54,159 nt of DNA, from IMG/VR virus record IMGVR_UViG_3300037541_000705, positions 1 to 54,159 of that record. One strand, given 5' to 3'. Made by a program: the position numbers and the translations under genes. Origin of the DNA: a virus. The notes beneath the pieces are model-generated. The model did no database searches. It was not told where the DNA came from and saw nothing but the letters and a program-made list of their open reading frames with translations. Positions 1-54,159 of the stretch are shown piece by piece; within the stretch, counting starts at the first letter, position 1; each line of letters starts with the position of its first letter.

Positions 1-71
1 TGGTTTCAGGCGTTGCGATTTTTGTTTTTATGCGTGGCGCGATGCGAGTTGTTAGATGAGCAAAACTATTT

Positions 72-112
72 TAATTAAATGCTTGACAAAATAATTAAAT
101 GCTTGATATAGT
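72..112 (+). promoter_or_regulatory. Sigma70-like promoter embedded in a 15-bp direct repeat
   Basis: TTGACA (83-88) and TATAGT (107-112) are separated by 18 bp. The 15-mer TAATTAAATGCTTGA occurs at 72-86 and 92-106 with a 20-bp period, so one copy overlaps the -35 box and the other abuts the -10 box. This looks like a repressible promoter for the genes starting at 157. The first 70 bases of the window contain no start codon with an obvious gene and may be the tail of something to the left. Confidence 0.6.
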
Positions 113-156
113 GATTTACATAAGGAAGTTAACAAGCGCTTGGAGGCGTAAAGACA

Positions 157-516
157 ATGACTACAGTATTTGCATCTTTTGAGACGTTGGAAGATTTGTT
201 GGACTTTAATTTCGTCGATCCTACTCCAGAGGCGATCGCCGAAGGGTTGCCAAAGATGGCAACCTTTGTAGGGGAAGCCCGTTTCTTGAAAGAGGAAGAA
301 AGCCACTCTGTGGCAGTCACCCTACCCGAAGGGGCGATAGAAAACCCTTTACCCTCATGGAGTCGATACAGGGTATTTTCACTACCCTTCGTAGAAGTGG
401 TTTCATCCTACACCTTCGAGTATGAAGGTGAGGAGAAATTCCTCTGGGATCAAGAGGCAACCATCTCGACTTATCAAAAGTCGATTCAAAGTGTTTCTAT
501 CACGATCGCTAAGTAA
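157..516 (+). CDS. Hypothetical early protein, 119 aa
   Basis: I do not recognise this protein. It is acidic and soluble, with no signal peptide or membrane segment. It is the first gene after the repeat-containing promoter at 72-112 and starts with ATG about 8 bases after a TTGGAGGC stretch that serves as ribosome binding site. It lies directly upstream of an AcrIII-1-type gene and a 2H phosphoesterase, so an anti-defence or early regulatory role is possible, but that rests on position only. Confidence 0.6.
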   Translation: MTTVFASFETLEDLLDFNFVDPTPEAIAEGLPKMATFVGEARFLKEEESHSVAVTLPEGAIENPLPSWSRYRVFSLPFVEVVSSYTFEYEGEEKFLWDQEATISTYQKSIQSVSITIAK

Positions 517-599
517 GCCCTGTGGCAACGCTTACGCCCATGTGCAAGTCTGGGCGATCGCATTGAGAGGATATGTTTTCACCTCTCCAAACTAAGACC

Positions 600-932
600 A
601 TGCTATTTCTTTTGAATTCCCTCCCCAACGCGATCTTAATCCCTGAAGCAGGGGAGGTTCGCGAGATCAAAGGGATCTCTGAATCTGAAGCGATCGCGCT
701 TTGGGACTCTACCGATGACCGCACTAGCGCGATCGGTCATGCCAGCACCGCCGATGTGCTAGTGCGGCGTGGTCTTGAGTGCGAACTCAATCGCGTTCAA
801 GTCGCTCCTTCCGTAGGGGACACGCTGCTAGTGGCGGCATTCACCCCTAACCGCCGATTGGCAGAGGGTGAGTTCTTTACCGAGGCTGAGATCCTTGGGT
901 TCCCGATCAAATTCTGCACTGTGCAGTTTTGA
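600..932 (+). CDS. AcrIII-1 / DUF1874 (STIV B116-like) ring nuclease
   Basis: This 110-residue protein matches the DUF1874 family (SIRV1 gp29, STIV B116, YddF). Members are dimeric phosphodiesterases that cleave cyclic tetra-adenylate and so switch off type III CRISPR signalling; the family is used as a viral anti-CRISPR (AcrIII-1) and as a host ring nuclease (Crn2). Visible family features are the N-terminal strand MLFLLNS, the block SAIGHASTA with its histidine at residue 47 (the position of the catalytic histidine described for AcrIII-1), LNRV near 63-66, GDTLLV near 73-78 and NRRLAEGE at 84-91. The start at 600 is chosen by homology; an in-frame ATG at 573 lies only 2 bases after GAGAGG and would add nine residues. 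Family assignment is confident; whether it acts as phage anti-CRISPR is inferred from context. Confidence 0.8.
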   Translation: MLFLLNSLPNAILIPEAGEVREIKGISESEAIALWDSTDDRTSAIGHASTADVLVRRGLECELNRVQVAPSVGDTLLVAAFTPNRRLAEGEFFTEAEILGFPIKFCTVQF

Positions 933-1027
933 TTGAACCTCTTGACTCCACAGAGGTAAAAGAAAAGGAGTCGTCTCTACATCCGTAGAGCGTTCAGGTA
1001 AGCAATCATAGGAGGTAAAGGTATATT

Positions 1028-1240
1028 ATGGCTGACGTATCACTCGCGATCGCGCGACCCGCTAAATCACAAAAGGTCTTCCGCAAGGCTTTTGGCTTTT
1101 GGGCTTACAACATCAGCGATCCAGAAGATCGAGATGATGTCTATTATTCTTACCCTACACGGGAAGACGCTGAAATCGCGCAGCGTGAAATTGGTGACGG
1201 GACTCCTATTAAAGAGTCATGGGAATGGGAATATGTCTAA
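1028..1240 (+). CDS. Hypothetical protein, 70 aa
   Basis: Small soluble protein with no recognised domain, rich in aromatic residues and ending EWEYV. A strong ribosome binding site (AGGAGG at 1011-1016) precedes the ATG by about 11 bases. Its last codons overlap the ATG of the 2H phosphoesterase gene at 1233, so the two are probably translationally coupled and may work together. Confidence 0.65.
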   Translation: MADVSLAIARPAKSQKVFRKAFGFWAYNISDPEDRDDVYYSYPTREDAEIAQREIGDGTPIKESWEWEYV

Positions 1241-1724
1241 GGGCATTCTCTGGGCAGTACTCCGATCGCCCCTAGAAGTCCTGCCTATTTTTGAGAAGGG
1301 GCAACCACACCATATAACCCTGTTTTATGATGTGGACAAAACTCAGTATCAGCACCTGATCAATACTGAGTTTGAAGCAACAGCGATCGCAAATCTCTGG
1401 AACAAAGATATTCAAGCGATCGCTATGCTAATGCCTGACAACATCCCCCACAAATCTAACCCGCATATAACGGTTAGTTACCGCGATGGGATAGCGCCAT
1501 CGGCAAGTAACGATCTATTTAAGTGTGATGATGATCGTGTAATCGCGCCTTACAGTCAAAAGCTTAATTTTAAGATTGAGTTCTTTGAGTTTACTGAGTG
1601 CGATCATCAATGGCTACGCAACGGCAAACGCAAAGGCATCCAGCAATGGATTTGCAAGCATTGTAAGAAAAGCCGAAGCGGTGACGGCACGGTAAAACGT
1701 GGTAGACCGTTTAAGCAGAAATAA
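1233..1724 (+). CDS. 2H phosphoesterase domain fused to a C-terminal zinc ribbon
   Basis: The 163-residue protein has two H-x-T motifs in matching strand contexts, PHHITLFY (H27, T29) and NPHITVSY (H78, T80), the signature of the 2H phosphoesterase superfamily. This superfamily includes 2'-5' RNA ligase-like and cyclic phosphodiesterases, and the phage anti-CBASS enzyme Acb1, which degrades cyclic oligonucleotides. From about residue 120 there is a zinc-ribbon-like tail: a C-D-H cluster, an NGKRKG turn, then CKHC and a basic GRP end. The same kind of ribbon is found in the small proteins at 14016 and 29322. The start at 1233 overlaps the previous stop; longer frames starting at 1092 would run inside the previous gene. 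The substrate is unknown; proximity to the AcrIII-1 gene suggests cyclic oligonucleotides. Confidence 0.65.
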   Translation: MSKGILWAVLRSPLEVLPIFEKGQPHHITLFYDVDKTQYQHLINTEFEATAIANLWNKDIQAIAMLMPDNIPHKSNPHITVSYRDGIAPSASNDLFKCDDDRVIAPYSQKLNFKIEFFEFTECDHQWLRNGKRKGIQQWICKHCKKSRSGDGTVKRGRPFKQK

Positions 1725-1759
1725 AAAAAGCTGGTAGAGAATATCTACTAGCTTTTTTT
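1723..1759. terminator. Bidirectional intrinsic terminator
   Basis: A ten-pair stem (AGCTGGTAGA with TCTACTAGCT, one G-T pair) is flanked by an A-run on the left and a T-run on the right, so it can end transcription from both the plus-strand gene ending at 1724 and the minus-strand gene ending at 1763. Confidence 0.85.
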
Positions 1760-1762
1760 ATT

Positions 1763-1963
1763 TTAAGCACTTTTGTTTTGCCAATCGTGGCAATCATTAG
1801 CAGTGTAGAAACTAGCGCTATCCCGTGGCGGTACTTTGGTGCATAACCGCCAATTATTAAATCTGCAATTGTGGCAACCTTTCAGCGATCGCACATCTTG
1901 GGTATTTGCTAGCAGGACGGGATAGGATTCTTGTACTTGATATTCGGTAAGTTGTGGCGACAT
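1763..1963 (-). CDS. Small cysteine-rich protein, 66 aa
   Basis: Unknown protein with a CHNC motif near residues 30-33, a third cysteine in RLCTKVPP and a C-terminal NDCHDW. The C-x2-C...C...C-H arrangement suggests a bound metal or a disulfide-stabilised fold. It is a single gene between two terminators, transcribed to the left. Confidence 0.55.
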   Translation of the reverse strand: MSPQLTEYQVQESYPVLLANTQDVRSLKGCHNCRFNNWRLCTKVPPRDSASFYTANDCHDWQNKSA

Positions 1964-2001
1964 GTTTTATTTTTGATATTAAAAGCTATACTAAAAGAGC
2001 C

Positions 2002-2029
2002 TTGTTACCTTTGTTACTTTACTTGTTAC
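2002..2029. repeat. Three TTGTTAC direct repeats
   Basis: TTGTTAC occurs at 2002-2008, 2011-2017 and 2023-2029, upstream of the cysteine-rich gene that starts at 1963. Short direct repeats with 9- and 12-bp spacing are compatible with binding sites for a small repressor such as the RHH protein encoded next door. Confidence 0.45.
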
Positions 2030-2039
2030 TTTCTTGATC

Positions 2040-2078
2040 AAAGGCGGATCGCACTCCCTACAGCGATCCGCCTTTTTT
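2040..2078. terminator. Intrinsic terminator, perfect 13-bp stem
   Basis: AAAGGCGGATCGC at 2040-2052 pairs perfectly with GCGATCCGCCTTT at 2063-2075, with T-rich sequence on the right and A-rich on the left. It sits immediately after the stop of the minus-strand RHH gene. Confidence 0.85.
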
Positions 2079-2316
2079 ATTGCTTATATTTTTGCTCTAT
2101 ATCGTAATCGCGATCCGAATCTAATCGCGCCTCGATGCCGCTTACTTTCTGCTCTAAGGTTGAGACGCGGCTGGCTAACGAATGGCTGCTGTATTTTGTT
2201 TCACAAGTTTCTACTACTACCTCGCTAAAGCTTATTTCTCTAGCGTCTGCACATCGCTGAATTGCATTTAGCAAATCCCTAGGGAATCGGATTGTTTTGC
2301 CTAAACTCTCTGCCAT
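2077..2316 (-). CDS. Ribbon-helix-helix regulator with C-terminal coiled coil
   Basis: Residues 7-40 (TIRFPRDLLNAIQRCADA onward to VVVETCE) have the strand-helix-helix pattern of Arc/CopG/MetJ DNA-binding proteins. Residues 48-75 are a short heptad-like coiled coil that could mediate oligomerisation. It is transcribed divergently from the gene at 2425. The 108-bp region between them contains tandem 11-bp repeats (2399-2420), the sort of repeated site RHH repressors often use, so autoregulation and control of the 2425-7.9 kb operon are likely (inference). Confidence 0.6.
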   Translation of the reverse strand: MAESLGKTIRFPRDLLNAIQRCADAREISFSEVVVETCETKYSSHSLASRVSTLEQKVSGIEARLDSDRDYDIEQKYKQ

Positions 2317-2398
2317 ATACCTGTAATTAAAAATAATTACGATTGTAGCTTGACTTTGTTGATTACTTACTGTAATTTAATTGTAACTTGTCTGATGA

Positions 2399-2420
2399 GA
2401 CATCCAATGGACATCCAATG
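2399..2420. repeat. Tandem 11-bp repeat (operator candidate)
   Basis: GACATCCAATG is repeated exactly at 2399-2409 and 2410-2420, followed by a partial third copy. The unit equals about one helical turn. It lies just upstream of the start codon at 2425 in the divergent region shared with the RHH gene. Confidence 0.6.
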
Positions 2421-2424
2421 AGAC

Positions 2425-2655
2425 ATGGGAGATATACAAAGATCACTTAAAGAATGGTCTGATTTCTTTGGTATCCCGTTTGGGACTTACAGGAATTGGG
2501 CATACAAGATGAAAAAGAGATCGCCCTTCTATGAAACAGATGCAAGAATCATTGCCGCCTTCGGTGCTGGTAAAGCATTAAGAGCTAGAGGGAATACAGC
2601 GATCGCAGGAAAACGAAACTATTCAAATATTATGGAGAAATTATCTAATGACTGA
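2425..2655 (+). CDS. Hypothetical protein, 76 aa, possible DNA-binding
   Basis: Small basic protein whose N-terminal part (SLKEWSDFFGIPFGTYRNW) resembles a helix-turn-helix in which a recognition helix follows the GIPFGT turn, with a basic patch after it. No family is recognised with confidence. It is the first gene of the plus-strand membrane/ATPase operon, follows the tandem repeats and overlaps the next gene by 8 bp. Confidence 0.55.
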   Translation: MGDIQRSLKEWSDFFGIPFGTYRNWAYKMKKRSPFYETDARIIAAFGAGKALRARGNTAIAGKRNYSNIMEKLSND

Positions 2656-3004
2656 GCAAGAAAAAGAAGCGATGAAGCAAGGGCAATCAACCGAGCCTAA
2701 AAAGACTCGCAAGCCAAGCAACAAACAAAGTGTTGCTCTAACTGCTGATGAACTAAGGCAGCAAACGTCAGATCAGATCGGCGCTTTGTCTACCTCTGTT
2801 TCTAACCCGATGATGGCAGCAATCAAAAAGACCGCATCACAAAAAATCATGCTGGAAACAGTGCAATCAATGCCCGATATTTTGGCAGATGCTAACGCAG
2901 GGTTGGAAGATTTTTTCGGTTCCTTCGAGCCAGAAACGCTGGCTTTCGATTTGACGATGAACCAATTACCCCAATCAGCACAGCTAGCACTCAAGGCGGC
3001 ATAA
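2648..3004 (+). CDS. Hypothetical protein, 118 aa
   Basis: No recognised domain. The first 30 residues are charged and disordered-looking (lysine, glutamate and glutamine rich); the remainder is helical and amphipathic. There is no membrane segment. Its position between a putative DNA-binding protein and a single-pass membrane protein suggests a soluble partner of the membrane complex below. Confidence 0.6.
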   Translation: MTEQEKEAMKQGQSTEPKKTRKPSNKQSVALTADELRQQTSDQIGALSTSVSNPMMAAIKKTASQKIMLETVQSMPDILADANAGLEDFFGSFEPETLAFDLTMNQLPQSAQLALKAA

Positions 3005-3009
3005 ACGAA

Positions 3010-3723
3010 ATGGACTACTACCCTGATACGATTCAACAGCAACAATTCACAGCACAATCAAATACTGAGGCTCCTCTTGTTGCTGTCAATCCTTACCAAT
3101 ACCAAGGGCAAGGGCAAGGTAATCAGTATCAGTTGGTAAATCCTCGCGTTATTTTTGGTGGATTGGGCGCGATCACTCTTTTGGTAATTGGTGCGCTGGC
3201 TATGCGTAGCACTGCTATTAATACCGATGCACCGATCAAAATCGCGCCATTGCAAAACGTAGCGCCAAGCTCACAGCAAGTTAATCAGGTGATTCTCGAA
3301 AATAGCAAAGCCAGCCTTTCTGATATCAAAATCGCAACCGATTTAAAGATAGAAGAAGTAAGCCTTGCAATGCTTAATGAGAGGGCTAATGAGATTCTGA
3401 CTGAAGCAAAGCGCCATGTGAGCAATCCTAAAAGCCCCTGCTACCGCTCTCCATATCAGCAAGCTTGCTATATTTCTACCTTTATTCCAGAGATGCAGAA
3501 GCGATATGAAGATGCAGTCTTGACCCGTAAATGGTCGCAAGCTAACCAAGCCTTGTTTGATATTAAGGCGGCTCGTATTGCCTTAGATGGCTCTCAACCA
3601 GTGCCATTTACTCCAAATGTTACGAGCGCCGCGATCATCAAAGAGATGGAATTGCGAGTGAGTATTTTACAGCAAAGCGACAATGCGATCGCCTCTGAAA
3701 TGTACGGAGGTAAAGCCAAATGA
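3010..3723 (+). CDS. Single-pass membrane protein, 237 aa
   Basis: An N-terminal tail rich in Gln and Tyr (YQYQGQGQGNQYQ near 29-41) is followed by one transmembrane helix at about residues 47-66 (VIFGGLGAITLLVIGALAM) and a long, mostly helical C-terminal domain with two cysteines near residues 139 and 148. The topology is probably N-in with the C-terminal domain outside the membrane. The stop overlaps the ATPase start by 4 bp (ATGA). It is likely a structural partner of that ATPase; no family is recognised. Confidence 0.65.
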   Translation: MDYYPDTIQQQQFTAQSNTEAPLVAVNPYQYQGQGQGNQYQLVNPRVIFGGLGAITLLVIGALAMRSTAINTDAPIKIAPLQNVAPSSQQVNQVILENSKASLSDIKIATDLKIEEVSLAMLNERANEILTEAKRHVSNPKSPCYRSPYQQACYISTFIPEMQKRYEDAVLTRKWSQANQALFDIKAARIALDGSQPVPFTPNVTSAAIIKEMELRVSILQQSDNAIASEMYGGKAK

Positions 3724-4814
3724 AAGCCCTAGCTTATGGTCTGAGCTTCTTTTCTAGCTGCATTGCTACTGCGATTCTGGCTACTCCCATGCCTTATGTA
3801 ATCCAAAATAAAGCCGAATTAGGTCAAGCTTTGGAGCAGTACGCAATCAACAAACAGAGCTTAGAGCTTAATTCGCGCAGTTATAACAATCCTGCTTTGA
3901 TGGGATTGACAGGGCTAGCAGCGCTTGTGTCGTTTGGATTCATGATCAAGGAACTTAGCGATAAGCCTTTGATTGAGATGCCTATACAGCAATCACAAGC
4001 TCAAACCGTAATCCCTCCAATTGTGAACAATATCAATGTTCGCAATACCGCTGTTAATCATGGCGATCGCACTCAAACAAAACGGGAATACACGCCTGAT
4101 TTAGTTGATAACAGCAACAAAGATCCCTATGCATGGATGGACTTATTGCATGAAGTAAATTGCTTGCTAATCTATGGTCAGCAAGGCGCGGGTAAAACTA
4201 CGTTTATCGAAAATGAGATAAACGCTAGAAAAGCATTAGGGCATGAAATCCTAGTGTTCGATACTCATCGCGAATATGGAGCATGGGAAGGGTTGGAAGT
4301 CGTTGGCGATGGCATGGATTACGATGCCATCGATGCTGAATTGGCTAATGTCAATTCGCTGATTAAAGCAAGATATCAGCAAAGGGCAACAGTCAAAGGC
4401 TTTAATCCTCAACCCATGACGATCGTTTGTGAAGAGTTTACGGATTGGGCTATTAAATGCCAATCGTCTGATGAGTTCTTCCTTTCAGCACTTAAGGATT
4501 GTCGCAAAGTTCGCATTCATGTAATCTTTGTAGCTCATGCTCGGACTATGGGAGTGCTAACTAAAAAAGCTGGTATGTCCGTAATGTTTGAGAATGGCTC
4601 TACTAAGCTCGAAATACTTGGCAAGCCTAACGCATTAGGTAAGACGATCCCTAGTGGATTCGCAGACCTATACAACGACCCTAACGACACCAAAAAAGCT
4701 GTACGGGTTGCAATTCCTGATCTATCAAATAGAATTTCAGATCCAATTGACGATTTATTTGTAGATGAAAATCCTGTAGACAACGTTATCCCATTAAGGA
4801 GACAAGCATCATGA
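3720..4814 (+). CDS. Membrane-anchored P-loop ATPase (FtsK/HerA-like)
   Basis: This 364-residue protein has two N-terminal membrane helices (about 6-26 and 59-76), a linker, and a RecA-fold NTPase domain from about residue 130. Walker A is GQQGAGKTT at 153-161, Walker B is MTIVCEEF at 233-240, and VAHAR at 271-275 fits a sensor position. The pattern of a membrane anchor followed by a pump-type ATPase is seen in FtsK/HerA, TraB/VirD4-like DNA translocases and Zot-like phage assembly ATPases. Neighbours are small membrane proteins and a cell-wall hydrolase, which together resemble a minimal envelope-spanning machine. Export of DNA or protein versus a DNA-entry role cannot be decided from sequence. 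Confidence 0.65.
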   Translation: MKALAYGLSFFSSCIATAILATPMPYVIQNKAELGQALEQYAINKQSLELNSRSYNNPALMGLTGLAALVSFGFMIKELSDKPLIEMPIQQSQAQTVIPPIVNNINVRNTAVNHGDRTQTKREYTPDLVDNSNKDPYAWMDLLHEVNCLLIYGQQGAGKTTFIENEINARKALGHEILVFDTHREYGAWEGLEVVGDGMDYDAIDAELANVNSLIKARYQQRATVKGFNPQPMTIVCEEFTDWAIKCQSSDEFFLSALKDCRKVRIHVIFVAHARTMGVLTKKAGMSVMFENGSTKLEILGKPNALGKTIPSGFADLYNDPNDTKKAVRVAIPDLSNRISDPIDDLFVDENPVDNVIPLRRQAS

Positions 4815-5275
4815 GCAACCTCACACGCTACGAAAATCGCGCCCGAAATACCCATGATATCGATCCCGATCACGATGGCAAGATCGATGGATTTAATACA
4901 GGCGATCGCCCTGTGTATGCAGTCAATTGCAATACTCGATCTGGTATTTGGGTTTGGTTTAAATCTGGCTTTAAGCTGCTATGGTTTTATCCTTTCAGCT
5001 TCTCTCTTTTTTGTATTGTGGTTTGGTTTATATTCCGTCCATTGGTGTTTGTGACACCTGTTGCAGCGTTTAGAAATAACCCTAAAATCTTGACAGAAAA
5101 AGAAGCTGGCGGAGAGTTTAACGCTCTAATCAACAATACCGTCGTAGGAGTTCGCGGCTTTGCTGGAACTTCCTTAGAAGCGGTTCAAGAGCGCCAAATC
5201 AAAGCGAATACTGAGAATGCCGAGCGCCGCCCCGATCTAGTTCCCAAGGCTAAAGTCGTATTTGTGGATAACTAA
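4811..5275 (+). CDS. Single-pass membrane protein, 154 aa
   Basis: A polar N-terminus (about 40 residues, including the Asp-rich DPDHDGKIDGF that resembles an EF-hand-like calcium loop) is followed by a hydrophobic stretch at about residues 57-85 (LLWFYPFSFSLFCIVVWFIF...) and a charged C-terminal domain. The gene overlaps the ATPase gene by 4 bp. It is probably a subunit of the same membrane assembly; no family is recognised. Confidence 0.6.
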   Translation: MSNLTRYENRARNTHDIDPDHDGKIDGFNTGDRPVYAVNCNTRSGIWVWFKSGFKLLWFYPFSFSLFCIVVWFIFRPLVFVTPVAAFRNNPKILTEKEAGGEFNALINNTVVGVRGFAGTSLEAVQERQIKANTENAERRPDLVPKAKVVFVDN

Positions 5276-5280
5276 ACCTC

Positions 5281-5793
5281 ATGCGTAAATCAGCGATCGC
5301 CACAACATTAATATTATCCCTATCCGTTGTGGCGATCATTGCTGACTTATCGAAGCAAGGCTACATGACGTTAGCCGATACCAGCGACATTAGAAACGCA
5401 CTCCCAAATATCACGCCGCCACAATTTGCAGAGATATTAAAAGGTAACGACAAAGGCTGTCTCACAAAACCCTCGCAGACAAAGCCAGTTACCCTTAATC
5501 AGATTAGAACTTTAAGACAACTAACCGATCCTGATGCGATCGCCGCATTGCTAGGTAACTCTTACTGTCAAACCGCCACAGGCTTTAAATGGGTTACTGA
5601 ATCAGGAAAAGAATTAAACCTTAAATTTAATAAGACTTTAGATTATGACTTTAGCCAATCAGCACCACAATCGCTCACCAACACTAAAAAGCGCACATCC
5701 AAAGAAACAGATGGAATCGCTGATCGAGATATGCCTACCAGAGTATCAGCACCAAGTCTTATCACAGGCGGAAAGACAACTACAAATAAATAA
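5281..5793 (+). CDS. Exported or membrane-anchored protein, 170 aa
   Basis: The N-terminus has a short basic start followed by a hydrophobic stretch (about residues 5-23, ATTLILSLSVVAIIADL), a signal peptide or signal anchor. The mature part has two cysteines (GCLTK and SYCQT) that could form a disulfide outside the membrane, and a disordered, Ser/Thr/Lys-rich tail. The tail overlaps the 5' end of the hydrolase gene by about 80 bp. Confidence 0.6.
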   Translation: MRKSAIATTLILSLSVVAIIADLSKQGYMTLADTSDIRNALPNITPPQFAEILKGNDKGCLTKPSQTKPVTLNQIRTLRQLTDPDAIAALLGNSYCQTATGFKWVTESGKELNLKFNKTLDYDFSQSAPQSLTNTKKRTSKETDGIADRDMPTRVSAPSLITGGKTTTNK

Positions 5794-6832
5794 CGCTGCA
5801 AGGCTTATAGTTTCAGGTGTTTTACTTTCTTTTGTTGCCATTCAGCCATTAAACAGCTTTGCAGAATGGGGATGGAGAGCTTTAAATTTACCAGTATTTG
5901 ATAAGTCATCGCTCGAAACCAATCTCAAAATCGATGCAACTGATAAAGACTTTAATGCCCCTTTAAAAGTTGGTGAAAAGGTATTGCAATGGGAAGTTAC
6001 ATCTGCTTTCGGATTACGTGATAAGCCATGCGCCGAATGTTCTACCGATCATAAAGGCGTGGACTTAAATACACCTGTAGGAACGCCCCTATATGCAATC
6101 GGTAAGCCTAGTCCTAATCTTGCCTTTAGCGAAGGATACGTCGATGTAGCTTGCCCCTTAAATATCGGCAATCCACCCGAAGGGATTGCAGCTTGGGTAA
6201 CTTCGCCATTATTGCCAGAATACGAAATAGCCCTATTCCACTTGGAGGCTTGCTATTCAGGTCGCCATCCTATCGGTGCAATGATCGCAAAAACTGGTAA
6301 TACGGGCGCTAGTACTGCCCCTCATTTACATTTTGGTATAAAGCAAAATGGTCAATGGATAGATCCTCCTAGAGGCTTTGTAATTAGCACTCTACAGGGT
6401 AAATGGTATGAAACTAGCACTAATAATAAACCAATCGTAGAGCGCTTACGCAACGCGATCGCAGGGCAAGAATCAAACCACAATCCAAGCGCTATTAATC
6501 CGCACAGTAATGCCCTTGGATATGGTCAAGTGATGCCTGAAAATATAAAAGAGTGGTCTACTCAGTGTTTAGGCAAGCCGATTACTGAAGATGAGTTTAT
6601 CAAGTCTAAGGATAAGCAAGTCCAGATCATTGATTGCAAGCTTACAGAGTATTTAGAGGCAACTAAAAACGCTCCCGATCCTGATACTCAGATCCGCAAA
6701 GTTGCCTCTATGTGGTATTCGGGCGATCCTATTTTGTACGATAATCCTACTCCTCAAAAGTATGGGGCGGGTGACTATCCTTCGATCAGAGAATATACAC
6801 AAACAGTACTAGGGAGATTTAAAAAGCAGTGA
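5711..6832 (+). CDS. Peptidoglycan hydrolase: M23 endopeptidase plus lytic transglycosylase
   Basis: This 373-residue, two-domain cell-wall enzyme has a membrane anchor at about residues 29-50. An M23 (LytM) domain spans about 98-222 with zinc-site motifs H114-x3-D118 (HKGVD) and HLHF at 205-208. A goose-lysozyme/SLT-type transglycosylase domain begins near 245 with AGQESNHNPSAINP, whose glutamate (E254) is the expected catalytic residue, followed by GYGQVMP. Both domains cut peptidoglycan, so the protein can open the wall for a trans-envelope complex, act as a phage entry enzyme, or contribute to lysis. ATG 5711 is preferred; an upstream in-frame start at 5645 lies deeper inside the previous gene. 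Confidence 0.8.
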   Translation: MESLIEICLPEYQHQVLSQAERQLQINNAARLIVSGVLLSFVAIQPLNSFAEWGWRALNLPVFDKSSLETNLKIDATDKDFNAPLKVGEKVLQWEVTSAFGLRDKPCAECSTDHKGVDLNTPVGTPLYAIGKPSPNLAFSEGYVDVACPLNIGNPPEGIAAWVTSPLLPEYEIALFHLEACYSGRHPIGAMIAKTGNTGASTAPHLHFGIKQNGQWIDPPRGFVISTLQGKWYETSTNNKPIVERLRNAIAGQESNHNPSAINPHSNALGYGQVMPENIKEWSTQCLGKPITEDEFIKSKDKQVQIIDCKLTEYLEATKNAPDPDTQIRKVASMWYSGDPILYDNPTPQKYGAGDYPSIREYTQTVLGRFKKQ

Positions 6833-6984
6833 TGACAGAAACCCCAATAACACCCGCACTAGCATTAAAGCTTTATCTCCGCTTACAGGAAATACCAAAC
6901 CCGCAAAACATAGTAATAACGCCAAAAACTAGCCATTATTACTACGACAAAAAGACTGACCGATACTATTTGGAGCTGCTATGA
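6832..6984 (+). CDS. Small coupled protein, 50 aa
   Basis: The ATG at 6832 overlaps the stop of the hydrolase gene (ATGA-type), and its TGA at 6982-6984 overlaps the ATG of the next gene at 6981, so it is translationally coupled on both sides. The product is soluble with a C-terminal Tyr-rich segment (HYYYDKKTDRYYLELL). Function is unknown. The double overlap is the main evidence that it is real. Confidence 0.6.
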   Translation: MTETPITPALALKLYLRLQEIPNPQNIVITPKTSHYYYDKKTDRYYLELL

Positions 6985-7193
6985 CAGATTTAATCCTAAT
7001 CTCGATCGCCCTAATCGTCTTTGCATTCTTATTCCGCTGGTATGCGAGATTTGTGGACTCGCAGATCGAATACCGCGATCGCAGATTGAGAGAGGTTAAG
7101 ATCGCGTGGCTAGATCGATGCTATGCGGTGGACAAGGAAGATCTAGACCGAATCAGATACAAACAGATTATGGATGATAAATATAGTGGATAA
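6981..7193 (+). CDS. Small membrane protein, 70 aa
   Basis: One N-terminal transmembrane helix (about residues 4-22, LILISIALIVFAFLFRWYA) followed by a charged helical tail with many Arg and Asp residues. The size and topology fit a phage accessory membrane protein or Rz-like spanin subunit, but no spanin signature is visible. It overlaps both neighbours. Confidence 0.6.
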   Translation: MTDLILISIALIVFAFLFRWYARFVDSQIEYRDRRLREVKIAWLDRCYAVDKEDLDRIRYKQIMDDKYSG

Positions 7194-7874
7194 ATATTTC
7201 CAAAGAAATGATGACGCAGTACTAGCCGATAAGTTAATGCGATTTGGGCAAAAGCTTGCTGTATGGCTAACTAATAGTGACGATCTCACGACGTTCCATT
7301 TGATTCACTATTCCGATGACGGTCTTTGTATTGATGGTGTTTTACAGGAAAATCTTAATTGGCAATCTGACTTTTTTGCATGGGCAACATATAAACAAGC
7401 CGAGTTTATATTGCCGATCCTTGATCCCGTTTTTGAGCGTGACGCTTTGCAAAACAGCCTCACTCAAGCTTTGAATGAGTGCGACAGCTATAAATCCATG
7501 TTGGATGGAGTAAATGAGGCTTGTGCTAGGCGACAAGCCAAGCTCAAAGAACAAGAGCAAATCATGCAGGTATCATGCAGGTCATGGAGACAGAGATCGA
7601 ATCATTTACTGATGCCAAAGTTCAGATTGAAGGGAGAGACGCGGCTCTGAGAGGTGGTATCAAAACAGTTAAAGAGCTAAATCAAAAGATTCAAATTCTA
7701 GAAGACAATCTCAGCCGAGCCGACAGTAATCGCCTATCAGAGCTAACAAGCATTATGCGTATGGTGCAAGTCCTAGACAAAATGCCGCAAGCCAATCTAG
7801 TAGGCGCTCTATGCCTACTCAAGCGCGTATTGTTTGACGCGATTTGTAAACTCGATCCTAGCCAGTCTCTTTAG
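7174..7874 (+). pseudogene. Coiled-coil gene split by an 11-bp tandem duplication
   Basis: Two overlapping frames (7174-7650, 158 aa; 7575-7874, 99 aa) become one continuous 229-residue frame if one copy of the exact tandem repeat ATCATGCAGGT (7561-7571 and 7572-7582) is removed. After the repeat the first frame reads a low-quality tail (SCRSWRQRSNHLL...), while the second continues a sensible helix (VMETEIESFTDAKVQIEG). The intact protein would be alpha-helical with a coiled coil over its second half and no membrane segment. The second half might still be made from the ATG at 7575 or 7584. The cause could be a real recent duplication, a reversible slippage switch or an assembly error. Confidence 0.7.
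7561..7582 (+). repeat. Exact 11-bp tandem duplication causing a frameshift
   Basis: ATCATGCAGGT is present twice with no spacer. Because 11 is not a multiple of three, the duplication moves the reading frame and separates the two halves of the gene at 7174-7874. Confidence 0.85.
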
Positions 7875-8547
7875 CTTTTAAAGCTCTTCTCAACTCCAAA
7901 AAAGCAGATGCAAATTCTTCTTTGACCTGAGTTGAGAAGAGCTTTTGATTTTTCTCAATCCTATCAAGGCGATCATCCAATAAGTCCAACGCCACTCGAA
8001 ATTCAGCAGCGTAAACTTCAATCACTGAAGCTGTCTCTGTGGGAATAGCCTCTATCGCTTCCTTCAAAGCTTTTAAAGCTTCGCTATTATGCGTTGTAGC
8101 TTTGATTAAATCCTCAGTTGCTTGTACCTGTGATTCGCTTGCCCTTGATAATGCTTGTGTAGAGTGAGCATTTGCTGTTGAGGATTGGATTGCATCGCCT
8201 ACTAAATGCAATAAGTCTTTGATTACAAATTCTGAGGAATCTGCGCTGTGCTTTGCAATCTGGGAAACCGTATCGGCTAACCCTTGATTAATATCAATTT
8301 CGGCTTCTAATTCTTGTCCTTTGCGGTTTTCAGCTTGCAATACTTTGCTAGTTCTTACCCCTGCAAACTGCTTGGCAATCTCTCCCCAAGGCATCCATTT
8401 ACCTATCAAGATGCTTACAAGCGAAATAGCCACGCCTGCACCACCTAAGCCGATTACAGGCATTTCATTGCTATTATTATTGGCTCCGCTATTTGGCGTA
8501 GATTGCGACTGTGTAGCAGGGGCTACAGCGATATAAAATCTTGACAT
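7858..8547 (-). CDS. Membrane-anchored coiled-coil protein, 229 aa
   Basis: After a short Ser/Asn/Gln-rich N-terminus there is one hydrophobic segment at about residues 29-50 (PVIGLGGAGVAISLVSILIG), then about 150 residues of nearly continuous helix with heptad character, ending in a region rich in charged residues. It could be a virion-associated or envelope protein; no family is recognised. It is convergent with the broken gene and overlaps it by 17 bp. A TGCGATAAT box at 8575-8583 lies 28 bases upstream of the ATG, the same arrangement as upstream of the tail gene at 13184. Confidence 0.6.
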   Translation of the reverse strand: MSRFYIAVAPATQSQSTPNSGANNNSNEMPVIGLGGAGVAISLVSILIGKWMPWGEIAKQFAGVRTSKVLQAENRKGQELEAEIDINQGLADTVSQIAKHSADSSEFVIKDLLHLVGDAIQSSTANAHSTQALSRASESQVQATEDLIKATTHNSEALKALKEAIEAIPTETASVIEVYAAEFRVALDLLDDRLDRIEKNQKLFSTQVKEEFASAFLELRRALKAKETG

Positions 8548-8574
8548 TGCGACGTTAGGGAAAGCATCACGCTG

Positions 8575-8583
8575 ATTATCGCA
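8575..8583 (-). promoter_or_regulatory. Candidate extended -10 promoter TGCGATAAT
   Basis: On the minus strand TGCGATAAT lies 28 bases upstream of the ATG at 8547. The identical 9-mer lies 25 bases upstream of the ATG at 13184. The TG-n-GATAAT form fits an extended -10 element; no good -35 is visible. Confidence 0.4.
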
Positions 8584-8622
8584 TTATTAACTAAAATAGA
8601 GGCGTAATTACTGGTAATTAAT

Positions 8623-8778
8623 ATGAGCAATTCCTCAATACTTTCGATTCTCGGTATTGTTGTGGGTACTAGTGGCTATGCGGCTCAAAGCGGTTTTTAT
8701 CCTCAATATACGGGCGCTGTTTTTGCAGTCTCGACCAGTATTTTTGGGATACTCACTAAAGGAGTTGATAAAAAATAG
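8623..8778 (+). CDS. Small two-helix membrane protein, holin-like, 51 aa
   Basis: An ORF of 51 codons with two hydrophobic segments (about residues 5-21 and 31-44) separated by a short polar turn (AAQSGFYPQY), ending in a charged KGVDKK tail. Size and topology match small phage holins, which form membrane lesions for lysis. It is followed at once by a strong terminator, so it is probably a single-gene transcript; TAAAAT at 8591-8596 is a possible -10 box. Holin assignment is inferred from topology only. Confidence 0.5.
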   Translation: MSNSSILSILGIVVGTSGYAAQSGFYPQYTGAVFAVSTSIFGILTKGVDKK

Positions 8779-8782
8779 ACTC

Positions 8783-8813
8783 AAAAAAAAGCGGCGCTAA
8801 ACGCCGCTTTTTT
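8783..8813. terminator. Bidirectional terminator
   Basis: GCGGCG (8791-8796) pairs with CGCCGC (8802-8807) around a 5-base loop, flanked by eight A on the left and six T on the right. It ends the holin-like gene on the plus strand and the tail/fibre genes arriving on the minus strand. Confidence 0.9.
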
Positions 8814-8814
8814 G

Positions 8815-9078
8815 TTATCTTGCCTTAGTATCAACCCATCCAATAAGCCCTTTATCTGGTAGCACTACCGATACTTGCGATCCGATTGGCAGTGTTGCAT
8901 TACCAATAAATCTAAAATACCTTAACGAGCCATCAGGGGCTTTAGCTGTGTATGAGGCTGTTTTGATATCGTATCCAGTCACCTCGCAGACAACAACGCT
9001 GTTATCCTGTTGCTTTTCTAGGGATAAGCGACGGGTTGCATTTGTTTCTAATTGCAGTCTCAAAGTATCTAAGGGCAT
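8815..9078 (-). CDS. Hypothetical virion-associated protein, 87 aa
   Basis: Beta-rich small protein (SVVVCEVTGYDIKTASYTAKAPDGSLRYFRFIGNATLPIGSQVSVVLP) that looks like a single OB- or SH3-like barrel. It is the last gene of the minus-strand tail-tip/fibre operon and overlaps the upstream gene by 10 bp, so a structural or assembly role at the tail tip is plausible. Confidence 0.6.
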   Translation of the reverse strand: MPLDTLRLQLETNATRRLSLEKQQDNSVVVCEVTGYDIKTASYTAKAPDGSLRYFRFIGNATLPIGSQVSVVLPDKGLIGWVDTKAR

Positions 9079-10019
9079 CTAAAACCTGCGTCAATAATAT
9101 TGTAAAAAGTATATCGACCGTTTGTTGTAAAAATTAATCCGTTAGCATCAAAAACATCCCATTGAGATGTGCCACACGGTACTGTAGATCCAGCCTTGAT
9201 CGAAGAACTGTAAGGCGGTGTCCACGGAGAATCTTGCGGTATCCGATCTTCTGGGATATCGATCCCTTCACCCGCGCAATCTGCTGCCCCTGTACCAGAT
9301 CGGGAAACAGTATAAAGTCTTACTCTTGCGGCTTCGCAAGCTGCTTGTGAGCTATAAGTACCACTAGGATCGGGAACGCATGAAGTTCCTGCACATCGCC
9401 ATTTTTCGGCATTCAAAAAATCACAACCTAAATTGTCAGGAACTGATGTGCCAGCTAGGCAATATAAATTTAAAGTAGTGCCACTTTCGAGTGTGACACT
9501 GCCGTAACTCTGCCATCCGCTAGGCGGCGTAGGATCTGCACTCCAAACGCATGAAGGAGGTGGCTGTACACAACCAGAAGGAGGCGAGCTTTTAGTTGGT
9601 ACTTTCCCCCCGCCTCCACCATTGCCCACGCCACTGCTTCCACCACTGCCACCAGTAGGGATTTTAGGAACACCAGATCCGCTGAATTGATTACCATTGA
9701 CATCAAGATCTTCTTCTTTCGCTTTGCGGTAAGCACTGCCAAGCAACGATTCGCCGCCGTTAGTGTTATCTACTCGCCGCAAAACATTGCCCTGAGCTAG
9801 TGGCAACATTACATCACCAATCTCGACGGCTTGATTGTTGAGTACAACACCGTTCTCGATAATATCGTCGCCTAATTGCTGGATTTTGCGATCGCCTTGG
9901 TAAGTGGTGTGGCGCAAAATTTTAGGATTATCGCGCCGATTTTCCCGCGCTTTTTCCTCAGTCAATCGTTTATTTTGATTGGCATTTAGCAAATCGTTTA
10001 AGCGATCGTTGACACTCAT
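9069..10019 (-). CDS. Cysteine-rich fibre-like protein with glycine linker
   Basis: A 316-residue protein in three parts: a charged helical N-terminus (about 1-110), a flexible Gly/Ser-rich linker (about 115-145, runs such as GGSGGSSGVGNGGGGGK), and a C-terminal beta-rich region with about ten cysteines. The arrangement of an anchor, hinge and disulfide-stabilised tip suggests a surface-exposed tail fibre or receptor-binding accessory. No known family is recognised. It sits between the fibre-like gene at 10022 and the small barrel protein at 8815. Confidence 0.55.
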   Translation of the reverse strand: MSVNDRLNDLLNANQNKRLTEEKARENRRDNPKILRHTTYQGDRKIQQLGDDIIENGVVLNNQAVEIGDVMLPLAQGNVLRRVDNTNGGESLLGSAYRKAKEEDLDVNGNQFSGSGVPKIPTGGSGGSSGVGNGGGGGKVPTKSSPPSGCVQPPPSCVWSADPTPPSGWQSYGSVTLESGTTLNLYCLAGTSVPDNLGCDFLNAEKWRCAGTSCVPDPSGTYSSQAACEAARVRLYTVSRSGTGAADCAGEGIDIPEDRIPQDSPWTPPYSSSIKAGSTVPCGTSQWDVFDANGLIFTTNGRYTFYNIIDAGFRCP

Positions 10020-10021
10020 AA

Positions 10022-10399
10022 TTACAACATCCTAATTATAATTAGCCCGATTCCAATCGTTGACGCTACGCCCGATGTAGTAGTAAAGGAACAAACGCCA
10101 GTTGCTTCACAGTTGCCACCTGATGATGCTGTCCATATAGCAATATGGGTTACCGTGATCGTGCTTGGGGCATTACCTAAAGATAGAGATGCTGAGTTGG
10201 CAATTTGGCGAGCGTCACCTGATGAAGTAACAGATCCCCAATCTGACGTGGCGATCAGTTTTCGCCCTGAAGTAACAGATGTTGTGATGTCCGTTCCACT
10301 TGTGCCAGCCCGCCCAGGATCGCTAGAGTAAAAAGCGATATATTTGTTAGCTGATTTAATATCGTTGAGAGTTAGATCTCTTCTATAAGTTGATAGCAT
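10022..10399 (-). CDS. Tail-fibre-type beta-sandwich protein, 125 aa
   Basis: The pattern YIAFYSSDPGRAGTSGTDIT, then VTHIAIWTASSGGNCEATG and a hydrophobic C-terminal strand, matches small phage proteins of the fibre/tip region with the form LYTSDPG...ARQ...VTHIAIFDA. These are predicted beta-sandwich domains at the distal end of the tail. The gene lies between the large tail-tip gene and the Cys-rich protein, with gaps of only a few bases. Confidence 0.55.
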   Translation of the reverse strand: MLSTYRRDLTLNDIKSANKYIAFYSSDPGRAGTSGTDITTSVTSGRKLIATSDWGSVTSSGDARQIANSASLSLGNAPSTITVTHIAIWTASSGGNCEATGVCSFTTTSGVASTIGIGLIIIRML

Positions 10400-10407
10400 T
10401 TTTTATT

Positions 10408-12456
10408 TTAGGTAATAGTACATTCGACTTCAGATTCCTGCTCTATCAAGGATTCGATTAAGATTCCTGAAACAATAAAGCAATCGACGGCAGAAGCTTG
10501 CTCAATCACAGAACCAATATACTGATCCTGAATAATCGTGCATTCTAGCTCTGATATTTGCTCAAATAGAGCCTCTATCAATGGGCTAGCAACTACCACA
10601 GGATAAACCGTTTCGGGCGGATCGGATTCAAGAGCAGTGCTAATTACGATTAACCTCATACCGATCGCGCATTGAGTTTGATCGTGTGACCAAGATGCGC
10701 CATCAGAGAGGCATCGATACCGCACCCCTCTCCACAATATATCTATTCTAGATAATGGCGTAAGTGAGGCTATCAGAGTATTACTGATTGCTGTACCAAA
10801 AACAAAGCCCTGCTTTCTCCCATAAAGCAACGCCAAATAAGTATTACCGTAATCAGTTGCCTGTAATTGGCTCTCTAAATAAGGCACTTCAACGGGTTTA
10901 GAGCGTGAGTAAAAGCTTTGACCTGCAAATGGTTGCGCCTTTAAGGTTGCCTTGATCTGCGTCTCTATCGGCTCAAAAGGTTTACGGTATACTGTCGCAG
11001 GTGCTTTAGTTGAGCCATCGGTACTGTAAGTACTTTCGCCTCCTGAGCTAACCCATTCCCCCTCAGTAAAATCAAATCTGGTTTGTCTGGTAGCTAAGGA
11101 GCCAAAATTAAGAACGATGCTATTTTGCTGGAAGAAATTTTCAATATTATAAAAACCATTATTCCAAGATTCGACTTTTGCCAATCTCGTATATACAAAA
11201 TCCTGATTACCCGAAACAATATAATTCTGTGTTTCAGTTCTTTTGCTAACTAAAATATCAGTGATATCGTCATAAGAATAAGTGGTTATAATATCCTGTG
11301 CATTTTGTCTTGTAGTTGTAAATTCAGGATTTGGATTTACACTAAAGTTAACGCCAAAAGCGCCGCTGGTAATCGTAAAGAGCTGACTACTTGTTAGAAA
11401 TGCGTCTGTTTCTTCTTTCTCGTAAATTAATCGATTCTTTGAGTCATATCGCTTGATTGTTTCAGTCTCAATCGACGGCAATAAAAAAGCAGATTGATTA
11501 TTTTTTAACAAACTAAGATGGCTTTTGTATAAAGTCGTAGCTTCAACATAAGAAACGATTCTTTCTTGAGAGCCATCCCATCCGTAATCAGTGATCGTAG
11601 TTCGCTTTGAAATAAATCGATAATTTACTAAACCTAGCGCACCCTCAACATTTAAAACATTACTAAAACTTGTTGCTACATTGGTTTTAGGGTAAGAACT
11701 TGTATCGATTGTTGTAGATATTCCAGCGATTACCAGTTGATCCACAGGTGTTTCAACACCACTGCTATCTACTTGATCGAAAAGCTGCTCATCTTCACTG
11801 ATTCGATAAGTAGCGATCGCAGAAGCAGCCAAATTAATCGCCTTGTTAATGATTGTTCCAGCGGCATTAGTGTATAAAATATGCCCAGCCGATCGCGCCA
11901 TTTGCGCCGCTACACTGATAAGGCTATTTCCTTCAGTTTTTGGCTGTGGGAAAGAGAAAGGATAGGGAATAGAGCTAATACTATATGATGCGCCGCTAGC
12001 AGCTAAATATCGCTCAATCACAGTATTTCTAGCTGTGCTAACCCCTGCTACTACTGCACTTGGATCTGTGTCTGCTGTACGGTAATTTAGCAGCGCCCCT
12101 TGATCGCCTACTTGGATTTTGATTCTAAAATTTGAGTCGGGCGGCGCTGGTTCTTTCAAGATATAAAGCGCACCGCCTGATAGCGGATGGTTTACCAGTG
12201 TTCCTGTGTCATTGGCAATCTGGTACACAACAGATGCACCACGCGCCCAATTTTCGGCGATCATTGGTGAGGCAAGATAAGTAAATTCTGCTACCTCGTT
12301 GTAATTCGCTTGTAGCTCAATCTCACCCGTGACAAATACACCCTCAGAGCCTAATTCATTTTGAGTTAATGAAATTCCAGTCCCCTTGACATTACCTGTA
12401 CGGTCAATGCCGTTAATCGTGAGAGAAAATGGTCTAGAGCTTAGATTGACGGTCAT
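10408..12456 (-). CDS. Tail tip / baseplate hub-like protein, 682 aa
   Basis: A large beta-rich protein directly downstream of the distal-tail-like gene, with which it overlaps by 4 bp. Position, size and an N-terminus starting FSLTINGIDRTG suggest a tail-tip hub or tail-associated structural protein. The C-terminus carries three copies of a 20-residue repeat (about 627-646, 647-666, 667-682), each with the core I-x-[AS]-[LV]-[FI]-E-Q-x-S-x-[LV]-[ED]-C-x-I. Each repeat has one cysteine in the same place, suggesting a stacked or oligomeric element. No enzyme motif is visible. Confidence 0.6.
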   Translation of the reverse strand: MTVNLSSRPFSLTINGIDRTGNVKGTGISLTQNELGSEGVFVTGEIELQANYNEVAEFTYLASPMIAENWARGASVVYQIANDTGTLVNHPLSGGALYILKEPAPPDSNFRIKIQVGDQGALLNYRTADTDPSAVVAGVSTARNTVIERYLAASGASYSISSIPYPFSFPQPKTEGNSLISVAAQMARSAGHILYTNAAGTIINKAINLAASAIATYRISEDEQLFDQVDSSGVETPVDQLVIAGISTTIDTSSYPKTNVATSFSNVLNVEGALGLVNYRFISKRTTITDYGWDGSQERIVSYVEATTLYKSHLSLLKNNQSAFLLPSIETETIKRYDSKNRLIYEKEETDAFLTSSQLFTITSGAFGVNFSVNPNPEFTTTRQNAQDIITTYSYDDITDILVSKRTETQNYIVSGNQDFVYTRLAKVESWNNGFYNIENFFQQNSIVLNFGSLATRQTRFDFTEGEWVSSGGESTYSTDGSTKAPATVYRKPFEPIETQIKATLKAQPFAGQSFYSRSKPVEVPYLESQLQATDYGNTYLALLYGRKQGFVFGTAISNTLIASLTPLSRIDILWRGVRYRCLSDGASWSHDQTQCAIGMRLIVISTALESDPPETVYPVVVASPLIEALFEQISELECTIIQDQYIGSVIEQASAVDCFIVSGILIESLIEQESEVECTIT

Positions 12457-13184
12457 ATTTTAACCCCCGTTTCCTGCAACTCAACAATCGCGGTAACGTT
12501 ACCTACACCCGTATCGACTCCAAAAGTAGGCTCTGTAGGCATATAGACTTGAAGTTTTGGATAGTAATTAACACCGCCGTTTTGTTGAGTAACAGTGCCT
12601 ACGGATGATCTGGTTTTAGTCGCTGATGTTTTGCCCTCTTCAAAGTACAGAGTAATCTCATCAGTAAGTTCCATATATGGCGATCCTGTTACTGTCTGCA
12701 ATTCGCGACGCATCTTGTCAGCAGTTGACCACATCGCTTTCAGCTTGAGATGATCAGCAATCGATACTTTGCTTTGAATATTGTACGTTTGTGGATCTTC
12801 AAAGCTAATACCTGAAATCTGGAAAGCACCATTTACGCTAAAACTCCCATTACCTGAAAGTCGAGAGCTTTCCCGTGGCGGTCTGTCTTCGATGAACCTG
12901 CGAAATACAACAGACATCACAACACGGATCGAGTGCGTACCACTTCCACCGCTTAAGCTTATTGCGCTTCCCCCTAGTGTTGCTGATACCGTAATCGTTG
13001 CGCCTACACTGACCACATAATAGCTAGTATTTAGTGCTAGTCCAGTTGGCAATGTGCCTGTGGTGGTAAAGCGCACGATATCGTCAACTGCAAAAACTTG
13101 AGTTGATGGAGTTATGGCGCTACCTGAGAAAGTAAAGGTATAGCTACGCCCAAAATATACGAGTGTGAGATCACCGATCGCCAT
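12453..13184 (-). CDS. Tail protein with inserted beta domain (distal tail-like), 243 aa
   Basis: Residues about 18-85 form the module DIVRFTTTGTLPTGLALNTSYYV...GGSGTHSI, which recurs in many phage tail and fibre proteins. The remainder is beta-rich with a RELQTVTGSPYMELTDEIT region. It is the first gene of the minus-strand tail-tip operon and overlaps the large hub gene, a position typical of distal tail proteins. A TGCGATAAT box lies 25 bases upstream. Confidence 0.6.
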   Translation of the reverse strand: MAIGDLTLVYFGRSYTFTFSGSAITPSTQVFAVDDIVRFTTTGTLPTGLALNTSYYVVSVGATITVSATLGGSAISLSGGSGTHSIRVVMSVVFRRFIEDRPPRESSRLSGNGSFSVNGAFQISGISFEDPQTYNIQSKVSIADHLKLKAMWSTADKMRRELQTVTGSPYMELTDEITLYFEEGKTSATKTRSSVGTVTQQNGGVNYYPKLQVYMPTEPTFGVDTGVGNVTAIVELQETGVKI

Positions 13185-13208
13185 GAGTAAGTCAAGGGAT
13201 TTTGATTA

Positions 13209-13217
13209 ATTATCGCA
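13209..13217 (-). promoter_or_regulatory. Candidate extended -10 promoter TGCGATAAT
   Basis: Identical to the box at 8575-8583 and similarly spaced (25 bases) from the ATG at 13184. It would drive the tail-tip operon 13184 to 8815. Confidence 0.4.
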
Positions 13218-13334
13218 CATCAATCTATGGTACATTTTGATTGCGTTAAATTTCGACTGACCTAGATTCCAAGGAGAACCGAAAAGCCGATTGTTTTGAT
13301 TTGTGGATTTGTAATGATTTTTTGAGAATTACAA

Positions 13335-13358
13335 GGCGATCGCGAGATCGTCTTTTTT
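13335..13358 (+). terminator. GNRA-loop terminator with no gene before it
   Basis: GGCGATC (13335-13341) and GATCGTC (13346-13352, one G-T pair) close a GCGA tetraloop and are followed by six T. No plus-strand gene precedes it between 13185 and 13335, so it may end a short non-coding transcript or terminate readthrough. The rest of the 270-bp gap 13185-13453 contains the two divergent promoters and an ATTACT-AA-AGTAAT inverted repeat near 13382. Confidence 0.6.
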
Positions 13359-13453
13359 GTTGGGTAAAATTATTTTAGTTTGATTACTAAAGTAATGTAT
13401 TATAGATAAACAAATATATCAAAAACGTTTCTGTACTTAAGGCGGTTTAAATA

Positions 13454-13798
13454 ATGCTGTTAACAACACTTCCAGAAAACTCAATATACACCGATCAATA
13501 TGGCGGGGAAAGCTACGCTGATGATGCAAGATTTGCGTATGTAGATGACTCAAAGTTTGAGCGATGCTATGTAACTAATTCGTGGGAATTGGTTACACCA
13601 TCAAACCCAATCCTTAGAATCACCTCTTGGTGTGGAAATTTCATGCTAATTAGCTATGATGCAACCGTTGGCAACGCTAAAAGATTGGCAGAGCGATGGA
13701 ATAATGATCCTGATACTCATCCCAATCAAATCATTACGCATTTACTCGCTGACGGCAAGCAATACCCAATCAGCGATCGCCAGTTCACTTTATTTTAA
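13454..13798 (+). CDS. Hypothetical protein, 114 aa
   Basis: Soluble, aromatic-rich protein with no recognised family. It starts with ATG preceded by TTAAGGCGG as ribosome binding site. It is a single plus-strand gene whose 3' end overlaps the convergent gene at 13790 by 9 bp. A HIP1 site lies in its last codons. Confidence 0.6.
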   Translation: MLLTTLPENSIYTDQYGGESYADDARFAYVDDSKFERCYVTNSWELVTPSNPILRITSWCGNFMLISYDATVGNAKRLAERWNNDPDTHPNQIITHLLADGKQYPISDRQFTLF

Positions 13799-13987
13799 AA
13801 AATCCTGAATACTCTTTTTCGCTTCGGTGAGTGTATACCCCATATATTCACCGTTTTCATCGTAAGAGCGCGGAGTATCAGGAAATATATACCATCCTTT
13901 GCGTGGTACATATCTAGCCGTCCAGTCATAATGAATTGGTTTTTTTATTTGATTTATTAGCTCGTTTAATTGTTCTGTTTGAGTCAT
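13790..13987 (-). CDS. Hypothetical protein, 65 aa
   Basis: Small protein with a helical N-terminus and a tyrosine/tryptophan-rich middle (WTARYVPRKGWYIFPDTPRSY). Convergent with the gene at 13454 and divergent from the zinc-binding gene at 14016, from which it is separated by only 28 bp. Function unknown. Confidence 0.5.
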   Translation of the reverse strand: MTQTEQLNELINQIKKPIHYDWTARYVPRKGWYIFPDTPRSYDENGEYMGYTLTEAKKSIQDFLK

Positions 13988-14015
13988 GACTTTATCTTGA
14001 ATAATATTTAATTTT

Positions 14016-14324
14016 ATGCCTAAACCTAACCCCGCAAATCCCTATCATAGCGATCGCCATTTCTGCATCAAGTGTTGGGCGATCGCTGTGATGCTGATGC
14101 CTGTAAACCTTAAATACGCAATCCGGGTTTTAGCTAACCTCTTGTATTTAAGACGCAATGGTAAACAAGCCAAATCAGGAGCAGTGCAATATCGCTGTAA
14201 ATGTGGCTTTACTTGTACCGATGGCGATCGCCCCGCGCATCGTCCCCTATTGGGTGATGAACCTTTGACGCAATTTGAGCGCAGTCGTAGGTATAGAGCT
14301 AAGTTGAAAGCTAATTTAAATTAG
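14016..14324 (+). CDS. Zinc-ribbon protein, 102 aa
   Basis: An N-terminal CIKC pair and a later YRCKCGFTC cluster (about residues 67-75) form a split zinc ribbon. The part from RRNGKQAKSGAVQYRCKCG to GDEPLTQFERSRRYRAKLKA aligns with the minus-strand gene at 29322 (NGEKPSGARQYRCRRGC ... GDKPMTQAEYDLRYRLAHPEK), so the two are paralogues. Residues 20-45 between the cysteine pairs are an insertion that the paralogue lacks and contain a HIP1-rich stretch. Likely a nucleic-acid-binding accessory protein. Confidence 0.6.
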   Translation: MPKPNPANPYHSDRHFCIKCWAIAVMLMPVNLKYAIRVLANLLYLRRNGKQAKSGAVQYRCKCGFTCTDGDRPAHRPLLGDEPLTQFERSRRYRAKLKANLN

Positions 14325-14337
14325 TTGTAAATAGTAG

Positions 14338-14366
14338 TTGACAACTAGGGATATTCGATCAATAAT
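14338..14366 (+). promoter_or_regulatory. Sigma70 promoter with inverted repeat
   Basis: TTGACA (14338-14343) and AATAAT (14361-14366) with a 17-bp spacer. An inverted repeat TAGTTGT (14322-14328) / ACAACTA (14341-14347) overlaps the -35 box and is a likely operator. The promoter serves the gene starting at 14401. Confidence 0.6.
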
Positions 14367-14400
14367 AGATCATTGAGTTAAACAAGCAAGGCAAAAGACA

Positions 14401-14691
14401 ATGAAAACATTACAGGTTGAATATCGCTTCCAAAAAAACGGTCATTTCATTTATGTATCTACTGGTGCTACACCTCAAGAGCATGACGAAACATTAACAG
14501 CATTCTCTTTCACCCCAGACAGCAAGCTCATTGGAGTAGGTAGAAGTTTTCGCGATGAGTCTGGCAAGGTTGTAGCTAGAACTTATAGAGCTTTGAAAAG
14601 ACTACTAAAAATTACTGATTGCAGCCCCGCAGCTAATTTACTAATTACTGAAATCGCAAAGAGCGCTAAATATGCACAAATCTCTGCTTAA
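14401..14691 (+). CDS. Hypothetical protein, 96 aa
   Basis: Soluble alpha/beta protein without a recognised family. It has a good ribosome binding site (CAAGGC) and its own promoter with an operator-like inverted repeat, and it heads a run of overlapping genes up to 15098. It overlaps the next gene by 20 bp. Confidence 0.6.
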   Translation: MKTLQVEYRFQKNGHFIYVSTGATPQEHDETLTAFSFTPDSKLIGVGRSFRDESGKVVARTYRALKRLLKITDCSPAANLLITEIAKSAKYAQISA

Positions 14692-14890
14692 AGTTTTAAA
14701 CAATCTGCTTTTAATGAGAATAAAAGCAGATTGCGCCCCTTGTTCTAGCGATCAGCATTGGTGTGATGCTATTACGGAATTAACCAAATTAATTCCTGAG
14801 TATAAAACCGACAACCCAGAATTTATTTCTGAGTTGGAATATGTAGAAATCAATCAAAAACTTTTGCATGGGCAAAGTAAAAATGACTAA
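14672..14890 (+). CDS. Hypothetical protein, 72 aa
   Basis: Small helical protein with three cysteines in the first half (CAPCSSDQHWC), possibly a metal site. It overlaps the genes on both sides. No family recognised. Confidence 0.55.
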   Translation: MHKSLLKVLNNLLLMRIKADCAPCSSDQHWCDAITELTKLIPEYKTDNPEFISELEYVEINQKLLHGQSKND

Positions 14891-15098
14891 AACCCGCGCA
14901 GACATAGATCGCGCCGCATATCTAAAGCGTACAGCAGACAAACCACGCTACTACTGTACGCAATGCGATCGCCAACTCAGATCAGATTCACCCCTCACTA
15001 TTTGCCGCGCTTGCTGGCTTAAAACTGATGAGGGTAAGGAGTATTTGAGGTTAAAGCAAGCAGAGTCAAGAGCTAAGAAAAAAGCTGAAAAATGCTAA
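14883..15098 (+). CDS. Zinc-ribbon protein, paralogue of the gene at 31646
   Basis: A 71-residue protein with CTQC and CRAC pairs forming a zinc ribbon, followed by the basic helix WLKTDEGKEYLRLKQAESRAKKK. The protein encoded on the opposite strand at 31646-31852 has the same plan and nearly the same C-terminal helix, which also fixes the start at 14883 (MTKTRAD versus MTKNSNE). Probably nucleic-acid binding. The gene ends 67 bp before the KilA-N gene. Confidence 0.65.
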   Translation: MTKTRADIDRAAYLKRTADKPRYYCTQCDRQLRSDSPLTICRACWLKTDEGKEYLRLKQAESRAKKKAEKC

Positions 15099-15101
15099 AA
15101 T
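15093..15101 (+). promoter_or_regulatory. Extended -10 promoter TGCTAAAAT
   Basis: TG-C-TAAAAT lies 65 bases before the KilA-N start at 15166. Similar TG-[GC]-TA[AG]A[AC]T boxes precede the genes at 36934, 37340 and 38209. The leader between the box and the ATG is unusually long for this genome. Confidence 0.45.
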
Positions 15102-15165
15102 ATTTGTGGCTTCGCGATGTTGACAGCATCCAAGCCCCTATCCACTAAACACCAGTGCAACAGCA

Positions 15166-16002
15166 ATGTCTAATCTTATCAAGAATTGGAATGATCGCGC
15201 TATCCGTATTCGCAGCGATCGCTATGTTTCGTTAACCGATATGGCGCAAGCCAGTGGTAAATTGTTTGGTCATTGGAATAACCTCAAGTCCACAAAGTCT
15301 TATTTAAAAGCTCTTGAAAGCGTTATCCAGATCAAGATAACGGACTTGGTGCAAGTCATTCAAGGTGGCGACTCACAAAATCAAGGCACATGGGGACACC
15401 CTAAAGTAGCGATCCGTTTTGCTCAATGGTGTAGTGATGAGTTTGCGGTACAAGTAGATATTTGGACTGATGAACTCATGACGACTGGTAAAGTCGAGTT
15501 AGTTCCATCGCAACCCGCACTACCTCAAACATTTTCTGAAGCTTTGCGGCTTGCTGCTGACTTGGAAGATCAAAAGCAAAAGTTGATGGCAGAAAACCAA
15601 GCTTTGCAGATTGAAGTTCAGACTCTAGAACCCAAAGCCGATCGCTATGATTTAATTCTGGCTACTGATGGATGGATGACTGGCGAAGAGATTGTTAAGC
15701 AGTTGAATATCCCCAAGTTCTCGGTTCGCAAGCTTTATGACATTTTGCGTAAGGAGAAAGTACTATTTAAGCGCCCTAGCGATGGAACTAATTTACCTTA
15801 CGCCAGTTGGCAGAATGAAGGACTTGCTACTATCCGTGATGGTCAATGCTTTGATGGACGCATGAGGTTTAGCCCTGCTTTCTCTTGGAAAGGATTGGAT
15901 CGCATTCTTGACCTATTGCGTAAACATCAAGTTATTCCCAAGGATAAGCAGTATCGATTTAACTTTGATTCTGACAAAATCGTAGCGATGAAGAGGGCTT
16001 AA
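15166..16002 (+). CDS. KilA-N domain phage antirepressor, 278 aa
   Basis: Residues about 5-105 match the KilA-N DNA-binding domain (VSLTDMAQASGK ... GTWGHPKVAIRFAQWCSDEFAVQVDIW). A coiled-coil linker (about 130-155) and a C-terminal phage-antirepressor domain (LATDGWMTGEEIVKQLNI ... LYDILRKEKVLF) follow. Proteins of this type bind repressors or DNA and relieve lysogenic repression. A related N-terminal domain is encoded at 47721. The gene has its own extended -10 promoter and is followed after 2 bp by the gene at 16005. Confidence 0.85.
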   Translation: MSNLIKNWNDRAIRIRSDRYVSLTDMAQASGKLFGHWNNLKSTKSYLKALESVIQIKITDLVQVIQGGDSQNQGTWGHPKVAIRFAQWCSDEFAVQVDIWTDELMTTGKVELVPSQPALPQTFSEALRLAADLEDQKQKLMAENQALQIEVQTLEPKADRYDLILATDGWMTGEEIVKQLNIPKFSVRKLYDILRKEKVLFKRPSDGTNLPYASWQNEGLATIRDGQCFDGRMRFSPAFSWKGLDRILDLLRKHQVIPKDKQYRFNFDSDKIVAMKRA

Positions 16003-16004
16003 TC

Positions 16005-16640
16005 ATGTTTGATAAAATTTATACAACTGATGAACTTGTCAAAATCCTTAGAGAAGAGCAAATGGCTTGCGTCAAAGGTCAGCGCACATTCCCTATGCCT
16101 GATAATGCCGAAGAAATCGCAAAGCAAACACCACTAGGCTCTATTTTGGGAGCGCAAAGATTATTTGAGGTTGGCTGTTATCATGAGTTTCGCGATCAAG
16201 TTCAGGAATATCAACTCACAAATAACATCTCTGGGCTTGAAATTAAAGTTTGCATTATTGGTGACAAGATTTATAGATTCCCTATCCCTGTCTGCCAATT
16301 AGAGCTAACTAAGGATGATTACCAAGTCCTGAAACTGGCTAAAGACGCTGTAGTTGACGCATTCCTTAGTGCTGTTGATGAGCTTACCTATTTGAGCTTT
16401 AGTCATGAGGACAAGTCCCATGCACAATTTGACATCGAAACAACTATCGGGTATGTCAGGCACTTTGCGGATTTTTGTGATTGGGCTGAAATTGTTACAG
16501 CAGACGATCTTGAAACCACAATAAATCTTGGCTATGGTGATTACCATGCATCTGTTTTTATTGCTTCAGTCTCAGAAGCTGCAAAATATTCTGATTCAGT
16601 TTGGTTTTCTTCAGCTAAAGCTTGCAAAATTAACGGGTAA
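16005..16640 (+). CDS. Hypothetical protein, 211 aa
   Basis: Acidic soluble alpha/beta protein, no recognised family. It is placed 2 bp after the antirepressor stop and 4 bp before the J-domain gene, so it is part of the same transcript. No catalytic motif stands out. Confidence 0.6.
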   Translation: MFDKIYTTDELVKILREEQMACVKGQRTFPMPDNAEEIAKQTPLGSILGAQRLFEVGCYHEFRDQVQEYQLTNNISGLEIKVCIIGDKIYRFPIPVCQLELTKDDYQVLKLAKDAVVDAFLSAVDELTYLSFSHEDKSHAQFDIETTIGYVRHFADFCDWAEIVTADDLETTINLGYGDYHASVFIASVSEAAKYSDSVWFSSAKACKING

Positions 16641-16644
16641 AACA

Positions 16645-17091
16645 ATGAGTATCAAAATCAAATTCTCATTCGATGAATTGCGCCGCCGCGCCGCTAAGAT
16701 GCTTGATGTGCATCCCAGCTATATTGATAATGTATGCCCGTCTGAGGGTGGTACAAAGTTCTATGTGACTTACCGAGCTTGGAAAATCAGAGGCTACGGT
16801 TTGCATGGTGCAACATTCACAATTTGGCAATTCGTCGAGGCGTTGCCAATCGAAAATATGACGGGTAGCGTTGAGACTTTCTGGGATAAAGGGATTGATT
16901 CTGTTCTTGCTGTTTTGGGCTTGGATAAGTTTCCAAATAGTGAGAGGGAAATCAAATCTGCTTACCGCAAACAGGCGAAATTACATCACCCTGATACGGG
17001 CGGCGATCCTAACAAATTTCGTGAGGTGCAAATGGCTTATGAGACTGCGATCAATTTGTTGCCTGAGTTGAGAAGAGCATATGGAAAATGA
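16645..17091 (+). CDS. J-domain (DnaJ-like) protein, 148 aa
   Basis: The C-terminal half is a J-domain: helix II SEREIKSAYRKQAKLHHPD with the HPD tripeptide at residues 115-117, the loop TGGDP, then helix III FREVQMAYETAI. J-domains recruit and stimulate Hsp70/DnaK. The N-terminal 90 residues are unrelated to DnaJ and may bind the phage target delivered to host DnaK, for example in replication or virion assembly. ATG 16645 is chosen because the longer frame from 16528 runs inside the previous gene. Confidence 0.75.
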   Translation: MSIKIKFSFDELRRRAAKMLDVHPSYIDNVCPSEGGTKFYVTYRAWKIRGYGLHGATFTIWQFVEALPIENMTGSVETFWDKGIDSVLAVLGLDKFPNSEREIKSAYRKQAKLHHPDTGGDPNKFREVQMAYETAINLLPELRRAYGK

Positions 17092-17236
17092 GCAATTCGA
17101 CATCACCAAAGCCGTACCAAGGGCAAACCCAAAGCCCAAAGTACACAACCCGTTCCCCATCGATACGAGCGCATTAACCAAGCGCTTGATTCGGGAATAT
17201 TATCCTGAGTTAGAACATCGGTTGAATGGGGATTGA
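17081..17236 (+). CDS. Small coupled protein, 51 aa
   Basis: An ATG at 17081 lies inside the last codons of the J-domain gene, giving an 11-bp overlap. The product is basic, proline-rich in the middle (PRANPKPKVHNPFPIDTS) and helical at the end (ALTKRLIREYYPELEHRL). No family recognised; the coupling suggests it acts with the J-domain protein. Confidence 0.55.
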   Translation: MENEQFDITKAVPRANPKPKVHNPFPIDTSALTKRLIREYYPELEHRLNGD

Positions 17237-17292
17237 TAGTTTGGCTCAAACTTTTGAATAGTATTTTTTTACCCTAAACCTAACAACTAACA

Positions 17293-18108
17293 ATGAAATC
17301 AAGAACTGCTTCATTGCGGGATCTTACCCCTGCAACATTTTTAAAATATGAAAGGTTAAATTGTTTGATTGAAAATCGTGCTAACCAACATGCAACCCTT
17401 TTAGTTAATATCCTTTTTGAAAACAATATTTTTTCGTTGATATCAAGGGTTGACGATCCTATTTTGGTTAAATCTTCATACGACAGAGAAGGCGAAAGAT
17501 TAAACAAGGATGAAGTTTTTTTTAAAGGCTATGCTCTTTTTTGCTGTGGTGAAAACCTTGCTGTTTTTAAAAAACAAATGGATGTGCCATACAACTCTTT
17601 CAAGGGCTTCAATTATTTGCAAATAATTGAAGCCCTTGAATCAAGGCAAAAGTACAGTTTTGACCGATTCAATTATCGTATAGAACCTTTTACGGAGGGT
17701 TTACTGGACTACAGATCTAGAATTGCAAAGCATGTTCTTAATTGCCCTTACTGCTATGCAAAACTTTCTGAATCCGTAGACTTTTTAAGTTTTAAAAAGA
17801 TCGCGAAATCTATAAACCTTTTTGGCTCTAACAATAGTTGTGACAAAGGCTTCACTCAATCTGATTTTAATAAAGCGATCTCCGATCTTGAGTCGCAAAT
17901 TACTGAGTTAAAAGCTAAGCATCCAGAGTTTGTTCATGCCACTATATTAAAGCCAGTTAGAGAGCCTATACAGCTAAATATGGTGCGTCTAGATATGATA
18001 ACTGATGAAGATGAAGTCTCTGCTAATCCTGAAGAAACTATCTATGATCGCATGAAGGCTTTTGCCTCTGAAAATGGCATTGAAATTAAAACGATGCAAA
18101 CTGCTTAA
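17293..18108 (+). CDS. Hypothetical protein with internal 42-bp DNA palindrome, 271 aa
   Basis: Basic, soluble protein with a CPYC motif at about residues 153-156 and further cysteines; no family recognised. The codons for about residues 103-116 (SFKGFNYLQIIEAL) are written as a perfect 42-bp DNA palindrome (17599-17640). The gene is followed by a strong terminator. Confidence 0.65.
   Translation: MKSRTASLRDLTPATFLKYERLNCLIENRANQHATLLVNILFENNIFSLISRVDDPILVKSSYDREGERLNKDEVFFKGYALFCCGENLAVFKKQMDVPYNSFKGFNYLQIIEALESRQKYSFDRFNYRIEPFTEGLLDYRSRIAKHVLNCPYCYAKLSESVDFLSFKKIAKSINLFGSNNSCDKGFTQSDFNKAISDLESQITELKAKHPEFVHATILKPVREPIQLNMVRLDMITDEDEVSANPEETIYDRMKAFASENGIEIKTMQTA
17599..17640. repeat. Perfect 42-bp palindrome inside a coding region
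   Basis: The 21 bases 17599-17619 are the exact reverse complement of 17620-17640, with no spacer. In DNA it could extrude as a cruciform or bind a symmetric protein; in RNA it forms a 19- to 20-bp hairpin. Confidence 0.9.
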
Positions 18109-18135
18109 TTTTTAAGCTTAGAATTGCTGTAAAAT

Positions 18136-18168
18136 AAAAGCTAGTTGTCGCCAAACAACTAGCTTTTT
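18136..18168 (+). terminator. Intrinsic terminator
   Basis: AAAAGCTAGTTGT (18136-18148) pairs perfectly with ACAACTAGCTTTT (18155-18167) around a 6-base loop and ends in a T-run. It closes the transcript of the 17293-18108 gene. Confidence 0.9.
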
Positions 18169-18196
18169 AACTATTCAGGAATACTGGTATATACCT

Positions 18197-19387
18197 ATGA
18201 CTAATACTGTAGAGCATACATACATGCTTAATGCGATTGAAATTGTCGAATTTTCGTCGTACAGCGCAAAAAAGTTTTTGATAGTTGCGAGAGCGTCCGA
18301 TCTCCTTGCTGAGAGCGCTAATCCAATCCCTCGGACTGTTTTACCTATTCACGCTAATTTGCGTGAGCCAAGCGCTAAAAGCATTGCTGTGAAAGCAATC
18401 TTGACTAGCATCGAAAAAGACCTGTTTCACGAAATCAGCGACCCTATTCAAATTGCTTGCAAGTCTGTAAAACAATATCTAGGAAAGCCCGTACAGGGGA
18501 AACCTCAAGAGCGTGGTTTGTTTATGCAGTTTGACAATGTGACAGATGGAGTCATGGATGGGGCGCACAGGCTTCATGCTCTATGGCTTGCTAAAGCCAA
18601 TGGCTTTAATCTTGACAATGTGCGTGTGACTTTGATGGTGTCTGAAGGTGTGGACATCAAGGCTAAGTGTTTGGAGCTAAACACTTACAGCGCACCAACT
18701 AAGATTGCGCTAATGGATAAAAATGGCAATTTTGACCACATCAAAACCTTGTACGCTGATTCATTCCCATTTATCCGATACCATGATAATCAGTCTGGAA
18801 CGTCAGATCATCCTTTGTGTGCTGTCAGGAATATAGACATGCTGCTCAGACGGTGTACTGGGAAAACCATTCAATCTTTTTCTAAACAATCTAGAGGGGC
18901 GTTAGGCGCAGACAAGACGAGAGCGCCTTTGTCTTCAGGTGTTAATCCCGACATCAAATATTGGGATTTACTCCATGACATCTACCCTACACTTGTTTCT
19001 CTTTTTGAGTTATTTGAGAAAGCCGCGATCGCTCAAGAGAGCCGATTTCTTTTGGTTCCTCGGAATGCAAACCTCTATGCTCAACTCATGGATGGGCGTA
19101 AATTTGCGGTTAAGGTCTCAAGTCAGCAGTTGATTTATTTGCTGATGTCTGCATTGTCTGTAAACTTTAATCAGGAAACAGGTTCTTGGAATGTGCCATT
19201 AAAAAAGATTGGTAAAATCTTGATTAAAGCCGCTTGGCAAGGATTTAAAGAGAAGCATACACAAAAGCGCTTTCATGGCTCTGCAAGTGCCGTCATTGCC
19301 GATCCTCGTATGGCTGAGTTTATATTGAGCGCCGCCGATCTTGCCTATGCCAAATATGTAGATCGAGGCAGCGATATAGCCGCATAA
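18197..19387 (+). CDS. AIPR / DGQHR-like protein, 396 aa
   Basis: The segment DGVMDGAHRLHALWLAK (about 117-133) resembles the DGQHR motif of AIPR (abortive-infection phage-resistance) and DndB/ParB-like proteins. It is followed by a VRVTLMVSEGVDIKAKCLELNTY block, where AIPR relatives have strands and a conserved Asn. Such proteins occur in defence loci and on mobile elements, often with unknown biochemistry; some have ParB-like fold sites. Here it is an isolated gene between two terminators, which fits a cargo (moron) gene, possibly for superinfection exclusion. The family call is moderate only. Confidence 0.5.
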   Translation: MTNTVEHTYMLNAIEIVEFSSYSAKKFLIVARASDLLAESANPIPRTVLPIHANLREPSAKSIAVKAILTSIEKDLFHEISDPIQIACKSVKQYLGKPVQGKPQERGLFMQFDNVTDGVMDGAHRLHALWLAKANGFNLDNVRVTLMVSEGVDIKAKCLELNTYSAPTKIALMDKNGNFDHIKTLYADSFPFIRYHDNQSGTSDHPLCAVRNIDMLLRRCTGKTIQSFSKQSRGALGADKTRAPLSSGVNPDIKYWDLLHDIYPTLVSLFELFEKAAIAQESRFLLVPRNANLYAQLMDGRKFAVKVSSQQLIYLLMSALSVNFNQETGSWNVPLKKIGKILIKAAWQGFKEKHTQKRFHGSASAVIADPRMAEFILSAADLAYAKYVDRGSDIAA

Positions 19388-19442
19388 GCTAAAATAACCA
19401 TGCAAGGTTAAACCCTATTCATTAGCGTTGAGTCAACCCCTT

Positions 19443-19492
19443 GCAACAAAAAGACCATTTTCCTGTCATCGGGAAAATGGTCTTTTTGTTGC
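19443..19492. terminator. Very strong bidirectional terminator, 21-bp stem
   Basis: GCAACAAAAAGACCATTTTCC at 19443-19463 pairs perfectly with its complement at 19472-19492 around an 8-base loop. The T-run sits inside the right arm. It separates the AIPR-like gene from the convergent gene at 19514. Confidence 0.9.
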
Positions 19493-19513
19493 GTTTAATC
19501 AATCGTTTAGATA

Positions 19514-19822
19514 TCACTTCATTTTAGCGATCGCCTCTAGCAAAGCATCAATCATCTTATCTTTGCGCCGCATTTGGTCACGCAAAATATCAACTTCATC
19601 CTCGCTTAGTTCTTCAGCCTCTACTATTTGGTTATGATTTTCGGGATGCGCTTGCGACTCGACTAAGTTCAGATACTCATCAAAGGTTATTTGCTTATCA
19701 GGGTTTACAGCGCAATATTCGGTGTATAGTTGCATCATGTGACGGGTAATTGCAACACGCACCTCTGGATAGAGATCGATTTTATAGATTTTGTCTTCGA
19801 GTTGTAGATTGAAAGTTGTCAT
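19514..19822 (-). CDS. Hypothetical protein, 102 aa
   Basis: Soluble, acidic, helical protein with a coiled-coil-like C-terminus (DQMRRKDKMIDALLEAIAKMK). It is divergent from the gene at 19952 and shares the promoter region with the palindromic operator at 19873-19894. It may be the regulator of that region, but no DNA-binding domain is clear. Confidence 0.55.
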   Translation of the reverse strand: MTTFNLQLEDKIYKIDLYPEVRVAITRHMMQLYTEYCAVNPDKQITFDEYLNLVESQAHPENHNQIVEAEELSEDEVDILRDQMRRKDKMIDALLEAIAKMK

Positions 19823-19864
19823 CGCTTCACCTTAGCTTTTGATTATTTTAAAGCAAAATAGTAC

Positions 19865-19894
19865 TTGACAATAATATTAGTACGTACTAATATT
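19865..19894 (+). promoter_or_regulatory. Near-consensus sigma70 promoter with a 22-bp palindromic operator
   Basis: TTGACA (19865-19870), a 17-bp spacer and TAATAT (19888-19893) form an almost perfect promoter for the gene at 19952. A perfect 22-bp palindrome (19873-19894, centre GTAC|GTAC) fills the spacer and the -10 box, so a dimeric repressor bound there would block RNA polymerase. A small hairpin AACAGC/GCTGTT follows in the leader at about 19903-19919. Confidence 0.75.
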
Positions 19895-19951
19895 TAGAGG
19901 TCAACAGCGTAGCGCTGTTTCTAGTCCTATACCTCCTGCGGTGTATTAGTC

Positions 19952-20395
19952 ATGATCAATCAAAAATCAATTGAACGGTATGTTGATTATCAGCCTGTGC
20001 TGGTAAAACAGACATTTGCAGCGTTGCTAGACAATAAAAGCACTGCAACACAAAACGCAGTTTCTAGTTTCTCGGATAGGGTTAAGGTTTTTCTAAATCG
20101 TGCTGGAATTGCTACTGTGTCAACGGAAAACTGGTTTGCCGATGTTTCTGAAGAATTTGATATTGATTCTTTAATGGATATTTTAAGAGGCGAATCACTA
20201 AAAGAAACCCAAACTTTTGCTTTTAAATTACAAAAGGTTGTATTTGGATGGGCTTTAGATCGCCTTTTGGGATATGTTCTTGATCTCAACTTTTCTCATC
20301 TTTCTTACTCAGATCGCATGTCTGTAGGTGACGGTTTGTATTTAGCGGCTTTACACAAAGAAGCTGTAAAAAAGACTGCAAAAACTAGGGTGTAA
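19952..20395 (+). CDS. Hypothetical protein, 147 aa
   Basis: Helical soluble protein with no recognised domain. It is expressed from the palindrome-controlled promoter at 19865 and is followed after 2 bp by a two-helix membrane protein, with which it likely forms an operon. An immunity or exclusion role is possible because such tightly repressed, separately transcribed genes are often lysogeny cargo (inference). Confidence 0.6.
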   Translation: MINQKSIERYVDYQPVLVKQTFAALLDNKSTATQNAVSSFSDRVKVFLNRAGIATVSTENWFADVSEEFDIDSLMDILRGESLKETQTFAFKLQKVVFGWALDRLLGYVLDLNFSHLSYSDRMSVGDGLYLAALHKEAVKKTAKTRV

Positions 20396-20397
20396 CC

Positions 20398-20640
20398 ATG
20401 AAAAATTTTCTACTCGCATTTAGAAAATATGCCTTTGAGTATTCAAGATACTTTGCTATTCGTTTACCTGTTTGGATTGTCGCTGGTATCTTTGCTTACA
20501 TGATGCTGATTTCGCCTTTGTTCTCAAAACAACAGTACGGATGGCTAACTGCATATACTTTGATCGTCGCGATTTATCCTACATGGGTTGAAATTATTGA
20601 GAATATCGTCACTAAAGCCTTAGAAGATGACAAAACGTAA
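20398..20640 (+). CDS. Small two-helix membrane protein, 80 aa
   Basis: Two hydrophobic segments (about 24-41 PVWIVAGIFAYMMLISPL and 48-64 GWLTAYTLIVAIYPTWV) follow a basic amphipathic N-terminus. Topology fits a holin or a superinfection-exclusion membrane protein. It overlaps the next gene by 14 bp. Confidence 0.55.
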   Translation: MKNFLLAFRKYAFEYSRYFAIRLPVWIVAGIFAYMMLISPLFSKQQYGWLTAYTLIVAIYPTWVEIIENIVTKALEDDKT

Positions 20641-20815
20641 AGCAGGAAGACCCCGCACTGACTGGCAAAGGCTTAATTTAAAGCTTTTACCAGAAGTAAT
20701 TAAAAACATGAGAGCGATCGCTATGTCTGAAGGGTTTGTCATCAAGCAAGGCGATCGCATGGGAGAGCCAAGTATCTCAGCTTGGTTAAACAGTATCTAT
20801 AAACCAAAAGAGTAA
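20627..20815 (+). CDS. Small RHH-like basic protein, 62 aa
   Basis: Starts with an AT-hook-like KRKAGRPRTD, then RLNLKLLPEVIKNMRAIAMSEG, which has the strand-helix-helix pattern of ribbon-helix-helix regulators. It may be the repressor that binds the 22-bp palindrome upstream of this three-gene operon. Last gene before a strong terminator. Confidence 0.5.
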   Translation: MTKRKAGRPRTDWQRLNLKLLPEVIKNMRAIAMSEGFVIKQGDRMGEPSISAWLNSIYKPKE

Positions 20816-20860
20816 AATTAAAAGCCCTATCTTGACAATATCAAGATAGGGCTTTTAATT
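20816..20860. terminator. Bidirectional terminator, 20-bp stem
   Basis: Bases 20816-20835 pair perfectly with 20841-20860 around a CAATA loop, with A-rich and T-rich outer parts. It ends both the plus-strand operon and the minus-strand tape measure gene. Confidence 0.9.
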
Positions 20861-23800
20861 TACATACTCAACGCCGCCGCCCGTTGCATCTCTCTCTGTA
20901 TCTGCAAAGCGATCTCTGTAGCATTACCACTGCCAGTAGTCACATTTACGTTATAGGTTTTATTGCCACCCGAATTATTAAGCACGTTCTTAGTCTGGTT
21001 TGCGGGCAACACATTAGAGCCTCTAGGCAATGTCACAAGCTCAGCACCTCGTTCTCCTACCAATGCCGCGCCGCCTACAAAGTTGGTAACGCCACTGGCA
21101 AAAGCTGGAACTTTACCCACGCCTACAGCGCCGCTAAGTGGTGATGCACCTTTAGTTACTGCCAATGCATTAATAATTTGCTGTGCAGACTTACCAAGGA
21201 TTTGTTGAATCTCTATGGCAGATGCTTTATCTAAGGCTCTCTGAGATTCCTTAAATGCTCTCTCCCGTTCGATTTTCTGATCCTCAAATGCGCGATCGAG
21301 TGCTAGCTCTTTCTCCTTTTGAGCTAGCTTAATTGTCTCTAATTCAGCATCAGCAGCTTTTTTGGCTGCTAAGTCTTCGTTGGTTTGTTGGAGTTTTAAA
21401 GCCCGCTCATCGGCTGCTTGTTGTGTTTTCAGCGCTGCAAGTTCGCCTCTCTCGAAAGCTAATTTGCTAGCCTGTAACTCAGCTTCGATTTTCTGTTTTT
21501 CGGGTTTGAGTACAGTGTTCTCAAAGTTCAGTTTTGCGGTGTTTTGCTCAGCATCAAAAGCAAGCTTAGCGGCATTTTGCTCAGCTTCAAAAGCTTTGTC
21601 ACTAGCTCTCTTCTCTTCAGTGCGCTTTGCATCTTCAGCTTTATCAATTTCTAGCTGCTTAGCTTTGTTCGCTTTCTCAAGTTCGGCAATAGCAAACTCT
21701 ACTTTTTTCTGTTCCTCACCTGTAGCGATCGCTGATACTTGGGCTAGTTGTTTAGCCTGTGCAACTAACTGCTCTTGACTTTGTACACCGCCCTGTCCTT
21801 GTGTAGCAGCTTGCGCTCTAATGCGATCCTCTTCTTTGATTTGCGCCGCAATCTTGGCGCGATCTTCTGGTTTAGCAGTGGCGATCGCACCCTCATTACT
21901 GATTAGCTGCTTAGCACCTGATAGAGCCTCACTTGCTTGTTTGTCACGTTGAGCGCGTTGCGCTGCAAATGCCTCATCGTTTTTGCGTTGTTTCTCTGCT
22001 CTCTGTTCTTTAAGCGCGTTTTGCTTATCGTCAAATTGCTGCTTGAGTGCGTTGAGTTTCTCCTCATTCGCACGCTTCTTAGCATCAAGAGCATCTTCAA
22101 GTTGTAGCTTTTTGGCGTTCTGAGTATCATCAAATGCCCTTTGCTTATCTTGTAGAGCTAGAGTTTGTTTTTCCTTTAGTGCTTCAGTTTCTAGCGCTTG
22201 TCTGCGATCTAGCTCACCTTTTGCGAGTGCGTTTTTCTCTTCGATAGCCTTGATTACATCGGCATTTTCGCGATCGCGCTTAGCTTTACCATCGTCAAAG
22301 GAGCGCTTGATTGATTTTTCTGCGTCTTGGTTTTGGGTTTCCTTAAGTGCGATCGCTTGTTTGCGTTGTGCATCGGTAACTTCTGCGATTGCAGCTACTT
22401 CTTTAGTTGCAGATTCTTTCAAAAAAGCTACGCGATCATCTAACAGCTTTTTCCTTTGAGCAAAGCTTGCAATCTCATTATTTAATTGTTTCTTTAATAC
22501 AGGATTGTCTCCAGCTTGTGCTGATTGAGCTTTTAACGAGTCTATGGTTGCATCAATATTTTCTTTTTGCTCTGCAACTTTTTTAGTAAACTCTTCGATC
22601 CCCTTTTCCCCTAGTCGGGCTTTGTCGCCAGCATCTAAAGTGTTTAGACCGTATTCTGTTAATAATTGGTTGCTTCGACCAATTATTTGGTCATATTCCT
22701 TTTGGGCTTCAGCAAATTTAATAACCTCTTTTTGTTCGCTAAGTCTAGAGTTAAATGGGTTCACAAAACCGCCTTGTTTGCCCAGACTATTGTCATCTAC
22801 GATTGGTGCGGTATCGATTTTCCCTCTAGCAGCATCAAGTTCTTTCAGCTTGTCTTTTAATTCGTTAACGCTTTTGGTGCTATTTGAAACATTGAAAGCA
22901 TCAGCTAATGGCTTAGCAGCAGCGACTAATGAGCCTACTGCTAATGCTACTAACCCTAAAGGGCTTAAAACTCCCGCTACAGCTGTAGCGAAACCCGCAA
23001 AGCTTGCATTAGCTATAACAGCAGCAGCCGCCGTTTTAACTCCAAGCAATGTCACCTGAGTACTACCTAAAGCAACAGCCGCCGTCCATGTTTGCGTAAT
23101 AGCTGTAGCTGCTACGGTTTTAGCGGAACTAGCCGCCGTAGCGATCCCTGCTAATGTTACCTCTTTAGCTAAAAATGCGTTTGCGGTGGCAGCAAATCCC
23201 GTAACTGTTGCATATGTACCTGTTACGGCTGTATTTGCAGCAAAAGCTAACTTAAGCGAAGCAAAAGCCGCGATTGTAGGCTGTGTAACAGCTAAAAGCC
23301 CTGTGATTACAGCAGATATACCAACAAAACTAGCGCCTAATCCTACGATGATCGCTATTAAACTTTGAGCTGGTTCTGGGATAGATTGAAATGCTGTTAC
23401 CAGCAATCTAGCGCCGCCGATCAAAGGGTTGAATATAGCAGTCTGGTTAATCTTCTCGCCTAATGTTGCGAGTGCATTTTGAGCTTCGTTAGCAAATCCT
23501 ACTAATGTTGATTTAGCCTTATCAAAGTTTGCTTGTGTTAGCCCCGCACTTTCTCCACTAGCCCTGATGTTTGCCTCTAGCTTGCCAAGATTATTGATCG
23601 CTGGTTGAATTGCTGCTACGGCTTCAATACTGCCAAAAAGCTTACTAAATGAATCACCTGTCGCCTTTCCAGAGTTCTTAACATCGGCAAGAATACCGTT
23701 AAGCCCCTTGGTTCGCAATGCAGTCGCGTCAAACTTAATCCCTAGTCTTTCAGCTTCTTTAGCTGCATCTGCGGACGGCTTAATTGTTGAAGCTAGAGCC

Positions 23801-24921
23801 TGTCTTAAACCCGCAAATGTAGACTCAACAGGCACGCCAGAAGCCGTAGCAGTTGCAATAAAACCGTTAAGTTGATCCAACGAAACACCCGCCGCCGCCG
23901 CTACAGGTGCAACTCGTGAAATCTGCGATGCGTATTGGTCAACTGTGATTAAACCAGACTGTTGCACAGCCGTAAATTTATCCACCGTAGCAGCCGCTTG
24001 ATCCGCGCCTAAGCCGTATGCATTAAGTACTGAAATCGCCGCCTTAGATACTGTGGTTACATCCGAGAATCCACCAACAGATCCTTTTAGAGATGCATCT
24101 AAAATCTTGACAGTGTCAGCAGTTTTAGAGAATCCAGCCGATTGAACTTCATACGCAGCCCCTGCAAGCTGTGCTGTAGTAGCTTGGTTTGAGTTTTCCT
24201 TAGCAACATTAGCTAAAGCCTTAACCAATCCGTTAGCATCATCGCTGATTGTTGATAATTTCTTTCTGGCAGTATCTAGCTCTAAAAATGCTGCCTGTGC
24301 GCTACCTTTGATCTCGTTTAGCTTTCCTGCAAGCACTTGGAGCTGTGCGCTTGCATCTTGCATATTACCGATAAATGTACGAGTACCAACATTTGTCGCT
24401 GCAAACTCTTTGTTGATTTTCTCAACATTAACTTTGTTAATCGAGTTAGCAAAAGCCTCTGCTCTAGCCCTGTCAGCATCGCTAAAAGCAGTGTTTTGGA
24501 TCGCATTTAATTGCTGTTTTAGTCTGATTTGCTCCTCATAAATCTTGGCATTGCGAACAGCAATTTTGTCTTCAGTATTATTGCCATTGACATTGCCCTG
24601 AGTTAATCGCCTTTGAGCTACTGCGTCTTGTCTCTCAAGTTGTGCTAGTAATTTAGCGCCATTAGCCTCTTGCTTAGCTGCTACTTGGTTAGCACGATTT
24701 AGATCGTTAGCAGCGCTTTGAGCTTTCTTAGCTTCCAGCGCATCAACTTCTAGCTGTAGTTTTTTGAGCGATGCCTCAGCAATTTTTGCAGATTCTGCAC
24801 CACTTAAATTTAAAACGGGTGCTTTGATATTGCCGATCGCAGATTGCAGTAATTTGATGTCACCGATCGCCTTGTCGATGCCATCAAAACTAACTCTAAT
24901 TGCATAATTCTCATCAGCCAT
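20860..24921 (-). CDS. Tape measure protein, 1353 aa
   Basis: The largest gene of the window. The N-terminal 330 residues are helical and Ala-rich, a TP901-type tape-measure core follows (about 250-480, AKENSNQATTAQLAGAAYEVQSAG onward), then a hydrophobic region of several helices (about 505-690) and a very long charged coiled coil (about 790-1240) built of Lys/Glu/Ala/Gln. Such proteins set tail length, guide DNA ejection and may insert into the membrane. By the usual 0.15 nm per residue the tail would be near 200 nm (inference). It follows the G/GT chaperone genes, as in siphophages. ATG 24921 is used; a GTG at 24930 overlaps the chaperone stop. Confidence 0.9.
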   Translation of the reverse strand: MADENYAIRVSFDGIDKAIGDIKLLQSAIGNIKAPVLNLSGAESAKIAEASLKKLQLEVDALEAKKAQSAANDLNRANQVAAKQEANGAKLLAQLERQDAVAQRRLTQGNVNGNNTEDKIAVRNAKIYEEQIRLKQQLNAIQNTAFSDADRARAEAFANSINKVNVEKINKEFAATNVGTRTFIGNMQDASAQLQVLAGKLNEIKGSAQAAFLELDTARKKLSTISDDANGLVKALANVAKENSNQATTAQLAGAAYEVQSAGFSKTADTVKILDASLKGSVGGFSDVTTVSKAAISVLNAYGLGADQAAATVDKFTAVQQSGLITVDQYASQISRVAPVAAAAGVSLDQLNGFIATATASGVPVESTFAGLRQALASTIKPSADAAKEAERLGIKFDATALRTKGLNGILADVKNSGKATGDSFSKLFGSIEAVAAIQPAINNLGKLEANIRASGESAGLTQANFDKAKSTLVGFANEAQNALATLGEKINQTAIFNPLIGGARLLVTAFQSIPEPAQSLIAIIVGLGASFVGISAVITGLLAVTQPTIAAFASLKLAFAANTAVTGTYATVTGFAATANAFLAKEVTLAGIATAASSAKTVAATAITQTWTAAVALGSTQVTLLGVKTAAAAVIANASFAGFATAVAGVLSPLGLVALAVGSLVAAAKPLADAFNVSNSTKSVNELKDKLKELDAARGKIDTAPIVDDNSLGKQGGFVNPFNSRLSEQKEVIKFAEAQKEYDQIIGRSNQLLTEYGLNTLDAGDKARLGEKGIEEFTKKVAEQKENIDATIDSLKAQSAQAGDNPVLKKQLNNEIASFAQRKKLLDDRVAFLKESATKEVAAIAEVTDAQRKQAIALKETQNQDAEKSIKRSFDDGKAKRDRENADVIKAIEEKNALAKGELDRRQALETEALKEKQTLALQDKQRAFDDTQNAKKLQLEDALDAKKRANEEKLNALKQQFDDKQNALKEQRAEKQRKNDEAFAAQRAQRDKQASEALSGAKQLISNEGAIATAKPEDRAKIAAQIKEEDRIRAQAATQGQGGVQSQEQLVAQAKQLAQVSAIATGEEQKKVEFAIAELEKANKAKQLEIDKAEDAKRTEEKRASDKAFEAEQNAAKLAFDAEQNTAKLNFENTVLKPEKQKIEAELQASKLAFERGELAALKTQQAADERALKLQQTNEDLAAKKAADAELETIKLAQKEKELALDRAFEDQKIERERAFKESQRALDKASAIEIQQILGKSAQQIINALAVTKGASPLSGAVGVGKVPAFASGVTNFVGGAALVGERGAELVTLPRGSNVLPANQTKNVLNNSGGNKTYNVNVTTGSGNATEIALQIQREMQRAAALSM

Positions 24922-24922
24922 A

Positions 24923-25336
24923 TCAATCACCCGCTAATAATTCAATCGTCTCGTAATCGCAAATTTCAACTACCCAATTCGGTATTTTGCCTTCCTTAAA
25001 TAGCTTCGCAAATTTCTTAGCAAACCTAACGCTCATCTGCTTTTTGGCTTGCATTCTCCGCAATGCCTGCAATGATGGTGTCAAAGATCGGAAAGCTTTC
25101 TCACGGTCTTTAAAATCACCAGTAGCCAACGTATTTCGCGCCGCAATAACCTCTAGCTCAGCCGATCGCTGTAACTCTTGCTCATTGATATAAGCAAGAT
25201 GCGATCTGATTACGCTTATTCGTTGCTGTCCAAATCCATCTCTGAATTTTGGAGCAAAGCAACTTGATGTGAGTTTGAGGTAGATTTGATTCCACTCTTC
25301 TTCGATGTCTTTAACGGTACGGTTGGATCGTCTTCC
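24923..25336 (-). CDS. Tail assembly chaperone T-part, made by -1 frameshift
   Basis: This frame has no good start of its own: the first usable codon is TTG at 25129, yet it stays open and protein-like far upstream, past the end of the G gene (TVKDIEEEWNQIYLKL ... INEQELQRSAELEV ... AARNTLATGDF). Reading G to the slippery heptamer GGGAAAG (25342-25336) and slipping back one base joins it seamlessly. The fusion is 112 plus 137 residues (249 aa). In lambda-like phages G and G-T together coat the tape measure protein before tail tube assembly. Stop codon TGA at 24923-24925. Confidence 0.8.
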   Translation of the reverse strand, partial: GRRSNRTVKDIEEEWNQIYLKLTSSCFAPKFRDGFGQQRISVIRSHLAYINEQELQRSAELEVIAARNTLATGDFKDREKAFRSLTPSLQALRRMQAKKQMSVRFAKKFAKLFKEGKIPNWVVEICDYETIELLAGD

Positions 25337-25671
25337 TTTCCCTCCGTCACTGGTTCATCGAGTTGATAGCTTTCTGTAATGCCCTCACGTTCTGATACAA
25401 AGGTTAGCCATAAAGCCTCGACCAAAGGCATTGATTTATAAAGCTGCTTTGTAATATCTTCACGGCTTTGAGATATGCGAATACCTAGCCATGCAGATAC
25501 CTGAACGATTTTCCATTCAGTATTTGCGCTGGTTGAGCTAAGGTCGGTAGCGATCGCCTTATCGACTGCGATCGTTTCATTAACAGTTAGCTCTCCCAGC
25601 AAAGGGATTTCAACACCAAAAACGGTTTTAGATTTAAAGGTAGGCTTTTGCTCAATCTCAAAAATTAGCAT
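25216..25671 (-). CDS. Tail assembly chaperone G, 151 aa
   Basis: Located between the major tail protein and the tape measure gene, the classic position of the G/GT chaperones. The protein is soluble; its last 39 residues after the slippery site are low in structure. Codon 112 (AAG) is the second codon of the slippery heptamer GGGAAAG. Most ribosomes should stop at 25216 to give G; a minority shift to give G-T. Confidence 0.8.
   Translation of the reverse strand: MLIFEIEQKPTFKSKTVFGVEIPLLGELTVNETIAVDKAIATDLSSTSANTEWKIVQVSAWLGIRISQSREDITKQLYKSMPLVEALWLTFVSEREGITESYQLDEPVTEGKEDDPTVPLKTSKKSGIKSTSNSHQVALLQNSEMDLDSNE
25336..25342 (-). other. Programmed -1 ribosomal frameshift site GGGAAAG
   Basis: On the minus strand the heptamer reads G-GGA-AAG in the frame of the G gene, identical to the well-known lambda G/T slippery sequence. 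The distance from the start (336 bases, 112 codons) and the open -1 frame beyond it both fit. Confidence 0.85.
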
Positions 25672-25877
25672 ATTTGCAGATTTATATTTTGATGTGTATT
25701 AATGTCAGTTTTTGGGATTAATACAGTGGCAACCAAAACGCGATCGCCACTGTATAGATCCACTCTCGTATCTTGCATAAACTCTTCTTTCAGATAAAGC
25801 ATTTCGGCAATAAGCTGCTTGCCGTTTATGGTGCAGCTTATTGCGTAGGCTTTAGGAGAGATTAGATATTCATGCAT
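25665..25877 (-). CDS. Hypothetical protein between tail genes, 70 aa
   Basis: Beta-rich small protein (YAISCTINGKQLIAEMLYLKEEF ... DRVLVATVLIP) lying between the major tail protein and the chaperone G gene, overlapping both by a few bases. Possibly a tail accessory protein. No family recognised. Confidence 0.6.
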   Translation of the reverse strand: MHEYLISPKAYAISCTINGKQLIAEMLYLKEEFMQDTRVDLYSGDRVLVATVLIPKTDINTHQNINLQIC

Positions 25878-26656
25878 TAGGTGACAACAGCGGGATCTGT
25901 GAATACACTTCCGTTAGCTTTGAAAGGTAACGATTGCTTGCTAATCGCGCCAGCCTGTACGTCAATAGTCTGGTCTGTGCAATAGCAGATAGCACGGCGA
26001 ACCAGTCCTGAAGTGTAGCCAGTAGCAGGGGGAGGAGTAGTGACAACGACCCACATGTAACTCCCTGGAGTCGATATTACAGTTGTTCCATCGATCGCAG
26101 TAGCGCCGATCGTTAAGTTCGCAACAGTAGTTAGTCCAGCATCGATAGAACTAAAAGCCCCATCGCAGCTAAATTCACCCGCGCCGCTAACGATTTGACC
26201 TTGATCGAACAGGGTACTATCAAAGGTACGTAACTGCTCATCAGAAAGCGTTACTGTACCAGTAGCAGTGCTTCTTGCTCCAAGGGGAATAAAGTTAGAG
26301 CTAGTGCTGTTGATTGGGATCGCTAGATGGTTCGCATCGAGTGCAATTGAGCCAGTGGCAGTGTATGGACCGCTTCCTGTTGAAAGCGCCGTACTAACAG
26401 CAGTTGTAACCGTTGCGCTAACTACGTTTCCAGTCAGAGGATCGGTAAATGGCAAGCAAGTTCCAGCAGGGATTTTAATTGTTTGTCCAGAAGTTGCAAC
26501 GCTATAGGAAACAGCAACAGTAGTCGCGTTCTTAATAGCAGCCGTGGTAACGGTAATCGTAATGCGCTTAGGGTAATCGGTATCGCCTTTACCTAAAGGC
26601 ACGATCTCAACCTTAGCGCCATTACCCGTCTCAAATGTTGTAAGCTTTTCGCCCAT
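25877..26656 (-). CDS. Major tail (tube) protein candidate, 259 aa
   Basis: Beta-rich, Thr/Ser/Ala-rich protein immediately before the chaperone and tape measure genes, the standard position for the tail tube protein. The N-terminal half contains a repetitive beta module (VTTAAIKNATTVAVSYSVA ... IKIPAGTCLPFTDP) typical of add-on domains in tube proteins. The C-terminal half contains TFDSTLFDQGQIVSGAGEF and a cysteine pair ICYC. Assignment rests on position and composition. Confidence 0.6.
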   Translation of the reverse strand: MGEKLTTFETGNGAKVEIVPLGKGDTDYPKRITITVTTAAIKNATTVAVSYSVATSGQTIKIPAGTCLPFTDPLTGNVVSATVTTAVSTALSTGSGPYTATGSIALDANHLAIPINSTSSNFIPLGARSTATGTVTLSDEQLRTFDSTLFDQGQIVSGAGEFSCDGAFSSIDAGLTTVANLTIGATAIDGTTVISTPGSYMWVVVTTPPPATGYTSGLVRRAICYCTDQTIDVQAGAISKQSLPFKANGSVFTDPAVVT

Positions 26657-26709
26657 CTTTTTTATTATCTCGCGAGACTTTATCCCCTAGAATCGCATCA
26701 ATAAATGGC

Positions 26710-26751
26710 TATAATTTAGATTAGGCACTCAATAGGGACTCAATAGGGACT
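26710..26751 (+). promoter_or_regulatory. TATAAT box and tandem 11-bp repeat before the gene at 26752
   Basis: TATAAT at 26710-26715 is a perfect -10 box. ACTCAATAGGG is repeated exactly at 26727-26737 and 26738-26748, with a partial third ACT reaching the start codon. The repeat covers the likely transcription start and ribosome binding site, so it may be an operator or a translational control site. Confidence 0.55.
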
Positions 26752-26973
26752 ATGGCAAGCTTAGAGCCTAGCGTGATAGTAATCAAAATCAGAATTGGCT
26801 CTGCAAAGCTTGAGAAGCTACTTGAACTTATGCCAGATCACGAAAAAGATGGACAAAACACAACGCCGATCTATTGGGCTATAGATGAAGCCATCAGATC
26901 TGTTTTATCGCTCAAATCACAGCAAGAGCCGCGCCCGAATCATAGTAATCGAGATTATTTAAGGAGAGGTTAG
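26752..26973 (+). CDS. Hypothetical protein, 73 aa, possible RHH regulator
   Basis: A lone plus-strand gene among minus-strand tail genes. Its N-terminal strand (VIVIKIRIG) followed by two helices resembles a ribbon-helix-helix fold, though the match is weak. It has its own -10 box and the tandem 11-bp repeat. It could be an autoregulated repressor. Downstream, 26974-27072, two HIP1 sites form an imperfect hairpin and nothing else is seen. Confidence 0.5.
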   Translation: MASLEPSVIVIKIRIGSAKLEKLLELMPDHEKDGQNTTPIYWAIDEAIRSVLSLKSQQEPRPNHSNRDYLRRG

Positions 26974-27072
26974 CCAAATAAAAAAGCGATCGCCATCCAT
27001 TTAACACAGGACAGCGATCGCTACAACAAACTAACAAAGGAAGTAAACACGCCAAGCGAATCTACACGAAGA

Positions 27073-27354
27073 TTATCGCATATTTCTAAGCCTCTCAATC
27101 AAAAGCAAATTCCGAGCATTCTCAAATTTTACCCGTTCCATATTCGCATTAAAGGGCTTCGCTGTGGGTTTCTCAACAGGCTTTTGCTCTTGTACTGCGA
27201 TGATCTGTTGCTCGCCTTTGCCAGCTAAATGATCGAGGTTGTAGACTACGCCGCGCCATTCGATAAAGTTGGCTGGATAGTTAATCGGCTCGTTTGCGAT
27301 CGCAGGGGGGGATGGGATGGCAAAAAGTAGTAGGGGGAGTAGGTATTTTTTCAT
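27073..27354 (-). CDS. Exported small protein, 93 aa
   Basis: Clear signal peptide (MKKYLLPLLLFAIPSPPAIANE, cleavage probably after ANA-like AIA) followed by about 70 residues with a charged helical C-terminus. Similar small exported proteins can be outer spanin-like or envelope factors, but no lipobox is visible. The promoter region and first five codons appear again at 27494-27524 (see the duplication). Confidence 0.6.
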   Translation of the reverse strand: MKKYLLPLLLFAIPSPPAIANEPINYPANFIEWRGVVYNLDHLAGKGEQQIIAVQEQKPVEKPTAKPFNANMERVKFENARNLLLIERLRNMR

Positions 27355-27376
27355 GGGTTTATGATATATTTAATTT

Positions 27377-27451
27377 GCCAGTAGAGTGACACGGTTTCAT
27401 GACAGGCTCATAACCTGTAGACAGCAGTTGGTTCGACTCCCTGCAACTGGC
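27377..27451 (+). tRNA. tRNA-like gene, anticodon CAT (Met or Ile2), aberrant T arm
   Basis: The acceptor arms GCCAGT and ACTGGC pair. The D stem GTGA/TCAT closes a GG-containing loop. The anticodon stem ACAGG/CCTGT is perfect with loop CTCATAA, giving anticodon CAT. The T arm reads GCAG-TT-GG-TTCGACT-CC-CTGC, i.e. normal pairing but with a two-base bulge, so the molecule may be degenerate. CCA is not encoded; a T-run follows. It may act as elongator Met or, if lysidine-modified, as Ile2. Confidence 0.5.
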
Positions 27452-27463
27452 TTTTTTGTTTTA

Positions 27464-27491
27464 GTCGCGGGTTCGATTCCCGCCTCTCGTA
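27464..27491 (+). other. Orphan tRNA 3' half (T arm plus acceptor strand)
   Basis: GCGGG-TTCGATT-CCCGC is a perfect T arm, followed by CTCTCGT and a discriminator A. No matching 5' half precedes it; upstream is the T-run after the tRNA-Met-like gene. CTCTCG is complementary to CGAGAG at 27559-27564, the start of the next tRNA-like gene. It may be an attachment-site core (phages often carry tRNA 3' ends), a deletion remnant, or one part of a permuted tRNA. Confidence 0.55.
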
Positions 27492-27557
27492 GATATTTTT
27501 TCATTGTTTTATGATAAATTAATTAAGCAATGTTTTTTTAGATATTGCATACAATTA

Positions 27558-27655
27558 TCGAGAGTAGCGAAGTGGTATCGCAGCCGTACTGTAGGGTAAA
27601 ACCGACCAGTGTACATATTAGGCGGATGACGTAGGTTCGATTCCTACCTCTTGAA
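27558..27655 (+). tRNA. tRNA-like gene with replaced anticodon domain, 98 nt
   Basis: Acceptor TCGAGAG/CTCTTGA (one G-T pair), D arm GCG-AAGTGGTAT-CGC and T arm GTAGG-TTCGATT-CCTAC are all canonical, so this is clearly tRNA-derived. Between D and T arms are 49 bases (27582-27630) that do not form a normal 17-base anticodon arm; an ACTGTAG stretch resembles a Tyr anticodon loop but lacks its stem. Options are an intron-like insertion, a long variable arm with a damaged anticodon stem, or a tRNA-like RNA. The gene at 27656 begins directly at its end. Confidence 0.5.
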
Positions 27656-28066
27656 TTATGCATTTACTCCCTTAAAAGCACCAATCACAAATTGAAAATT
27701 ACTAGGCACAAACGGATGCGCCATCGGTACAGGGCGCAAAAGTCCAACACGCTTACCGCCCAAATCCAACTCACAGCGCACATTATTAAACGACGCAAAA
27801 TTAGCAGGTAAGCATTTGGGATCTTGAATCCAGATTTTGATCGGTGTTTCCTCTACACTAGCGCCGATCGTCTCAAGTAGTTGTGGATTGGTTTCACGTA
27901 CCGCCCATCCCTCTATCATCGTTGTATCGCTGTCAATCACAGGATTGCCTAGCGCGTTAACCGTGCCTGTATCTACGCTATTCCGTACCCAAAACGTGCA
28001 GTTAAATTGGTAACTACCATCGGTGTTTTTGGGCGCAAATGGGGGGATGAGGTTAGGGAGTGGCAT
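27656..28066 (-). CDS. Hypothetical structural (neck/tail) protein, 136 aa
   Basis: Beta-rich protein (MIEGWAVRETNPQLLETIG ... VRCELDLGGKRVGLLRPVP) in the minus-strand tail operon between the gp10-like gene and the major tail gene. A head-tail connector or tail terminator role is suggested by position only. It overlaps the upstream gene by 14 bp. Confidence 0.55.
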   Translation of the reverse strand: MPLPNLIPPFAPKNTDGSYQFNCTFWVRNSVDTGTVNALGNPVIDSDTTMIEGWAVRETNPQLLETIGASVEETPIKIWIQDPKCLPANFASFNNVRCELDLGGKRVGLLRPVPMAHPFVPSNFQFVIGAFKGVNA

Positions 28067-28247
28067 GATATCTCTCTTTCTTAAATCTTGGCGGCTCGTA
28101 GTTTTCGCACAAATTCTGATACCGTTCAGCAGGTGTTGTTAGGTGCGCTAATTCTGGAAAAGTTGAGGGATGACGACTCATAAATTTAGACTGAGTGTCT
28201 CGCAAATGATTGTAAAACTCTAACTGATCAGGTGTCATTTTACCCAT
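28053..28247 (-). CDS. Hypothetical protein, 64 aa
   Basis: Small, charged, helical protein (TPDQLEFYNHLRDTQSKFM ... ERYQNLCENYEPP). It sits between two likely neck genes, overlaps the downstream one and is 3 bp from the upstream one. No family recognised. Confidence 0.55.
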   Translation of the reverse strand: MGKMTPDQLEFYNHLRDTQSKFMSRHPSTFPELAHLTTPAERYQNLCENYEPPRFKKERYHATP

Positions 28248-28250
28248 ATG

Positions 28251-28667
28251 TTACTTACCCTTCAAATGCTTGCTTAACTCAATTTTAGCGCGTTCTTTCG
28301 TCTCTGGACTCATCCCCAAAAACCGCCTAGCCTCATTCGCGTATGCAAAGTACTTTTTAGCGTCTCCCACAACGCTGATCCGATAGCTCCGACCATCCAT
28401 GGATATTACGCTGATACCCTTACGCATTGCATCGGTACGTCTAAGGATAGTCAAGAATGCCCCGATCATCTTCTTATGGGCAATGTATTTACTAGAGAGT
28501 GTTTTCCATGCCGCGCCCGTATCAGGATCGCCACCTTCACGAATAATATTGTCTTGCAGCGCAACCACATGATCGGCGCTGACAGTCTTTATCACAGGCT
28601 CTATGTTTTGCAGCTTGGATAAGAGCTTAGCGGCGATCGGTGTTTGGGGTAGGGTGAATTTAAGCAT
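28251..28667 (-). CDS. Virion morphogenesis / gp10-like neck protein, 138 aa
   Basis: The order of a helical N-terminus, REGGDPDTGAAWKTLSSKYIAHKK, LRRTDAMRKGI, a strand-rich YRISVVGDAKKYFAYANEARRFLGMSPE end matches the phage virion morphogenesis family (Mu gpG, HK97 gp10-like), which help tail completion and head-tail joining. ATG 28667 is chosen since the longer frame from 28796 would cross the terminator at 28674-28714. Confidence 0.7.
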   Translation of the reverse strand: MLKFTLPQTPIAAKLLSKLQNIEPVIKTVSADHVVALQDNIIREGGDPDTGAAWKTLSSKYIAHKKMIGAFLTILRRTDAMRKGISVISMDGRSYRISVVGDAKKYFAYANEARRFLGMSPETKERAKIELSKHLKGK

Positions 28668-28673
28668 GATGGC

Positions 28674-28714
28674 AACAAAAAAGCGCTTACGGGTATTGTA
28701 AGCGCTTTTTTGTT
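28674..28714. terminator. Bidirectional terminator, 17-bp stem
   Basis: AACAAAAAAGCGCTTAC (28674-28690) pairs perfectly with GTAAGCGCTTTTTTGTT (28698-28714). It separates the small-gene cluster to the right from the tail operon to the left, which therefore needs its own promoter. Confidence 0.9.
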
Positions 28715-28728
28715 TTGGGGATTTAAGT

Positions 28729-28965
28729 TTAAAAGTCGGATGGCAAACCCCAAGCCGTAAAAGAGGGACTAAAATCACGATCGCCAGTACTGACAATTTC
28801 TCTACGGATTTTTCTAGTTGCGGATAAATGCTCTAATGCATTAAGAACATTGCTAACCGTGACTGTAGTTGATGTAACTTGATTGCGACACTCATCAACA
28901 ATCTCGCTTAATTCTTGCGCTCCGCAAGCGACAAATAAATCTAAAATAGCTTCTTGAATAGTCAT
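28729..28965 (-). CDS. Hypothetical winged-helix-like protein, 78 aa
   Basis: Helical pattern ILDLFVACGAQELSEIVDECRN ... TVSNVLNALEHLSATRKIRREI with a two-strand end resembles a winged-helix DNA-binding domain. It is the last gene of the 30251-28729 small-gene transcript. Probable regulator, but family not identified. Confidence 0.5.
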   Translation of the reverse strand: MTIQEAILDLFVACGAQELSEIVDECRNQVTSTTVTVSNVLNALEHLSATRKIRREIVSTGDRDFSPSFTAWGLPSDF

Positions 28966-29024
28966 CGTGTTACTTTCCTTTGTTAGTTAATCCATGAGAG
29001 GGGCGCTACTCCCTCTCGTTTGCG

Positions 29025-29315
29025 CTATTTAGCTTTGCGAGCCGTTGTCATTTCGCCACCTGCGATAAGTGGCTGTGCATTCTGCACCTCATCAAAATAG
29101 CTGATGCAGTCGCCATCTTCAAAGTCTACAGTCACAGCCACAATCTCTGTGAAGTAGAACTCAAAGCCATCTGCTTGGCTGCCTGAGTACTCAAAGTTTT
29201 TTACATTAGGAGCTAAACTTTTAGCCAGTGCGATCGCCGCTTTCTTGTCAGCTAGATCGGGATGAGTCTCTGAGTCCCATGCGTGGGCGAAATAGCAGTT
29301 AATTTGTGTTTGCAT
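29025..29315 (-). CDS. Hypothetical protein, 96 aa
   Basis: Acidic alpha/beta protein starting MQTQINCYFAHAWDSE. No recognised family. Part of the minus-strand run of small accessory genes from 30251 to 28729. A strong AGGAG ribosome binding site lies before the ATG. Confidence 0.55.
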   Translation of the reverse strand: MQTQINCYFAHAWDSETHPDLADKKAAIALAKSLAPNVKNFEYSGSQADGFEFYFTEIVAVTVDFEDGDCISYFDEVQNAQPLIAGGEMTTARKAK

Positions 29316-29321
29316 TGTCGT

Positions 29322-29591
29322 TTACTCCTTTGTTTTTGACTTGTAATTATGCACTTCCTTATACTTCTCAGGATGTGCCAACCTGTATCGTAAATCATAC
29401 TCAGCTTGAGTCATGGGCTTATCGCCTATTGTTTGACCTCCACGTTTGCGATCGCTGTCGGTCATGGTGACTGTTTTCCCTTCAGGAGTGAGACAGCCAC
29501 GCCTACAGCGATATTGTCGCGCCCCTGATGGTTTTTCACCGTTAAAGCACATCGGTTTATGGCAGTAGGGGCAGTCTGGACGGTTACTCAT
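29322..29591 (-). CDS. Zinc-ribbon protein, paralogue of the gene at 14016
   Basis: CPYC (residues 7-10) and YRCRRGC (about 27-33) form a zinc ribbon of the kind seen in phage and transposase accessory proteins. The downstream IGDKPMTQAEYDLRYRLAHPEK aligns with the C-terminus of the protein encoded at 14016. A related ribbon ends the 2H phosphoesterase at 1233. It overlaps the next gene by 8 bp. Confidence 0.65.
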   Translation of the reverse strand: MSNRPDCPYCHKPMCFNGEKPSGARQYRCRRGCLTPEGKTVTMTDSDRKRGGQTIGDKPMTQAEYDLRYRLAHPEKYKEVHNYKSKTKE

Positions 29592-29811
29592 GGTTTAGCA
29601 ACTCCTTTAACTCGCTTACTGTTTCCAATGCGTGCCAAATACCTTCAGACTGCCATGAGTACTCATAGCCATCATCAGTCATGCGTACAGATAAAATGTC
29701 GTCTTCCCACAAATCAAAAATGTACTCTTCGCCGATCTTGCCATCAACCTTATCAGGGTATAGCTCGGCATAGCGTTGTAGGAACGCTTGGATCATGAAT
29801 AATTTTTGCAT
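29584..29811 (-). CDS. Hypothetical protein, 75 aa
   Basis: Acidic protein with strands around IFDLWEDDILSVRMTDDGYEYSW and a helical C-terminus. No family recognised. Overlaps the zinc-ribbon gene by 8 bp, so probably co-translated with it. Confidence 0.55.
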   Translation of the reverse strand: MQKLFMIQAFLQRYAELYPDKVDGKIGEEYIFDLWEDDILSVRMTDDGYEYSWQSEGIWHALETVSELKELLNHE

Positions 29812-29876
29812 CGTCGTTACCTTTGTGAATGTTGATTGAGAGAGGGGCGGTTAAGCCCCTATGATGTGTGTGGTGT

Positions 29877-30251
29877 TTAAGAAACTTTTGAAGCCATTCT
29901 CGCTCTAGTCTGCGCCGCTGCGATTTTATTCCTTGCTTTTCTCGCTTTTTCGCCTCTTGATTTTTCGATCTGCTTTTCCATTTTTTCTCTACCAATCATT
30001 CGCAGGGACTCACGAACCATTGGGCATTGTGTTTTTGCCCATGTCGTCTCTTTGACTCTCAAAGGTTCTACACCTGACGCATACTCATCATAAGAGTTGT
30101 ATTCTCTAATTTCAGTAATTCTTCGGCGATATCCATCTCTTGCAGAATCGCGGTTATCCTCTTCAGCCATAATCCACATTTTGAAAAATTCAAAATTATC
30201 AGAACCAAGGAATACTGATCCGTTGTTTAACATTGCTACTGTGTAAGTCAT
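29877..30251 (-). CDS. Hypothetical protein, 124 aa
   Basis: The N-terminal part is alpha/beta; the C-terminal 40 residues are strongly basic (KMEKQIEKSRGEKARKARNKIAAAQTRARMA), which suggests nucleic-acid binding. First gene after the promoter at 30294-30323. Confidence 0.55.
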   Translation of the reverse strand: MTYTVAMLNNGSVFLGSDNFEFFKMWIMAEEDNRDSARDGYRRRITEIREYNSYDEYASGVEPLRVKETTWAKTQCPMVRESLRMIGREKMEKQIEKSRGEKARKARNKIAAAQTRARMASKVS

Positions 30252-30293
30252 TGCCTTGTCGCTCCTTTGTTGCTTTGTTTTCTTGATGTAATC

Positions 30294-30323
30294 AATATAA
30301 CATCACTAAACGAAAGGTGTCAA
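30294..30323 (-). promoter_or_regulatory. Sigma70 promoter for the small-gene cluster
   Basis: On the minus strand TTGACA (30323-30318) and TATATT (30299-30294) are separated by 18 bp (17 if TTATAT is used). It directs transcription of 30251 down to the terminator at 28714. Confidence 0.7.
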
Positions 30324-30357
30324 TAGGGTAAGCAAACTATTTACATTTCGTTACAAA

Positions 30358-30870
30358 CTACAAATAACCCGCATAATCAAACTCAAAAATAATGCTATCC
30401 AGTAGCGGCGCTTGATCTGGCTTTGTCGATGGCGGTGGTAATTGCTTGTATAGACTCAATAGCTTGGATACTTTCGCCGCCGCAAGTGACAAACCCTCTG
30501 ATAGATTTTCTTCAGTAATCGCGCTTAAACTTGCGACGCTCCTAAAAGCATTGATTTGCGCCAAAGTAAAATTGTCGATATTGCCATGATCCTTCAGCAA
30601 TACCCATGACTTAGCCCGAAAATCTACTTCTGAGTTAAGCATTGGGCTAAATTTGTCCATAACCCTATTGCGATATACGACCACTTCTACGCCTTGATAT
30701 TTAACTGGACTGCCATTGATGATCGCGGGGAATGCCATGCCGCTGTCTTCGTATGAGGGATCAGGTAACATCAAAATACTCGGCTGCACAATGTCGCCAA
30801 AATAACGAATACCAATTAGATCGGGAATAGCTGCAAGTATGGCGGCGCGTAGTTGTATTGGCGTTTTCAT
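30358..30870 (-). CDS. Hypothetical structural protein, 170 aa
   Basis: Alpha/beta protein starting MKTPIQLRAAILAAIPDLIG, with VKYQGVEVVVYRN and DSIIFEFDYAGYL at the end. The ending resembles neck or tail-completion proteins of Mu-like phages, but the match is weak. It is separated from the tail operon by the accessory cluster. The upstream region TATCATAAAAAGAAACG is similar to those at 27354 and 27520. Confidence 0.45.
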   Translation of the reverse strand: MKTPIQLRAAILAAIPDLIGIRYFGDIVQPSILMLPDPSYEDSGMAFPAIINGSPVKYQGVEVVVYRNRVMDKFSPMLNSEVDFRAKSWVLLKDHGNIDNFTLAQINAFRSVASLSAITEENLSEGLSLAAAKVSKLLSLYKQLPPPSTKPDQAPLLDSIIFEFDYAGYL

Positions 30871-30905
30871 CGTTTCTTTTTATGATATATTGAATTTAAG
30901 CAAGA

Positions 30906-30974
30906 CATTTGCAGATCGAAAAAGCGCAGAAAGTAGGGAAACCGAAAAACACTCCGTAAGTAGGACTGCAAATG
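30906..30974 (+). ncRNA. Candidate structured RNA closed by a 9-bp stem
   Basis: CATTTGCAG (30906-30914) pairs perfectly with CTGCAAATG (30966-30974), enclosing 51 bases that can form smaller hairpins. Just downstream, 30981-31007 (GCCCCAGACGTGGCGAAATGG) looks like the 5' end of a tRNA-Leu, including the D-arm start, and stops where the minus-strand gene at 31009 ends. No coding frame is seen on the plus strand. Confidence 0.35.
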
Positions 30975-31008
30975 CTCATTGCCCCAGACGTGGCGAAATG
31001 GTAAAATA

Positions 31009-31602
31009 TTAAGCCACACAATGCGCGATCGCTTTCTGAGTCTTGGCTAACTCCTTGTTAAGCTTATCCACTTTCTTAGTCCCAGCCTTTGACCACTTAA
31101 GCTCGGCAACAATATCAGCAATCCTAGCGGCGCGATGTTCGCCAAGTGTGGCGATGAGTGAGGCTTTGTCGATTAAGTATGGTTCATAACCCCATCGCAT
31201 TACGACGCTGCTATAGCGTGAATAATCAATCATTAAGTCAATTGCAATCACAATAGTATCCGCAAAAACAGGTTCAGGCGCTTTGCATTGCGAGTAAACA
31301 AAGTGGAATAAATCCTGATTGCCGTCATCAAACTTTTGTCCAAAGTACTGAGATAGGCTATCGATCAAGCCATCTCTCACAGGCTTAAATGCGATCGCTA
31401 AGCCGTCATCATCCATTGGTCTATTAGCAGCCGCAAAGCGATGGAAGTGAATACGTAACTGTGATTCAGTATCCCAATCAAAAGCAGACTCAATCGCGCC
31501 GCCTTGCTTAAGTGATTGCTTTTCCTTGAGGTGTAATATCCAGTTGCCACGACCGTTGCTGGTGTTTTTGGGCGGTTCGTCTATGATGTATTGGATTAGC
31601 AT
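31009..31602 (-). CDS. RusA-like Holliday junction resolvase candidate, 197 aa
   Basis: The region FHRFAAANRPMDDDGLAIAFKPVRDGLIDSL with later DD has the form of RusA nucleases, in which clustered aspartates (here DDD near residue 66 and D near 79) bind metal, followed by a helix. RusA proteins cut Holliday junctions in phage recombination and packaging. The C-terminal 60 residues are an added lysine-rich helix. ATG 31602 is preferred over the longer frame from 31677, which overlaps the zinc-ribbon gene. Confidence 0.5.
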   Translation of the reverse strand: MLIQYIIDEPPKNTSNGRGNWILHLKEKQSLKQGGAIESAFDWDTESQLRIHFHRFAAANRPMDDDGLAIAFKPVRDGLIDSLSQYFGQKFDDGNQDLFHFVYSQCKAPEPVFADTIVIAIDLMIDYSRYSSVVMRWGYEPYLIDKASLIATLGEHRAARIADIVAELKWSKAGTKKVDKLNKELAKTQKAIAHCVA

Positions 31603-31645
31603 TACTTTGCAGATATAAAATCTATGTGTGATTGCTGGTAACTTG

Positions 31646-31852
31646 TTAGCATGATTTCTTCTTACTCCTACTTTCAATCTTCTTCAATCTCAAATACTCC
31701 CTACCGTCATCAGTCTTAAGCCAGCAAGCTTGACATATATCTCGCTGCTTGGAATAGACTCGTTTACCACATAGAGGGCAAATACGCCGCTCTATGTGTG
31801 CTGTGCGTTTTGCGTAGTACTTGCGATCATATTCATTGCTGTTTTTAGTCAT
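31646..31852 (-). CDS. Zinc-ribbon protein, paralogue of the gene at 14883
   Basis: A 68-residue protein with CPLC and CQAC pairs and the basic C-terminal helix WLKTDDGREYLRLKKIESRSKKK, nearly the same as in the protein encoded on the other strand at 14883. Probably nucleic-acid binding. It overlaps the upstream gene by one base (TAATG-type). Confidence 0.65.
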   Translation of the reverse strand: MTKNSNEYDRKYYAKRTAHIERRICPLCGKRVYSKQRDICQACWLKTDDGREYLRLKKIESRSKKKSC

Positions 31853-32136
31853 TAAGCAACCTTAGAAAAATTGTCGTCATAGCCAAGATTTCTCATAATC
31901 GCTATGGTAAGTCCCATAGATCCTTTAGCTGTAGTTCTATTGTTAATCCAGAACAAAGCGTCATTGCCAAAAGAACTGAAGATAGTTGCGAGTTCTTCAT
32001 CAGTCAAGCGTCTTGTTTCATATTTTAGAAAACCAGTAGCTAATTTGTTAGCCCATTCAATTTGTGCTGGTGTTCCTTCAGTGATTGATAAAAATTTTAA
32101 TCTTGGAAACTTAGCTGCTAATTTATCGCTTTTCAT
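31852..32136 (-). CDS. Hypothetical protein, 94 aa
   Basis: Soluble protein (MKSDKLAAKFPRLKFLSITEG ... YETRRLTDEELATIFSSFGNDALFWINN). The start at 32136 is preferred because AAAGGC precedes it and because a consensus promoter lies at 32170-32198, downstream of the alternative TTG start at 32211. First gene of the 32136-31009 transcript. Confidence 0.6.
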   Translation of the reverse strand: MKSDKLAAKFPRLKFLSITEGTPAQIEWANKLATGFLKYETRRLTDEELATIFSSFGNDALFWINNRTTAKGSMGLTIAIMRNLGYDDNFSKVA

Positions 32137-32169
32137 TGCTTTTGCCTTTGTTTTACTTGTCTTGATCCA

Positions 32170-32198
32170 AGTATATAGATCATTAGCTACCTTGTCAA
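32170..32198 (-). promoter_or_regulatory. Near-consensus sigma70 promoter
   Basis: On the minus strand TTGACA (32198-32193), 17-bp spacer, TATACT (32175-32170). It drives the gene at 32136 and the operon to its left, and shows that the longer ORF starting at 32211 is not the true form. Confidence 0.8.
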
Positions 32199-32217
32199 CT
32201 ACTTTATACAAGATTAT

Positions 32218-32385
32218 TTAATCAAGTTCAACTTCATGAGTCTCTACGCTTTCAACCGTATTAAGATGTTGGCAACGAGGGCAATACACTTTAGTACCTA
32301 TAGGCGTTTTAATGTCAGCGCAAGTCCACTACTTCCTACAACGATTGCAGCAGAAATGATATAGATACTCAAGTGATACTTTCAT
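32218..32385 (-). pseudogene. Zinc-ribbon gene interrupted by one amber codon
   Basis: The frame reads a 55-codon zinc ribbon (CNRC early, CPRC late, ending VESVETHEVELD) with a single TAG at 32331-32329 between Lys and Trp. In relatives of this kind the place is commonly a second Trp, so one TGG to TAG change would explain it. Either a fresh pseudogene or a readthrough product. Its ATG overlaps the stop of the upstream gene (ATGA). Confidence 0.55.
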
Positions 32386-32552
32386 ATTGCTCCTACAAGG
32401 TTTTTTATTTGCACATTTTGATTAGGTACGATTTTATCTAATCTGCGGATAGTTGCAACGTCTCCTACTAATTCTTCTATAATCCATATACCGCCTTTAA
32501 GTGCGGGAGTAACTACAGTATGTAGCCATACAACGCGATCACCTATTTTCAT
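32382..32552 (-). CDS. Small hypothetical protein, 56 aa
   Basis: Starts MKIGDRVVWLHTVVTP, continues with alternating strands (GGIWIIEELVGDVATIRRL), and looks like a small SH3/KOW-like barrel as found in nucleic-acid-binding phage proteins. It is coupled by ATGA to the interrupted zinc-ribbon gene. Confidence 0.5.
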   Translation of the reverse strand: MKIGDRVVWLHTVVTPALKGGIWIIEELVGDVATIRRLDKIVPNQNVQIKNLVGAI

Positions 32553-32578
32553 GTAAACCTTATTTGACGGTAATAAAT

Positions 32579-32851
32579 ATGAGTAATCAAACTACGGTAA
32601 AAATGTCTGATGAAATTGACTTTTATTTTAGAGAAGAATTAGAACGGATTGGATTTACTGTAGATGGCAATGATGAAAATCTGTTTTTTGCTTTGTGCCT
32701 AAATTATTGCATTTATGCCCAAATTAAAGATGATCACGTTTCTTTATCTTTAAAGTACAAACAGCCGTTAGCTTGGTTTCGATTAACTAAATGGGAGCAA
32801 CTCACGCCTGCGGTTAAGTCCATGTTAGAAATGGTGATAAATAGTATTTAA
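32579..32851 (+). CDS. Hypothetical protein, 90 aa
   Basis: Acidic soluble protein (MSNQTTVKMSDEIDFYFREEL ... LSLKYKQPLAWFRLTKWEQL). ATG 32579 is preferred over TTG 32564. It lies directly before the long non-coding region and could share its promoter. No family recognised. Confidence 0.55.
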   Translation: MSNQTTVKMSDEIDFYFREELERIGFTVDGNDENLFFALCLNYCIYAQIKDDHVSLSLKYKQPLAWFRLTKWEQLTPAVKSMLEMVINSI

Positions 32852-32939
32852 ACCATGTTTGTTTAGGTGAGCTAAAACGGTTAGAAGTTGCAAGCTTTTA
32901 ATCGTTTCTTTTTTTTTGCATTTAATCTTCAATTCAAAC

Positions 32940-33478
32940 AATGCTCTAGATTTGAGCATGATGAGTCCTTAGCTGAGTGTTTATATACTCAACGCTTTTT
33001 AAGCCTTTCACTTAATCGCCTAAGTCAATATTTCAACCCGTTTTAATTTGCCGTTCTGACATCACAGGTAACGCTTTATCTGACAGATGGCTAGCTGACG
33101 AGGGTACGCTGCTATATTTAAGCCCTAACTCATTTGGGGACTAAACCAAAAGGAAAGCACCATCGATCTATTGCCTCCGTGTTCTACGTTATTGCCCTTG
33201 TTTAGAGGGACAGACACGGGATAAAGCTTAAAACAAAGCTATGCACTGAGTCATCGCAAGTTTCGCCTTATGGGAATACAGTCAGCCACTATCCCACGCT
33301 GACCACTCAACCTTAAAATCTTTATATCAACCTATTGCAAAACTATTACTCTAGCTGCTAAGATTGTTTACATAGAAAAAGGGCGCTGATTTTTTCGAGT
33401 GGTATCCAAATTTTAGCTCCTCAAGATTAAAAAGTAAAGCCCCCTCTACCGAAATCAGTAGAGGGGGCTTTACTTTTA
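32940..33478 (+). ncRNA. Candidate large structured RNA, about 540 nt, ending in a terminator
   Basis: No coding frame of note exists here on either strand. Visible pairings on the plus strand are ATGCTC/GAGCAT (32941-32959), a nested CCGTGT...CCCT/AGGG...ACACGG near 33176-33219, and GTCAGC/GCTGAC near 33281-33303. The loop of the last hairpin contains TATCCC, complementary to GGGATA near 33218-33223, a possible pseudoknot. A perfect terminator closes the region. I do not recognise a known family (it is not RNase P, tmRNA, or a group I/II intron core). A relation to large phage RNAs such as GOLLD is possible but untested. Confidence 0.45.
33430..33477. terminator. Bidirectional terminator, perfect 20-bp stem
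   Basis: AAAAGTAAAGCCCCCTCTAC (33430-33449) pairs with 33458-33477 around an 8-base loop. It is the 3' end of the candidate structured RNA on the plus strand. The stretch 33479-33630 after it holds no gene; TATACT near 33588 may be a -10 box for the micropeptide. Confidence 0.9.
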
Positions 33479-33631
33479 TGCTTTATTTCATTAATCCGTA
33501 AGTACAGATATCCTTTCGAGATAGCCTCTCACAGGACAGTAGCGAACTGTCAAAGCTTGATTTATTTTATCATCAATCTATTTTGCATATACTGCAATAA
33601 TAAAAGTGCAAAACCACACAGAACCACTGCC

Positions 33632-33688
33632 ATGAAGATGAAACCGCCCAAGCCAAAAGGTAAGCCTAAGCCTAAGCCTTATAAGTAA
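33632..33688 (+). CDS. Lys/Pro micropeptide, 18 aa
   Basis: An 18-codon frame encodes MKMKPPKPKGKPKPKPYK, an extremely regular Lys-Pro peptide. It lies between a TATACT box and a strong terminator at 33691, so a dedicated short transcript is plausible. There is no clear Shine-Dalgarno. It could be a real basic peptide or a chance repeat. Confidence 0.35.
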   Translation: MKMKPPKPKGKPKPKPYK

Positions 33689-33690
33689 GC

Positions 33691-33727
33691 AAAAGAGAGA
33701 GCGATCAATGCGATCGCTCTCTCTTTT
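33691..33727. terminator. Bidirectional terminator with HIP1 core
   Basis: AAAAGAGAGAGCGATC (33691-33706) pairs with GATCGCTCTCTCTTTT (33712-33727) around a 5-base loop. Ends the minus-strand operon (34346-33747) and any transcript from the left. Confidence 0.9.
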
Positions 33728-33746
33728 TTGTTTGTTGGATGTTTAC

Positions 33747-33932
33747 TTAATCAATCGCGATAGATTGCGGTACGATTTCTACCCCCCATTTACCGCCTAC
33801 TGGATAAATCCTAGCTCCTTTGTTTTTAGCGAAAGCTAGTTTCAAAGCTTCGCCTTGAGTTGGTGCGTTGACAGACTCACGCCATCCGTGTATGTCATTA
33901 ACGGTGTATTCCCAATATTTTGTTTGTGTCAT
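33747..33932 (-). CDS. Hypothetical protein, 61 aa
   Basis: Small protein MTQTKYWEYTVNDIHGW...; AGGT before ATG 33932 supports this start over the longer frame from 33989. Third gene of the leftward operon from the switch region. Function unknown. Confidence 0.55.
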   Translation of the reverse strand: MTQTKYWEYTVNDIHGWRESVNAPTQGEALKLAFAKNKGARIYPVGGKWGVEIVPQSIAID

Positions 33933-33936
33933 GAGC

Positions 33937-34164
33937 TTACCTGATTGAGTTATACAAATCGATTGCAGCGTGAAAATCATAAAGCACATTAGAGCCGCTT
34001 TTGACTTCTAGTAAATCGCCACGATTGCGATCGCAAACCACAAAATACACATCCTTGGTAATTGGATTGGCGACCATCCATAAACGCTTTGTGCTAGCAC
34101 TTGCCAGCATTGTCGCTGCTTGAAATTCTTGGAAATCTTGTACTGAGATTTGATGTGATGTCAT
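33937..34164 (-). CDS. Hypothetical protein, 75 aa
   Basis: Alpha/beta protein (TKRLWMVANPITKDVYFVVCDRNRGDLLEV). Second gene of the leftward operon. No family recognised. Confidence 0.55.
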   Translation of the reverse strand: MTSHQISVQDFQEFQAATMLASASTKRLWMVANPITKDVYFVVCDRNRGDLLEVKSGSNVLYDFHAAIDLYNSIR

Positions 34165-34184
34165 GATATTTAATAAATTAGTGG

Positions 34185-34346
34185 TTAATCTTCGGAAACA
34201 TAAAGACGACCGTAGCCATTCTTCCTGTAGTTAGCAGCTACAAAATCAGTAGCAGCTTCATAGGTTTTGAAAATAGTAACCACTTCGCTTTTATGTGCGG
34301 GGTTGACGTTTGATTCTTGTTCACGGACTGAGTATGTAGCGGTCAT
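34185..34346 (-). CDS. Small hypothetical protein, 53 aa, first leftward gene of the switch
   Basis: Start at 34346 is set by AAAGGAG, 8 bases upstream. The product (MTATYSVREQESNVNPAHKS ... TIFKTYEAATDFVAANYRK) looks like a small alpha/beta domain. It is transcribed away from the HTH gene at 34514 across the shared operators. Confidence 0.55.
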   Translation of the reverse strand: MTATYSVREQESNVNPAHKSEVVTIFKTYEAATDFVAANYRKNGYGRLYVSED

Positions 34347-34390
34347 TTGTTTAGCTCCTTTGCTTATCTGTATATACATTACTACTCATT

Positions 34391-34477
34391 AAATGATTAG
34401 TCAATATACCAATGATTAGTATTATCAGTACTTTTAGTCATTTTATATAAGTAAAAGCTAATCAATAAATGATTAGT
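34391..34477. promoter_or_regulatory. Divergent switch region with three operator-like repeats
   Basis: AATGATTAGT occurs at 34392-34401, 34411-34420 and 34468-34477, with spacing 19 and 57 (three times 19) bp, so all face the same side of a roughly regular array. The third is part of a perfect inverted repeat CTAATCA-ATAAA-TGATTAG (34458-34476), the first part of an imperfect one. On the minus strand TTGACT with a 17-bp spacer to TAATGT overlaps the first operator; TATGAT before 34514 is a possible -10 box for the rightward gene. Confidence 0.7.
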
Positions 34478-34513
34478 AGGTAGTATGATGGAGAGTAGTT
34501 ACTCAAGAGGGTT

Positions 34514-34714
34514 ATGAAATTAGAGCTTAAAAGTTTACGCAGGAAGCAATCGCTAACTCAAAAACAGCTAGCAGAGCTTTGCAATACTTCGACTCAGAAG
34601 ATATCAAGGCTTGAGCAAGATCGGTTTGAGTTTATAGAGCGCGATTTAATTGATGCTTTATGTGCAGTGCTTTACTGCAAGATTGGCGATTTGATTAAGG
34701 TCGAAAGAATATGA
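34514..34714 (+). CDS. Cro/CI-type HTH repressor, 66 aa
   Basis: LRRKQSLTQKQLAELCNTSTQKISRLEQDRF (about 9-39) is a classic XRE helix-turn-helix, and the protein is as short as lambda Cro. A GAGGG ribbon before the ATG serves as ribosome binding site. The inverted repeats in the adjacent divergent region are the likely operators. It heads the rightward operon that continues with dCTP deaminase, overlapping it by 4 bp. Confidence 0.8.
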   Translation: MKLELKSLRRKQSLTQKQLAELCNTSTQKISRLEQDRFEFIERDLIDALCAVLYCKIGDLIKVERI

Positions 34715-35241
34715 CGCTAGTTGATTGGGAAATTGAAAAGCTTTGCGAAGAACAAAACGTCATTGTGCCATTTGACAAAGCAATGCTTAACCCACAATCC
34801 CTCGATGTGCGGATAGGCTACACGCTCAAAACTGAGAACAATCCGCTTAAGCGATGGTTGACAGGTCAAGAGTTTACTACTCACGACTTGACCAAATACT
34901 CAGAATCAAACCCGTTTTGGGTGTTTCCCCTAAGCTTTATCTTGACTTGCACCTATGAGACGTTTAACATGCCGCCTAATTACTCAGCAGAGTTTAGGCT
35001 TAAGTCAAGTAGAGGGAGATCTGGCTGGGGTCATGTTTTGGCGGTTTGGATTGATGGTGGATTTAATAATTCAAAGCTGACTTTAGAGTTGCTTAATCAT
35101 CGTCTTTGGGCTTGGCAGCCTATTTATCCTATGATGCGAATCGGACAGATTGTTTTTGCTGAGACGGCTTGTCCTAGGCATGATTACTCAAAGACTGGAC
35201 GGTATAACGGTGATTTAGATACAACGGAGAGTAAAGGATAA
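34711..35241 (+). CDS. dcd: dCTP deaminase (dUTPase superfamily), 176 aa
   Basis: Family motifs are QSLDVRIG (29-36), the phosphate loop KSSRGR (98-103), the AVWIDGGFNNSKLTLELLNH block (111-130) whose glutamate E126 fits the catalytic residue of dCTP deaminases, and GQIVFAE followed by a C-terminal GRYNGD. The enzyme makes dUTP from dCTP; some relatives also hydrolyse dUTP. Phage versions feed dTTP synthesis, deplete dCTP, or support altered bases. It is in an operon with a nucleotide-associated NMAD-like protein. Confidence 0.75.
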   Translation: MTLVDWEIEKLCEEQNVIVPFDKAMLNPQSLDVRIGYTLKTENNPLKRWLTGQEFTTHDLTKYSESNPFWVFPLSFILTCTYETFNMPPNYSAEFRLKSSRGRSGWGHVLAVWIDGGFNNSKLTLELLNHRLWAWQPIYPMMRIGQIVFAETACPRHDYSKTGRYNGDLDTTESKG

Positions 35242-35507
35242 TGCTGGTGAAACTAATGAACTTTGAGCAAAAACTAGATGCTGTACTAGATTCAATTCGC
35301 AAAATGTTGCTTGATAAAAACCGCAAATATGGCAACTCAGCACTAAGCCCAATTCGTGTATTTAGCAAAGCTGAACCATTGGAGCAAATCGCGGTAAGGA
35401 TGGATGACAAGCTTTCTCGCATCAAGAGCGCTCAAGGCGACGATTTGGAAGATGCAAAACTTGATTTGATTGGCTATTTAGTATTAGAGGCGATCGCAAA
35501 ATTATGA
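35241..35507 (+). CDS. NMAD1 / DUF1599-like nucleotide-associated protein, 88 aa
   Basis: The pattern MLLDKNRKYGNSALSPIRVFSK ... QIAVRMDDKLSRIKS ... DDLEDAKLDLIGYLVLEAIA matches small all-helical proteins annotated as nucleotide modification associated domain 1 or DUF1599, related to MazG-like NTP pyrophosphatases. The position beside dCTP deaminase supports a role in nucleotide pool control. Stop of the previous gene shares a base with this start. Confidence 0.65.
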   Translation: MLVKLMNFEQKLDAVLDSIRKMLLDKNRKYGNSALSPIRVFSKAEPLEQIAVRMDDKLSRIKSAQGDDLEDAKLDLIGYLVLEAIAKL

Positions 35508-35830
35508 CTAATGAAGAAATTAACCTCGCAGTTGCAGCGATCGCGGGATGCACAGATATTGAAATTCCAAATTATGTCGAGAGTTTGGATGCGATTGTTA
35601 AGGTATTTGACTGTTTGGATTTAGATTGGAATATAGGTAAGGATTGCGACGCTTACAGCCTTGTTAACGAAGGGTACGATCATCGTAATGCATTTGGGGA
35701 AACACCCGCACTCGCGCTTTGTAATCTGCTATTAAAAATAAACCCCACTCCGATCTCGCCGCCACAAGTCGCGATTATTGATGACGATGGAGAGATTGAG
35801 TCGCCTGTATTTGAAGTTGAGTTCATTTAA
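35504..35830 (+). CDS. Phage ABA-sandwich-like protein, 108 aa
   Basis: The opening NEEINLAVAAIAGCTDIEIPNY and the closing FGETPALALCNLLLKI resemble the small phage ABA-sandwich (DUF2591-like) proteins found in many siphophages. Biochemical role is not known. Overlaps its neighbours by 4 and 1 bases. Confidence 0.55.
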   Translation: MTNEEINLAVAAIAGCTDIEIPNYVESLDAIVKVFDCLDLDWNIGKDCDAYSLVNEGYDHRNAFGETPALALCNLLLKINPTPISPPQVAIIDDDGEIESPVFEVEFI

Positions 35831-36171
35831 TGCATTTAGAAATTGAACGAGCCAAACTCATCGGCTTTTTCGATACTCATCGCGGCTCTTATTCCCTCCG
35901 CTACATCGAAATATGTACGCAAATCAATACGAGCGCATTGCGCTTACTTCTTCAAAGCCCGATCGTATACGGTAACAGGCGATTGCATATTGAGTGTATA
36001 GAGGGTAATTATCGCGCTGTCCCTAAACTGCGTAAGGCAACACCAAAGGAACTAAAACGACGTGAGCTAAGTAAGTTGCGTAACAAAGCTTTTGACCATG
36101 CTAGAGCGCGTGGTGTGCCGAAAAGTAAAGCAAAGTTGGCGGCGTGGAATGCTGTGCCTGATGTGGAGTAA
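35830..36171 (+). CDS. Hypothetical basic protein, 113 aa
   Basis: Helical, Arg/Lys-rich C-terminal half (KATPKELKRRELSKLRNKAFDHARARGVPKSKAK) suggests nucleic-acid binding. The N-terminal half may be a small winged-helix-like domain (IERAKLIGFFDTHRGSYSLRYIEICTQI). No family recognised. Confidence 0.5.
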   Translation: MHLEIERAKLIGFFDTHRGSYSLRYIEICTQINTSALRLLLQSPIVYGNRRLHIECIEGNYRAVPKLRKATPKELKRRELSKLRNKAFDHARARGVPKSKAKLAAWNAVPDVE

Positions 36172-36173
36172 CT

Positions 36174-36884
36174 ATGAAAAATTGTATATTTTGCAAGAAA
36201 GAATTTGAAGCCAAAACAAAACGGCTTTGCTGTACTAGATCATGTGCAGCAAAGTTTTCTACGGAGAAAAAAGGCGGATCAGCATGGAAACAAGAAGAGA
36301 TTGAATATCTTGAAAATAATCTTGGTGTTTTACCTTTCCCAATGTTGGTTAAAGCATTCAAGAAATGGTCTAAAAAACAAGGCTACTCAGAACGGACAGA
36401 TACTGCGATAGAAGTTCAAATCCATCGCATGACATCTAATTCCCCCTTAAGCCGCAAATGCACTGAAGATAATTTTACTGTGTACGAACTTTCGAGAGGG
36501 TTAGGCGTACCATTGGACAGAATACGCTTATTTGTTCGCAGCGGCAAATTACAATTCCGCAAAATTGCCCACAATCAGAACGCAGTTAAACGTAAAGACG
36601 CGATCGCCTTAGTCCTGAATAATCCCTCGCATTTTGCTAACTGCGATCGTGATAACTTGTTCTGGCTTCTAGAAGATGAAAACTTAGTACAGCAAGTCAA
36701 AAACTCAGTGCCATCAACTAGAGGGTTTCGGCGCTCAGTACGGTGTTATGCCCCTGACGGTATTAGGGTTTATTCAGGTGTAAAGGAAGCTGCTAGGGCT
36801 AATTTTGTTGCACATCGTTGTATATCTCAAGCGATCGCTAGAGGCGGTAAAAGTGCTGGAATGAAATGGGAATGGGTGGAGTAA
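36174..36884 (+). CDS. Zinc finger plus NUMOD1-like DNA-binding protein, 236 aa
   Basis: N-terminal CIFC...CCTRSC zinc finger (residues 4-24), a middle Myb/MerR-like helical region (ELSRGLGVPLDRIRLFVRSGKL near 113-134), and a C-terminal NUMOD1-like repeat (VRCYAPDGIRVYSGVKEAARANFV ... ISQAIARGGKSAGMKWEW). NUMOD1 repeats usually accompany homing endonucleases, but no nuclease motif is visible here. It could be a regulator or a remnant of a homing element. Confidence 0.6.
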   Translation: MKNCIFCKKEFEAKTKRLCCTRSCAAKFSTEKKGGSAWKQEEIEYLENNLGVLPFPMLVKAFKKWSKKQGYSERTDTAIEVQIHRMTSNSPLSRKCTEDNFTVYELSRGLGVPLDRIRLFVRSGKLQFRKIAHNQNAVKRKDAIALVLNNPSHFANCDRDNLFWLLEDENLVQQVKNSVPSTRGFRRSVRCYAPDGIRVYSGVKEAARANFVAHRCISQAIARGGKSAGMKWEWVE

Positions 36885-36898
36885 AAGTATTTCACTTT

Positions 36899-36907
36899 TG
36901 GTAAACT
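36899..36907 (+). promoter_or_regulatory. Extended -10 promoter TGGTAAACT
   Basis: TG-G-TAAACT lies 27 bases before the ATG at 36934. Same form as the boxes at 15093, 37262 and 38176. Confidence 0.45.
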
Positions 36908-36933
36908 ATTAGCAAAATTACACTCACAAAATT

Positions 36934-37224
36934 ATGGCAGCTAAAAAAGATCCTCGCCTTGCTAAAGCTGGAGTAGAAGGCTATAACAAACCAAAGCGCA
37001 CTCCTAAGCATCCTACTAAGTCCCATGTAGTTGTTGCAAAAGAAGGCGACAAAGTTAAGTTGATCAGATTTGGTGAACAAGGTGCGGATACAGCAGGTAA
37101 ATATAAAAAAGGCGAACCCGAATCGGTTACTCAGCAACGCAAAGACTTTAAAACCCGTCACGCTAAGAATATCGCTAAGGGTAAATTGTCTGCGGCTTGG
37201 TGGTCAAATAAAATTAAATGGTAG
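36934..37224 (+). CDS. Conserved phage protein (DUF5872-like), 96 aa
   Basis: The sequence LAKAGVEGYNKPKRTPKHPTKSHVVVAKEGDKVKLIRFGEQG ... FKTRHAKNIAKGKLSAAWWSNKIKW is the strongly conserved small basic protein known from many phages (DUF5872). Its function is not established; the high Lys content suggests DNA or RNA contact. It has its own extended -10 box. Confidence 0.7.
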   Translation: MAAKKDPRLAKAGVEGYNKPKRTPKHPTKSHVVVAKEGDKVKLIRFGEQGADTAGKYKKGEPESVTQQRKDFKTRHAKNIAKGKLSAAWWSNKIKW

Positions 37225-37261
37225 TGAAACGTATATATATCAACACGTTCGGTTTTTAAAA

Positions 37262-37270
37262 TGGTAAAAT
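37262..37270 (+). promoter_or_regulatory. Extended -10 promoter TGGTAAAAT
   Basis: Located 70 bases before the KilA-N gene at 37340. The surrounding AAATGGTAAAATATT (15 bases) is repeated exactly at 30996-31010. The leader contains partly complementary GCGAATCGC and GCGATCGC segments. Confidence 0.45.
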
Positions 37271-37339
37271 ATTGGTAGCGAATCGCAAGGTTTGAAGGTG
37301 CGATCGCTTAATCCACATTACCTAGGTACATTAGGCAAC

Positions 37340-38131
37340 ATGAATAAAGATATTGTTACATTAGACCGCAACGGTTTTCAAGTAGAGTTTTCCAAAACCG
37401 AGCTTATGAGTTTAACTAAGCTTTGGAAGATGGCTGGCAGTCCACAAAGTCAAACCCCAAACAAGTGGAAGATTTTACCTGAAGCTAAAAGGCTTGTGAA
37501 GCAAATCTCAAAAGAAGATAAAGGCTTTAAATCTTCCTTTATGGAATCCAAGCGTGGTAAGGGCGGCGAAACTTTAGCGCACTACAAGATCGCTCTTGAA
37601 TATGCTGGCTATTTATCGGTTGAGTTTAAATCTTGGATGCTTGGCATTGTTGGTAGTTTTATTGAGTCTCCTGAAGATTTTGCTGCTGACATTCTGATTA
37701 ATTCTCATAACCGCGATCGGGTTGAGAGAGCTAAAAAGCGCGTCTTGGTTTCTGGCACTAACAAGGAAACTATGGAGCTAGCCAAGCTTGACGGCGCTAG
37801 TTATGCTGAAGTTCACAACAATCGCTACCGTGGTTTGTATCGCAAGAATGCGACTCAACTCAGAGAAGAAGCAGGGCTTAAAAAGTCTGAAACTCCCTTG
37901 GATCGCCTATCTGCTTATGACTTAAATCTAAACAGCTTGGCTAATCAGATGGCTTTGATGTCTGGTGATTCTGGAAAAGTTCTAGATGCGGCGATCGGCT
38001 TGCGACAATTGCATGAGCAAACTGTTGGTAAACCATTGGAACCAACATGGGAGGAAAAGCATTTACGCCCTAATCAGGCAAAAGCGATCGCCTATTCCAA
38101 TGAATATCAAACCGAGCTACCAGTAAGCTAA
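37340..38131 (+). CDS. KilA-N-like antirepressor protein, 263 aa
   Basis: N-terminal KilA-N-like region (FSKTELMSLTKLWKMAGSPQSQTPNKW ... AHYKIALEYAGYLSVEFKSWMLGIV), followed by a helical C-terminal domain with LDGASYAEVHNNRYRGLYRKNATQLREEAGL, as in phage antirepressors of the P63C/DUF type. ATG 37340 is used instead of TTG 37292. Together with 15166 and 47721 it makes three KilA-N-type proteins in this window. Confidence 0.65.
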   Translation: MNKDIVTLDRNGFQVEFSKTELMSLTKLWKMAGSPQSQTPNKWKILPEAKRLVKQISKEDKGFKSSFMESKRGKGGETLAHYKIALEYAGYLSVEFKSWMLGIVGSFIESPEDFAADILINSHNRDRVERAKKRVLVSGTNKETMELAKLDGASYAEVHNNRYRGLYRKNATQLREEAGLKKSETPLDRLSAYDLNLNSLANQMALMSGDSGKVLDAAIGLRQLHEQTVGKPLEPTWEEKHLRPNQAKAIAYSNEYQTELPVS

Positions 38132-38175
38132 AATCTATTTGCGCCCTACGATATCGCCATCATGGGGCGCGATAA

Positions 38176-38184
38176 TGCTAGAAT
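38176..38184 (+). promoter_or_regulatory. Extended -10 promoter TGCTAGAAT
   Basis: TG-C-TAGAAT lies 25 bases before the start at 38209 and would drive the ParB-like/radical SAM module. Confidence 0.45.
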
Positions 38185-38208
38185 CGCTGTAAATTCGTAT
38201 GTTGATTT

Positions 38209-38859
38209 ATGGCGAAAAGTAAGGCTAAGCTCTCAGATTTTCGTACCCAAGAAAGAAATCTGAATAAGCACCGCCCAAGGGGTATGGGACAGCTAAGCAA
38301 CATCATTTCCAAGGAAGGATGGCAGTCTGCAATTACAGTCGCAAATGACAATCAAGCTTTTAGTGGTAGCGCAAGATTAGAGACAGCACAAGAGCTATTT
38401 GGTGATGAAGCAGAGCCTATCGTATTTGATATTGATGGTACACGCCCTGTAATTCTTAGACGGGTTGATATTCCTACTGCTGATGATCCTAGAGCTATCA
38501 GGCTTGGCATTGCAGACAATCGCATTAATGAAGTTAACTATGATTTAGATATTGATTTACTGCAAGAAACAGCGCAAATAATCGACATTAGCGATCTATA
38601 TTTTGACGATGAACTCGCAAAATTAGCTGAGCAAAAGCAAGAAATCATCGACCATCAAGAGCCTGACTTTCTCAAGTTTTCAGATAACAATGACAGTTTA
38701 CCTGCATACGCAAGCGATCGCAGTGGTGGTACTAAGCAACCCATACCGATAGTCGTTGGCAGTCGGACTATGCAAAGATGGAATGAGTATAAGGAAAGTA
38801 TTGGCATAAAAAATGATACGGCTGCGTTTGAAATGCTGCTAGAATCTCAAGAGATCTAA
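38209..38859 (+). CDS. ParB/sulfiredoxin-fold nuclease-like protein, 216 aa
   Basis: Residues about 8-110 follow the ParB N-terminal pattern: LNKHRPRGMGQLSNIISKEGWQSAITV, then NQAFSGSARLETAQELFG in place of the G-x-R-R box, then a strand and DDPRAIRLGIADNRI. Phage ParB-like proteins act as nucleases, ATPases or CTPases and often sit near methyltransferase or terminase genes. Here it is the first gene of a module with a radical SAM enzyme. The C-terminal 80 residues are not assigned. Confidence 0.65.
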   Translation: MAKSKAKLSDFRTQERNLNKHRPRGMGQLSNIISKEGWQSAITVANDNQAFSGSARLETAQELFGDEAEPIVFDIDGTRPVILRRVDIPTADDPRAIRLGIADNRINEVNYDLDIDLLQETAQIIDISDLYFDDELAKLAEQKQEIIDHQEPDFLKFSDNNDSLPAYASDRSGGTKQPIPIVVGSRTMQRWNEYKESIGIKNDTAAFEMLLESQEI

Positions 38860-38869
38860 GGTGATTATT

Positions 38870-39238
38870 ATGGTGCGATCATTAGACAACAGTAATGGCG
38901 TTCAGTATTACGGCGGTAATGATCCCTCAAAAATGGGAGGTCGGATTAAGAAAGGCGGATCGGTGGGAGGGGGATCTAATTCAGTCGCTTCTCAGTTTGT
39001 GTCAGGTCAAAGCAAAAACCATACTGTTTTTTATAATGGGAAAGTTGTTAGCATGGATTATTTAGGTAAAAAACCTAAAGATGAATTTAAGTTTGCTGGC
39101 ATGAGAATTGCTGATAATTTATCCACAGGCGGAGTTGGTTTTATTAAAACTCCTAAAGGTGAATTTTATAAAGTTTCAAGCAGTAATAGATCCGCTAAAA
39201 AATCATCAAAAGAAGAAGTGTTAGCTTCTACAAAATAA
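38870..39238 (+). CDS. Small protein A sharing an N-terminal motif with the protein at 40464, 122 aa
   Basis: Begins MVRSLDNS and continues NGVQYYGGNDPSKMGGR-I-KKGG, the same 26-residue N-terminus as the protein on the other side of the radical SAM gene. A flexible Gly/Ser segment and a different C-terminal domain (HTVFYNGKVVSMDYLGKKPKDEF ...) follow. DNA copies differ mostly at third codon positions, so the motif is kept at protein level. It may be a recognition leader for the radical SAM enzyme or a targeting signal, for example into the capsid; GGRFKKGG also resembles the GRF motif of phage head proteins. Confidence 0.65.
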   Translation: MVRSLDNSNGVQYYGGNDPSKMGGRIKKGGSVGGGSNSVASQFVSGQSKNHTVFYNGKVVSMDYLGKKPKDEFKFAGMRIADNLSTGGVGFIKTPKGEFYKVSSSNRSAKKSSKEEVLASTK

Positions 39239-39241
39239 AAC

Positions 39242-40486
39242 ATGGACGGATTAAAGCCTCTATACGGCGGTTTACTCAAGATACCCGCGCCATTAGAACT
39301 TAGTGGTAATTGGTGCGCTCATGCTTGTCCTTATTGTTTTGCTAATCTTAATGCTCCTACTCGTACATTAGACGTTAAGGGTGTTTCAAGATTATTAGCT
39401 GATTACCAAAACAGAAACACCATTGAGGGATATTTACTGCGCGATGGCTATCCTGTAATTGTCAGTAATCATATAGACCCGTTTAGCGCCTCAAACTATC
39501 GTCAAATGATTCCTTTCATGCAGACCATGACTGAGCTTGGTATACCTTACTCAGTGCAAACTAAAGGTGGTAAGGGTTGGGAAAAGGTGCTTGAGTTTAT
39601 GCCGATTGGTGTTTGGTATGTCTCAATCTCATTCTCTGATGATGAAACACGCAAATCCATAGAGCCTAGCGCCCCACCATTAGAACATCGCTATGAGTTG
39701 TTAGATGCTTTGATCGCTAAAGGACACACGGTAATAGTTGGATGCAATCCATGCGAACCAGATTGGCTGTTAGACCCAATCCCATTTTTTGACAATCTAA
39801 AAGAAATTGGTGTATTTGGTACATGGATGGAGAATCTGCACATTAATACCAAGCAAAAACAGGTAATGCCCGAACGCGATCGCAAGCTGTTAGGAGAAGA
39901 CTTAATCAGCGATTGCCTTAAGAAGAAACATAGCGATCCGTACAGAAAAGAATTTGTAGAGATGTGTAGGGAATATTCACGATCAATAGGGTTAGAGAAT
40001 TACAGCATTGCTAACGGTAAGTATTCAAACTTTTTTGACGCTTACAAGATGTATCCGAAATTATTTCCAGTTGTCCAGCAATTTATTAATCGGTGCGCTA
40101 CGTTAAACCGTGAGTTTTTTACACAACGGGAATGGGTAGAATTTTTTACCCCATTGCTGCCAACGTTTGTTACATCGCAAAATTATCATTACATTGATAG
40201 CAATGTTAGGATGTGTCCTGAAAAGGCGTTAGGGTTTAAAGTACCTAAGAATCCAACATTTGAGACAATATTAAAATGCTCTTTGAAGTCTCATAACGTA
40301 CCTTTTCATCCAGTAAACAAAGCGGCTTTTAGCTATGCTGTAGATAGCAATGGTAACTATTTGCTAGATGATGTGGATAAATTGCCTATACTATGTTATG
40401 GCGCGGATGGGTGGACTCATACTATGATTGAGTATGATGATAACGAAATTAATGAGGTCGATTATGTTGGAATCATTAGACAATAG
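39242..40486 (+). CDS. Radical SAM enzyme (SPL-like), 414 aa
   Basis: The cluster motif C-x3-C-x2-C is present as CAHACPYC (C25, C29, C32) after LYGGLLKIPAPLELSG. It is followed by YLLRDGYPVIVSNHIDPF, then GIPYSVQTKGG and WYVSISFSD, the strand pattern of the radical SAM barrel in the spore photoproduct lyase/Rv2578c group. It binds a 4Fe-4S cluster and cleaves SAM to start radical chemistry. The substrate is unknown: DNA lesions are possible, but the flanking small proteins with identical N-termini suggest a protein substrate. It starts 3 bp after protein A and overlaps protein B by 23 bp. Confidence 0.75.
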   Translation: MDGLKPLYGGLLKIPAPLELSGNWCAHACPYCFANLNAPTRTLDVKGVSRLLADYQNRNTIEGYLLRDGYPVIVSNHIDPFSASNYRQMIPFMQTMTELGIPYSVQTKGGKGWEKVLEFMPIGVWYVSISFSDDETRKSIEPSAPPLEHRYELLDALIAKGHTVIVGCNPCEPDWLLDPIPFFDNLKEIGVFGTWMENLHINTKQKQVMPERDRKLLGEDLISDCLKKKHSDPYRKEFVEMCREYSRSIGLENYSIANGKYSNFFDAYKMYPKLFPVVQQFINRCATLNREFFTQREWVEFFTPLLPTFVTSQNYHYIDSNVRMCPEKALGFKVPKNPTFETILKCSLKSHNVPFHPVNKAAFSYAVDSNGNYLLDDVDKLPILCYGADGWTHTMIEYDDNEINEVDYVGIIRQ

Positions 40487-40817
40487 CAACGGTGTTCAGT
40501 ATTACGGTGGTAATGATCCCTCTAAGATGGGAGGTAGATTCAAGAAGGGCGGCGGTGGTGGAGGCTCTAGCGGTAGTGCTAAACGTAGCGCTGTAGGTCA
40601 GCGTAGTAGTCTTGAGTCTAGATTTGGAGCTAGAGCTGGCAATGTGGCTAAGCAGCAAGCGGTATTAAGAAACCCTAACTCTACTCAAGCGCAACGAGAT
40701 GTGGCTAAGCGTTTACTGCAAAGGAATACGGCTAACGCCACAACAGGTAGTGCTTTACTTGGTGTATCTGCTCAAGAGAGAGCAGCTAACCTTCGGGTTA
40801 ATCAACTATTAAGGTAA
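40464..40817 (+). CDS. Small protein B sharing the N-terminal motif of protein A, 117 aa
   Basis: Begins MLESLDNS, then NGVQYYGGNDPSKMGGR-F-KKGG, a Gly-rich hinge and a basic helical C-terminus (AKRSAVGQRSSLESRFGARAGNVAKQQAVL ... SAQERAANLRVNQLL). The start at 40464 is set by GAGGT and by alignment with protein A. Overlap with the radical SAM gene suggests coupled translation. The C-terminus is unrelated to protein A, which makes the shared N-terminus the functional part to explain. Confidence 0.65.
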   Translation: MLESLDNSNGVQYYGGNDPSKMGGRFKKGGGGGGSSGSAKRSAVGQRSSLESRFGARAGNVAKQQAVLRNPNSTQAQRDVAKRLLQRNTANATTGSALLGVSAQERAANLRVNQLLR

Positions 40818-40834
40818 ACGGGTAGAATGAGATC

Positions 40835-40859
40835 GTTATCTAGGGATACCCTAGATAAC
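40835..40859. repeat. 11-bp inverted repeat upstream of terS
   Basis: GTTATCTAGGG and CCCTAGATAAC flank a 3-base centre ATA, perfect in all 11 pairs. It lies 31 bases before the small terminase gene and just after a TAGAAT (40823-40828) -10-like box. A late-gene operator or a packaging (pac-like) recognition site are both possible. Confidence 0.65.
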
Positions 40860-40890
40860 TTACTAGGAATAAAGTAGACTACTTGACGTT

Positions 40891-41571
40891 ATGGCTGCAC
40901 CAACAAAACATGATTGGGTAAAAATTAGTAAGGAATACATAGAAGCGCCTAGCGATGATTTGCGCCCTTCATTGGTAGCCTTGGCATCAAAATATAATGT
41001 CAGTATTAAATACATTGAGCAGAAATGCTCAAAAGAAAAATGGGTAGAGCAATCCAAGATATTTCTGAGGCGCGTATCTCAAGAATCGAAGCAAGAGAAA
41101 GTGTCAAGCCTAGCAGGGGAGCAAACCAAGTTTGATGCTGATATCTTGACGGTTGCAAGGGCATTGCAAGGGCAAATCATTGGACATTTGAATGAAGCTA
41201 AGGTCAATAAAACACTGTTAGCAACTAAAGATATAAGCCTGTTGTCTGGCTCTCTATCGACAATCCAACGCATCGGACGGACAGCATTAGACCTTGATTC
41301 ATGGACACCTGACAAAATCGTAAATGAGGCATTAAAACTTGGCTACCTTCTCACCGATCCTCGAACTCTTACCAGCGACACAGGCTCGGATGGAAAGAGC
41401 TTGGGAAAAGGTAGAGACTCAGATAGCACAGAAACAAGCACAGACGCAATCCCATTTGATTCCGTCATGGCAGGAGTTGCAGAAATCAAACCAACCATTA
41501 TTCCTGCCGCCTCCCGAAATCTTGAAGATATCCTTGCTACCAAAGCAAGCGATAGCGTTCAAGACTCTTGA
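40891..41571 (+). CDS. terS: Terminase small subunit, 226 aa
   Basis: N-terminal helix-turn-helix region (DDLRPSLVALASKYNVSIKYIEQKCSKEKWVEQSKIF) of the type found in small terminases, then a central helical region, and a disordered Ser/Asp-rich tail that overlaps the terL frame. The position directly before terL supports the call. Small terminases bind the packaging site and load the large subunit. Confidence 0.7.
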   Translation: MAAPTKHDWVKISKEYIEAPSDDLRPSLVALASKYNVSIKYIEQKCSKEKWVEQSKIFLRRVSQESKQEKVSSLAGEQTKFDADILTVARALQGQIIGHLNEAKVNKTLLATKDISLLSGSLSTIQRIGRTALDLDSWTPDKIVNEALKLGYLLTDPRTLTSDTGSDGKSLGKGRDSDSTETSTDAIPFDSVMAGVAEIKPTIIPAASRNLEDILATKASDSVQDS

Positions 41572-42796
41572 TGTTCCTTATGTTGGTGTTGTTAGTGGTT
41601 ACGGGGGCGGCAAAACCTACCTTTTGGCTAGGAAAGGTTTACTTCATGCGTATATCAATGCAATCCCTACTAAAAAGGGTTGTGCATTGGCATTGTACGA
41701 GCCTGTAGATGAGATGATCGAAAAGCTCTTAGTACCAGAATTAGATGAGATTTTAGATGCATCAGGGCTTAAATATACTCTTAGAGCGTCAGCACCCCGC
41801 AAATATACGATCGACTTCCCACATGGTCGGGCGGTAATTTATCTCAACAGCTTCGAGAATTGGCGACGTATTGTAGGCGGTAACTATTGCTTTGCGGGTG
41901 TTGATGAAATTGATACGGTACAACGCAAAATATTAGATCTCAGTTGGAAGAAATTAGTAGGACGGGTGCGCGTAGGACATTGCAATCAAATATTTTGTAC
42001 TACTACTCCTGAGGGCTTTAACTTTGCCTACGACTTTTTTGGTTCGCCAGAATCAATTAATAAAAGCGATCGCGTATTAATAAATCTCAGTACATTAGAA
42101 AATCCATTTACGACTGATGACTATATCCGATCGCTTTACGAAAACTACCCACCAAATTTAATCGATGCGTATGTGCATGGTCAATTCGTAAATCTTGCAT
42201 CACTGACTGCTTATTATGCCTTTGATCGCCATCGCAATAACTCAAATGAAACAGTGCAGCCTAATGAGAGATTGCATATAGGTCAAGATTTTAACGTAGG
42301 CAAAATGGCGAGTGTTGTATATGTCCAAAGAGGGCAGAACTATCATGCTGTCGATGAACTTTGGGGGATGCATGATACATCACACACGATTGAGACAATT
42401 AATAATAAATATCAAAATCATAGTAAATATTTATATCCTGATGTATCAGGTAATCAGCGCCATACATCAGCTACAGCATCACAAACAGATTTAAGCTTAT
42501 TTGGTGCGGCGGGTTATCAAATTGTTAGAGGTACGACTAACCCCGCAATTAAGGATCGGGTTAATGCCATGAATACGGGTTTTTTAAATGCATTAGGAGA
42601 ATCGCACTTATATGTAAATGTAAAGCGGTGTCCTAATCTTACAAGATGCTTAGAGCAGCAACCATTGGGAGATGATGGCAAGCCCGAAAAGAAAAAAGAT
42701 CTTGATCACTTACCAGAGGCGGCGGGTTATGCTGCTTATAGATTATTACCAATTAGAGCAGGATCAGGATTCGGTACTAGTCGGGCGCGTGGGTAG
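41339..42796 (+). CDS. terL: Terminase large subunit, 485 aa
   Basis: ATPase motor and nuclease for DNA packaging. Visible are the adenine-binding LLPKQ at about 67-70, Walker A GYGGGKTY at 87-94, Walker B FAGVDE at 185-190, the coupling motif TTTPEG at 221-226, and the start of the RNase H-fold nuclease at HIGQDFNVGKMASVVY (about 311-326). The frame overlaps terS by over 200 bp. TTG 41339 has GAGG 9 bases upstream; ATG 41390 is the alternative, without ribosome binding site. Confidence 0.85.
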   Translation: MATFSPILELLPATQARMERAWEKVETQIAQKQAQTQSHLIPSWQELQKSNQPLFLPPPEILKISLLPKQAIAFKTLDVPYVGVVSGYGGGKTYLLARKGLLHAYINAIPTKKGCALALYEPVDEMIEKLLVPELDEILDASGLKYTLRASAPRKYTIDFPHGRAVIYLNSFENWRRIVGGNYCFAGVDEIDTVQRKILDLSWKKLVGRVRVGHCNQIFCTTTPEGFNFAYDFFGSPESINKSDRVLINLSTLENPFTTDDYIRSLYENYPPNLIDAYVHGQFVNLASLTAYYAFDRHRNNSNETVQPNERLHIGQDFNVGKMASVVYVQRGQNYHAVDELWGMHDTSHTIETINNKYQNHSKYLYPDVSGNQRHTSATASQTDLSLFGAAGYQIVRGTTNPAIKDRVNAMNTGFLNALGESHLYVNVKRCPNLTRCLEQQPLGDDGKPEKKKDLDHLPEAAGYAAYRLLPIRAGSGFGTSRARG

Positions 42797-42970
42797 TGTA
42801 TCTGTTGCTTTAGTTACCGTATCCTTGCTAATCGTAATCGACTCAAGCGCACTACGCGATCGCAAATCTTTGGGGACAACAACGCCTAACTTCTTAAGAT
42901 TAGCTCTAATCTCAGCTACTTTGCCACTATTAGCATGTGAAATAATTGCTAAATGTTTTTTTATAGACAT
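42764..42970 (-). CDS. Small hypothetical protein on the opposite strand, 68 aa
   Basis: Fills the 200-bp gap between terL and portal on the minus strand, MSIKKHLAIISHANSGKVAEIRANLKKLGVVVPKDLR..., with a basic helical N-terminal half and a Thr/Ser-rich tail. Codon use looks normal and a HIP1 site is included, but there is no homology I recognise. It may be antisense control or not real. Confidence 0.4.
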   Translation of the reverse strand: MSIKKHLAIISHANSGKVAEIRANLKKLGVVVPKDLRSRSALESITISKDTVTKATDTLPTRPTSTES

Positions 42971-43000
42971 ATAATAAAAACAAATCAATACTTATAGATT

Positions 43001-44563
43001 ATGTCGGAAATTGAAATCATTCAACCTAATGAAGCGTTTACATGGCGCTCCAATAAATTAGGTGAGAATAATAAAGCTAGCCCAAACTATAAACACCCTG
43101 ATTATATTGAATATCAATATGATGTAGAGCGTTGCGAAGACTTCTATGAGGGGCGTAGAGCGTGGATATCAGGACGTTATTACAGCAATTTTGACACAAT
43201 TAAGCTACAGGAATATCTACCTAAGAACCCTGCTGAAGAAACCGAAGAGTATTTTGATCGGGCGCGACAAACTCTGTTTCATAACTTTTTCCGTCCATCG
43301 GTTGACATGTTTGCTGCATTGATAAGCAAATTTGACCTTACAGACAATGTAAGTGAATCAATACTTATCAATCAAAGCAATATTGACCTTAAGGGATCTG
43401 ACTTAATCAGCTTCAAAACTGATGCAGATACGTGGGCATTACGTGATGGCTTTGCGGTAATAGTCGTCAGCTATCCAGAGAATGCGATCGCTAATCCTAG
43501 ACCATACTTAAACTTAATTGAACGTGATGACCTGATTAATTGGGATTTCACCTATGACGAAAGCGGCGCTGAAAAAATGACGCTAGCTGTTATTAAGCGT
43601 GAAGAAACCGAAAAGATTAATCAGTTTGCAAGTGAAGAAATTGAGACAAGATGGGTCTATTCTTTGGATAAAAACGGCTTTGTAACTACTGAGAAGTATT
43701 ACAAGAGTATTGAAAAATCAAAGCCTAGTCGTGGTAAAAAGACTCAAGAGTTAGAACTTTGGATTAGCTACGATCCGCCCCTAATTTTACGCGATGCAAA
43801 TCAGCAGCCATTGACCGAGATTCCGATTGTGATTTACTCAGTAAGCGATCGCGATGCTATCTGCTCAGCTCCGCCCCTGCTAGATTTACTTGAAAAAGTT
43901 AAATGCCATTACCAGAATTACTCTAGCTATCAGCGCACAATCTATAAGTTACAGCCAACCTATAAACGCAAATGGGCTGACTTTATCCCAGATAATCCGC
44001 CCTCACTGGTGATTGGTGGGAGCTTAGCAATCGAATGCTCTAACGGCTCTGATGTTGGCGTTTTGCAGATTGACCCATCCGCAGTAGAACCTATGCGTCA
44101 AATGCTTTCAGATTTGCGTGCAGAAATCAAAGCAGAGGCTTTATCCTTCTTGGGACAAGGATCGGTGCAGCAAACTGATGATGAAATCGCCTTGAAAATG
44201 GCGCAAGGTAAAGCCTCATTACGCAAATTTGCACTAAGGCAAAAGAGCTTATGGCAAACTATTTTTAGCTATTGGGATAGATGGACAGGAGTAGAACCTA
44301 CTGATGCGAGTATTGACGTGGATATCAATGTACTTGATAAGCCAGTCACTCCTCAAGAAGTGCAAGTGGTACTTGATGCTGTAGCCACTGGTACTATGGA
44401 CGCTGACACGGGATCGGCTAAACTAAATCAGTTGCGATGGTTGCCTGAGGGGCTAAAACTTAGTGCGATCGCGCCGCCGCAAAGTATTCCTCAAACTAAT
44501 AAAGTGATGATTAATAAGGTTGACGATTCAGAAGATGATAATGATGATGAGGTGCAATCATGA
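43001..44563 (+). CDS. Portal protein (DUF4055-like), 520 aa
   Basis: Large helical/beta protein between terL and the adaptor/scaffold genes, with YQYDVERCEDFYEG near the N-terminus, a central FHNFFRPSVDMFAALISKFDL and AEALSFLGQGSVQQTDDEIALKMAQGKASLRKFA in the stem/crown region, as in DUF4055 portals. The portal forms the dodecameric DNA channel at one capsid vertex. The C-terminus is very acidic. Confidence 0.75.
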   Translation: MSEIEIIQPNEAFTWRSNKLGENNKASPNYKHPDYIEYQYDVERCEDFYEGRRAWISGRYYSNFDTIKLQEYLPKNPAEETEEYFDRARQTLFHNFFRPSVDMFAALISKFDLTDNVSESILINQSNIDLKGSDLISFKTDADTWALRDGFAVIVVSYPENAIANPRPYLNLIERDDLINWDFTYDESGAEKMTLAVIKREETEKINQFASEEIETRWVYSLDKNGFVTTEKYYKSIEKSKPSRGKKTQELELWISYDPPLILRDANQQPLTEIPIVIYSVSDRDAICSAPPLLDLLEKVKCHYQNYSSYQRTIYKLQPTYKRKWADFIPDNPPSLVIGGSLAIECSNGSDVGVLQIDPSAVEPMRQMLSDLRAEIKAEALSFLGQGSVQQTDDEIALKMAQGKASLRKFALRQKSLWQTIFSYWDRWTGVEPTDASIDVDINVLDKPVTPQEVQVVLDAVATGTMDADTGSAKLNQLRWLPEGLKLSAIAPPQSIPQTNKVMINKVDDSEDDNDDEVQS

Positions 44564-44931
44564 GTACATGGACAGCTACCGATGTCGCAAACATCAAAAC
44601 AATATTCAACCTTGAATATAAATATGTGCAACGCATCGAGGAATCTCTTACAGATTTTGAAAATCAATATGGTGCAACTGCGATCGCTGATTTGCAAACC
44701 AAAATCAATGAGGCGATCGCCCTGAAAGCAACCATCGCAGGAATAGAGCAAAGTGCAGATTTTGGGGTTACAAGTCAATCCGTACCCTCGTTTTATTCTT
44801 TTACTCGCAAGGATGGCACTGAGGTAAGCGGCTATCGCAATGCCTATGACAGCCTCAAGCAAACGATAAGCAACGAGCTTAGATTGCAAGACGTTGCACG
44901 AATTAATACAACTAGAATTATTAGAGCTTAG
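44560..44931 (+). CDS. Putative head-tail adaptor, 123 aa
   Basis: Helical protein overlapping the portal stop by 4 bp (ATGA). Size, helical content and location between portal and scaffold fit a connector/adaptor protein. No strong family signature. Confidence 0.5.
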   Translation: MSTWTATDVANIKTIFNLEYKYVQRIEESLTDFENQYGATAIADLQTKINEAIALKATIAGIEQSADFGVTSQSVPSFYSFTRKDGTEVSGYRNAYDSLKQTISNELRLQDVARINTTRIIRA

Positions 44932-44939
44932 GAGAATTT

Positions 44940-45713
44940 ATGCGATTTCATTGGAATCATTATTTTTATCAATCTGAAACTACCGACGGTGACACAGGCG
45001 GGGGTGCTGATAATCCATTGGGCCCAAAGGGAGAAAAAGCTTTAGAAGCAACCAAACAGAAAGCGCGTGAACTCGAAAAACAACTTGCGGAAGAGCGTGA
45101 GAAAAATAAAAGATTTGAGGGTATCGACCTAGCCAAAGTTGAGGAGGCTCTCAAATTTCAACAAGAAGCGGCGATCCGTGAGGCTGAAGCAAAAGCCAAT
45201 ACAGAAGAAGCCCGCAAACTTGAAAGAGAACAAGCGGCTGCTGAGAAGAAACGTTTGCAAGCCGAAAAAGAGCAAGCTGAAAAGGAGAAACTAGCAGCAA
45301 GGCAAGAGTTAACTGAAACACGTATCGATGCAGCGATCGCTCTTAACTTGGCTAACACTGGTATCAAACCTCAGTACACTGGCTTACTATCCAAGGATCA
45401 GGAGTTTCGTGGTCAGCTAGCCTATATGACCAAAGCCGCCGATGGTGTAGATAACGACGGGATCTATGTTGTCGATAAGTCTGGCGATCCTCGCTATCAT
45501 CCAGATGATCGCAATAAGTATCTACCAATTGACCTTTGGATTGAGACTGAGATCGCCAAGAAATATCCTGATATGTTTGTTGCGCGTGTCGGGACTGGTG
45601 ATGGCTTAAGCGGTAGACGTGGCAAGCGTGGCGGCGGTCTAGATATTGAAGCACTTGGCAAAATGAGTCCAACACAACGAGCCGAAGAGGCAAGACGAAT
45701 GAATTTAAGATAA
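44940..45713 (+). CDS. Scaffolding protein, 257 aa
   Basis: Residues about 25-130 form a long charged coiled coil (KGEKALEATKQKARELEKQL ... AAAEKKRLQAEKEQAEKEKL) typical of phage scaffolds, followed by a globular region and a short Arg-rich C-terminus which often binds the capsid protein. It comes before the major capsid gene, though here separated by a 2.9-kb insertion. Confidence 0.7.
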   Translation: MRFHWNHYFYQSETTDGDTGGGADNPLGPKGEKALEATKQKARELEKQLAEEREKNKRFEGIDLAKVEEALKFQQEAAIREAEAKANTEEARKLEREQAAAEKKRLQAEKEQAEKEKLAARQELTETRIDAAIALNLANTGIKPQYTGLLSKDQEFRGQLAYMTKAADGVDNDGIYVVDKSGDPRYHPDDRNKYLPIDLWIETEIAKKYPDMFVARVGTGDGLSGRRGKRGGGLDIEALGKMSPTQRAEEARRMNLR

Positions 45714-45715
45714 TC

Positions 45716-45749
45716 AACAAAAAAGGAGCTGTTACGCTCCTTTTTTGTT
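45716..45749. terminator. Bidirectional terminator
   Basis: AACAAAAAAGGAGC (45716-45729) pairs with GCTCCTTTTTTGTT (45736-45749) around a 6-base loop. It ends the first head operon and, on the other strand, the methyltransferase transcript. Confidence 0.9.
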
Positions 45750-45753
45750 TGGC

Positions 45754-46554
45754 TCAAAATAATGTTAGCTGCCCTTTTGGCGCTGGTTTGGGCTTCTTGG
45801 TTTTTACAGGTGCAAACGGATCATGATTGGCTATTCGATCGCGCATCACCTCAAAATAGTGCCGATCTTTTTCAATGCAGATATAGTTTCGATTGGTGTT
45901 TATGGCGGCGATCGCTAATGTGCCACTCCCTGCGGTGTTGTCTAAGATTAGTTCGCCTTCTTGGGTGTAGGTTTTGATTAGGTATTCGATAAGTTGGGTA
46001 GGTTTCTGTGTGGGATGGGTTAATCCGCTATTATGTTTTGGCTTATTGAACTTAACAATCGTTTTGGGATACCTGAATGTTGTTAGGTTTTGACTTGAGT
46101 TTTTTACGAATCTACTGCCAGATGTCCCTAAAACAGAATTTTTCCCTTGTGTATTGGAAACAAAACCAGCGTCCCACATTTCAGGGTTATACGTTGTCCT
46201 TCCTTCGCAAAATACCGAAATATTCTCATGGTATTTTAACGGCTGGACTTTAGCTAATGCAGGATTACTTGGGGCATCCTTCTCCCAAATCCACTCATAC
46301 TTAAACCACTTAGGATTAGACATCACAAGCGCACTGGTAAAAGGCTGCGAGCCAAAAAGACAAATCGCGCCATTAGGCTTAATGATTCGCTTGTACTGTT
46401 CCCATAGGCGATCAAAGGGAATGACTACATCCCACTTGCAAGCAGTGATTCCAAATGGGAGATCCGCGATGATGCAGTCGATACTTTTATCTGCAATATC
46501 CTTCATTACCTCTAGGCAATCACCATGAATAATAGAGTTGGGAGCGATCGCCAT
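45754..46554 (-). CDS. DNA N4/N6 (beta-class) methyltransferase with C-terminal clamp motif, 266 aa
   Basis: The catalytic motif IV is ADLPFG (30-35) and the SAM-binding motif I is LDNTAGSGT near residues 205-215, in the order of beta-class adenine-N6 or cytosine-N4 methyltransferases. The protein ends in KGQLTLF, which fits the beta-sliding-clamp binding consensus QL[SD]LF, so it may follow the replication fork. The partner HNH gene overlaps its start (TAATG), making the pair a possible restriction-modification or self-protection unit. Confidence 0.8.
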   Translation of the reverse strand: MAIAPNSIIHGDCLEVMKDIADKSIDCIIADLPFGITACKWDVVIPFDRLWEQYKRIIKPNGAICLFGSQPFTSALVMSNPKWFKYEWIWEKDAPSNPALAKVQPLKYHENISVFCEGRTTYNPEMWDAGFVSNTQGKNSVLGTSGSRFVKNSSQNLTTFRYPKTIVKFNKPKHNSGLTHPTQKPTQLIEYLIKTYTQEGELILDNTAGSGTLAIAAINTNRNYICIEKDRHYFEVMRDRIANHDPFAPVKTKKPKPAPKGQLTLF

Positions 46555-47321
46555 TAGCTTAAACCTCTACTAAAAATACACATTTGACTGTCAGATTTAT
46601 TCCTGTTCTTTTTAATTGACTTTACGCTTGTATCATCCGTTAGGTAATAACCAATATTAGCTTTTACCTTTTTCCAGTCTTCAGGACTCATATCAGCCTT
46701 AGCTCTATTCTCAAACCATGTCAGGAATTGTAAGTTACACAAATCAAAAGTACCGCCCAAAGCTTTTGGCACGATATGATCAATAGAAGGCATCAGCCAT
46801 TTATCTTTGTCATTTAGAATCCATTTTGAATACACCTTATTGAATTGATCGTCATAGTAAAATTTTTCAATAAAAGCAGTGTACTTTTGTAGGTCAAAAT
46901 GCTTTCTATGTCTTGAAATCACCCTGTTTAGAAATTTAAGCTTTTCAATATCTTCAAAGCTATGCAACCATTCATTGCTTACTTCATGGAGTAAATGAGT
47001 CTCCATGTTCCTAACAAGTTTTTCTTCAGAGGTATTGTAGACGCGAGTTTTCTTAGAGATCTTGGCATCATGAAAGCCTTTCTCGGCTAATCGTCTTCGA
47101 GATTCACCTATCTTCCGTTTGTGTTCATCAGATAAAGGCTTTTTAATACGCTTACCATCTGCTACAAAACCATATTCATTAACTCGGCGCTGGATAAAAT
47201 GGTGATTGGTATTGAATTGATCCGCAATCCTTCTAACACCCCATTTCTCTACCTCGTATAATCTTTGGATCTCATTAATATCTGCTTCTGTTAAAACTAT
47301 TGGCGCTCTTCTGTCTATCAT
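46554..47321 (-). CDS. HNH endonuclease with N-terminal HTH, 255 aa
   Basis: N-terminal HTH (EADINEIQRLYEVEKWGVRRIADQFNTN) and a middle NUMOD-like basic region (PLSDEHKRKIGESRRR) are followed by a C-terminal HNH domain with SIDHIVPKALGGTFDLCNLQFLTWFENRAKAD: paired His, Asn, and a following Asn/Lys. The start at 47321 follows AAGAGGT. It could be a homing endonuclease or the nuclease of an R-M pair with the overlapping methyltransferase. Confidence 0.7.
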   Translation of the reverse strand: MIDRRAPIVLTEADINEIQRLYEVEKWGVRRIADQFNTNHHFIQRRVNEYGFVADGKRIKKPLSDEHKRKIGESRRRLAEKGFHDAKISKKTRVYNTSEEKLVRNMETHLLHEVSNEWLHSFEDIEKLKFLNRVISRHRKHFDLQKYTAFIEKFYYDDQFNKVYSKWILNDKDKWLMPSIDHIVPKALGGTFDLCNLQFLTWFENRAKADMSPEDWKKVKANIGYYLTDDTSVKSIKKNRNKSDSQMCIFSRGLS

Positions 47322-47364
47322 CTCAAACCTCTTGCCTATATCCCATATACTAACATGGATAAAC

Positions 47365-47520
47365 ATGGATAAAGCAATAAAACAAGAGTATTTGGGATTA
47401 TATTACGCTATTAGGCGCAATCTGCCCTACGGTCAATCCCTCAATATTGTTAATTACATTCATGTTTATAATTCTAAAGCAATCGCCACGACAAACAGCA
47501 ACAACGAGCCGCAACTATAA
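47365..47520 (+). CDS. Doubtful small ORF, 51 aa
   Basis: The only frame in the 144-bp gap between the HNH start and the small membrane gene. The predicted product MDKAIKQEYLGLYYAIRRNLPYGQ... has a plausible composition, but the ORF overlaps the minus-strand gene at 47466 and its start lies in a 10-bp tandem repeat (AACATGGATA twice, about 47352-47371). Confidence 0.25.
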   Translation: MDKAIKQEYLGLYYAIRRNLPYGQSLNIVNYIHVYNSKAIATTNSNNEPQL

Positions 47521-47609
47521 GCAAGGGCATAGCGAGGTGATATAAATCCTAGCGCGATCGTTGAGAGACAGCCGACCATTGACAATGCTGAGAGAATACC
47601 TTTAATCAT
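47466..47609 (-). CDS. Small two-helix membrane protein, 47 aa
   Basis: MIKGILSALSMVGCLSTIALGF and YALAYSCGSLLLFVVAIAL are two hydrophobic helices joined by a short turn. It fits a holin or a membrane toxin in size and topology. Located between the HNH gene and the KilA-N gene on the minus strand. Confidence 0.45.
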   Translation of the reverse strand: MIKGILSALSMVGCLSTIALGFISPRYALAYSCGSLLLFVVAIALEL

Positions 47610-47720
47610 TTTGGTTTTATCGCTCAATCCCTTTATTGTAAAGCGTTTTGCGATATAATATAGAAATACCCCGCGATGCTGAAACATCCGAGGCGTGATC
47701 AACCTGATATATAGGCTAAT

Positions 47721-48437
47721 ATGACTAATCTTATCAAACATTCGTACAACGGCGCGATTATCTCCCAAGAATCCGATGGCTATGTTTCGCTTACTGATAT
47801 GGCGAAAACTCACAATAGATTGGTTGCTGATTATCTGAGAACTGATACCACTAAAGCTTATTTACAAGCGCTTTCTTTGGATATGGGAATTCCCATATCG
47901 GCTCTAGTCAACACTTTCAAGGGCGGTAAAGGGAAACAAGGGACATGGGCACATCCTGACATTGCGATCGATTTCGCTCAATGGTGCAGCCCCACTTTCA
48001 AGGTTTGGGCTAATCGTGTTTTGCGTGGAGTGATTACTCAAGAAAAACCAGAACCCAAAAAAGCGATCGCCCATTATTCAGATCGCTGTGCAGACATCCG
48101 AAAGAATTTGGTAAAGACAAAAGGTCATTGGTGTGTCATTGAGAAGTGCAATCACCTTTTGTTGGAGGTTGAGAAAGCTGGTTATCCCATTGATAAGTTC
48201 GATCTGTTAGATTCGAGCGTAGGGCGGCGCTATGCACAATACCGCCGTGAGATTGGCTACTCAGAGCCTACGCAGTCAGCGCACTATCAGCTACCACATT
48301 GCCCTCATCCTGTAACGATCGCTTGCTATCCAAGCAGTGAGCTTGGTATTTTCTCTGATTGGCTTGAAGGTATTTATGAAGAGCGATATCTCAATAAATA
48401 TCTGCAAGATAAGTACGGGAAACTGGCAAAAGTTTAA
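47721..48437 (+). CDS. KilA-N domain protein, 238 aa
   Basis: Residues about 3-110 match KilA-N closely and resemble the protein at 15166 (MTNLIKHSYNGAIISQESDGYVSLTDMAKTHN ... GTWAHPDIAIDFAQWCSPTFKVWANRVL). The C-terminal domain is different (CADIRKNLVKTKGHWCVIEKCNHLLLEVEKAG ...) and is a known partner domain of KilA-N in cyanobacterial proteins. TATAAT near 47655-47660 may be its -10 box. An unusual place for a regulator, between scaffold and capsid genes. Confidence 0.75.
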   Translation: MTNLIKHSYNGAIISQESDGYVSLTDMAKTHNRLVADYLRTDTTKAYLQALSLDMGIPISALVNTFKGGKGKQGTWAHPDIAIDFAQWCSPTFKVWANRVLRGVITQEKPEPKKAIAHYSDRCADIRKNLVKTKGHWCVIEKCNHLLLEVEKAGYPIDKFDLLDSSVGRRYAQYRREIGYSEPTQSAHYQLPHCPHPVTIACYPSSELGIFSDWLEGIYEERYLNKYLQDKYGKLAKV

Positions 48438-48462
48438 ATCTGTGCTATTTTATGAATAACTG

Positions 48463-48508
48463 ATCAAATAACTTTTGCTTATCGCAATGTTTGCAAAAGT
48501 TATTTGAT
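48463..48508 (+). promoter_or_regulatory. 16-bp hairpin in the capsid mRNA leader region
   Basis: ATCAAATAACTTTTGC (48463-48478) pairs perfectly with 48493-48508 around a 14-base loop, with no T-run after it. It lies between the KilA-N gene and the capsid start at 48606, so it may act as a stabiliser, a processing site, or a protein-binding operator rather than a terminator. Confidence 0.6.
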
Positions 48509-48605
48509 ACTAATAAAAGAATTTTTCGCAACGAATTTCTTTGATTTAGTGAGGCGCAATGCCAGCAGAAGGTATTGCAAATCATTAGATATAAAGAGAA
48601 AAAAG

Positions 48606-49538
48606 ATGGCATTAACCCTTACAGAAGCCGCAAAGATTGCGCTTAATGAAGGCAAAGTATTTGAATCGGCAATTATTGAGCAGTTCGCTAGCTCTAGCGG
48701 AATCCTCGAAAATATTCCCTTTGTGGATATCGCAGGTAATGCATATAGCTACAACAGAGAAGAAGCGCTTCCTGGTATCGGTTTTCGCGGTGTAAACGAA
48801 GGGTATGACGAATCGGTAGGCGTTGTTAACCCTGTAACCGAAACACTGTCTATCTTAGGCGGTGATCTTGATGTTGATAAATTCGTTATCGACACAATGG
48901 GCGTAGGTGTTCGCTCTCAGCATGAAATGATGAAGGTTCGGGCCCTAGCTTTGGCGTGGACAAAAGAATTTATCCAAGGCGATACAGCTACCAATATTAA
49001 AGCCTATGACGGATTGCGTAAGCGCTTGACTGGTACTCAGTTAATCGACAATGGCGCTAGTTCTGGTGGTGATGTACTGAGCTTGGAACGTTTGGACGCA
49101 ACCATTGACGAGGTGACTAATCCTACTCACATCATCATGAATAAGACCATGCGACGGGTGCTGACTAGCGCTGCTCGTAATACGTCTGTGGGTGGTTACA
49201 TCACCTATGAACTCGATTCTTTCGGTCGTAAGATTGCGTTTTACAACGATCTGCCAATTATCGTTTTAGATCAAGATGGCTCTAAATCTCAGATCTTGCC
49301 CTTCACTGAGGCGGCGGCTTCTGGTACAGCTCAAACCACTTCTATCTACGTTGTTTCGTTTGACACTATGGGAGTACATGGTTTACAAAATGGCGGTATG
49401 CAAATCCGCGATTTAGGTGAGCTAGATACTAAACCCGTATTTCGTACCCGTGTTGAGCATTACCAATCGATCGCCATTAAGGACGGTCAGGCTGCTGCTC
49501 GTTTGCGTTACATCAAGTCTGGCGCTGCTGTCGCTTAA
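48606..49538 (+). CDS. Major capsid protein, 310 aa
   Basis: MALTLTEAAKIALNEGKVFESAIIEQFASSS opens a protein with the HK97-fold order: N-arm, E-loop region (EEALPGIGFRGVNEGYDES), spine helix (LAWTKEFIQGD), A domain (MNKTMRRVLTSAARNTSVG) and the closing VFRTRVEHYQSIAIKDGQAAARLRYI, as in many siphophage capsids. ATG 48606 with AGAGAAAAAAG before it is chosen over a longer frame from 48504 that covers the leader hairpin. Confidence 0.85.
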   Translation: MALTLTEAAKIALNEGKVFESAIIEQFASSSGILENIPFVDIAGNAYSYNREEALPGIGFRGVNEGYDESVGVVNPVTETLSILGGDLDVDKFVIDTMGVGVRSQHEMMKVRALALAWTKEFIQGDTATNIKAYDGLRKRLTGTQLIDNGASSGGDVLSLERLDATIDEVTNPTHIIMNKTMRRVLTSAARNTSVGGYITYELDSFGRKIAFYNDLPIIVLDQDGSKSQILPFTEAAASGTAQTTSIYVVSFDTMGVHGLQNGGMQIRDLGELDTKPVFRTRVEHYQSIAIKDGQAAARLRYIKSGAAVA

Positions 49539-49539
49539 T

Positions 49540-49565
49540 TTAATCAGGGGATATCCCCTGATTAA
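49540..49565. repeat. Perfect 26-bp palindrome after the capsid gene
   Basis: TTAATCAGGGGAT is followed directly by its complement ATCCCCTGATTAA, two bases after the capsid stop. No T-run. As an RNA hairpin it could protect the 3' end of the abundant capsid mRNA or weaken readthrough into the decoration gene. Confidence 0.75.
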
Positions 49566-49609
49566 TAATTCACAATGCTTTCAAGTATTTTTAAACAGGT
49601 AAAAACCTA

Positions 49610-50041
49610 ATGGCTACAACATTTTCAACTATTGCAGATCGGCGCGTTCGTGGTACTTACGACGCAGCGCTAGCCCTTCGCACCCCTGAAGCAGCTGCTA
49701 TGTCTGCTACTACTTCTACCACTCGAATCGCCTTTGCTTGCCGCAAAATCGAAGCTTTCAAGGTTTGCTTTGATATTGAAGCTTACACAAGCTACAGCGC
49801 TGGTACTGCTGAATGGACGATCGCAGTCGATGTATCTGCTACCGTAGGCGGCTCTAGTACCGTAATCGGTACTATTCTCCCTGCTCAATTAGCTGGTGCT
49901 GCTGGCGAACTAGAGATCGTATTTGGCGGCGCTGAAATTGCTGCTAAATTGGCGACTGCTGAAGCGATCGGCTTGGTTTGCACCAAGACTGGCTCCCCAG
50001 GAAACTTGACCCTATCCGCTTGGATTGTACCTGTTCAGTAA
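49610..50041 (+). CDS. Putative capsid decoration/head protein, 143 aa
   Basis: Beta-rich Ala/Thr-rich protein (IEAYTSYSAGTAEWTIAVDVSATVGGSSTVIGTILPAQL) in the usual place of decoration or cement proteins right after the capsid gene. No family recognised. Confidence 0.55.
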   Translation: MATTFSTIADRRVRGTYDAALALRTPEAAAMSATTSTTRIAFACRKIEAFKVCFDIEAYTSYSAGTAEWTIAVDVSATVGGSSTVIGTILPAQLAGAAGELEIVFGGAEIAAKLATAEAIGLVCTKTGSPGNLTLSAWIVPVQ

Positions 50042-50044
50042 GCC

Positions 50045-50242
50045 ATGAAAAACGTTCAAAACCCTGTCACGGTAATCAAAGAGGGGCACATTGTAAAAGA
50101 TGTTTACCTCTCTGATTTGGAAGCATGGCAATCTGAAGGATACGAAATTTACGATCCCACAGCACCTGTTGCCACTGAAGAACCAGAAGCGATCGCACCA
50201 AAGTCTAAAGCAAAGAAATCCGCACCTGTGGATACCGAATAA
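50045..50242 (+). CDS. Small head-region protein, 65 aa
   Basis: N-terminal beta hairpin (NPVTVIKEGHIVKDVYLSDLEAWQSEGYEIYDP) and a disordered Lys/Pro/Ala tail (PKSKAKKSAPVDTE). Similar short proteins follow capsid genes in many siphophages. No function known. Confidence 0.55.
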   Translation: MKNVQNPVTVIKEGHIVKDVYLSDLEAWQSEGYEIYDPTAPVATEEPEAIAPKSKAKKSAPVDTE

Positions 50243-50252
50243 ATCTAAACGG

Positions 50253-50281
50253 AATAGGCGATCGCAAGGTCGCCTATTTTA
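50253..50281 (+). terminator. Intrinsic terminator
   Basis: AATAGGCGA (50253-50261) pairs with TCGCCTATT (50270-50278) around an 8-base loop including a HIP1-like core. It separates the capsid unit from the fibre genes. Confidence 0.7.
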
Positions 50282-50287
50282 ATAAAA

Positions 50288-51223
50288 ATGACAGTACAAA
50301 CTGATTTACAAACAAATTTAGACGCTTACATACAAGCTAATTTCTCTGGTAGTTTAGCTGAAGTTTCGGCTAGCAAAAAACCGTTAGAGGATTTGCTAGA
50401 CATACAGCAATCACTAAGCAGTGGCGGCGGTTCTGGTGGCGTTGCTGATACGACTGCAACAGGTACAATTACCACTCAAAATCTAGTTCCCGCTGGCGTT
50501 GCAACGGCTGGCTCCGCTGTATCTATAGACCTTGATAGTAAAGGTACAGTTACGATTCAAGTAACTGGAACTTATACAGGCGCTCTATCAGCGCAAATCA
50601 CCACCGATGGGACTAATTGGATTACTCCAACAAATGCCGTATTTAAAAATATGACCACAGGTGCGAATAGTAACACTATTCCAAGCGCATCTGAGGGGAT
50701 TTGGCAGATTGAAGTTATCGGTCATGCAAAGTTCAGATTGAGCGCTCTTGCAGCCGTCACGGGTACAGCTACAGTAGCTTTAAGAGCGGCGGCAAATACT
50801 TCACAGGTAAGCGTTGCGGGTGTATCTACAGCATCGAATCAAACAACTGGAAATGCTTCTCTAACAAGTTTGGTCGCAGCGGCGATCCCTGCGTTTACCA
50901 ATAGCCCTATTAATCTGGGATCTGCTAACGCTGCTACGCTCAAGGCTAGCGCGGGGGCGGTTTACAAAGTGTATTGCTACAACAAAAATGCAGCAACGAG
51001 ATTTTTCCAAATCCACAATAAAGCAACTACGCCTGTGAATACTGAAGTCCCCGTCGAATCATTTCCAGTAGCTGCTAATTCGGCGCTGATAATTGATTCT
51101 ACCTTTTGGGGTGCATCTGGTCGGACTTGTAGTACTGGCGTATCGTGGGCTTTCAGTACTACTGAGGCAACCTTAACGCTGGGCACTGCTGCTGACGTAA
51201 CTTCTAGTGTGGGGTATTTGTAA
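50288..51223 (+). CDS. Virion beta-sandwich protein, fibre-like, 311 aa
   Basis: Helical N-terminus, a GGGSGG hinge near residue 47, then beta modules of the type VTIQVTGTYTGALSAQITTDGTNW ... WQIEVIGHAKFRLSALAAVTGTATVAL that occur in phage tail appendages. The last 110 residues (SPINLGSANAATLKASAGAVYKVYCYN ... STEATLTLGTAA) are another sandwich. Probably a fibre or baseplate appendage. One base overlaps the next gene. Confidence 0.6.
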   Translation: MTVQTDLQTNLDAYIQANFSGSLAEVSASKKPLEDLLDIQQSLSSGGGSGGVADTTATGTITTQNLVPAGVATAGSAVSIDLDSKGTVTIQVTGTYTGALSAQITTDGTNWITPTNAVFKNMTTGANSNTIPSASEGIWQIEVIGHAKFRLSALAAVTGTATVALRAAANTSQVSVAGVSTASNQTTGNASLTSLVAAAIPAFTNSPINLGSANAATLKASAGAVYKVYCYNKNAATRFFQIHNKATTPVNTEVPVESFPVAANSALIIDSTFWGASGRTCSTGVSWAFSTTEATLTLGTAADVTSSVGYL

Positions 51224-51753
51224 TGAGTGGAATAATCTTTGGTGGGCTTGTAATTCCTGATAGCTCTATTACCCCTGCAAAGCTATCACAGCCATTAACC
51301 CTAGCAACTGCGGTAAACAGTACCTCAGGGACTTCTATCGATTTTACTGGTATTCCCAATTGGGTTGATAAAATTACAATAATGTTTAATCGTGTGTCAA
51401 CAAATGCGTCATCTGCCTTATTGATACAAATAGGGTCTGGCTCTATTACAAATACGGGTTATGTTTCGCAGCGTTGGACTAGTACAGGGGTAGGTGTTAT
51501 TACCTCTGGCTTTGATATTGGGGCTACGCTTGGGGCAGCAAACAGCCTTTCAGGAATAGCTGTATTAAGTCTTGTTGGCGGGAATCTTTGGGTGATGAAT
51601 TCCACGGCAGCATATACAACTACAACTTCGCCAGGATGGATATGCGCTGGCTCTTCTTCTGCGCTCTCAGGGGCATTAGATAGAGTTCGCATTACTACGG
51701 TGGCAGGTAGTGATGTTTTTGATGCTGGCTCAATTAATATTCTTTACCAATAA
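51223..51753 (+). CDS. Tail fibre receptor-tip-like protein, 176 aa
   Basis: TSIDFTGIPNWVDKITIMFNRVS near the N-terminus and the ending SGALDRVRITTVAGSDVFDAGSINILYQ match a widespread phage fibre tip domain with closing motif FDAGSINILYE. It is likely part of the host-recognition apparatus. Confidence 0.7.
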   Translation: MSGIIFGGLVIPDSSITPAKLSQPLTLATAVNSTSGTSIDFTGIPNWVDKITIMFNRVSTNASSALLIQIGSGSITNTGYVSQRWTSTGVGVITSGFDIGATLGAANSLSGIAVLSLVGGNLWVMNSTAAYTTTTSPGWICAGSSSALSGALDRVRITTVAGSDVFDAGSINILYQ

Positions 51754-51758
51754 AAATC

Positions 51759-52079
51759 ATGGAACGCCTTGAATACAATTTAAGTACTGGTGAGCTAAAA
51801 ACTATTCAGCTCACTCAAAACGAGATTAACGCAATAGCGGCTAATCAATCACCAGCGCCTATCCGCACAATTGACGCAAGGCGATTACGACTGGCACTGC
51901 TGCAATTAAATCTTTTGGATAGTGTAGAAGCTGCGATCCCCACATTAGGTCGCGCTGCCCAAATTGAATGGGAATTTGCTACGGATATTAAGGAAGATTA
52001 TCCTTTGGTGATTTCCTTATCAACTAAGTTGGGCTTAAATGTTAGCAAAATTTTTGATGTTGCGATCGAGATAATCTAA
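51759..52079 (+). CDS. Fibre-associated small protein (XkdW-like), 106 aa
   Basis: MERLEYNLSTGELKTIQLTQNEINAI and the later IEWEFATDIKEDYPLVISLS form a pattern of small proteins encoded directly after fibre-tip genes, similar to XkdW-like tail proteins. It may be a fibre chaperone or a tail accessory protein. Confidence 0.55.
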   Translation: MERLEYNLSTGELKTIQLTQNEINAIAANQSPAPIRTIDARRLRLALLQLNLLDSVEAAIPTLGRAAQIEWEFATDIKEDYPLVISLSTKLGLNVSKIFDVAIEII

Positions 52080-52143
52080 ATATTTCTATCAATACGATCT
52101 CCACTAAGCAACCTAAAAAGCAAACCAAAAAAAATTTAATAAA

Positions 52144-52509
52144 ATGCCTTGTAGTACTCCTCTCCCAATAAACAAATTTACAAATAATCCTATTTTAATT
52201 GGGTTCCCTTGGAAGGATTCGCTCGTATTTGCTACGGGTACTCTAGCCAGCCCTACCTATTTAAACCTGAGTTTGTACGATGTTTATTTTGCGATCGCCC
52301 CTTCATTTACATCAGCTATCAGCCTAGCTCCTACGATTACTAAATTATCTAACGGGCTTGCAACGTTTGAGTTTACTGATGTGCAAACAGCAACTATGAC
52401 GGCTGGTACATGGGTGGGACATGTTTTTTTGCAACTTATTGCGGGCGGCGCTCCTGATTTTAAAATGCAACTTGAGATCCCTGTAATTGACTCAGTACCA
52501 ACGCCATGA
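52144..52509 (+). CDS. Baseplate/upper fibre-like protein, 121 aa
   Basis: NPILIGFPWKDSLVFATGTLASPTYLNLSLYDVYFAIAP ... LATFEFTDVQTATMTAGTWVGHVFLQLIAGGAPDFKMQLEIPV resembles the N-terminal domain of phage upper-baseplate (BppU-like) proteins. Moderate confidence. Its stop overlaps the next start (ATGA). Confidence 0.5.
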   Translation: MPCSTPLPINKFTNNPILIGFPWKDSLVFATGTLASPTYLNLSLYDVYFAIAPSFTSAISLAPTITKLSNGLATFEFTDVQTATMTAGTWVGHVFLQLIAGGAPDFKMQLEIPVIDSVPTP

Positions 52510-52619
52510 CGCAAATAATTAAATTCACAGAGCCTCTATTGCAGATTATTCAGCGCAACAATCAACCAACTTTAATTGTGCAATATTTAGTGCAGCGCCA
52601 CCGCCTGATACGTAGCTAA
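52506..52619 (+). CDS. Small coupled protein, 37 aa
   Basis: A 37-codon frame (MTQIIKFTEPLLQIIQRNNQ ... VQRHRLIRS) starting within the stop of the previous gene. Helical and basic, no family. The 100 bases from 52620 to 52720 hold nothing I can name. Confidence 0.45.
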   Translation: MTQIIKFTEPLLQIIQRNNQPTLIVQYLVQRHRLIRS

Positions 52620-52720
52620 ATAGGTGATACTAATCCGTTGGTAATACCACCGATCATTTATCCAATTAGAGCAGTAGCGCCGCCTGTTTACTACGCTTTA
52701 CCGTTGATGCTTTTGGCTTG

Positions 52721-53602
52721 CTAAATAAAGCTTAACTGAATTTGTTTTGATGGCATCTTAGCGATCGCCTGTAAGTCTGCTCTGATATTCTTAGAGCGAT
52801 CGCATATCCATAGTTTCTCAATCCGTTTGCAGTCATCAGCATTTTTGCGCGATGTACGCCCGTTTGCGGCACTCATGACTGCTTCTATCCCTGCGCATTT
52901 TTGAGCGCTTTTGGGCGCGATATCTTGATGGTAGTTACTCAGTACATAGCTAGACTCGCAAGTATCTAGAACATCGCATAGAGCTTGATAATCGTCTAGG
53001 GTATATCCGCCATAATGCCCTTGATTAGTATCAGGATATGGAGGATCTGCATAGATAAGCGAGTGGCTGCTGTCGAAACGCTTAATAAAGTCAAGAGCAT
53101 CTTCACAGCCAATATACACATCTCGTAATCGCTCAAAACATTCTGGCAACCTAGCGGCGCGATTTACCCATGTTGCTGCTAAGTTGCGAGTGGTTACACC
53201 TGTTGCCCACCCCGCACCTATTTGATTAGCAAAACTCATATTGCATTCAATATAAGTAGCCCAAGCAACTTTTAGATCGCTGTACTCAGATGGATTGTTA
53301 TAAATTTTTCGCGCCTCCCGATGTTCTTCTTGACTGTATGGCGTAAGTTTAATCCATCGCGCTAGTTCGCTAGGCTGCTCTCTTGCCACGCGCCAAAACG
53401 TGATTAGTTGCTTATTCAGGTCATTGATTGCCTCGCGGTAATAGTCACTATTACCGCGATTTATTTTGCCTTTGGCATATAGCACCGCGCCGCCACCAAA
53501 GAAAGGCTCAACATAAACGGTGTGTGGTATCGCCATGAGGTGAGGGACGATCTGGGTGGCAATACGGGCTTTGCCGCCGTAATATGAGAGGCATGTTTTC
53601 AT
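52721..53602 (-). CDS. Dam-type adenine-N6 methyltransferase, 293 aa
   Basis: D12-class Dam methyltransferase: N-terminal YYGGKARI (7-14), SAM motif VEPFFGGGAV (31-40), DPPYPDT (186-192) catalytic motif with a target recognition region between. The C-terminus KQIQLSFI resembles a sliding-clamp motif (QL[SD]LF-like). It methylates adenine, perhaps at GATC-containing sites such as HIP1. The upstream gene is a second Dam-type enzyme, overlapping by 4 bp. Confidence 0.85.
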   Translation of the reverse strand: MKTCLSYYGGKARIATQIVPHLMAIPHTVYVEPFFGGGAVLYAKGKINRGNSDYYREAINDLNKQLITFWRVAREQPSELARWIKLTPYSQEEHREARKIYNNPSEYSDLKVAWATYIECNMSFANQIGAGWATGVTTRNLAATWVNRAARLPECFERLRDVYIGCEDALDFIKRFDSSHSLIYADPPYPDTNQGHYGGYTLDDYQALCDVLDTCESSYVLSNYHQDIAPKSAQKCAGIEAVMSAANGRTSRKNADDCKRIEKLWICDRSKNIRADLQAIAKMPSKQIQLSFI

Positions 53603-54159
53603 ATATTCCTCGTAGCTAAAATCTCTTTTGCATCAGTGCGATCTCCATTGCAGCTAATACGGCGGCGCATATCAATAAATTGCACATCAAAGCCTAAACC
53701 TTGATACAAATCAATAATCCTGTCAGTCGCCTTGTTACTTGCTACTACAGGGCAATTTAGCGCGGCTAAGGAGCTAGCTAAATCCACTTGATCATCCCAA
53801 GTAAACGAACCAGAGTAACCCGTAAAGCCGTCATCGTAGGGGGGATCGGCGTAAAAGAAACAATATGGTATTAGCTCTTCAAGAAAGCCCTTGATAAAAT
53901 CGGTATAGCTAAAACTTGAAAATTGCCACGTTCCAAAAGCTTTCTGGTACTCAGTAAAATCATGATCAAGAATCGGCTTTTTGTAATGCCCAAAAGGTAC
54001 ATTAAATCCACCACTGCTATTTGTTCGGCACAGTCCCCGATAGCCTACACGGTTGAGATAATAAAATAATTCGGCTAGCTCTGCTTGAACTTCTGCGTAA
54101 AGAGTCATCGATCGCAAATTATTAAATCGTTCTCTTAATCTGTAATAGCTGCTTTCGGA
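53599..54159 (-). CDS. Second Dam-type methyltransferase, runs off the window
   Basis: FYYLNRVGYRGLCRTNSSGGFNVPFGHYKKP and YADPPYDDGF are the middle and catalytic parts of a D12 Dam protein. The frame is open to the last base (ESSYYRLRERFNNLRS precedes), so the SAM-binding N-terminus lies to the right of the window; the TTG at 54117 is not the start. It overlaps the next gene by 4 bp. Two such enzymes in tandem suggest different target sites. Confidence 0.8.
   Translation of the reverse strand, partial: SESSYYRLRERFNNLRSMTLYAEVQAELAELFYYLNRVGYRGLCRTNSSGGFNVPFGHYKKPILDHDFTEYQKAFGTWQFSSFSYTDFIKGFLEELIPYCFFYADPPYDDGFTGYSGSFTWDDQVDLASSLAALNCPVVASNKATDRIIDLYQGLGFDVQFIDMRRRISCNGDRTDAKEILATRNI

Follow-up and report, generated by a model that had tools for sequence, protein, structure and literature searches.

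A long noncoding stretch in the window

The 54,159-nt stretch of viral DNA analysed here (the window; IMG/VR record IMGVR_UViG_3300037541_000705, positions 1 to 54,159) contains a region from 32852 onwards in which no gene is apparent, and the question that it raises is whether this region encodes a structured RNA and, if so, on which strand and of which kind. The region from 32852 to 33746 (895 nt) is the longest stretch of the window without an ORF of at least 60 aa, the runner-up measuring 342 nt, in agreement with a first-pass annotation that had singled out the locus as the longest gene-free stretch. The hairpins and the CCGTGT/ACACGG domain listed in that annotation are present in the sequence, as is a 23-nt inverted repeat at 33430–33477. 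Its description of the region as strongly structured needs correction: the MFE of 32852–33478 corresponded to z-scores of -5.0 (plus strand) and -4.5 (minus strand), but these values were due to the terminator alone, and without the terminator hairpin they were only -1.6 and -0.4, respectively. Because the z-score collapses once the terminator is omitted, single-sequence folding provides no evidence here, and the evidence comes from the comparison with relatives. The single sequence by itself would have left the claim of a noncoding RNA weak.

Homologs of the element in freshwater phages

About a dozen phage contigs contain homologs, which fall into five sequence types, 56–85% identical between types; these are the only independent types and all come from related freshwater phages. 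The first type is that of the window, the second that of L035 and L046, the third that of L069 and L070, the fourth that of L020, L027, L028, L029, L031, L032, L034 and L036, and the fifth that of PA-SR01, an isolated Pseudanabaena phage. BLAST of phages and plasmids with the window sequence itself returned nothing, and the L020 variant alone reached PA-SR01, in which it occupies an intergenic stretch without annotation. PA-SR01 is a lytic phage isolate carrying a homolog; the paper describing it reports tRNAs and terminators and no noncoding RNA gene. The host Pseudanabaena is known for PA-SR01 only, and for the other carriers we infer it. Additional copies were retrieved with patterns taken from conserved blocks, and a search of the relatives' whole records gave an element 71% identical in an 80-kb phage, where it occupies a different locus. 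Pattern matches without homology (L030, L037, L040–L049 except L046, L051–L066 and L071–L073) were discarded, as were L038, L039 and L006, whose model matches were partial or weak, and a Saprospiraceae genome match (L067) that proved to be a chance match within an ATPase-like gene; a second match of this kind (L068) was taken as the same case.

An ORF comparison among the relatives revealed no ORF shared by the types, and of the 19 indels that separate the window from L020, 15 have lengths not divisible by 3. The region is therefore not protein-coding.

A covarying secondary structure

The model derived from domain alignments and consensus folds comprises 13 helices or segments of helices, and every arm of it was checked in five representative types. 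The RNA and its domains in the window are as follows.

32934–33403, minus strand: conserved structured noncoding RNA of ~470 nt, 5' end at ~33403 (homologs, covariation, z-scores)
33302–33403, minus strand: 5' domain, P11 (33397–33403 with 33302–33308) enclosing P12, P13 and P14; double changes in P11 and P13
33177–33296, minus strand: central domain, P10 (33292–33296 with 33271–33275), P9 (33266–33270 with 33222–33226), P8a (33214–33219 with 33177–33182) and P8b (33205–33209 with 33195–33199)
33082–33168, minus strand: long-range P6/P6x (33160–33164 and 33167–33168 with 33086–33090 and 33082–33083), closing a variable multiloop
32942–33024, minus strand: 3' domain, P4 (33011–33015 with 32999–33003), P3 (32987–32991 with 32974–32978) and P1 (32954–32958 with 32942–32946)

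In the five types 290 of the 297 paired cells can pair (276 Watson–Crick and 14 G–U), the rest being 2 A–C and 5 other combinations. When the 3' arms were dealt among the types, 253.6 ± 6.1 cells paired and the real number was reached in 0 of 20 000 shuffles, a control that ignores the relatedness of the five independent types. The comparison of relatives that the first-pass annotation had proposed as a check revealed compensatory double changes keeping the pair at 24 base pairs. By the tool's counts, 95–96% of the cells of P11–P14 and P8a/P10 were paired, versus 27–53% with partners slid by a few columns. Covariation was clearest in P10 (UGGGA/UCCCA, CAGGA/UCCUG and CAGAG/CUCUG), P8b (CCCUC/AAGGG with one mismatch, CCUUU/AAAGG, CCUCU/AGAGG and AGAGC/GCUCU), P8a, P6 and P11 (ACCACUC/GAGUGGU, ACCACUA/UAGUGGU, ACCACAA/UUGUGGU and AUCGCA/UGCGGU). 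P6/P6x changes from GAUGG/CCAUC to GGUGG/CCACC and also between GA/UC, UG/CA and GG/CC. The four helices of the central domain together include 12 pairs with double changes, and the covariance model of this domain (R1) matched full-length homologs at E values of 1e-39 to 1e-46. Double changes were observed in P3 as well as in P4, whose hairpin loop contains an invariant GAAAG, while P1 (32942–32958), the last conserved helix of the RNA, is conserved in sequence, with one G–U on the minus strand in PA-SR01.

The homologs in five types and the covariation support the earlier proposal of a large, possibly new phage noncoding RNA. The proposed kissing interaction between GGGATA (33218–33223) and a TATCCC loop did not hold up: it is not conserved, 33292–33296 forms an arm of the covarying hairpin P10, and 33218–33223 overlaps P8a/P9.

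The RNA is assigned to the minus strand

Folding of the alignment gave a z-score of -8.46 for the minus strand versus -5.18 for the plus strand (-7.74 versus -6.28 with an earlier alignment). Wobble pairs in P9, P12 and P13, and in P1 and P11 of PA-SR01, become A–C mismatches on the plus strand. Since the helix list was made by hand, the 14:2 ratio of G–U to A–C leans to the strand already chosen, and the z-scores are the fairer test of strand. The elements flanking the RNA are given below.

33410–33438, minus strand: predicted promoter, -35 TTTACT (33438–33433), 17-nt spacer, -10 TAAAAT (33415–33410), followed by a 6-nt discriminator and a start at 33403
33430–33477, both directions: bidirectional intrinsic terminator, a 23-nt inverted repeat upstream of the RNA, whose left arm includes the -35
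32564–32851, convergent to the RNA: left-hand gene
32875–32917, plus strand: hairpin and T9 tract, the terminator of the left-hand gene (terminator scan)

In all five types -35 and -10 elements with the same spacing precede P11, with exactly 6 nt between the -10 and the start of this helix; four types have the form seen in the window, with TTTACT as the -35 and with the -10 occurring in relatives as TAGAAT or TAGTAT. PA-SR01, which is otherwise different there, reads GTTACA-17-TATAAT-6-AUCGCA, with a perfect TATAAT and with AUCGCA starting P11; its predicted 5' end is MT234670.1:88652, the counterpart of 33403 in the window. Independent consensus scans of the window, L046 and PA-SR01 each listed the promoter, and its consensus form was found at the RNA locus only in the records searched.

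The reverse orientation has to be weighed against this, namely a structured RNA on the plus strand that would begin at the T9 tract and end in the terminator at 33430–33477. In its favour are a strong plus-strand terminator beyond the element (window, L020, L035, L046 and L070), a weak TTTAAT box after the T9 tract and the folding of the alignment, which is significant on the plus strand too (z = -5.2). However, the minus strand scores better (-8.5), the wobbles of P9, P12, P13 and of P11 in PA-SR01 are A–C mismatches on the plus strand, PA-SR01 is without such a terminator, and neither it nor L070 has the T9 tract, whereas the minus-strand promoter occurs in all types. The plus-strand model was rejected on the promoter, wobble and z-score evidence, and we consider it unlikely. 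One plus-strand helix, formerly P8, was dropped, since it requires A–C mismatches on the minus strand.

The promoter spacing, the z-scores, the wobbles and the distribution of the T9 tract therefore place the RNA on the minus strand, from ~33403 to ~32934, and that the region is a structured RNA gene on this strand is in our judgement highly probable. A noncoding structured RNA does lie where the first-pass annotation had put one, but its conserved part covers ~32934–33403 on the minus strand and not 32852–33478 on the plus strand, and the perfect terminator in which it was thought to end sits 5' of the RNA and holds its -35.

In relatives the inner stem of this terminator is replaced by other paired sequences (GGGTTGAAC/GTTCAACCC in L070), with the outer AAAGTAAAG/CTTTACTTT retained. 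The left arm is invariant while the inner stem varies freely, which fits an arm that carries a promoter element. No strong intrinsic terminator was found at the 3' end of the RNA, so that its length of ~470 nt is approximate. In a separate observation, the terminator loop is inverted between the near-identical phages of the window (33447–33460, CCGAAATCAG) and L004 (4698–4711, CTGATTTCGG), as if the palindrome had been flipped.

Gene context and exchange of the locus

The gene downstream of the RNA differs in each type; it is convergent in the window and L020 and on the same strand as the RNA in L046, L070 and PA-SR01, at distances varying from ~45 to 360 nt. The same-strand genes would suit a role of the RNA in cis, as the leader or 3' UTR of a neighbour, of the riboswitch or attenuator type. 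Yet the RNA holds no fixed position upstream of one gene family, and the differing and partly convergent downstream genes at variable distances make a leader or UTR role improbable, with a chance that we regard as small. Nor does the RNA have the features of a self-splicing intron, being intergenic in all contexts and without an Rfam intron match.

In the closest relatives of the window phage, which are 96% identical on both sides of the locus, a 2.3-kb gene block takes the place of 32857–33410, and the RNA is missing from the whole of their records. Since near-identical relatives are without it, the RNA is dispensable. One record, IMGVR_UViG_3300042312_000581 (G015), has a copy of each of two types, at 6.6 kb and 38.4 kb and ~66% identical, which suggests that the two diverged copies are non-redundant subtypes. 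Homologous noncoding elements in unrelated gene contexts were found in G007, L035/L046, L069/L070 and PA-SR01.

In L050 the body of the RNA is replaced by a DUF559 (PD-(D/E)XK-type) gene with both ends of the locus kept, and L004 has the same gene and the same right junction. This Vsr/PD-(D/E)XK-like endonuclease gene (188–190 aa; L050:3848-4663 and L004:4006-4730) reads in the minus-strand direction, and what is left of the RNA promoter precedes it. Intronless homing is a known system of phage endonucleases. The position of the DUF559 gene in the place of the RNA, between retained locus ends, looks like a possible case of intronless homing into a noncoding RNA locus; this likeness concerns the replacing gene, not the RNA.

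The exchange of the locus between phages and the endonuclease gene in place of the RNA in L004 and L050 could also point to an element acting as DNA, a replication origin or recombination target whose hairpins form in DNA. Against this, conservation is strand-asymmetric in wobbles and z-scores, the promoter is fixed to the 5' helix, and neither the range of insertion contexts nor the presence of two copies in a single genome suits an origin; we regard such an element as very improbable. That the region is ordinary intergenic DNA with decayed genes or with structure arising by chance, as the unremarkable single-sequence folding without the terminator might suggest, is refuted by the covariation and by the 56–85% identity across phages, and merits practically no credence.

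The preferred reading thus remains a minus-strand gene for a structured RNA. Missing in near-identical relatives, present as two subtypes in one phage and giving its place to a DUF559 gene in two lineages, the RNA is an accessory cassette.

Relation to known RNA families

A search with all 4227 Rfam families, the second check that had been proposed, gave no credible match for this region of the window on either strand, and at permissive E-values there was no match in the RNA region of the window, L020, L028, L046, L070 and L074. The GOLLD model (RF02032) had no match at E ≤ 10 in the window (G000), G015 and G016. No description of the window RNA was found among the open-access papers searched. 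The RNA is a new cyanophage family, matching none in Rfam, and with its noncoding nature, covarying structure and phage homologs it belongs to the broad kind of large structured phage RNAs.

GOLLD and ROOL, phage-encoded large RNAs of unknown function, form RNA-only cages (PMC12286853). The window RNA shares with GOLLD its general kind, a large, elaborately folded phage or prophage RNA with its own gene, and the division into a conserved region and a less conserved one (PMC12286853). It differs in its length (~470 nt, whereas many GOLLD RNAs exceed 800 nt), in having its own promoter and helices, and in its surroundings: GOLLD is often near tRNA genes, and an adjoining tRNA is absent from most loci of the window RNA, the nearest lying ~2.2 kb away in L035. 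The suggestion that the RNA is GOLLD-like thus fails as a statement of membership, there being no match to GOLLD or any other Rfam family. ROOL is likewise a large phage-encoded RNA, non-essential in one strain tested and with no known partner (PMC12286853). The window RNA is similarly large, phage-encoded and non-essential (for ROOL, in that one tested strain), with no known partner, but it is shorter (ROOL env-120 has 659 nt), has no match to the Rfam model of ROOL and is not near tRNA islands.

Possible role of the RNA

Conservation, secondary structure, noncoding nature, strand preference and varied contexts are observed, and transcription is what we infer. Very probably a folded RNA of ~470 nt is made from the noncoding stretch and shared with several distantly related freshwater cyanophages. 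It would be transcribed independently from its own predicted promoter, starting at ~33403 on the minus strand, and be insulated by terminators on both sides. Its predicted fold has three parts: a 5' domain that the 5' end itself closes through P11, a central domain of several helices (P6, P8–P10) and a 3' domain of hairpins (P1, P3 and P4). As accessory cargo, exchangeable like other phage cargo, it may bind a protein or complex of host or phage origin, or its own copies, during infection, and would act in trans and not by controlling a neighbouring gene. Such a trans-acting accessory role has in our estimate about an even chance of being correct. By analogy, the best reading is a trans-acting phage RNA that would be comparable to GOLLD and ROOL in kind, not in family. 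More speculatively, and with rather low probability, it might be a third example of the large ornate RNAs that phages carry, with no kinship to GOLLD or ROOL; it would self-assemble or capture a host complex in infected cyanobacteria and compete with a homing endonuclease for its locus.

Large structured RNAs of unknown role are rare, and GOLLD and ROOL proved to be RNA-only cages. The predicted promoter, the covariation-backed fold and the homolog in the isolated lytic phage PA-SR01 make the present RNA a directly testable cyanophage RNA, and its displacement by an endonuclease gene suggests that RNAs of this kind may be exchangeable cargo.

Other elements of the window

Two further elements were observed in the window. 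A tRNA-like gene at 27558–27655 on the plus strand (Rfam, 46.6 bits; no call by ARAGORN) has 36 nt in the anticodon arm where the model has 9, and may be an insert-bearing, degenerate or unusual phage tRNA. At 33592–33736 a proline/lysine-rich mini-ORF (MKMKPPKPKGKPKPKPYK) is accompanied by a HIP1-containing terminator; this block is 81–87% conserved in most relatives of the phage group and is spread more widely than the RNA.

Follow-up and report, generated by a model that had tools for sequence, protein, structure and literature searches.

The stretch of DNA analysed here (the window) is a single virus record of 54,159 bases. Its genes of interest lie in the order ParB-like protein, protein A, radical SAM enzyme (rSAM), protein B, probable terminase small subunit (TerS), TerL and portal, as listed below.

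38209-38859, + strand: ParB-like protein, 216 aa (phrog_620/phrog_498, E 5.5e-11/3e-12)
38870-39238, + strand: protein A, 122 aa, open reading frame
38870-38959, + strand: N-terminal tag of protein A, with the 27-residue core SLDNS...KKGG from 38879
38960-39238, + strand: linker and cargo of protein A; basic, pI 9.9, no Cys, no known family
39242-40486, + strand: rSAM, 414 aa, CxxxCxxC at residues 25-32
40464-40817, + strand: protein B, 117 aa, open reading frame
40464-40553, + strand: N-terminal tag of protein B, with the 27-residue core from 40473
40554-40817, + strand: linker and cargo of protein B; pI 12, no Cys, no known family
40891-41571, + strand: probable TerS (weak PHROG matches, precedes TerL, DNA conserved in relatives)
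41339-42796: TerL open reading frame
43001-44563: portal

The stop codon of A is separated from the ATG of rSAM by 3 nucleotides (nt), and the first 23 nt of B overlap the rSAM gene, which agrees with the coupling overlap described in an earlier reading of the letters alone (the sequence-only reading). Shine-Dalgarno-like sequences precede the ATG of A and of B (aggtgattattATG, gaggtcgattATG). With 67 occurrences in the window against 0.4 expected, the cyanobacterial HIP1 word GCGATCGC marks the host as very probably a cyanobacterium. A and rSAM are in the same frame with TAA-AAC alone between them (A-TAA-AAC-ATG; window 39236-39244), and the junction is the same in the relatives G003 and G004; read-through of the stop would yield an A–rSAM fusion. 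Elsewhere in the window, the open reading frame at 37292-38131 contains a KilA-N domain, and two paralogous proteins (15166-16002 and 47721-48437, 33% over 176 aa) lie far apart.

Conservation and distribution of the first tag

The N-terminus common to A and B, tag 1, is SLDNSNGVQYYGGNDPSKMGGR[IF]KKGG; it starts at residue 4 of both proteins, and 26 of its 27 positions are identical. A Gly/Ser-rich stretch follows in both, and then unrelated sequence, the two cargos giving no cross-match to each other. The DNA of the two tags differs at 13 of 81 bases, with 12 synonymous changes and one non-synonymous change (pS 0.70, pN 0.016). When the 12 tags on seven contigs were pooled, pS was 0.64 and pN 0.049, and the ratio of 0.08 was similar to the pN/pS of the rSAM gene (0.10). 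The stretch Tyr-Tyr-Gly-Gly-Asn-Asp-Pro was invariant. Tag 1 is under purifying selection, with synonymous change near saturation. The shared N-terminus, the divergence behind it and the selection on the peptide had all been proposed in the sequence-only reading, and all three hold.

A tag-1 profile, run on six-frame translations of all tag-1 contigs, found the 12 tags at E < 1e-18 and no third copy in the window or its relatives (best non-tag E 0.83). Chance or artefact is excluded by this profile together with the 12 synonymous changes and one non-synonymous change. In the tag-1 group, the tags of A and B within a genome are no closer in DNA than tags between genomes, indicating that their likeness is not maintained by gene conversion; this comparison and the synonymous pattern exclude a DNA repeat or gene conversion.

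Six close relatives of rSAM were found in IMG/VR (89-100% identical, one partial) and none in sequenced genomes with two peptide patterns. Plasmids and isolated phages held distant matches only, and the pattern CPYCFAN gave no further relatives. Tag 1 occurs with this rSAM in 7 of 7 contigs (IMG/VR), always flanking it, and these contigs are related by descent, so that the co-occurrence does not represent seven independent events. Three DNA patterns for tag 1 recovered the same seven contigs and otherwise unrelated proteins, tag 1 without rSAM was found nowhere in the viral and genome collections scanned, and one tag-1 pattern gave a single, unrelated match over 84,980 genomes. The motif is thus not widespread without a radical SAM neighbour, but tied to rSAM, as its first description implied.

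Several candidate matches to tag 1 were rejected. The match in Lachnospiraceae (L027) lies in an unrelated frame, the YYGGNDP matches (L009, L012, L014-L016, L018, L021 and L022) belong to other proteins or frames, and the KM.GRFKKG matches (L023-L026) correspond to no such in-frame protein. In two marine phage contigs, near position 5.2 kb of L012 and near 1 kb of L021, a small open reading frame, MGYIVKTKGTKGQTYYGGNDPKKES..., lies directly upstream of a terminase-like gene; its likeness to tag 1 is probably due to chance, and no rSAM was seen in either contig.

Five mutually unrelated types of cargo, of about 50-110 residues, follow tag 1. All are basic (pI 9.8-12), and Cys is absent from all 12 tag-1 proteins. 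A and B gave no match in Pfam or PHROGs, including no ParB/Srx-type domain. The order is A-rSAM-B in the window, G002, G003 and G004, and rSAM-B in G001; G005 has two tagged genes upstream of rSAM and zero downstream, and in G006, whose contig is truncated within rSAM, B is present. The cargo at the A position is wholly exchanged between relatives, and for one tagged cargo of G005 (16887-17225) a homologue lacking the tag is present in G004 (16779-17330; L031 1780-2331; 34%, E 7e-8). Short N-terminal tag, glycine-rich linker and interchangeable cargo form a modular set.

The radical SAM enzyme

The cluster motif of rSAM is C25-x3-C29-x2-C32. In the family alignment these three Cys were invariant in 20 homologues and no other Cys was, indicating one cluster, no SPASM-type set and no extra Cys like that of spore photoproduct lyase (SPL). 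PF04055 matched the core over its curated cut-off (E 6e-7), and the enzyme belongs to the radical SAM superfamily. The best curated profile was that of the Rv2578c family (NF038135, E 1.6e-6), where 27.4 bits against a cut-off of 430 bits place rSAM outside the family; it also falls outside SPL, lacking a conserved catalytic Cys besides the cluster ligands. The label 'SPL-type' given in the sequence-only reading is therefore correct at the level of the superfamily, but not for SPL proper, in view of the missing fourth invariant Cys and the best profile being Rv2578c. With SPL and Rv2578c-like enzymes rSAM shares the CxxxCxxC core, weak profile matches and the presence of SPL among its Foldseek matches, and it differs from them in having no invariant extra Cys as hydrogen donor, a distinct C-terminal half and a phage operon of ParB-like–rSAM–terminase. 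Profiles of anti-phage defence gave no match.

In an AlphaFold2 model built on 20 diverse sequences (pLDDT 86.9, pTM 0.87), the best PDB fold match by Foldseek was pyruvate formate-lyase activating enzyme with peptide (E 2.5e-6, TM 0.66 by target), and the next were SkfB, viperin, HydE, SPL and SuiB. The matches of this predicted structure cover the rSAM core and all score alike, and a substrate class is not indicated by them. The best phage family for the core was phrog_13321 (E 3.4e-5 with the window enzyme, down to 7.7e-22 with a relative), a match confined to about 150-200 residues of the core, and to a family with no described function or tag.

A classical RiPP, in which the tag is a cleaved leader and the remainder a peptide matured by rSAM, would suit the leader-like constant N-terminus, the variable sequence behind it and the coupling to an rSAM gene. 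Precursors with radical SAM maturases such as SkfB and SuiB, both among the fold matches, resemble the present case in their conserved N-terminal peptide, their adjacent or overlapping rSAM gene and the occurrence of more than one tagged gene per enzyme. The RiPP-like character proposed in the sequence-only reading is nevertheless very unlikely. There is no Cys in the 12 tagged proteins and no core residue common to them, the cargos are protein-sized, with folded domains among them and, in one case, a homologue that lacks the tag, no RiPP maturase profile appeared among the NCBIfam matches of rSAM, no further invariant Cys is available for a SPASM cluster, and most of the enzyme family is without tagged genes. 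The modifiable core shared by RiPP precursors is absent here, and a modification within the tag itself is possible.

A second tag in a sister clade

A wider phage rSAM family was retrieved with the pattern GN-x-C-x3-C-x-Y-C-[FY]-A, its members being 24-39% identical over the full length. The nearest members (L071, L084, L090 and L093, in G007-G010), about 50% identical in the core, are accompanied by tagged proteins with a different tag, tag 2 (MAGQDW[RK]KNKKGFMVNPEGKTARQVRAEKRQAAKASGGGGG), which has no detectable homology to tag 1 (hhalign probability 0.1). The tag-2 pattern was found in no contig without rSAM; the variant in G010 falls outside the pattern. G007 has a tag-2 gene on each side of rSAM with different cargos. 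G009 has four tag-2 genes in all, of which three are within the head-tail cluster; three of the four are over 20 kb from rSAM on the linear contig. In G008 and in G010 there is a single tag-2 gene, oriented divergently from rSAM.

In G007 (L112) the tag-2 copies at 3741-4508 and 5849-6130 are identical in DNA and carry different cargos, indicating recent transfer of the tag onto a new protein. Duplication at the DNA level therefore occurs, as it would if the tag were a translated DNA element such as a recombination or packaging site. This explanation is hardly credible, being largely refuted by near-saturated synonymous change with a conserved protein; within-genome copies in the tag-1 group, moreover, are no closer than between-genome copies.

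In a maximum-likelihood tree the tagged rSAMs fell on one side of a branch with support of 93/91, just under the usual threshold. Residues such as S312, Q313, Y315 and H316 are invariant in tagged rSAMs and rare in others; judged from the alignment, they may mark a tag-reading region or reflect mere descent. In one clade the rSAM block precedes TerS, and in the other it lies between TerL and the portal-side genes, indicating that the position of the tagged genes follows rSAM. Random placement of tagged genes among the genes would put them around rSAM with a chance of about 2e-4 for the window and 1.5e-3 for G007. The two tags together account for 19 tagged genes; 15 of these are at most 300 nt away from rSAM and a sixteenth at most 400 nt.

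The cargos of tag 2 reach several hundred residues in part of the group. That of G009 7984-9039 carries a ParB_N domain (PF02195, E 2.6e-16), and that of G007 3741-4508 matches PF02195 below the cut-off (E 2.4e-4). A third is similar to phrog_21 'portal protein' over positions 1008-1351 of that family (E 5.5e-65), and also, at about 36%, to part of a 2563-aa late-region protein of Prochlorococcus phage P-SCSP1u, a protein that a term search of the P-SCSP1u structure paper did not bring up. DdrB-like ParB domains, which belong to the polyvalent phage proteins, are reported to be head-packaged in phage P1 and predicted to be so in others (Iyer et al. 2017, PMC5512222).

Untagged relatives, phage heads and the role of the tags

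In most untagged relatives a ParB-like gene lies directly upstream of rSAM, and the order ParB-like – rSAM – TerS – TerL occurs in very different untagged phages (GC 31-66%), and is conserved in the diverse uncultured phages L099, L076, L082, L092, L094, L080, L070/L077 and L183. At E 1e-6, queries with L076 and L099 retrieved no record of an isolated phage. The whole contigs of the more distant rSAM members examined gave no N-terminal tag shared between proteins. Among the N-terminal matches rejected as tags, that of G013 looks like a false upstream start and that of G014 like an integrase-type domain, and the remaining ones like unrelated proteins.

The gene order of the untagged relatives indicates that the older role of rSAM was probably independent of any tag and may concern DNA. 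It would also fit separate functions, in which rSAM is a ParB-partnered DNA-modifying enzyme and tagged accessory genes gather at its site while the tag serves another partner. Beside the rSAM block of G001, a Mom-family protein (L028:7874-8518, PF25680 E 8.8e-47) lies between two ParB-like genes, an N6/N4 methylase adjoins ParB in L094, relatives of rSAM show weak matches to 'DNA repair photolyase', and phage proteins with ParB domains occur linked to, or fused with, enzymes that modify DNA (PMC12783734). An insertion-prone site around rSAM could mimic a link between tag and enzyme. We nevertheless regard separate functions as improbable, since two clades have unrelated tags around rSAM despite the shifted block, at the low chance values given above, and the tag-bearing rSAMs have conserved residues of their own.

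The main rival of a tag that docks to the rSAM block is a virion-loading tag, which would sort small accessory proteins into the particle without need of the enzyme, rSAM being otherwise occupied. Capsid targeting, also raised in the sequence-only reading, is possible. Its main support is that ParB/DdrB-type domains, found among the tag-2 cargos, are reported or predicted to be packaged in heads (PMC5512222). Unrelated, basic and exchangeable cargos behind one N-terminus, the three tag-2 genes in the head-tail cluster of G009 and the tag-2 cargo matching phrog_21 and part of the P-SCSP1u late protein are in line with it as well. The polyvalent proteins of that report are fused directly to portal, MuF or peptidase domains, whereas a short tag and linker are used here, and the window cargos A and B have no ParB-type domain.

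Internal proteins of T4 carry an N-terminal capsid-targeting sequence. They are alike in being small, basic and otherwise variable proteins of one phage with a short common N-terminus; they are unlike tag 1 in sequence, and here a Gly-rich linker is present and no prohead cleavage site was identified in the tagged proteins. Tag 1, unlike theirs, stands beside rSAM and stays constant while head proteins change. A comparison of the window with three long relatives (75-80 kb) shows rSAM to be the best conserved of the proteins they share, at 97% in each. Identity is 32-33% for the portal and the major head protein and 27% for the scaffold where it is detected at all, and TerL of the long relatives is of another type. 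(In a comparison of window 41339-50041 with G001, G003 and G004, the head module was swapped and the tail genes were about 60-95% identical.) Because tag 1 was kept despite the exchange of the head, a signal fitted to one particular head is disfavoured, although a conserved head binding surface remains conceivable. Virion loading also leaves unexplained why the tags occur only with this rSAM, and mostly beside it, and on balance we consider it a serious but unlikely alternative.

The reading we prefer, tentatively, is that unrelated proteins dock through the tag to a single partner in the ParB-like–rSAM–TerS block, most likely rSAM itself. Docking would include a more specific proposal, that rSAM reads the tag and covalently modifies the tag or the protein behind it, whatever the cargo; this we hold to be rather doubtful, and a modification, if made, would probably lie within the tag, at the invariant Tyr-Tyr-Gly-Gly-Asn-Asp-Pro. 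The enzyme-read tag of the sequence-only reading survives to this extent, on the strict tie of tag to rSAM and the recurrence of the layout with an unrelated tag, but not as a RiPP in the usual sense. From gene neighbourhood, the original role of rSAM, with the ParB-like protein beside the terminase, may have been DNA modification, and the tags may be a later recruitment around it. Given their basic or ParB/DdrB-like nature, the cargos may act on the DNA of the phage, either while it is packaged or once it has been delivered.

By position, tag and rSAM are strongly tied: most tagged genes are closely linked to rSAM, and the arrangement is seen again in phages whose block has a different place with respect to terminase and portal. 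The tie is made weaker by the lack of likeness between the two tags, by the three G009 tagged genes far from rSAM and by the common ancestry of the tag-1 contigs. Non-homologous tags would be odd if they were read by sister enzymes, and it counts against docking that the distant phages examined have members of the rSAM family and no N-terminal tag shared between proteins.

In the open-access literature we found no phage rSAM described as paired with proteins linked solely by a short N-terminal tag and linker. An enzyme-modified tag would be a previously undescribed phage system for protein tagging or modification, in which sister phages use a different tag with the same enzyme family, and a tag read by rSAM would offer a genetically portable handle for modifying unrelated cargos. 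If the tag is instead a virion signal, cyanophages would have in it a short loading tag that can be transferred. In both cases it is 27 residues long, and nature already provides cargo swaps. Many uncultured phages share the ParB-like–rSAM–terminase order, which offers another lead, to unknown phage DNA or protein modification. In one contig of the family, G012 (in L172), a second, smaller radical SAM-like protein with CxxxCxxC is encoded at 29578-30231, about 2 kb upstream of rSAM, and is 26% identical to the rSAM of the same phage.
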